IMG/VR virus record: IMGVR_UViG_3300046000_010347
Location: 1 to 22,437 of that record
Source: a virus
DNA: 22,437 nt
Direction: 5' to 3' (one strand)
Shown: positions 1 through 22,437 of the stretch, in pieces
How the letters are laid out: each line of letters opens with the position of its first letter
Position numbering within the stretch: position 1 is the first letter of the stretch
Notes under the pieces: generated by a model
The model's database searches: none
Seen by the model: only the letters and a program-made list of their open reading frames with translations
What the model was told of the DNA's origin: nothing
Position numbers and translations under genes: made by a program

Positions 1-1136
1 GCCGCGGCATCATCCATTTCAACATATACATATTTAGATTTATTAGAATAATCTCCATTGATAATTACTTTTCCATTGCTAAATGTTTTGTATCTATCAC
101 CAATAATTCTAGCGATATATCTAGGAGAGTTTGGATCTAAATTAACATTATCAAATGATTCAAGAATATTAGGTCTTACATCAGAATCTTGTGCATCAAA
201 AGGAGAACCTAATACCATTAATTTAGTTTGATCAACTGCACGAATTACTACATTAAATGCACCATATTCAGAACCAGCTACTGTTCCAGCAGCTTTGATA
301 TTTGAAATAGCTACTTTAATTTCATAGTTACTGTTTATACCTGTGCTAATAGTATGAAATTTGAATAAATTCGCATTGGTATTATTTACGGTTTGTGATA
401 TAATCCAAGGAGTGGTAGCTTCTTTACAAGACTCAGCAAAATCTAATGCTGCTGAACCTGATGATAAAACTATAGATGTAGCTGGGTCAGCTGCTAATGA
501 TGCAGAAGCTGCTGTGCTAAAAAATGTATATAAATACCCTGGATTTGAAGTTACTTGAGGCGTTAAACTAAATACTTTAGATAAATAGTTTGCACTTAAA
601 TTATTTAATGATGCACTGTAACTAGCTACACCTGAACCTAAGGCATTTGGGAAAGCAGTGGCACTAGTGTCTACAGTAAATGAACCAGATAAAGTAACTA
701 CAAATGAACCTGATGTATTTGATGTTGCTGCTGATTTTCCGAATAACGCAGTGGTACCGTTGTAAAATGCGGTTGTTTCAGATACTACTTGAGAAGGATG
801 GATCAATCCAATATGTCTTAATCCGTATGAACCTGATGCTACAATAGCAACTGGGTTTAATATTGAATACCCATCATCATGAAGAGTACGAACAACTGTC
901 AGTTGTCCTGAATTTTGTAAATACTCCTTAGCTGCGTAAGGTAAGTATAAATTAGGGTTAGTATTACCAAAAATTTGTGTAAACTCTCCAAATGAAGTTA
1001 CTGACGTTGGTATCATTGCAGGTCCTTTTACTGTAGGTCCTACAAATGCCGCTCCAATCTCAGATATTCCTTGAGGTAAGTATGACAAATCCTTTTCATT
1101 GGTAAACACACCAGCACTAACGATTTTTTCTGCCAT
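1..1136 (-). CDS. 18: Tail sheath protein gp18 (C-terminus cut off by window edge)
   Basis: This is the contractile tail sheath subunit, which polymerises around the tail tube and contracts on infection. About 378 residues are visible from ATG at 1134-1136; the reading frame is open to base 1, so the C-terminal part is missing. The N-terminus (MAEKIVSAGVFTNEKDLSYL) and the following stretch with GAAFVGPTVKGPA and an FGEFTQIFG motif are typical of T4-type sheath proteins: N-terminal arm, then the 'G...GP...GP' strand and the 'F...FG' turn. The middle is rich in Ser, Thr, Gly and Ala, as in the outer domains of sheath proteins. It follows the gp13-gp14-gp15 block and has its own ATATTTAT promoter-like motif 44 nt upstream. 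No Shine-Dalgarno is seen. In T4 this gene directly follows gene 17; here it is elsewhere. Confidence 0.88.
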   Translation of the reverse strand, partial: MAEKIVSAGVFTNEKDLSYLPQGISEIGAAFVGPTVKGPAMIPTSVTSFGEFTQIFGNTNPNLYLPYAAKEYLQNSGQLTVVRTLHDDGYSILNPVAIVASGSYGLRHIGLIHPSQVVSETTAFYNGTTALFGKSAATSNTSGSFVVTLSGSFTVDTSATAFPNALGSGVASYSASLNNLSANYLSKVFSLTPQVTSNPGYLYTFFSTAASASLAADPATSIVLSSGSAALDFAESCKEATTPWIISQTVNNTNANLFKFHTISTGINSNYEIKVAISNIKAAGTVAGSEYGAFNVVIRAVDQTKLMVLGSPFDAQDSDVRPNILESFDNVNLDPNSPRYIARIIGDRYKTFSNGKVIINGDYSNKSKYVYVEMDDAA

Positions 1137-1179
1137 TGTATTAAGTGTTTAAAAGGTTAAAATAAGTTTTATATTTAAT

Positions 1180-1189
1180 TATAAATATG
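1180..1189 (-). promoter_or_regulatory. Candidate late promoter motif for gp18
   Basis: Coding-strand motif CATATTTATA, one of about ten intergenic copies of ATATTTAT in this window. It lies 44 nt before the gp18 ATG, further than the 16-25 nt of the other copies, and 22 nt beyond the stop of the preceding gene. Function is inferred from recurrence and position. Confidence 0.5.
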
Positions 1190-1210
1190 TAAATTCAAAC
1201 TGAAACTATA

Positions 1211-1489
1211 TTATAACGGAAGAAAAAATCCTGTCTCTACATCAATATCGCCTTCACCATATTTGGCTGTAATTTCATTACCGAATGATTCTTCTTTAGC
1301 TTGAGTTGCTAAATATTCTGACTTGTAAACATCTTCTAATTCATTTAATCGTTTCAATTGCTCTTCTAATAATATTTGTTCAATTTTAAGTTGCCCGAAT
1401 TTGGCAGTGGAAGTTGCATATTGATCACGCAAATCATTTATTGTTTGAATTTCTTCGTCAGTTAATTGTATTTGTGATTTTTCTATCAT
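1211..1489 (-). CDS. Small coiled-coil protein, conserved-unknown type
   Basis: A 92-residue protein of unknown function. Residues about 8-75 are almost wholly helical with heptad-like Leu/Ile spacing (QLTDEEIQTINDLRDQY, then QLKIEQILLEEQLKRLNEL), predicting a coiled coil. It ends with a short non-helical tail containing YGEGDIDVETGFF. Small proteins of this build, a coiled coil followed by a 'YG.G.ID..TG' tail, recur near tail or neck genes in marine T4-like phages, from memory. It stands alone between gp15 and gp18 with its own promoter-like motif 23 nt before the ATG, so it is probably a late virion or assembly factor. Nothing in the sequence identifies an enzymatic role. Confidence 0.75.
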   Translation of the reverse strand: MIEKSQIQLTDEEIQTINDLRDQYATSTAKFGQLKIEQILLEEQLKRLNELEDVYKSEYLATQAKEESFGNEITAKYGEGDIDVETGFFLPL

Positions 1490-1511
1490 AACTAATTATT
1501 TAAGTTCTATA

Positions 1512-1521
1512 TATAAATATG
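1512..1521 (-). promoter_or_regulatory. Candidate late promoter motif for the 92-aa coiled-coil gene
   Basis: Coding-strand CATATTTATA preceded by TTA, matching the gp18 copy over TTACATATTTATA. It lies 23 nt before the ATG at 1489 and 18 nt after the gp15 stop codon. Confidence 0.55.
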
Positions 1522-1538
1522 TAATACCCTTTCGAAAC

Positions 1539-2729
1539 CTATGCTAAGGCGTCTTGATTAATGAATTTTCCAATTCCAATTACTTCATCACCAGGTAATA
1601 AATTATAATCTAAGTTTGTAGTATTAACTACTAACGTGCTTATATTAGATAATTCACTGAATGATACTATTGCAGATCTAGGAATAACTACTCCTGCCAT
1701 TTCCCAATTTAATTTTTTATGAAAAAATACAAAATTATCTATACTTGTTGAAGCCATTCCTGTTGGAGCTTGAAGCCATCCTGACGGAAATGATACTGTA
1801 TTAGTAGCTGTAACAGTTCCTGTCAATTGTTTATTTGTGTTAAGATATGTAGTAACTGCTAATGTATTTGATGATGGTCGTGCATTAGTATTTATTGCGC
1901 CAACTGCATTTGTTGCTGGTCTAGCTGATGTAGAAGATATAATATCCGTAACTCCATCAACTTCAATTCCCATTACTACTCTATTAATAGGATTAAGTTT
2001 ATACATTATAGGAGCATTAGGCCCTGTTGCATTTAATAAGTGTGCTTTGGTTCTCATTGACAATGTAGCTTTTACTACACGATCTTCCCCAACATTGTTC
2101 ATGTTTTCAAATGAAGGCGGATCTATATTTGTAATAAATTTATAAGAGTCTCCAAATGCTTTTCCGTCGAACCATAATAAATGTTCTACAATTTCATTTA
2201 ATTGAATTGTATTATTTGTCCAACATATTAATTCATATTCTATTTGTACAAATTTAGGCACATCTACAGAATAATATTCTTTTTCAATTGGCGCCCCTGT
2301 CAACCCGAATCTAGAATATCTATTATTTTTAGTATATTTTCGTTCTACAGTAATTCTAGCATCAGCAGATTCCAATACTTTTAAATCTTGAATATCTTCT
2401 CTTTTAGATACTGAATTTCTTCGTATCATTATCAATGGAGTAAGTAGTTTACCTTGAGAATCACGAAGACATCCATGTTTTTGAACTGATGCCCATTTCT
2501 CTCCATTTGCAAATATAATTGGCACTGTTATAATAGAATCTTCTTCCATTACTGTAGGCTGAATAATAGTCTCTAAATGCCATTTTATAGCATAATCTAT
2601 ATCATATAATGAAGTAGATATATCTTTAACAGTACCATCTCTTTTTATATCAGTCTGTCCAGCAGCTGCTCTAACTTGTTTGTTAGTGCTAAATGTAGAT
2701 TCAGTTTTATTTGGTTTATCTTGTCTCAT
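1539..2729 (-). CDS. 15: Proximal tail sheath stabilisation / tail terminator protein gp15
   Basis: In T4, gp15 caps the finished tail and connects it to the neck. This 396-residue protein has a similar pattern: an early stretch with 'HLETIIQPTV' and 'ITVPIIFANGEKW' parallels the T4 region leading to its VPITYASKE strand, followed by a 'PLIMIRRNSV' strand. Later comes 'QIEYELICWTNN..QLNEIVEHLL', matching the YELSIFTRY...IVEQILPYF region of T4 gp15. It is longer than T4 gp15 (about 270 residues); the extra length is a Thr/Asn/Ser-rich C-terminal half (residues about 255-396). Its ATG overlaps the gp14 stop by one base (TAATG), indicating translational coupling, and no independent promoter motif is seen. 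Identification is by remembered family pattern and by its place after gp13 and gp14. Confidence 0.8.
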   Translation of the reverse strand: MRQDKPNKTESTFSTNKQVRAAAGQTDIKRDGTVKDISTSLYDIDYAIKWHLETIIQPTVMEEDSIITVPIIFANGEKWASVQKHGCLRDSQGKLLTPLIMIRRNSVSKREDIQDLKVLESADARITVERKYTKNNRYSRFGLTGAPIEKEYYSVDVPKFVQIEYELICWTNNTIQLNEIVEHLLWFDGKAFGDSYKFITNIDPPSFENMNNVGEDRVVKATLSMRTKAHLLNATGPNAPIMYKLNPINRVVMGIEVDGVTDIISSTSARPATNAVGAINTNARPSSNTLAVTTYLNTNKQLTGTVTATNTVSFPSGWLQAPTGMASTSIDNFVFFHKKLNWEMAGVVIPRSAIVSFSELSNISTLVVNTTNLDYNLLPGDEVIGIGKFINQDALA

Positions 2730-3259
2730 TATAAATTACTTGGTAATGTTGAATTTTTAATTGGAGTTGAATTTCCAAATCGTGTTTTAACAATATTAAC
2801 TTTAGATTGACGAGTTTGATGTGCTACACAAATTACAGACAAGCTATAACCATGTTCCGTTCCTCCGAACCAGTTATCTGGATCTTTTCCTACAAAATTT
2901 TGATTGTCTACTACAGAATCAAGTTCAAAAAATCTACTACGGTATTCTATTATATCTCCAATTTCAGGATGATTGTCGCCTTCAATTAAATCATCTTTTA
3001 AAAATGCAAAAGTGGCGGTTTGGTTTACTTCCATTCCAAAATCTTCAGCTGACCAAACTTCATCATCAAAAGTAACTATAGCAGGAATTAATATTGCAGA
3101 TTGGTATGTTTTGCTATTAGTCTCATCATATATATTTGTGCTAGTAGCTAACAAATTCAATTTATAGAATAGAATTTCAGTATCAATCCATCTATGAATT
3201 AATTCTTTATTTAAACTTCTAATTAAAGAAACATCTCTTTGTCCTCCGAATAATGCCAT
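2729..3259 (-). CDS. 14: Neck protein, gp14-like
   Basis: A 176-residue protein, probably the neck component that joins the filled head to the tail. It starts MALFGGQRDVSLIRSLNKEL, an N-terminal helix (residues about 10-40) followed by 'NIYDE' and a beta-rich body. The central 'HPEIGDIIEYRSRFFELDSV' and later 'GTEHGYSLSVICVAH' resemble the 'GD.I.......FEI..V' core and C-terminal strands of gp14 neck proteins from T4-like marine phages. T4 gp14 is longer (about 256 residues). It lies between gp13 and gp15, as in T4. An AGGA sits 7 nt before the ATG, one of the few Shine-Dalgarno-like sites in the window. The gp14 assignment is moderately sure; a head-tail joining role is more secure than the exact number. 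Confidence 0.72.
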   Translation of the reverse strand: MALFGGQRDVSLIRSLNKELIHRWIDTEILFYKLNLLATSTNIYDETNSKTYQSAILIPAIVTFDDEVWSAEDFGMEVNQTATFAFLKDDLIEGDNHPEIGDIIEYRSRFFELDSVVDNQNFVGKDPDNWFGGTEHGYSLSVICVAHQTRQSKVNIVKTRFGNSTPIKNSTLPSNL

Positions 3260-3263
3260 AATA

Positions 3264-4418
3264 TTATCCTATATAAATTGGCATAGGTACCTTATTTAAT
3301 TGTGATTGAATATTATCTGATTCTTCTGTCATTTTTGCTAATTGTGATTGACGTGATACTGCTTCTAGATTTTCTCTTAATTGAGTAATTAAAGCTTCTC
3401 TTTCTGTTTGGCTTTGTGCAATTAAATCTGCTCCATTCAATGTAATTTCAGAACCAGGAATTGGCACTGAACTATATTTGTTTCTTATATTACCTAAAAC
3501 TTCTTTGGCTAGTGCCAATGTATATTTGAATATCCATTGTTTACCAGCTGGGTTGATTTCAGAATACTTATGCAATTCATAAGGAGCATTTGAAAAGTCG
3601 CCTATTACATTGGAACCTGTTTGTACTGTCAAAGCACCTCGATCTTCAGTGGTAATATAATGTATATATACTTTATAATCATATACAGGTACTGGAAATA
3701 TTCTTAATCTATCACCAGTTACTTCAAAGCTATATGATGATTTACGAATCATATCATTGAATTCAATTGCTTGTAATCTTAATAAATCAGCATACATTGG
3801 TTGCATCATAAATGATACACCTGGAGAATAACTTCCCCATCCAAAATTCTCTAGCATACCTTGAGACCCTAAACCTGTTCCAATGAAAGGATCAAAATAT
3901 CTCACGATTGCAGGAGGATTGTCATGCATGATCTTTTTAATTTCAATATGTTTTAATGAATCTCCGGCAACTTCGAAATTTGCTTGAGTCAAATCATATA
4001 CTTGTTGACCTTCTTTAAGATCTATAGATGCTGTTTTATAAGTTAAATATCCTCCAGAGCCAGCTTCAGTTCCATAATTTTTTGATATAGATATCAGTCT
4101 ATTCAATGTAGCATTAACTGGCTTAGCTGTTAAGTTTGTTCCTGTTGGAGACCCTTGCAATTGAAACATGTTGTCTCTAATAGCGAATTGATTTACTTGA
4201 TTGGAATATTCCAAAGTAGCTTCCTCAAAACATGTATATAAATGAATTGCTTGAAGTTCTACATCATTTAATGGATATCCTAATCTAGTTGCAGACCATG
4301 AAGCTACTTTATCAGTATGTGCTACATATACTGCGTCTGAATCAAAAAATCCGAATGTACCTGATGAGCCTGTTACATATGTACTTGAGCCTGTCCAAAT
4401 TGGAATTGTTACTGCCAT
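3264..4418 (-). CDS. 13: Neck protein gp13-like
   Basis: This 384-residue protein is likely the gp13 neck (head-completion) protein that docks on the portal vertex after packaging. Features seen include an N-terminal 'GYPLNDVELQAIHLYTCFEEA' helix, a central Gly/Pro-rich part with 'YFDPFIGTGLGSQGMLENFG', and an alpha-helical C-terminal part with 'FKYTLALAKEVLGNIRNKYS', 'PGSEITLNGADLI' and a long 'ALITQLRENLEAV' helix. The 'LG.IR.K.S....G.....G..L' run is typical of this family in marine T4-like phages. T4 gp13 is shorter (309 residues). It is the first gene of a gp13-gp14-gp15 unit and carries a promoter-like motif 19 nt before its ATG. No Shine-Dalgarno is present. Confidence 0.8.
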   Translation of the reverse strand: MAVTIPIWTGSSTYVTGSSGTFGFFDSDAVYVAHTDKVASWSATRLGYPLNDVELQAIHLYTCFEEATLEYSNQVNQFAIRDNMFQLQGSPTGTNLTAKPVNATLNRLISISKNYGTEAGSGGYLTYKTASIDLKEGQQVYDLTQANFEVAGDSLKHIEIKKIMHDNPPAIVRYFDPFIGTGLGSQGMLENFGWGSYSPGVSFMMQPMYADLLRLQAIEFNDMIRKSSYSFEVTGDRLRIFPVPVYDYKVYIHYITTEDRGALTVQTGSNVIGDFSNAPYELHKYSEINPAGKQWIFKYTLALAKEVLGNIRNKYSSVPIPGSEITLNGADLIAQSQTEREALITQLRENLEAVSRQSQLAKMTEESDNIQSQLNKVPMPIYIG

Positions 4419-4436
4419 TGTGTTTATTTAATTTAT

Positions 4437-4446
4437 AATAAATATC
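4437..4446 (-). promoter_or_regulatory. Candidate late promoter motif for gp13-gp14-gp15
   Basis: Coding-strand GATATTTATT followed by ATAAATTAAA, nearly identical to the copy before phoH (shared GATATTTATTATAAATTA). It lies 19 nt before the gp13 ATG and 7 nt after the endolysin stop. Confidence 0.6.
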
Positions 4447-4452
4447 TTATTT

Positions 4453-5262
4453 TTATTTTAAAAGATTCCAATATTCTTTGAAGTGCTTTATTCTGTCAGC
4501 TAAACCAATAGTTCCTCCATTTACTCTTTTAGTTACTGACGTTACTGTTGCATCGTCAGCTCCTTTATCACAAATAGACCAAAGTTTATTTGAATTGAAA
4601 AAGAATGCTGCTGAAGCTAAAGGATATTTTGTTGCAACTAAATCAGGTGCCGCTACACAATCTTCCCCAATAAAATTAGTAAAGTTAGTGTAATTTGATT
4701 TACCTGTTAATTGTATATAGCCTCTTCCTCTGAATTTGAATCCTTCTCTTGAAGCTTCATCTCCATTACCCATTCTAGATGCATAAACTCTTGATGCAAT
4801 TTTTTCTGGATTTCTAGCATATAAGTCTGCCATATTTCCAGGGAAATATTTTCCAAATATTTTTTTCAACCCATCTGCTGAATAATTTACATTTTCAGAA
4901 ACTGCTTTGAATCCACCACTTTCGTGACCGCATTGAGACAAGAAATGAGCAAGTCTTAAAGGTGTTGTAATATTAAATTTAGCAGCTGTGCTTGGAATTT
5001 GAGCTATTACTGCTTCAGGTATATGACCTTTTAATTTATCTAATTTGAAATTTGAATTTGGTATTACAGTTGCTGTTGGTGCTCCAAACATTTTTGTCCA
5101 AGTACCGTCGCCAACGATACCGTCAGCAGTTAAACCATTTGCAGTTTGCCAAGCTTTTACTTTAGCTTCTGTTCCAGGTCCAAATGCTCCATCAGCAGTT
5201 ATACCTAATTTAGTTTGTAATTTTTTTACATCTTCACCAGATGATCCGTTTTTTAGTAACAT
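4453..5262 (-). CDS. Endolysin: peptidoglycan-binding domain plus GH19 (chitinase-like) lysozyme
   Basis: This 269-residue enzyme should cleave the glycan strands of peptidoglycan at the end of infection. Residues about 5-60 form a PG_binding_1 domain (SSGEDVKKLQTKLG, DGAFGPGTEAKVKAWQ, DGIVGDGTW). Residues about 95-269 are a glycoside hydrolase family 19 domain: GHESGGF at 112-118 carries the likely catalytic acid E114, with E123 as a second candidate, and FRGRGYIQLTG at 177-187 is the family signature. There is no signal peptide, so export would need a holin; no convincing holin is seen in this window. It ends the phoH-HAD-kinase unit, 10 nt downstream of the kinase gene, and lies within the structural cluster. 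ATG at 5260-5262 gives a natural start right before the binding domain. Confidence 0.93.
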   Translation of the reverse strand: MLLKNGSSGEDVKKLQTKLGITADGAFGPGTEAKVKAWQTANGLTADGIVGDGTWTKMFGAPTATVIPNSNFKLDKLKGHIPEAVIAQIPSTAAKFNITTPLRLAHFLSQCGHESGGFKAVSENVNYSADGLKKIFGKYFPGNMADLYARNPEKIASRVYASRMGNGDEASREGFKFRGRGYIQLTGKSNYTNFTNFIGEDCVAAPDLVATKYPLASAAFFFNSNKLWSICDKGADDATVTSVTKRVNGGTIGLADRIKHFKEYWNLLK

Positions 5263-5272
5263 AGTAATTAAG

Positions 5273-5836
5273 CTATTTAAAAATTATTTTTCCTTTTTCT
5301 CCGTTTGGTGGACGGAATCTTTTCATCATAACTTCAATTTTAGCCGAATCAACACCATGAAGGTTTCTTCTAGCTAATGTTTTTACATTTTGTTTATTTG
5401 GTTCAAATACAACATATAAAATTTCATATCCGTATTTTTCTGCCATATTTTCATATGGAGCTCTTTCTTTATCTGTTAAATTAGTATTGTCAATAACAAT
5501 TACACTTTTTTTCATTAGCATATTGTCATTGGCTTTGTTCATACATTCTCTATGAGCATCATGTAATTTTGAAGCATCGAATTTGTATTCTCCACTTTTT
5601 TCAAAATAATTATCTGCCGAGCATACTATTGGATTATTTGGTAATTTTTTAATAAATGTTGATTTACCTGAACCTGGTAATCCTACCATAATAATCAATT
5701 GTTTTTTTACTTCTTCATTTAATTGATTGAATGCTGTATGAAATGGATCTGAATACACTTCATGTTGATTGAATTGTTTTTTCCATCCATTTTCAATATC
5801 TTCAAATACTAAATCTAGTACGTCTTTTAATTTCAT
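5273..5836 (-). CDS. P-loop polynucleotide-kinase-like protein (N4BP2/AAA_33 type)
   Basis: A 187-residue P-loop kinase, probably phosphorylating 5'-OH ends of RNA or DNA. Residues 52-60 are a Walker A motif (GLPGSGKST). CSADNYF at 72-78, followed by YKFDASKLHDAH, matches the substrate Asp region of NEDD4-binding-protein-2-like kinases. VIDNTN at 114-119 is the second family signature, and ARRN at about 155-158 supplies lid arginines. It overlaps the HAD phosphatase gene by four bases (ATGA), so the two are translationally coupled. The pair recalls the two activities of T4 polynucleotide kinase/phosphatase, split into separate genes. The N-terminus MKLKDVLDLV resembles those of other genes here that start with MIKLKDL. 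The substrate cannot be told from sequence alone. Confidence 0.85.
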   Translation of the reverse strand: MKLKDVLDLVFEDIENGWKKQFNQHEVYSDPFHTAFNQLNEEVKKQLIIMVGLPGSGKSTFIKKLPNNPIVCSADNYFEKSGEYKFDASKLHDAHRECMNKANDNMLMKKSVIVIDNTNLTDKERAPYENMAEKYGYEILYVVFEPNKQNVKTLARRNLHGVDSAKIEVMMKRFRPPNGEKGKIIFK

Positions 5837-6378
5837 AGTTTTATATGTTCTGCTTCTGTAGTATGAACTACTTCTAATTTTATATTTGGATATTTTACTT
5901 TTAATCCTTCTACTGCTCTAACATTTTTAATAGAATCATCAATAAAAACAATATCATTATACCCTTTTTTTATTTCATTTTCTATATAATCAGCTTTTCT
6001 TTGTGGATTAGCATCTCCTAATGCAACGACATATATATCTAAATTATATTTTTTTTTAAGATAATTTTTAACTGGATAACCTAATTGTCTAGCAGTTAAT
6101 ATAGTTGTTTTAGTAGTTGGAGAACTAGCAGCTTGTTTCAATAAATCAATATTAGTTTTAATTGGCATTGCTATTTTAATTGCAGCATTGAATTCACGAA
6201 AGTTAAATGTATCTCCAGGCTTCGCATCATATACAGCAAATTCTGCTGGTGTAAGTATAGATTCTTTTCCTTTATTTTTAAGAATTATATTTGCTTTTAC
6301 TTTTGCTAAAGTATCGTCAAAATCAAAAATTCTCAATTTCTTTTCTTTTGCTTCTTTTATTAATTTAGTTATACTCAT
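5833..6378 (-). CDS. HAD-superfamily phosphatase
   Basis: A 181-residue haloacid-dehalogenase-fold hydrolase. Motif I is DFDDTL at 19-24 (nucleophile and acid Asp), motif II ILTAR at 93-97, motif III Lys128 in QRKADYI, and motif IV FIDDS at 145-149, so the catalytic set is complete. Close relatives, from memory, are common in marine T4-like phages, with the same 'LTPAEFAVY...GDTFNF' cap region. The substrate is unknown; next to a polynucleotide-kinase-like gene, a 3'-phosphatase role in end repair is plausible but inferred. Its start overlaps the end of phoH by 14 bases and its end overlaps the kinase by 4. The N-terminus MSITKLIKEAKE precedes the HAD fold and contains an I-x-E site. Confidence 0.87.
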   Translation of the reverse strand: MSITKLIKEAKEKKLRIFDFDDTLAKVKANIILKNKGKESILTPAEFAVYDAKPGDTFNFREFNAAIKIAMPIKTNIDLLKQAASSPTTKTTILTARQLGYPVKNYLKKKYNLDIYVVALGDANPQRKADYIENEIKKGYNDIVFIDDSIKNVRAVEGLKVKYPNIKLEVVHTTEAEHIKL

Positions 6379-7012
6379 AATCTAATATCTTACCTACTAA
6401 ATCACTTCTGTGGTTTTCTTTTAATTTTATCCATTCAATGCCATCTATTTTTTTAGATAACTCTATTGCATAGGTTAATCCTGAAATAGATTCATTTGTA
6501 TCTTGCTGTTCATTATCCCCGTTTATAATGATTTTACCGGTCTTTCCAAGGCGCGTTAAGATGGCTAGCATCTCTGACTTCGTGAGGTTCTGTGCCTCTT
6601 CTACAATTAGAACATCGTCTATTGTTTTACCTCTGATAAATTGTACTGGTAAAGCTTGAACTCTTTCTGTTTTAACGAAATCATCTATTTTAATTTTGTC
6701 CATGCATTTATACAAATTTTCAATAAGCGCTTCCATATATGGATTGAATTTGTCTTCTAAAGCCCCTGGTAAGAAACCTAAAGACCTACCAACTTCAATA
6801 GCACTGCGAGTAACTAATATTTTATCACATTGCTTTTTATTTAAAAAATCTAGAGCTGCTTGAGCGCCAACTAATGATTTTCCACTTCCTGCTCTTCCTG
6901 TTATAATAACAATTTGATTGTCTATTATTAACTGCTTAGCTTGTTTCTGTTCTTCATTTAAAACGACACTATATTTAATATCATTTTTTCTAACTCTATT
7001 AGGCTCTTTCAT
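6365..7012 (-). CDS. phoH: PhoH-like P-loop ATPase
   Basis: A 215-residue PhoH-family ATPase, related to the N-terminal domain of superfamily 1 helicases. It has Walker A GRAGSGKS (39-46), 'ILVTRSAIEVGRSLGFLPG' (65-83), typical of the family, Walker B VLIVEEAQN (134-142), 'IINGDNEQQD' as a sensor motif, and ENHRS near 199-203. Such genes are frequent in marine phages; proposed roles in phosphate stress or RNA metabolism are not settled. It is the first gene of a four-gene unit (phoH, HAD phosphatase, kinase, endolysin) directly downstream of gp23, with a promoter-like motif 16 nt before the ATG and a terminator-like hairpin further up. It is placed within the virion gene cluster rather than in an early region. 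Confidence 0.93.
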   Translation of the reverse strand: MKEPNRVRKNDIKYSVVLNEEQKQAKQLIIDNQIVIITGRAGSGKSLVGAQAALDFLNKKQCDKILVTRSAIEVGRSLGFLPGALEDKFNPYMEALIENLYKCMDKIKIDDFVKTERVQALPVQFIRGKTIDDVLIVEEAQNLTKSEMLAILTRLGKTGKIIINGDNEQQDTNESISGLTYAIELSKKIDGIEWIKLKENHRSDLVGKILDYEYN

Positions 7013-7027
7013 AAAATACTAATTTAT

Positions 7028-7037
7028 AATAAATATC
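7028..7037 (-). promoter_or_regulatory. Candidate late promoter motif for phoH-HAD-kinase-endolysin
   Basis: Coding-strand GATATTTATT followed by ATAAATTAG, almost identical to the motif before gp13. It lies 16 nt before the phoH ATG and downstream of the gp23 terminator-like hairpin. Confidence 0.6.
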
Positions 7038-7061
7038 AAATTAGTTCCTTTATATCAGTAG

Positions 7062-7087
7062 AAAAGGGGCTATTTCTAACCCCTTTT
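7062..7087 (-). terminator. Rho-independent terminator-like hairpin after gp23
   Basis: A perfect 8-bp inverted repeat, AAAAGGGG / CCCCTTTT, with a 10-nt loop, 25 nt beyond the gp23 stop codon. Read on the coding strand the stem ends in TTTT, the form of an intrinsic terminator. It separates the highly expressed capsid gene from phoH. Confidence 0.8.
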
Positions 7088-7112
7088 GAACTATTTATGT
7101 AAATCGTTTAGA

Positions 7113-8804
7113 TTATACTAAATGCAATCCGTGAACTTTAATAGTACCATAGAATTCAGGACGAACCATTTTCTTAGCATAACGAGTCATTACACCTTTA
7201 CGTGGAGTAAAGTTTGTAGGATCATATACTAATGGAGTCATGATTAATGGAATATAAGGAGCATATACAGCACCAGTTTCAAGGAATTGAGCACCTCTAT
7301 ATCCTAACAAGATAACGTTGTCAGTCATATAAGGATTTTTGTATACTGTGAATCTTGAATTCAACATACCTACTTTTTGAACACCCATTGCAAACTGCAT
7401 TTTAGTACCGTCTGTATCAGCAGCATATCCTGGGATAGACTCTAATATAGTAGCAACGTCTGGAGAACATACTAAGAAGTTTGCTCCACCACGCATAGTT
7501 TTTTGGTGAATTTTGTTAGATACTTTTTGAATTTTAGTTCCTAAAGTTTGGAACCAAGTTCCTTGAGTATAAGCAGTTCCTGTGAAACCTGCTTGACCAA
7601 ATGTATCAGTGTTTGAATTGAATTCATATCCTACTTGAGCAGACCATTTTTCAGTCGTTACTGCATTTTGGATCAACATATCTAAAATTTCTAAATCAAT
7701 CTCTTGAGAGATATATTCAGATAACATAGAAGTTAATTCAGCTTCAGCATCAATTGAGTGGTATGCATTTAAATCTTGAGCAAACTCTGGAGACCAAATT
7801 GCTTTTAATTTTCTTGTTTTAGCAACAATAGACTCTGATTTCAACTCTACGTTGATTTCTGGAATATTGATGTCTGTTCCATTTCCTAATGTATCTTGGA
7901 AATCACCTCTTGAATTAGAAGCTGGTTGTTTTTGATAACCAATTGCAATAGTTTCGCCTAATCCTGAATTTGTAATAGAACCTGATACAATAAATGTCAA
8001 TGTAGTGTCATTAACATTTTTAGTAAATTGTGGGTAGTAAGCAGTAATTTTAGCAGCTGTTGAACCTGAAATCAAATAAGCTCTTACACCTTCTAAATCT
8101 GCCTCGTTCAATAATGCAGCTGGTACAGTGATTTTTTTGAAGTGACCTGCAGCAATTGATGCTGAGTTAGCAGTTGTAAATTTTGAATCGTAATTGAATT
8201 CGTCAAAATCTGTATCTGCAGTCATTGTTAATGCAGCTGAAATAGATCCAGATGCAGTAGTTGATAAAGCAGAACCTGAAGCAGGTACATTAGTTGTTAC
8301 ATCATTGATTGAGAATCCAAATCTACCTGAACCATAAAGACCACCTGTTGGATCTTGATCCAATCCAGAAGTTACACCAAATACAGAGTTAGCTTGAAAT
8401 GCTGTAGTCGATGGGTTTGAAGTTCCTGGAGTTTGAGTTGAGTTAAATCCTGGTTGAGCAGTTCCGTATTTGAAATCCATATAGAACACTAGACCTGAAG
8501 GTAGGTTCATTGGTTGAACAGATACGAAATCTTTAGCAGCGATTTCAGCGAATACTCTTCTTACTAATGGTAAAGCAACACCTGACCATTGCTCAGAGTT
8601 TGCAGAAGTACCAGTTGAGTTAGCTTCTGTTACTAATTGTTTTGCTTGGTTTTCAAGCATGATCGCCATACCGTGTCTATCGTACTCGGTATCGATTCCT
8701 TCTAACAAACCGGTTTTTGACCATTTGCCTACTAGGCCTTTAGTCTCATCCATTTGTCTGCGAACAGCTGAATTGCTTTCGCCTAAAATTGATTGTAATG
8801 ACAT
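7113..8804 (-). CDS. 23: Major capsid protein gp23
   Basis: The hexameric shell protein of the head, 563 residues. The diagnostic stretch is at about 75-105: 'GVALPLVRRVFAEIAAKDFV' followed by SVQPMNLPSG, the gp23 'VRR....A.D..GVQPMN.P.G' signature. Further family features include the C-terminal 'PLVYDPTNFTPRKGVMTRYAKK' region (22 residues, about 528-549) and the preceding 'VYAPYIPLIMTP'. A variable Ser/Thr/Asn-rich insertion at about 120-285 is probably a surface domain. T4 gp23 loses its N-terminal 65 residues to gp21; here VTE|A at 58-61 is a plausible equivalent, with Val where the protease usually prefers Leu or Ile. The start lies after a poly-A leader without Shine-Dalgarno. No promoter motif lies directly before it, so it is probably co-transcribed with gp22, only 24 nt upstream. 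Confidence 0.97.
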   Translation of the reverse strand: MSLQSILGESNSAVRRQMDETKGLVGKWSKTGLLEGIDTEYDRHGMAIMLENQAKQLVTEANSTGTSANSEQWSGVALPLVRRVFAEIAAKDFVSVQPMNLPSGLVFYMDFKYGTAQPGFNSTQTPGTSNPSTTAFQANSVFGVTSGLDQDPTGGLYGSGRFGFSINDVTTNVPASGSALSTTASGSISAALTMTADTDFDEFNYDSKFTTANSASIAAGHFKKITVPAALLNEADLEGVRAYLISGSTAAKITAYYPQFTKNVNDTTLTFIVSGSITNSGLGETIAIGYQKQPASNSRGDFQDTLGNGTDINIPEINVELKSESIVAKTRKLKAIWSPEFAQDLNAYHSIDAEAELTSMLSEYISQEIDLEILDMLIQNAVTTEKWSAQVGYEFNSNTDTFGQAGFTGTAYTQGTWFQTLGTKIQKVSNKIHQKTMRGGANFLVCSPDVATILESIPGYAADTDGTKMQFAMGVQKVGMLNSRFTVYKNPYMTDNVILLGYRGAQFLETGAVYAPYIPLIMTPLVYDPTNFTPRKGVMTRYAKKMVRPEFYGTIKVHGLHLV

Positions 8805-8828
8805 GTTTTTTTGTTTTTTTATTTAAAA
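8805..8828 (-). promoter_or_regulatory. Poly-A leader of gp23 (no Shine-Dalgarno)
   Basis: The whole gp22-gp23 spacer reads, on the coding strand, as an A-rich leader with two runs of seven A (AAAAAAACAAAAAAAC immediately before ATG) and no purine-rich AGGAGG-like site. A-rich leaders that lack Shine-Dalgarno sites are known to support strong translation in Bacteroidota, which fits the expected high output of the capsid gene. Confidence 0.6.
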
Positions 8829-9737
8829 TTATTTTTTTGTTAGACCTGCTAACTTTTGAAAACGAGCAGATAACTCAGCACCTTCAGATAAAACTGTTCT
8901 TGATGGTTTTGTTGAAGCAACTGGTTTAGACGCAAATGATTCTTTAACTATTTTTTTAGATGATGGCATTTTAAATCCTTCAGCTAATGTTGAGTAAACT
9001 AATTTAACTTCACGTAAACTATGAGCTCTGTCAAAGTTTTCAACTACTTTCATTTTCTGTCCTTCATTCAATGAGAAATTACGGAATAATTTTCCAGAGA
9101 ATAAAAGTTTTGCATTCAATAAATTAACTTCATTGATTTTGCTTTTCAAGAAACGAATAACATTATATGCTTCTTCTAATTCTTCACTTGCAGGAGCTTC
9201 TTCTTCAGCTTCTTCATCTTCTTCTCTCAAAGAACGAATAATTTCATTGATGTCTACATCTTCTTCTTCACCTTCTTCTTCACTTAATGAATTCAAAAGT
9301 TCATTGATGTCTACATCTTCATCTTCTGCAGGCTCTTCTGTCGACATATCGTCTTCATATAAGTCAGCATCATCGTTTCCAATTTCTGATGAATCTAATT
9401 CTAATTCTCTGATAATAGATTCTAAATCTAAATCATCTTCCATTTCTTCTCCTTCTTCGACTGCGTCTTCTTCAGAATAATCTCCTTCTGTTACTTCGTC
9501 TTCTGCTGGAGCTTCTACCGGAGCTTCTACTTCTTCTTCGCCTTCTTCGCCTTCGCTATATGTACCTTCAACTTCAACTTCTTCTTCCTCTTCAGAAAGT
9601 TCTTCAGCTAATTTTGCAGATAACATAGATTGAAGTCTTGGAGCAAATGCTTCTTCCAATGCAATTTTAGCATTAGCTAGAGCGGTTTCTCTTACAGCTT
9701 TTGCATCAGCAATAGCTTCTTTTAATAAATCTTTCAT
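8829..9737 (-). CDS. 22: Prohead core scaffolding protein gp22
   Basis: The internal scaffold around which gp23 assembles, later cut to peptides by gp21. It is 302 residues (T4 gp22 is 269). It begins with a helical basic/Ala segment (MKDLLKEAIADAKAV), then an extremely acidic stretch at about 46-180, then a helical C-terminal half with 'YNVIRFLKSKINEVNLLNAKLLFSGKLF', typical of gp22 in marine T4-like phages. The acidic part carries three copies of a D-[LV]-D-[LI]-x-x-[IL]-[IL]-x-x-L unit (102-112, 141-151, 160-170), the last two 19 residues apart and encoded by near-identical DNA. Each ends in an L/I-x-E site expected for gp21. AGAGGA lies 7 nt before the ATG. It sits directly upstream of gp23, as in T4. 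Confidence 0.9.
   Translation of the reverse strand: MKDLLKEAIADAKAVRETALANAKIALEEAFAPRLQSMLSAKLAEELSEEEEEVEVEGTYSEGEEGEEEVEAPVEAPAEDEVTEGDYSEEDAVEEGEEMEDDLDLESIIRELELDSSEIGNDDADLYEDDMSTEEPAEDEDVDINELLNSLSEEEGEEEDVDINEIIRSLREEDEEAEEEAPASEELEEAYNVIRFLKSKINEVNLLNAKLLFSGKLFRNFSLNEGQKMKVVENFDRAHSLREVKLVYSTLAEGFKMPSSKKIVKESFASKPVASTKPSRTVLSEGAELSARFQKLAGLTKK
9222..9434 (-). repeat. In-frame repeats in gp22 encoding acidic protease-site units
   Basis: The clearest DNA repeat is a 21-nt identity at 9243-9263 and 9300-9320, a 57-nt (19-codon) period encoding DVDINE[LI][LI]. A more diverged third unit, DLDLESIIREL, precedes them. The units end with IRE, LSE and LRE, matching the gp21-type L/I-x-E consensus. 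Confidence 0.85.
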
Positions 9738-9744
9738 GTGTTTG

Positions 9745-9750
9745 TCCTCT
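9745..9750 (-). promoter_or_regulatory. Shine-Dalgarno site of gp22
   Basis: Coding-strand AGAGGA, 7 nt before the gp22 ATG. It is notable because most genes here lack any such site; only the gene at 10708-11478 (AGAGGA, also 7 nt) and gp14 (AGGA, 7 nt) are comparable. Confidence 0.7.
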
Positions 9751-9811
9751 TATTTTTTAAAAATCGGAAATAAGATTATTAGGAATCTTAATAGAATAAA
9801 TACTATCATGC

Positions 9812-9839
9812 ACCTTATATGAAGTAATGTTAATAAGGT
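9812..9839 (-). other. Weak hairpin in the gp22 leader
   Basis: A 7-bp inverted repeat, ACCTTAT / ATAAGGT, with a 14-nt loop, within the 175-nt gap before gp22. It is AT-rich and lacks a clear following T-run, so a terminator role is doubtful. It could shape the gp22-gp23 leader RNA. Confidence 0.35.
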
Positions 9840-9847
9840 ATTGTGCG

Positions 9848-9897
9848 TTATACAAATAAATATGGGCATGCGTTAGAAAACATGCCCTTTTGTATAA
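9848..9897 (-). terminator. Two-part inverted repeat with embedded promoter-like motif, upstream of gp22
   Basis: Inner arms GGGCATG (9864-9870) and CATGCCC (9881-9887) form a GC-rich stem. Outer arms TTATACAAA (9848-9856) and TTTGTATAA (9889-9897) pair perfectly around it. The asymmetric bulge between the left outer and inner arms (9857-9863) holds the core of an ATATTTAT motif, and another copy overlaps the right outer arm. It lies 15 nt after the stop of the 262-aa gene, so it probably ends the upstream prohead unit, while the motifs could start the gp22-gp23 unit. Confidence 0.65.
9855..9864 (-). promoter_or_regulatory. Candidate late promoter motif for gp22-gp23 (copy inside hairpin)
   Basis: Coding-strand CATATTTATT, directly following the GC-rich stem. 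It is 118 nt before the gp22 ATG, so it would give a long leader. A degenerate copy (GTATTTAT, 9796-9803) lies closer, 58 nt before the ATG. Confidence 0.45.
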
Positions 9898-9902
9898 ATA
9901 TT
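9893..9902 (-). promoter_or_regulatory. Second candidate promoter motif upstream of gp22
   Basis: Coding-strand AATATTTATA, 11 nt after the stop of the 262-aa gene and just upstream of the hairpin at 9848-9897. If active, its transcript would run straight into the hairpin, so the copy at 9855-9864 is the better candidate. Confidence 0.35.
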
Positions 9903-9912
9903 TTAAAAAACT

Positions 9913-10701
9913 TTAAGATTTGATAATATTACCAATTAAAGTTTTAAGTATAGCAACTGTCATATCTCCACCTTTAAGTGCATCTACAACTAAATGTGTT
10001 ATTTTTTCTAGGTCTGTACCTAAATGAGCTACTGCTGTTTTCAAACCTGTTATTCCTTCTAATGAATGAAATACTCCGGCGCCGGCTACACCTATCATAA
10101 TAATAGCGTATATCAACTCTGCTGCTTGCTCAGCGTTTTCTTTTAACCATTTGCTGCCGTTAAGAAAAGCAACACCTTGAAGTATTTTTTTAATAGGATA
10201 CACAAAAGCTTCATGAGCCATATGTGCTAATTTACCTAACGCTTTTCCTACTTTAGATGCATACACTTTATCATGCAATTCATGAATTTTTTCCTTGTCC
10301 CCTGATTTGTAAGCAGCTTCTAATTCTTTTTTGTATCCATCTAGCTCTTTTCTCTCTTCTGATGATAATGCCATTTTAGCATAACACCAATCAATTAGTT
10401 TTCCTAACAATTTAAGTAATGTAGGAGAAGCTAATATCAAAGTAAGTACTAAACTTTCATTTAATACATCTTCAGTAATTTCAGGATCTGATTCAATTGC
10501 ATCTAAACTAACATCTTCCGGAGATTTGTTAGTTAAGTTTTTATTTTCTAAATCCTTTGCAATGCCTTTTAATAATTTTTCTAAATCAGCGTCTGACGCT
10601 ATTCCTGCTTCTGCTAACATCATTCTGTCTGTTCTAGACAATGACTCTTTAACTAATATAGCAGCTCTAGTATGTCTAGGTATAGCATCAATTAATCTCA
10701 T
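9913..10701 (-). CDS. Unknown prohead-region protein with two membrane-like segments
   Basis: A 262-residue protein of unknown function between gp21 and gp22. Two strongly hydrophobic segments are seen: residues about 83-103 (SLVLTLILASPTLLKLLG) and 195-213 (ELIYAIIMIGVAGAGVF), with a weaker one at the C-terminus (249-260). Between them is a charged helical stretch (SSEERKELDGYKKELEAAY). The first 80 residues are soluble and contain several acidic L/I-x-E-like sites. Its place in the prohead block suggests an internal or core protein, possibly ejected with DNA and able to insert in membranes; similar genes, from memory, occur at this place in marine T4-like phages. A holin cannot be excluded, but the size and location argue against it. 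It follows the 256-aa gene with a 6-nt gap and has no promoter motif or Shine-Dalgarno of its own. Confidence 0.75.
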   Translation of the reverse strand: MRLIDAIPRHTRAAILVKESLSRTDRMMLAEAGIASDADLEKLLKGIAKDLENKNLTNKSPEDVSLDAIESDPEITEDVLNESLVLTLILASPTLLKLLGKLIDWCYAKMALSSEERKELDGYKKELEAAYKSGDKEKIHELHDKVYASKVGKALGKLAHMAHEAFVYPIKKILQGVAFLNGSKWLKENAEQAAELIYAIIMIGVAGAGVFHSLEGITGLKTAVAHLGTDLEKITHLVVDALKGGDMTVAILKTLIGNIIKS

Positions 10702-10707
10702 TATTTT

Positions 10708-11478
10708 TTATTCTTTTGATTTATCTTCTTTTGATTTTGCTTCGGCTTCTGCTTTCTTTTTAGCTTCTTCTTCTCTAGATACATAATTAGCATCTACCCA
10801 ATTGAATAATTTTTTCTTTGCTTTATCATCTTCTAAATCTGATGGCTCTTGAATTTTAAATTTCTTCATTGCTTTTTGAAAGAATCTTTGATAATCTTGA
10901 CCTGAACCAGCTACCATTGAAGCTTCATTGACCATGCCACCAATATCATAATATTTACCTAAAGTAGATCCAATATCTTCATATGATGATTCAAGACGTT
11001 GTTGAAGTGTTGCCATTTCATGAGCAGTCTTTTCAAATATTTTGTGAGCTTCTCCTAAATGTTTCATATGACGACCTACTGTCTGTCCATCAAACCAATC
11101 TTCAGTTTCTGCTAATGTTAAATTAGATGCAGCTTCAATTAATTCTCCTAAATACTGAGCCGTCTCTTTGATATTATGATTTCTATAAATACTATTTGCA
11201 TGCTCTGCAAAGTGATATACTGCTTCAACAAAAGCTTTCTTTTGTTTAGTAGTCATGTTAGCAGTTAAATTTTCGTTTTCACGAAGATTAATTAACGATG
11301 CTAATTTAATTGGTCCTGGTTTCATATCTTCTAAATTTAATGATTCGGCGTGCATGTGTAAAGCAGCCAGGTATTTTCTTAATGCTTCTTTTGTTCCTTT
11401 TGTTTTTCCAACTAATTTGCCCGTGTCCTTTTTATACACAGCATATTGGTCTCCTTGTTTTTTTACCGAATATGGCAT
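10708..11478 (-). CDS. Three-part prohead-region protein of unknown function
   Basis: A 256-residue protein. Residues 1-45 (MPYSVKKQGDQYAVYKKDTG, then KTKGTKEALRKYLAALHMH) form a small module also found, from memory, as a stand-alone protein or N-terminal domain in many phages. Residues about 85-185 are helical, with 'QYLGELIEAASNLTLAETEDW' (21 residues, about 108-128) and 'HKIFEKTAHEMATLQQRLESSY'-like heptads. Residues about 205-240 hold 'FFQKAMKKFKIQEPSDLEDDKAK'-type sequence and FNWVDANY, another short module seen at the C-termini of phage internal proteins. The last 20 residues are a Lys/Glu/Ala-rich tail. AGAGGA sits 7 nt before the ATG, inside the end of the upstream gene. Role unknown; a virion-internal or core protein is the best guess from context. 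Confidence 0.75.
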   Translation of the reverse strand: MPYSVKKQGDQYAVYKKDTGKLVGKTKGTKEALRKYLAALHMHAESLNLEDMKPGPIKLASLINLRENENLTANMTTKQKKAFVEAVYHFAEHANSIYRNHNIKETAQYLGELIEAASNLTLAETEDWFDGQTVGRHMKHLGEAHKIFEKTAHEMATLQQRLESSYEDIGSTLGKYYDIGGMVNEASMVAGSGQDYQRFFQKAMKKFKIQEPSDLEDDKAKKKLFNWVDANYVSREEEAKKKAEAEAKSKEDKSKE

Positions 11479-11479
11479 A

Positions 11480-11878
11480 TTAGAATCCTCTAGACGAGAA
11501 TTTGTTATTCATAAACAATATAGTGCCTAATGTTAATCCATTAGACCCGCCTTGAGGATGTTTATAATCAAAACCGAATTGAAAAGCATATCCTCCAATT
11601 TGGTCTCTTAATTCTGTTACCATAATACGAATATCCAATGATCTGAATAAAGCTTTTAGTACAGGAGTTTTAATTTCTTTATCTAATGAAACTACATAAT
11701 ACAAAGCATCTCCTTGACTTCTACCGGCTAATGCTGGTAATCCGGCATTGATGCCAGTTTGAGTTTTGAAATAAGCCATACAAGCTTTTAAAATTTGCTC
11801 TGATGGTTCTTGAATATTTTCTTGAAGTGCTAAACGAACTTCAGATTCTATTAATTTTTTAAGTTGTGAGTTTAACAT
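11480..11878 (-). CDS. Unknown 132-aa protein next to the prohead protease
   Basis: I do not recognise this protein. It begins with a helical segment (MLNSQLKKLIESEVRLALQE, ending in candidate protease sites), followed by a mixed alpha/beta body with 'GLPALAGRSQGDALYYVVSL', 'LFRSLDIRIMVTELRDQIGG' and a Gly/Phe-rich C-terminus (GTILFMNNKFSSRGF). The N-terminal part resembles the helical leaders of other proteins in this cluster. It lies 3 nt downstream of gp21 and one base upstream of the next gene, so it belongs to the same prohead unit. A head-internal or capsid-associated role is inferred from context only. Confidence 0.7.
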   Translation of the reverse strand: MLNSQLKKLIESEVRLALQENIQEPSEQILKACMAYFKTQTGINAGLPALAGRSQGDALYYVVSLDKEIKTPVLKALFRSLDIRIMVTELRDQIGGYAFQFGFDYKHPQGGSNGLTLGTILFMNNKFSSRGF

Positions 11879-11881
11879 TGT

Positions 11882-12496
11882 TTATTGTTTTGTGTCAGTT
11901 AATATATCAGTTATCAATCTATTTACATTATCATATTTAGATGATTGTTGTTTTTGATTGTGATTGACAGATTCATGCATTGGTGCTAAAAACGCTCCTT
12001 GAGTTGATGGGTTAGATACAAAATCAAAAGCAATTAATTCAAAGTCATCTTGCACTTCAACTTCTGATTCTCCAAGCTGTTTAACAGACCCTAAACCACG
12101 GCTCGAGATGCCTAATTTAATACCGCATTTGAATAATTCTTTTAAGATGTTCCCTGAAGGTGTTGATAAAACCTCTACAGTACCTACTAAATCATTTCCT
12201 TCCCAATGCATTTCAGTAATATTGTGAGATACATTGTTTAAGTTAACAACTGAAGAATCTGGATGGTCTAACTCTCCTAACGCTCTTCTTTCTTTGATAT
12301 TAATATCAGAATACTTTTTAGCTTCACGCATTAATATATTTCTAGGATATTTACGACCATTTTGATTCAAAGCGTCTGCTCTTTGCAATACACCTTTCAC
12401 CATTAATCGACCTCCGTTTTTCTCCATAGACTCATTTATCTTTTCTGGCGAAATGTCAAATGTAATATAGTCTACTAATAATTTTTTATTTTCCAT
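11882..12496 (-). CDS. 21: Prohead core protease gp21
   Basis: The serine protease (peptidase family S77/U9, herpesvirus-assemblin-like fold) that matures the prohead by cutting after L/I-x-E. It is 204 residues (T4 gp21: 212). The catalytic His is in GELDHPDSSVVN (H78) and the catalytic Ser in KLGISSRGLGS (S131 or S132), the family's signature pair. The 'GRKYPRNIL' and 'DFVSNPSTQGAFL' stretches are also typical. Probable targets in this window are gp22, gp23 and several small neighbours with N-terminal L/I-x-E sites. It sits between gp20 and gp22 as in T4, in a tightly packed seven-gene unit. Confidence 0.95.
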   Translation of the reverse strand: MENKKLLVDYITFDISPEKINESMEKNGGRLMVKGVLQRADALNQNGRKYPRNILMREAKKYSDINIKERRALGELDHPDSSVVNLNNVSHNITEMHWEGNDLVGTVEVLSTPSGNILKELFKCGIKLGISSRGLGSVKQLGESEVEVQDDFELIAFDFVSNPSTQGAFLAPMHESVNHNQKQQSSKYDNVNRLITDILTDTKQ

Positions 12497-12500
12497 AATA

Positions 12501-12761
12501 TTATTTCATGTATAATTCAGAAGCCATCTTCATGAAAGTTGATTCCTTAATATTTGTTTTAAGTTTTTTTACTTTTTTATAACCTAATATTTCAACTGTC
12601 TCATCGTCTACGTCACCGAAAGCTCCTGGCACGTCATACCCGCCTGCGCCTGCTGCTACGGACATTTCATCTAAATCTTCCTCTTCTTCTAAAAAAGGAT
12701 TAACTTCTTTGATAACAGATTCTGTTAAACGAGGCTTTTTAAATGTATCTATATATGACAT
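12501..12761 (-). CDS. Small acidic prohead-region protein
   Basis: An 86-residue protein with an acidic stretch at about 25-32 (EEEEDLDE) after 'LTESVIKEVNPF', then a Gly/Ala-rich turn (AAGAGGYDVPGAFGDVDD) and a basic C-terminus (YKKVKKLKTNIKE). IKE near residues 17-19 is a candidate gp21 cleavage site. Position, size and charge recall the small T4 core proteins gp67/gp68 that lie between genes 20 and 21, but I see no clear sequence match. The 'AGAGGY..P.AFG' type of motif appears in several small T4-like phage proteins, from memory. It is separated from gp21 by 4 nt. Confidence 0.72.
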   Translation of the reverse strand: MSYIDTFKKPRLTESVIKEVNPFLEEEEDLDEMSVAAGAGGYDVPGAFGDVDDETVEILGYKKVKKLKTNIKESTFMKMASELYMK

Positions 12762-12771
12762 AAATTATTGT

Positions 12772-13086
12772 TTAGTAATATAATATTGTTATATCGCCTC
12801 CGCCTGAAGCAGAAACGTATGATAATTGAATTGGAAATAATTGATGATTTTGACTAGCCTCATGAAAATCAGCTCCTATATATCCAGTACCATTTGATCC
12901 TGATAATATTACAGAACCGGTATTCATTATAATAAAAGCTGCATTGTTTGCAAAGCTTCCTGTCAATGTTAAAGGATTGTTTGTAGTTGCTGTAACACGA
13001 ACTGTTTTAGAAAATGAACCATTTGCATCTTGTTGATGATATGCATTTTGAAATGAATAAGTTGGGTCTAATGGATTAAATGGCAT
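12772..13086 (-). CDS. Unknown small beta-rich protein
   Basis: A 104-residue protein I cannot assign. It is rich in Ser, Thr, Asn and Gly, with alternating hydrophobic residues (TVRVTATTNNPLTLTGSF, then AAFIIMNTGSVILSGSNGTG), predicting an all-beta fold. This is the composition of small decoration or virion surface proteins, but no family is recognised. It is squeezed between the 282-aa gene (2-nt gap) and the acidic 86-aa gene (10-nt gap), so it is expressed with the prohead unit. No signal peptide or membrane segment is seen. Confidence 0.7.
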   Translation of the reverse strand: MPFNPLDPTYSFQNAYHQQDANGSFSKTVRVTATTNNPLTLTGSFANNAAFIIMNTGSVILSGSNGTGYIGADFHEASQNHQLFPIQLSYVSASGGGDITILYY

Positions 13087-13088
13087 AA

Positions 13089-13937
13089 TTACGCTTTTTT
13101 AAGTTCTTTAATTAATTCGTGATAACGTAACAAATTCAATACATGATTGTCTTTTACTGTTTTCACAGCTGCTACTTCTTTTAAAAGATTGGTAACTTCT
13201 GCTAATTTAATCTTAACAACTTTATCAGTTACTTTCGTAGTCAATACTTTAAGTTCTTTTTGAAGTTTCAAAGATTCTTTTTCAATGAATTCTTTTAGTT
13301 CAGTTCCTTCTGATACTGAATTGATATAGTGTCTTAACAAAGATTTCTGCCCTTCATTTAAATCTGAATATTTGGCATTGAATTTATCAACTAATATCTT
13401 ATAAGATAATAGTCTAACATCTTTGTCTTGATTGATAAATGCAGACATTTCATTTAACCCAGATGTTTTCTTAACATCATTGCTACGAGTTATATGCTCT
13501 ATAATAGTATATTTGTTATTTACTGATTCTACAGGATTGTCTGCCACAGTATATTCAAATAATTTATAAATAGCTGCTAGAGTTTTATAATTATTAACTT
13601 TAGATTTAAAGAAATCTTCTAAATTGTAATTAGATTTAATTTCTTTAATCAAGTTATATTTTTGTCTATTTAAGATAGTTTGATTGATAGCCGATCTCGC
13701 TGACATCACTGCTTCAATTAAATGACTGGCCTTCTCTTCTTTTGAGAAACGTTCTTTAACTAAAGTTTGATACAAATTAAATTCTTTTGCTAACTCCGTA
13801 GATTTAGAAAAATGTTTTTTAATCAGCGGAATCGCCTTTGAATCATTATTGTTCAAAGTATCAGACGCAACTTGTCGTACTAGTAATTCGAATAGTACGC
13901 CAGTGTTCTTAAATTTCGAGTGCTTTAAATTTTTCAT
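13089..13937 (-). CDS. Helical prohead-region protein of unknown function
   Basis: A 282-residue, Lys-rich, almost wholly helical protein. It begins MKNLKHSKFKNTGVLFELLV, followed by RQVASDTLNN and 'IPLIKKHFSKSTELAKEFNLYQTL'-like sequence; this N-terminal pattern ('KHSK.KNTG.LFE.L.RQ') is one I associate with a conserved unknown of T4-like marine phages found next to the portal gene. The C-terminal 70 residues are coiled-coil-like (KESLKLQKELKVLTTKV onwards). It heads the seven-gene prohead unit after gp20, with a promoter-like motif 25 nt before the ATG. A head assembly or core role is inferred from position. Confidence 0.8.
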   Translation of the reverse strand: MKNLKHSKFKNTGVLFELLVRQVASDTLNNNDSKAIPLIKKHFSKSTELAKEFNLYQTLVKERFSKEEKASHLIEAVMSARSAINQTILNRQKYNLIKEIKSNYNLEDFFKSKVNNYKTLAAIYKLFEYTVADNPVESVNNKYTIIEHITRSNDVKKTSGLNEMSAFINQDKDVRLLSYKILVDKFNAKYSDLNEGQKSLLRHYINSVSEGTELKEFIEKESLKLQKELKVLTTKVTDKVVKIKLAEVTNLLKEVAAVKTVKDNHVLNLLRYHELIKELKKA

Positions 13938-13961
13938 TCAGGCTTATGTTATTTCTTTAAT

Positions 13962-13971
13962 AATAAATATG
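13962..13971 (-). promoter_or_regulatory. Candidate late promoter motif for the prohead/gp21 unit
   Basis: Coding-strand CATATTTATT followed by ATTAAAG, 25 nt before the ATG of the 282-aa gene and 15 nt after the gp20 stop. No other exact copy was noticed until after the seven following genes, so it may serve all of them. Confidence 0.58.
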
Positions 13972-13985
13972 AAGATTGTTATGTT

Positions 13986-15866
13986 TTAAATTCCTTCTGG
14001 TAAGATATTTGCCTCATCTATCATACTAATTGTTTCATTTAGTATCAATGATTTTTTCGTTACTAGTTTCTCTAAACCATATTTTTTAATGACATCGGTA
14101 GATTCATTTCTAGCATTCTTCCATGCTACTCTACCTGTTGGGTCATAACCTCTCGGATGTGCATGAGTATTATACTTCACACCTTCTTTAGGTCTACCTG
14201 CTCCTGGCCATCCACCTTCAGGAACTTTAGGAGTTTTTCTTTCCTTTTTTTCCTTTTCTTCATATTCTTTTTCAAGATCTTTATCTACGCCTTCTCCAAA
14301 TGGGTTTGCGCCTTTATCTTCTTCTTTTTCTTCCCCTTCAGCCCCGCCTTCTTTTTCTTTAGCGGCGTCAGCTTCTTCTTGAGCTTTTTTCTTTTTATTA
14401 AATTCTGATTCTGGATCTTCCCCATCTTCAGCAATTTTAGTTGCTCTGTAAACGTCTTTTTGATCTTTAATTATACCAGCTTCAATTTCAATTACATCTT
14501 CTGGAGTAAAGTTAAATACATTTTTATAAATCCATTCTTTAGATATAATTTTACCTTCAAGCATAGATTTTGCTAAATCGACTTTGGTATTATATAAAGT
14601 TAGTTTTTCTTGCTCATATATAGTAGATGGAGAAGTCATTGTTAAATCAAAGTCTAATAACTCAGCATTTTCAAATCCTTGTGCAGATAAATGTACTACA
14701 GCAATTTTGTAAAGTTCTGAAATTATTATTCTTTGTATTCTTTCAATTGTTCTAGCAAAACGAACATCTTCAGCTGCTAATGTTGCTTTACCACCTATTC
14801 CTTCTTCATAACCAATGAAAGCTTTTGGTATTTTCAAACCAGCCATCATTCTATTTCTTAAGTACTCAATATCATCTATTCCTGTAAATTCCATACCTGC
14901 TAAAGTATCAATTTCAGTTCCAGATTGACCTCCCCTTACAGGTAAGAAATAATCTTCTAACATGTTTTGCATGTTAAACTTCAAATTGTAATCTCCCGTT
15001 TGTTGATCAACATAAGGAGTCTTTTTCATTTGGTTGATAATTTTTTGCATGTAATTATCAACTTCTGCAGGAGGTATATTACCTACATCAATTTTAAAGA
15101 TTCTCTTTTCAGGAGCTCTCATTATTCTATGAATTAACATTGCATCTTCCATCAATGTTAATTGTTTCCAAACTTTTCTACCTCCTTCAATCATTGATTT
15201 ACCATATGGTAAGAAGTTTGAATCATTTAATAAACGGAAATGTGCTATTTCAAAATTTTCATAAGTAATATTACCGCCACCTAATTGTTTAAACTGAACG
15301 TGATATGGATTTGCTGGGTCCATTCCTTCTTCTCGAACAATTTCATATGCTGATAAAGGAACTACATTCATAATTCCTACTTCTTCTTGAATGTCTAAAT
15401 GTAAATAGAAATCTCCATATTTACACATATTTCTAACCCATGGCCATAAATTGAAATCTATATTTAAAATATCATAAAATAAATTGTGAAGTATCTTTTT
15501 TACATTTTCATTTTCGCTGGTAATTCTTAATACGTCACCAAAATCATCTTTCATTACAGTTTCATCAGCATATATATCTAATGCCGATGCTATAATTGAA
15601 TCTTGGTCCATTACTTCATAATCTGTATATAATTCAGTCTTTGAAGAAAAGTAATTGTAATTTGGATTATATGTATTTAGTGAATTTGGTCTTACTCCAT
15701 GTAATCTAGTAAACCTATCAATAAATTTTGAATTGTGTACGTTACCCGTAGACTGTAAGTGGTCAGAGTCAATTACTCGTAACTTATCCTTGCCTACTTT
15801 ACGCACTATTACATTAGTATTGAAAAGTCGTTTTAAACGGCCATATAATGTTTTATCGTCTGCCAT
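13986..15866 (-). CDS. 20: Portal vertex protein gp20
   Basis: The dodecameric portal through which DNA enters and leaves the head, and the initiator of prohead assembly. It is 626 residues (T4 gp20: 524). The body shows gp20 features: 'ELYTDYEVMDQDSIIASALD' followed by IYADE, 'WPWVRNMCKYGDFYLHLDI', 'VPLSAYEIVREEG', 'FRLLNDSNFLPYGKSMIEGG' and 'DDIEYLRNRMMAGLKIPKAF' followed by IGYEE. The extra length is mostly C-terminal: residues about 481-550 are a charged, low-complexity Lys/Glu insertion, followed by a Gly/Pro segment and a helical end. It has its own promoter-like motif 20 nt before the ATG. It directly follows gp17, without the gp18-gp19 pair found between them in T4. Confidence 0.96.
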   Translation of the reverse strand: MADDKTLYGRLKRLFNTNVIVRKVGKDKLRVIDSDHLQSTGNVHNSKFIDRFTRLHGVRPNSLNTYNPNYNYFSSKTELYTDYEVMDQDSIIASALDIYADETVMKDDFGDVLRITSENENVKKILHNLFYDILNIDFNLWPWVRNMCKYGDFYLHLDIQEEVGIMNVVPLSAYEIVREEGMDPANPYHVQFKQLGGGNITYENFEIAHFRLLNDSNFLPYGKSMIEGGRKVWKQLTLMEDAMLIHRIMRAPEKRIFKIDVGNIPPAEVDNYMQKIINQMKKTPYVDQQTGDYNLKFNMQNMLEDYFLPVRGGQSGTEIDTLAGMEFTGIDDIEYLRNRMMAGLKIPKAFIGYEEGIGGKATLAAEDVRFARTIERIQRIIISELYKIAVVHLSAQGFENAELLDFDLTMTSPSTIYEQEKLTLYNTKVDLAKSMLEGKIISKEWIYKNVFNFTPEDVIEIEAGIIKDQKDVYRATKIAEDGEDPESEFNKKKKAQEEADAAKEKEGGAEGEEKEEDKGANPFGEGVDKDLEKEYEEKEKKERKTPKVPEGGWPGAGRPKEGVKYNTHAHPRGYDPTGRVAWKNARNESTDVIKKYGLEKLVTKKSLILNETISMIDEANILPEGI

Positions 15867-15885
15867 AATTAATTAAGTGATTTTA

Positions 15886-15895
15886 AATAAATATC
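15886..15895 (-). promoter_or_regulatory. Candidate late promoter motif for gp20
   Basis: Coding-strand GATATTTATT followed by TAAAAT, 20 nt before the portal ATG and 26 nt after the gp17 stop. Confidence 0.58.
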
Positions 15896-15920
15896 TAAAA
15901 TAATAAGAACCAAGTTATTT

Positions 15921-17516
15921 TTACAACAACCATCTTAAATCTTCATCTTGAGTATTTCCTTGACGACCTGTTTGCATTGTCCATCCAGCATTGTTTAAAG
16001 TTCCACTAGCACCATAAACACCAGACCCTCTTCCAAAATTATCTAAAGTTTTTCTATTTAATTCAATCCCTTGTTGACGTAATTGTAATGCTGTATCCCG
16101 TATCCAAAGTCCAATACAAAATGCCATTGTTAAATCGTCATTGTATCCTCTTTGAGCTTCTGCTTTTGAGCCATTCCAAATAAATACCATAAGTTCATCT
16201 ATTAATCGCTTACTGCGAATTACTGGAACTCTTTCTCTCATATACGTATCTAATTTAGATATTACCAAAGGACGAGTTCTTGATGAAGTAGTAAATCCTG
16301 CTGTCATATTTGCAGTGTCTTTTAAATCTACATATCTAGATAATTGTTGAGATACGTCTGATAATTGACCATCTTTAGGAGAATAATATAAATTTTTATA
16401 GCCTCTATCAATTACTACTTGAATAGCTGCCCATCCAACATTTGCATTTTCAATTACTAATAAAGCATCATTATATTCAGTTGCTATGTTTACTAACATA
16501 TTACCATAATCCGTAGTACTTATTTGCCCTTTATACTCCGCAACTTGAGTTACTGATTCTACATCAATTACGTGGAAAGCAGAATAATCTCCTCCATCTC
16601 CACGAGCAACGTCTGCTACTACTATATAATCTCTGGAATAGTCAGGCTGTTCCCAAGTCCATAAATTGCTATCTATACCTCGTTTTTCTTGAGGTTCTTG
16701 AACTGTAGTTTGTTCATACCATTGTAAAGTAGCTCCTTCAATTACAGTATGACCAGAAGTAGTAAAGTCACAATCACATTCTTGAGCAGCTGCTTTAATT
16801 CCTAATAATACATCCTGCTTATCTCTCCATGTTTGGTTTCGATCAGGGTGCACTGTCCAATGCAGCTTAATAGTATTGAATATAGAATTTGGATTAGTTT
16901 CGGCATCTACCCATGTTTTATGAAAGAAATTACCTGTACCGTTAGGTGTTGATAAAATAATTGCTCCTCCTCCTAATGCTAATGTTTGTTGAGCAGAAGT
17001 CCAAATTTCTTCTACATTGGAAATAAATGCTGCCTCATCTACAATCAATAAAGACAATGCTTCAGAACGTCCTGAATCGCCTGATGAAGAAGTTGCTTTG
17101 ATTTGTGAACCATTATTTAAACGAAGTGATAATTTATTATCTTCATTAGCTGGTAATTTCAGCCATGAAGGTAAATTTTCATACATTACTTTTACTTTTA
17201 ATACTAAATTCTTTGCAACCTCTTGTTTAGTTGCAATAACTAAAATATTTTTATCACTGAAGAAAGTCATTAGCCAAAGGGAATATCCCGCTGATAATGT
17301 GGATATGCCTAACTGTCTAGACTTAAGTATGATGTTATAATCATTGTCTCGAAGTTCTAATAAAGCTTCTTCTTGAAATGGATATAAGTGAAAAGGTATT
17401 TTACCTTTTTGTGGGTGTTGAATTTGACAATATTTTTTCATGAAGTGTACAGGGTCTTGTAAACACTTTTTATATTCTTCACGAATAATATTCTTTAATG
17501 TATTAGCATCAGCCAT
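15921..17516 (-). CDS. 17: Large terminase subunit gp17 (packaging ATPase and nuclease)
   Basis: The motor that pumps DNA into the prohead and cuts the concatemer. It is 531 residues (T4 gp17: 610). ATPase domain: a Walker A-like loop KSRQLGIST at 65-73, Walker B LLIVDE at 156-161, and the coupling motif STPNG at 189-193. Nuclease domain: D302 in VVADVARGDGGD, E356 in LVIENAN and D460/D461 in NDDLTMAF, the RNase H-like acidic triad. In T4 the loop reads SRQLGKT; here the Lys of GKT is Ile, and a Lys stands at the loop's start (K65), a variant known in many terminases. It starts 3 nt after the stop of the second spanin-like gene, apparently co-transcribed with it. No gp16 is next to it. Confidence 0.97.
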   Translation of the reverse strand: MADANTLKNIIREEYKKCLQDPVHFMKKYCQIQHPQKGKIPFHLYPFQEEALLELRDNDYNIILKSRQLGISTLSAGYSLWLMTFFSDKNILVIATKQEVAKNLVLKVKVMYENLPSWLKLPANEDNKLSLRLNNGSQIKATSSSGDSGRSEALSLLIVDEAAFISNVEEIWTSAQQTLALGGGAIILSTPNGTGNFFHKTWVDAETNPNSIFNTIKLHWTVHPDRNQTWRDKQDVLLGIKAAAQECDCDFTTSGHTVIEGATLQWYEQTTVQEPQEKRGIDSNLWTWEQPDYSRDYIVVADVARGDGGDYSAFHVIDVESVTQVAEYKGQISTTDYGNMLVNIATEYNDALLVIENANVGWAAIQVVIDRGYKNLYYSPKDGQLSDVSQQLSRYVDLKDTANMTAGFTTSSRTRPLVISKLDTYMRERVPVIRSKRLIDELMVFIWNGSKAEAQRGYNDDLTMAFCIGLWIRDTALQLRQQGIELNRKTLDNFGRGSGVYGASGTLNNAGWTMQTGRQGNTQDEDLRWLL

Positions 17517-17519
17517 AAA

Positions 17520-17957
17520 TTATTTTGTTATTAATAGATATGATGTAGTAATCACACCTACGAATGTCGCAGCTTTCCAAAGAAATGATTTAGTCTTTTG
17601 ACCTTTTAATTCTTTATGTAAGTCGTCAGACATTTTTGTAGCCAATTTAACTTGAGCCTCAAGCTGTTGAATTATAAATGCATTGTTTTTATCTTGCTCA
17701 CCATGCATTTCTAACATAATAGATTTAACTTGAGAAACGCTTTCTAATTTTTCAATTTTAGCATTTAAAAGTTTAACTTCTTCTAAACAGCCGTCATATC
17801 GTAATAAATCTTTTGCAACTTCTTTTGCAATAGGTGTAGGTATACAAACTTCTGTCGTGTCTGGACTACTTGGTATTAAAGGCTGGGTTGTAGCGGTTTG
17901 TGAAAAAGTATTCCAACTCAGGGTTAGAAAGCTTATTAATAGAATTAGTTTTTTCAT
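17520..17957 (-). CDS. Spanin-like secreted protein with C-terminal membrane anchor
   Basis: A 145-residue protein probably acting in the envelope during lysis. Residues 1-20 (MKKLILLISFLTLSWNTFSQ) are a clear signal peptide with a Bacteroidota-style end (FS before Gln). CIPTPIAKEVAKDLLRYDG follows at about 38-56, a stretch I associate with Rz-like proteins of Bacteroidota phages, then a coiled coil (residues about 57-122). Residues about 124-143 (SFLWKAATFVGVITTSYLLI) form a C-terminal membrane helix. No lipobox is present, so it is not a standard Rz1 lipoprotein. Its first 92 bases overlap the end of the upstream 120-aa gene in another frame, resembling the nested Rz/Rz1 arrangement. It is placed directly before the terminase gene, away from the endolysin. 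Confidence 0.75.
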   Translation of the reverse strand: MKKLILLISFLTLSWNTFSQTATTQPLIPSSPDTTEVCIPTPIAKEVAKDLLRYDGCLEEVKLLNAKIEKLESVSQVKSIMLEMHGEQDKNNAFIIQQLEAQVKLATKMSDDLHKELKGQKTKSFLWKAATFVGVITTSYLLITK

Positions 17958-18228
17958 TTGTTTTTTGTTTTACTGTGATTATTGTTTTGTCAATGTGATG
18001 GATATCATTATTAATAGTTACAACTTTTTGCTTAACTGAATCGATTTTTATACCTATTTTGGTATTTACAGCTTTTGCCGAATCTACTTTTACTTGAATA
18101 GATTCAATTTTGTTTTTGTATCCTCTTACGTCTGTCTTAATCCTGTTAGTAGTAAATATATTATAAGCTGCTAATGCAATTATAATAAATAACAGAATAT
18201 TCGAATTGTTGTTTTGTGATGTACTCAT
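17866..18228 (-). CDS. Spanin-like protein with N-terminal membrane anchor and coiled coil
   Basis: A 120-residue protein with a hydrophobic segment at about 9-26 (SNILLFIIIALAAYNIF) and a following periplasmic-type helical region (residues about 30-100) with heptad spacing and many Lys, Asn and Ser (IESIQVKVDSAKAV, KIDSVKQKVVTINNDI). This is the topology of an inner-membrane spanin (Rz). Its C-terminus ends FFTNRYNPAFNTK. It overlaps the next gene by 92 bases, and together they resemble a two-component spanin, though inferred from architecture alone. It has its own promoter-like motif 22 nt before the ATG and is preceded by a strong hairpin. A structural or membrane role unrelated to lysis is possible. 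Confidence 0.7.
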   Translation of the reverse strand: MSTSQNNNSNILLFIIIALAAYNIFTTNRIKTDVRGYKNKIESIQVKVDSAKAVNTKIGIKIDSVKQKVVTINNDIHHIDKTIITVKQKTNEKTNSINKLSNPELEYFFTNRYNPAFNTK

Positions 18229-18231
18229 AGT

Positions 18232-18270
18232 TTACTACCTTTTATTTAATATAAATATAAAAGGTAGTAA
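18232..18270 (-). terminator. Perfect 14-bp inverted repeat with promoter-like motif in its loop
   Basis: Arms TTACTACCTTTTAT (18232-18245) and ATAAAAGGTAGTAA (18257-18270) are perfect complements around an 11-nt loop, filling nearly the whole gap between the 77-aa gene stop (18274) and the next ATG (18228). The ATATTTAT motif (18251-18258) occupies the loop and two bases of one arm. It is AT-rich with no separate T-run, so it might act as a terminator for the upstream unit, a leader RNA hairpin, or a palindromic protein site. The hairpin would also hide the region before the start codon. Confidence 0.75.
18250..18259 (-). promoter_or_regulatory. Candidate late promoter motif for the spanin-like pair and gp17
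   Basis: Coding-strand TATATTTATA followed by TTAAAT, 22 nt before the ATG of the 120-aa gene. It lies in the loop of the 14-bp inverted repeat, so a transcript starting just downstream would contain only one arm. Confidence 0.58.
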
Positions 18271-18273
18271 TTA

Positions 18274-18507
18274 TTAAGATATTTTTGCGGGTGGTGACGG
18301 AGATACAGTTGCTCCTGGACCTCCTCCTGTTACTACTGCTTGACCTGGAGGAGTTATTATTTGTGCTGATTTAATATATAAATCAATTGCAGTTGCTAAA
18401 TCAGCTGCAAGTTGCTGCTGTGCTGTTGCTGTATTTGCTGAAGGTGCTGATTGCTTTAAAAAAGCGGCTAATATTGCTGCTTGAAGCTTTGGTTTAACTA
18501 GACTCAT
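18274..18507 (-). CDS. Small Ala/Pro-rich protein of unknown function
   Basis: A 77-residue protein. The N-terminal 50 residues are helical and Ala-rich (KPKLQAAILAAFLKQSA, then AADLATAIDLYIKSAQI). The rest is a Pro/Gly-rich tail (ITPPGQAVVTGGGPGATVSP, ending SPPAKIS). The 'LA..LA.AID.YIKS..I.TPPG..V' pattern resembles short proteins found among structural genes of several phages, function unknown. It is not recognisable as gp16, having no helix-turn-helix motif. It ends its transcription unit, right before the 14-bp inverted repeat at 18232-18270. Confidence 0.7.
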   Translation of the reverse strand: MSLVKPKLQAAILAAFLKQSAPSANTATAQQQLAADLATAIDLYIKSAQIITPPGQAVVTGGGPGATVSPSPPAKIS

Positions 18508-18519
18508 AACTTTTGGTTT

Positions 18520-19023
18520 TTATTTTTTATCTTTAACTGGGCCGCCTACTATCCATGAATTACATGTTCTAGACCCGGCACATTTGAATTTATGCATCAT
18601 ACAATATCCTAATTTTCCTGCTTCTATTGTATCCCATGCATCTGCTGCTGCATTTTCTGTGTCATCTAATTCTGGCTCAGGTGCATTAAACTCATCACCT
18701 TCCATTACATTTGGAGCTTGAGATACATCTGGTTCAGCATCTAATGCTTTTGCAATACAATTTAAAATTGGAGTAGTAATGTTAAATGCGGCACATGTAT
18801 TACATCTAGATGATTTAGCTTCATCTATTGTTTCCATTTGCCATTTTTCAGCTTTTGCTTTCCAAAATTTAATATTTGGGTTGTTTGGATTCAAAGGACC
18901 ATATCCATACTTATCAATTGCTGTCTGTCTATGTGCTAAATTTACTTCTAAATTTTGAGTAGCTACAGGACATTTTGGTGCGACATCTTCGCCTTCTTTT
19001 ATTAAATCTTTTAATTTTATCAT
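18520..19023 (-). CDS. Cysteine-rich protein with HiPIP-like pattern, conserved-unknown type
   Basis: A 167-residue protein with seven Cys: 18, 74, 77, 89, 141, 148 and 154. The core RCNTCAAF (73-80), LGYCMMHKFKC (138-148) and RTCNSWIVGGP (152-162) has the order C-x2-C ... C ... C-x-x-W seen in high-potential iron-sulfur proteins, so metal or Fe-S binding is plausible. Genes with 'PLNPN.PN..FWKAKAE.W' and this Cys block occur, from memory, in many marine T4-like phages and remain unassigned. Residues 95-130 are acidic. It begins MIKLKDLIKE, nearly the same as the gene just upstream, which is one base away. No export signal is seen. The biochemical role is unknown. Confidence 0.8.
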   Translation of the reverse strand: MIKLKDLIKEGEDVAPKCPVATQNLEVNLAHRQTAIDKYGYGPLNPNNPNIKFWKAKAEKWQMETIDEAKSSRCNTCAAFNITTPILNCIAKALDAEPDVSQAPNVMEGDEFNAPEPELDDTENAAADAWDTIEAGKLGYCMMHKFKCAGSRTCNSWIVGGPVKDKK

Positions 19024-19024
19024 A

Positions 19025-20533
19025 TTATTTTAAATTTAAAATAGATTCTTTAAGCATAGATTCTCTTCTTTTATTTACTGATTCTTGTTTAGCGTCTGTT
19101 GTTTTAGGAGTAATCAAATTTACCTTTCCTGCCTTCATATCAACACCCCATTTTTCAGAGTTACTTACCCCTGGTTGTGGCATTGAGTCTCTTGATGGTG
19201 CCCAATCTTCTGGTTTTGATTTATCTAACATAGTTTTAACATTGGTAACTATTCTGTTAGCAATAGCGTTATCTGATTCAACTCCATTATCTGCCCAAAC
19301 ATTTCTAGCTTTTTCAGTTAAATTTTCATCTACGTATGATTTAACTTTCTCAGGAGTAAATGCTAATAAATTTCCTGCTTTTAAGTTAGCTGAAATTGTT
19401 TTAGTTTCGCCTGAGTCGACTGCAATTGCAGTATGTACAGCTTTTAGTATATCTTTAGGATCTATTTTACCAGTTACATTAATTGCAGAAATTTTAGCAT
19501 TTGGATTAGCTGCATATACTTGTGACCATCTATGGTGCCCGTCTAAAACAAATTTTCCATTATAGGTAATAATTGGATCTGGAAATGTAGCGTTGCCTTT
19601 AAGGAATCCATCTAATGAACCATATTGATCTGTTAATATATTTTTTAAACTTTCTTCAGCTCCAATTTCATTTTGTGTTGGCTTAAGAATTTTAGCGGCA
19701 TATGAAGCTTCTGCTACATTGAATTTTTCATCGTTTGGCTTACCATCTGTTAAACCTGCTTTTAACGCTGCTAATATTTTTGGATCTGATTGGTATTTTT
19801 TAAGTAAATTTACATAACTTTCAACAGAATCAGATTGAAATGCATTTGATAAATCATCTAATTTATATTGCTCCCCATCTTCTTTTAAAATTGATTCTGT
19901 TTGAAGCGCAACTTTAACTAATTTTAATACTTCAGAATTTTTATTATAAAATAACAACAAGTCACTTAATAAACTTTTAAAAGAAGCATAAGGATCTAAC
20001 CTTGCTATCATTATAAAGTCTTGAATTTGTTGTTTTGTATTATTATTTTTTATAGTGGCTTTTATAGAATTTAAAAACGAATCTACTTTTGAAGCATCGG
20101 TATTAGCCATTTCAACTACTTTACCTTTTTTTTTCAAAGCCTCTTTTATGTTTTCTGTATTTTTTGGCAATTTTGCTAGCTTATCATATGCTGCAGTGTC
20201 AACACCTTTTTGAAGTTTTTTATCCCCAAATGCAGCTTGTTCTAAATCTTTATCTGTTGGCATTTCAATAACATCTTCTTCAGTGAACCATCCTTCTACC
20301 ATTGCAGCGGCGTTCATTGCTTGAGCAACATCACCTTGTTTAGCATCTGGAAATTTATCAAATCCTAATTTATAGAATTCATCATAATCACAATCAGCTG
20401 CTAATTTTTTCAATTGAGTTTTGTTTTTTGAAACAAAATCTAATACAGCATTTGTAGTTGATTGTAAATCTACAGTTTGAACTTCTGGTTTTTTTGCTTC
20501 AACTTCTTTTAAAAGGTCTTTTAACTTTATCAT
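19025..20533 (-). CDS. Large protein with ParB/sulfiredoxin-like domain
   Basis: A 502-residue protein. Residues about 315-375 contain 'PDPIITYNGKFVLDGHHRWS' followed by QVYAANP, the signature of the ParB N-terminal/sulfiredoxin-like nucleotide-binding fold, with DGHHR at 331-335. The first 300 residues are mostly helical and Lys/Asp-rich without a recognised domain. Residues 445-455 hold PSRDSMPQPG. The N-terminus MIKLKDLLKEVEAKK shares its first residues with the next gene (MIKLKDLIKE) and contains L-K-E, a candidate gp21 site. A plasmid-partition role is unlikely in this setting. ParB-like folds in phages include CTPases, nucleases and ADP-ribosyltransferase-like enzymes, so I assign only the fold. 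It could be an internal protein delivered with DNA. Confidence 0.8.
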   Translation of the reverse strand: MIKLKDLLKEVEAKKPEVQTVDLQSTTNAVLDFVSKNKTQLKKLAADCDYDEFYKLGFDKFPDAKQGDVAQAMNAAAMVEGWFTEEDVIEMPTDKDLEQAAFGDKKLQKGVDTAAYDKLAKLPKNTENIKEALKKKGKVVEMANTDASKVDSFLNSIKATIKNNNTKQQIQDFIMIARLDPYASFKSLLSDLLLFYNKNSEVLKLVKVALQTESILKEDGEQYKLDDLSNAFQSDSVESYVNLLKKYQSDPKILAALKAGLTDGKPNDEKFNVAEASYAAKILKPTQNEIGAEESLKNILTDQYGSLDGFLKGNATFPDPIITYNGKFVLDGHHRWSQVYAANPNAKISAINVTGKIDPKDILKAVHTAIAVDSGETKTISANLKAGNLLAFTPEKVKSYVDENLTEKARNVWADNGVESDNAIANRIVTNVKTMLDKSKPEDWAPSRDSMPQPGVSNSEKWGVDMKAGKVNLITPKTTDAKQESVNKRRESMLKESILNLK

Positions 20534-20534
20534 T

Positions 20535-21152
20535 TTATTTTTGTTGTAAGTGAGTCATTAATACTCCTCCCATTTGAGAAGCGTGATTGATGATATGATT
20601 TACAGTATCATTATCTAATTTTGTTTTCTTTTTAGTAAAATCTAATCCTAATATACCAATGAATTTACCTTCTATTGTTTTAATAGCAAATAAATAAACT
20701 GATTTGCATCCTGATTCTTCTGCTACATATTTAAGACCGTATGTTGCAATAGTCTCATCTTTTAAATCTGAAATTTCTATACAGTCATTATCTAATAAAT
20801 GATTAATAGATTTTGAAAATATGTTTACAGGAATATTTTGATAATTGGATTGTATTGAAAATGTTCCATTTTTTATTGTTTCATAGAAAATACTAAACTT
20901 TGCTATGGATTTTCCTGTTGGATAAAAATGACCTCCGTTATGAAATTGCGATACCCATACTCGATCAGCATGGTATTCTTCTTTTAAGTGCTCTATTTTA
21001 GTAGTAATTAAATTACTAACTTCAATTGCCTCGCGCACCATGTCACTTGGTTTTTTTCGAAGTTCCAACTTATGCTTAACATAAGTAACGATTAGTGGAC
21101 CTGCTACCCCTGTGCAAAAAGCACCAACTAAACCAATTAACGTATTATCCAT
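20535..21152 (-). CDS. Membrane-anchored GAF-like domain protein
   Basis: A 205-residue protein with one N-terminal membrane segment (residues about 5-25, LIGLVGAFCTGVAGPLIVTYV, 21 residues) and a soluble domain. The soluble part shows 'RVWVSQFHNGGHFYPTG' (64-80), then 'KFSIFYETI', and ends with 'SVYLFAIKTIEGKFIGILGL', the strand order of GAF sensor domains. The FHNG motif at about 70-73 is shared with unannotated phage and bacterial GAF-like proteins, from memory. No catalytic domain is attached, so it may sense a small molecule or bind a partner at the membrane. A holin function is unlikely from its size. It sits one base upstream of the ParB-like gene. Confidence 0.75.
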   Translation of the reverse strand: MDNTLIGLVGAFCTGVAGPLIVTYVKHKLELRKKPSDMVREAIEVSNLITTKIEHLKEEYHADRVWVSQFHNGGHFYPTGKSIAKFSIFYETIKNGTFSIQSNYQNIPVNIFSKSINHLLDNDCIEISDLKDETIATYGLKYVAEESGCKSVYLFAIKTIEGKFIGILGLDFTKKKTKLDNDTVNHIINHASQMGGVLMTHLQQK

Positions 21153-21158
21153 ATAATA

Positions 21159-21752
21159 TTATTTTAACTTCTCAATAAAGTTTGTTTTAAAAACTTCAAA
21201 TTCTTCTTGTATTTTATCTGCTATTTCGTCACCTGACATTCCGCCTTCCCATTGTTCCATTGTACCATCTGAATTTGCAAATGATAATGGATTTCTAAAT
21301 GCATCTATTATTTCTTTTGCTTCTTGTTCAGCATCAGCTAACCAATTTTCAGCATTTTTTAATATTCTGTCTTTTTCATATTGCTCATATTTTCCTTCAA
21401 TTCTTAATTGATGTTCAAAATCAACATGGCAATCTAAACATTGATTTTCCAATTTCCAAAATTTAGCATCTAATCTTTTTGTCATTGGCTCATGACATTT
21501 AGGACAGTCTGCCGGCATTTTATTTGCATTTATTATTTGACGAATTTCGTCTAGTTTGCCTTTTTTAATTTTAAATCCAGCTCTTTGTTCCCATTCTTCT
21601 CCTTTTTCATCTTTCCAAACATCTCCTATTTGTCTTTTTGGTTCATTGGCTTTTTCATTGCCAGCAAATCCAACAGTCGTAGATGATTGTGTTTTATGTG
21701 TACCGTCTAACATTTGACGAACTGCACGCATATTTTGTAACTTTGTCGACAT
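21159..21752 (-). CDS. Zinc-ribbon protein of unknown function
   Basis: A 197-residue protein with a CPKC...CLDC zinc ribbon (C83, C86, C105, C108; H111 is not in register). The N-terminal 40 residues are polar and basic with 'AVRQMLDGTHKTQSSTTVGF', followed by 'GDVWKDEKGEEWEQRAGF', a short beta pair. After the ribbon the protein is a long acidic helix (residues about 115-197) including 'KNAENWLADAEQEAKEIIDA'. Proteins with this order (VRQML...zinc ribbon...helix) recur in marine T4-like phages, from memory. It heads the rightmost transcription unit, with a promoter-like motif 22 nt before the ATG. Nucleic-acid binding is possible; no enzyme motif is seen. Confidence 0.8.
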   Translation of the reverse strand: MSTKLQNMRAVRQMLDGTHKTQSSTTVGFAGNEKANEPKRQIGDVWKDEKGEEWEQRAGFKIKKGKLDEIRQIINANKMPADCPKCHEPMTKRLDAKFWKLENQCLDCHVDFEHQLRIEGKYEQYEKDRILKNAENWLADAEQEAKEIIDAFRNPLSFANSDGTMEQWEGGMSGDEIADKIQEEFEVFKTNFIEKLK

Positions 21753-21773
21753 AACTTTAATTTATTAATTTTA

Positions 21774-21783
21774 TATAAATATC
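21774..21783 (-). promoter_or_regulatory. Candidate late promoter motif for the zinc-ribbon to 77-aa gene unit
   Basis: Coding-strand GATATTTATA followed by TAAAATTAA, 22 nt before the zinc-ribbon gene ATG and directly abutting the stop codon of the upstream gene. Confidence 0.58.
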
Positions 21784-22437
21784 CTATTTCTTAAAAGAGC
21801 TCGCTAATCCTCCCAAAATAAACTTACCAGTAATTTTAAAAGGTTTATTGAATATTCTTTCATCTCTTATTACAATTCCTTCATGCTCAGACACCGGTCC
21901 TAGAGGAGAAGATAATTGTTCTAATACAGCATCACCTAATTTCATAGTAGCTAAATAAATTGCAAACCCATCTACAGCAGCTTTGTAATCTTTTGGATCA
22001 GCTATGTAATCTGATAATGGAACTCCTTCTGAAATTTTAATTAGCACATCTTTAGATAAAGCAGATATTACTTTTCCGTCTTTTGTTTTAAATGTAGTAT
22101 CTGGTACTGTTGCTTGAGCTAACCATTGAGAAAGAGTTTTAGTTTCTTTTTTATCTCCATAATCTACAGTATATTTTTCATTTAATACTGAATTGAAATT
22201 TGGTTTCCCGTCTAATGTAGTTGGTATAGACCCTAATACTTCATATCCATATTTACTAGCAACTTCTTGTAAATTGTTTAATAAATCTTGCATTGCAGCT
22301 TCATTATACTCAATTTCTTTAGTGCCTCTTCTTTTAGGAGTTACTTGTTCCAATTCAAGTAATCCATGAACTGCTAGGAAATTTTTGTTATATGATAATA
22401 CATTGGTACTTCCCGCTACATATTCTAAATTGAATCT
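21784..22437 (-). CDS. Ligase/nucleotidyltransferase-like phage protein (N-terminus cut off by window edge)
   Basis: The reading frame is open without a stop to base 22437, giving at least 217 residues, so this is the C-terminal part of a longer protein. A TTG at 22351-22353 could be called as a start, but in-frame coding continues upstream (EYVAGSTNVLSYNKNFLAVH) and fits the family, so it is not the real start. Near the C-terminus HEGIVIRDERI resembles motif IV of the RNA/DNA ligase superfamily (EG-I/V-V-x-R/K), and PFKITGKFI could be motif V. Together with the 'NTNV...F.A.HG' stretch it resembles a ligase-like conserved unknown of marine T4-like phages (I believe the DUF6267 group). The KxDG lysine motif would lie outside the window, so activity cannot be judged. 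Confidence 0.7.
   Translation of the reverse strand, partial: RFNLEYVAGSTNVLSYNKNFLAVHGLLELEQVTPKRRGTKEIEYNEAAMQDLLNNLQEVASKYGYEVLGSIPTTLDGKPNFNSVLNEKYTVDYGDKKETKTLSQWLAQATVPDTTFKTKDGKVISALSKDVLIKISEGVPLSDYIADPKDYKAAVDGFAIYLATMKLGDAVLEQLSSPLGPVSEHEGIVIRDERIFNKPFKITGKFILGGLASSFKK

Follow-up and report, generated by a model that had tools for sequence, protein, structure and literature searches.

A shared ten-residue gene start, probably a capsid-targeting propeptide of T4 type, in the head operon of a T4-like phage and on many unrelated proteins of its relatives

Two adjacent genes in the head operon of a T4-like phage, one for a ParB-like protein and the other for a Cys-rich protein, begin with nearly the same ten residues, MIKLKDLLKE and MIKLKDLIKE, and this shared start is real and beyond chance. 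The leader is probably a T4-type capsid-targeting propeptide, which would serve both packaging and cleavage, and comparison with related genomes suggests that it is a portable tag that belongs to a set of three or more interchangeable classes. These leader classes, the cargo cassettes in which they occur and the make-up of the "ParB-like" ORF, two tagged genes fused into one, seem to be new; no description of these leaders in this clade was found in a literature that was short of most subscription journals. The window, by which we mean the whole stretch of 22,437 bases analyzed, is a fragment of a T4-like phage with its likely genes on the minus strand, and the closest host-assigned isolates of its clade include Flavobacterium phages. 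The ParB-like and Cys-rich genes lie directly before the terminase gene in reading order, inside the head operon (Table 1).

Table 1. Features of the window that bear on the leaders; a slash marks a predicted or known cut
Feature	Position	Strand	Basis and remarks
Leader-like MSITKLIKE/A of HAD-type phosphatase (5833-6378)	6352..6378	-	Homologue starts MIKLKYLLKE
gp23 major capsid protein	7113-8804	-	Pfam/PHROG
gp22-like scaffold/core protein	8829..9737	-	Position, sequence features; starts MKDLLKE/A, ends ARFQKLAGLTKK
Internal leader-like IKLASLINLRE (residues 57-67) of 10708-11478 protein	11278..11310	-	Sequence
Class B leader MLNSQLKKLIESEVRLALQE of 11480-11878 protein	11819..11878	-	In orthologues the EPSEQ body follows class A-like leaders
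Prohead core protease, peptidase family S77 (T4 gp21), presumed leader peptidase	11882..12496	-	Pfam 3.7e-30; PHROG 207, 2.9e-55
gp20-type portal	13986-15866		Position and sequence
Large terminase	15921-17516		Position and sequence
Cys-rich protein	18520-19023	-	167 aa, start MIKLKDLIKEGEDVA
Cys-rich body	18520..18993	-	DSL-LC01 homologue annotated high potential iron-sulfur protein
Class A leader MIKLKDLIKE of Cys-rich protein, predicted cut after E10 (E/G)	18994..19023	-	Sequence, 20 homologues
ParB-like ORF	19025-20533	-	502 aa, start MIKLKDLLKEVEAKK
Predicted C-half with ParB/sulfiredoxin-like domain, invariant DGHHRW, ends ESMLKESILNLK	19028..19879	-	Alignment, model
Internal predicted protease site TESILKE/D, residues 212-218	19880..19900	-	Remnant of C-half gene leader
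N-half of ParB-like ORF, residues 11-218	19880..20503	-	In relatives a gene of its own with a leader, e.g., L005 1791-2699, L017 8160-9077
Class A leader MIKLKDLLKE of ParB-like ORF, predicted cut after E10 (E/V)	20504..20533	-	Sequence; same leader type on other bodies

An earlier note, made from the letters of this DNA alone, had pointed out the two starts and had counted 16 identical bases among their first 19; the places, the starts and the count are all correct, and over the first 30 bases 25 are identical. Beyond the leader the identity falls to 25 of 60 bases and upstream of it to 15 of 40, and thus the leader alone is common to the two genes, whose bodies are otherwise unrelated, just as had been claimed. 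All base changes between the two leaders are synonymous except the one for L8I. Since the identity stops at the leader and the changes are mostly synonymous, a recent DNA duplication was rejected. When the leader is back-translated as MIKLKD[LI][LI]KE, at least 120 stretches in IMG/VR viral contigs match it, whereas the peptide read backwards has no match in the same contigs. Among the matches listed, the leader begins at the first Met of the ORF in 76 of 81 cases and stands on about 42 body groups that do not match each other. A genome-wide search for leader-like starts, of the kind that the earlier note had suggested, gave 9 of 242 genes under a strict pattern in a relative of 181,588 bp (G001) and 10 of 163 in another of 132,303 bp (G002); with shuffled N-termini of these two, the mean was at most 0.006 such starts, and never more than one appeared in 2000 trials. 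Internal methionines of the same two genomes match the strict pattern only once in 1134 and not at all in 759 cases. A chance likeness is ruled out by the reversed-order control, by the shuffles and by the number of matching stretches. As for individual residues, of 95 starts that show the hydrophobic pattern, 84 carry E as their tenth residue (the remainder do not), and the residue after the predicted cut varies among A, V, D, L, S, and E. In an alignment of 20 Cys-rich homologues picked by their bodies and not by their leaders, M1, L4, and E10 are invariant, I2, K3, and K9 nearly so, and position 7 is L or I throughout, while the linker after the leader varies.

Then, what could such a leader do? 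In T4, ten residues are enough for packaging, targeting depends on positions 4 and 7 and processing on 8 and 10 (PMC9026906), and the internal proteins of T-even phages have only this capsid-targeting sequence (CTS) in common (PMC3012670). The leaders here match these positions with L4, L/I7, L/I8, and E10. For T4 IPIII, the change E10D is reported to allow entry into the head but no cut. The earlier note had likened the present leaders to a T4 leader MKTYQEFIAE in length, charge and ending: the hydrophobic spacing of 4, 7, and 8 and E10 do agree, but the charge does not, being about +1 here and about -1 in MKTYQEFIAE, and that sequence fits IPII and IPIII but neither Alt (MELITELFDE) nor IPI (MKTFKEFTSTTT). 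When 269 T4 ORFs were scored by a matrix built only from 18 class A leaders, gp24 (MAKINELLRE) ranked first with 6.6 bits, the next having 3.4, while IPII and IPIII ranked only 68-69. By sequence, therefore, the leaders are of the gp24 type and not of the IP type. Likeness to the IP consensus, which failed here, is a trait of the IP subtype and not of gp21 propeptides in general, so that the leaders are filed with gp21-type propeptides by mechanism.

The S77 protease, presumed to cut the leaders, is found in 16 of 30 contigs with class A leaders and in 15 of 21 with class B leaders (contigs larger than about 30 kb), and in 8 of 9 and 8 of 8, respectively, if contigs of 87 kb or more are taken (16/17 together); those without it (14/30 and 6/21) are mostly fragments, one being of 146 kb. 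As a figure for comparison, though not from size-matched contigs, 2492 of 50,697 named phage records have a gp23-like capsid protein. Phage DSL-LC01 encodes a Cys-rich domain 44% identical to that of the window in a protein with no leader, and it has no S77 protease; this natural comparison, in which protease and leader are both missing, points the same way. Microcystis phage Mel-JY01, in which S77 is present, has a ParB domain behind MGILKQLLKE, keeping L4, L7, L8, and E10. Taken together, the reversed-order control, the N-terminal placement, the co-occurrence with the protease, the swapping of leaders at the junction, the ranking of T4 ORFs and the missing leader in the S77-less case lend strong comparative support to the idea, put forward in the earlier note, of a capsid-targeting sequence cleaved by gp21.

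At least three classes of leaders can be distinguished. Class A is MIKLKD[LI]LKE; class B, of about 20 residues, is MKKSELRxLIREEVxxxLxE; and class C, on ParB-like bodies, is MKxxLIxEAxRLQKLAGIxxE. The class B pattern likewise has at least 120 matching stretches in viral contigs, and, among the matches listed, it is at the first Met in 75 of 83, ends with [LIV]xE at residue 20 in 54 of 83 and stands on about 42 unrelated body groups. Orthologous bodies exchange leader classes exactly at the predicted cut. The C-half of the ParB-like protein is found as MIKLSTLLKE/DETQDKLDDLS and as MKQELITEAARLQKLAGILKE/DETQDKLDDLS, an ADP-ribosyltransferase as MIKLRDILNE/AKQVGILYHYT and as MKKSQLKQLIKEEILKALNE/GKQVGTLYHFT, with BLAST similarity of this pair starting at LNE of the predicted cut, and a swap occurs also in the family of the 11480-11878 protein. 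The region 3,072-16,264 of G002 has 20 genes, of which 17 have a class A or B leader as judged by eye, and it forms a cargo cassette. Leaders may label both standing head proteins, such as the pair in the window, and a variable cargo cassette. In the isolate Flavobacterium phage vB_FspM_immuto (NC_055915), which has S77, genes begin with the leader-like MIKLIDLLTE (24569-24994), MISIYNILKE (103366-103806), and MRLLELLRE (112261-112575). A further start of this sort, M..FDLKKFLVENKLTTNSKILKE, is repeated there on three genes (103806, 117631, and 118632) and is a possible fourth class.

Other genes of the window carry similar elements. The 10708-11478 protein is encoded between the protease and the scaffold, and proteins with related bodies have MIKLKDILKE as their start. 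Polynucleotide kinase and HAD phosphatase are encoded side by side in 5273-6378, each by a gene of its own, both with leader-like starts (MKLKDVLDLVFED and MSITKLIKE/A), and a PhoH-like gene (6365-7012) adjoins this pair. The gp23 proteins of the clade have a conserved QL[VI]xE site (E60 in the window), the counterpart of FLTE/A in T4 gp23; the N-terminus MSLQSILGE/S of the capsid protein was not kept among the class A leaders, since Glu is missing from this place in many relatives. Pfam and PHROG searches with the scaffold protein (8829-9737) gave no match. A check for late promoters with the T4-like TATAAATA gave no signal, a result that carries little information.

The ORF that the earlier note had called ParB-like deserves its name only in its C-half, and it is not a single gene: it is composed of two genes fused, as in several relatives the two halves are separate and each has its own leader. 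The Glu at the junction is invariant in all 22 homologues of the C-half. The C-half is predicted to have a ParB/sulfiredoxin-like fold, with a model of pLDDT 91, a viral ParB/Srx match (E 2e-20, TM 0.84) and ParB as the best match in PDB (E 8e-3, prob 0.96), and Pfam ParBc_2 is found in 5 of the 22 homologues. Its C-terminus ESMLKESILNLK (19028-19063) is conserved across homologues and contains LKE/S, which, by analogy with what is reported for T4 Alt, is a possible C-terminal protease site. Another relative, G010, has one ORF that joins the ParB half to the Cys-rich protein and retains MIKLIDLLKE internally. The head protease would separate such fused products. The same genome has a GIY-YIG-like ORF (L155 11355-11990) between two ParB-half genes, which by eye resembles T4 Seg homing endonucleases. 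The Cys-rich protein shows strong conservation among about 50 related loci; its DSL-LC01 homologue is annotated as a high potential iron-sulfur protein, searches of the body against Pfam, PHROG, NCBIfam, and PDB gave no match for HiPIP or other proteins, and the structure model (pLDDT 40) is unusable.

Are these two proteins injected to take over the host early in infection, as the earlier note had supposed? We consider this unlikely. Their location in the head operon beside the terminase and the conservation of the Cys-rich protein in about 50 loci make them look more like standing internal components of the head, and no host-directed activity was predicted for either. More likely effector candidates would be the HYD1-type ADP-ribosyltransferases in the cassettes of relatives, whose bodies stand behind leaders of class A and of class B; the HYD1-type match of the cargo is above the Pfam cut-off (2e-5) and that of a homologue below it (6e-4). 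NT5C nucleotidases and an exonuclease of RNase T type (7.8e-11) are further effector candidates among the cassette genes. Weak Pfam matches of the cargo, such as GtgE and DUF6934, were discarded as below the cut-off.

How might a leader bring its protein into the head? As a ten-residue amphipathic helix, it would dock the protein on the growing scaffold core via hydrophobic residues 4 and 7, and after docking the shell would close; then the S77/gp21 protease would cut after E10, recognizing L/I8 and E10, and the mature protein would stay in the head with the DNA and might be injected. The gp22-like scaffolds of the clade (8829-9737 in the window and related loci) end with R[FM][QK]KLAG[LI], the motif found in class C leaders. 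This KLAG motif was counted 33 times close to a C-terminus, in nearly all cases of gp22-like scaffolds, 18 times at ParB-like N-termini and once elsewhere. We propose that leaders may mimic scaffold ends. To go further, it might be possible, though we hold it only tentatively and with somewhat more doubt than belief, that this is a general protein-loading system whose interchangeable addresses copy the ends of the scaffold (class A resembling the start MKDLLKE and class C the end RFQKLAGL), by which some two dozen proteins per genome would be loaded, including ADP-ribosyltransferases, nucleases, and nucleotide enzymes, some of the cargo being fused polyproteins that the head protease would split inside the prohead.

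Could the leader bind scaffold or capsid as an address that is never cleaved, so that E10 would merely belong to the helix that binds? Such an address would suit a helix conserved over its whole length at the protein level, and the resemblance of class C leaders to the scaffold C-terminus ARFQKLAGL suggests binding mimicry. Nevertheless, it is improbable, because variation at residues 5, 6, and 11-16 contrasts with a fixed E10, because the junction Glu stays invariant whichever leader stands before it, and because L/I-x-E agrees with the site in the capsid protein and with the logic of gp21. An address to a partner outside the head, such as chaperonin or another site of phage assembly, is less probable still. 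A short N-terminal address can indeed serve other partners, as the N-terminus of T4 gp23 was reportedly found to direct proteins to GroEL (by Snyder and Tarkowski in 2005, cited in PMC10052503), and some genes with leaders are outside the head operon; it is hard to reconcile with the finding of this leader type on a protein whose gene lies between those of protease and scaffold, with the match to the gp24 propeptide and with the lack of the leader where S77 is lacking.

The slightest chance is given to an effect at the DNA level with no function of the peptide, either an AT-rich translation start or a recombinational duplication of gene starts. Neighboring genes do start alike here and starts rich in lysine and AT are common, but the mostly synonymous differences and the lack of any match to the reversed-order peptide speak against it; a fixed Glu10 has no known role in initiation, and leader classes of unequal length replace one another. 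The capsid-targeting propeptide is thus the reading that we prefer.

Packaged or injected proteins of uncultured phages are normally not recognizable from sequence. As the same tag is on dozens of unrelated proteins in the related uncultured phages, a list of the proteins predicted to be packaged, and perhaps injected, could be drawn up with nothing but the sequence. Should the leaders truly be address tags, gene starts would reveal the set of packaged proteins in a large group of T4-like phages. That set would consist mostly of proteins of unknown function, plus ADP-ribosyltransferases comparable to T4 Alt. Through the natural leader swaps, experiments on the routing of cargo to a prohead by a peptide of ten residues are already at hand, and the leaders, if true, would be portable tags for loading heads of Bacteroidetes phages.

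Among known systems, the leaders would be a much expanded variant of the T4 mechanism. The capsid-targeting sequences of T4 IPI-III and Alt, reportedly described by Mullaney and Black in 1996, are alike in having about ten N-terminal residues with hydrophobic positions 4, 7, and 8 and Glu10 on unrelated bodies, and in the same S77 protease family. They differ from those described here, where aliphatic residues replace Y/F and the net charge is about +1 instead of -1, and where there are far more bodies per genome, three or more interchangeable classes, cargo cassettes, and internal leader copies in fused ORFs. The uncharacterized T4 gp61.1 (AF158101 18966-19130) also has a CTS-like start, MKTFKEFIKED. 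The closest T4 sequence is the propeptide of gp24, MAKINELLRE/S, which is cut by gp21 and shares K3, I/L4, E/D6, L7, L8, K/R9, and E10; however, gp24 is a vertex protein of the shell, whereas here the same type is on candidates for internal proteins. In phage P1, a short N-terminal packaging signal of DarB brings a reporter into the head (PMC9024508); P1 is said to have no separate T4-like scaffold (PMC9024508), and the likeness to the DarB signal is by description, not by sequence. Head and ejection proteins of the giant phages phiKZ and SPN3US have N-terminal propeptides on packaged proteins that are cut by the prohead protease (PMC5694885), but several of these exceed 100 residues, while the leaders here are of ten to about twenty-two.
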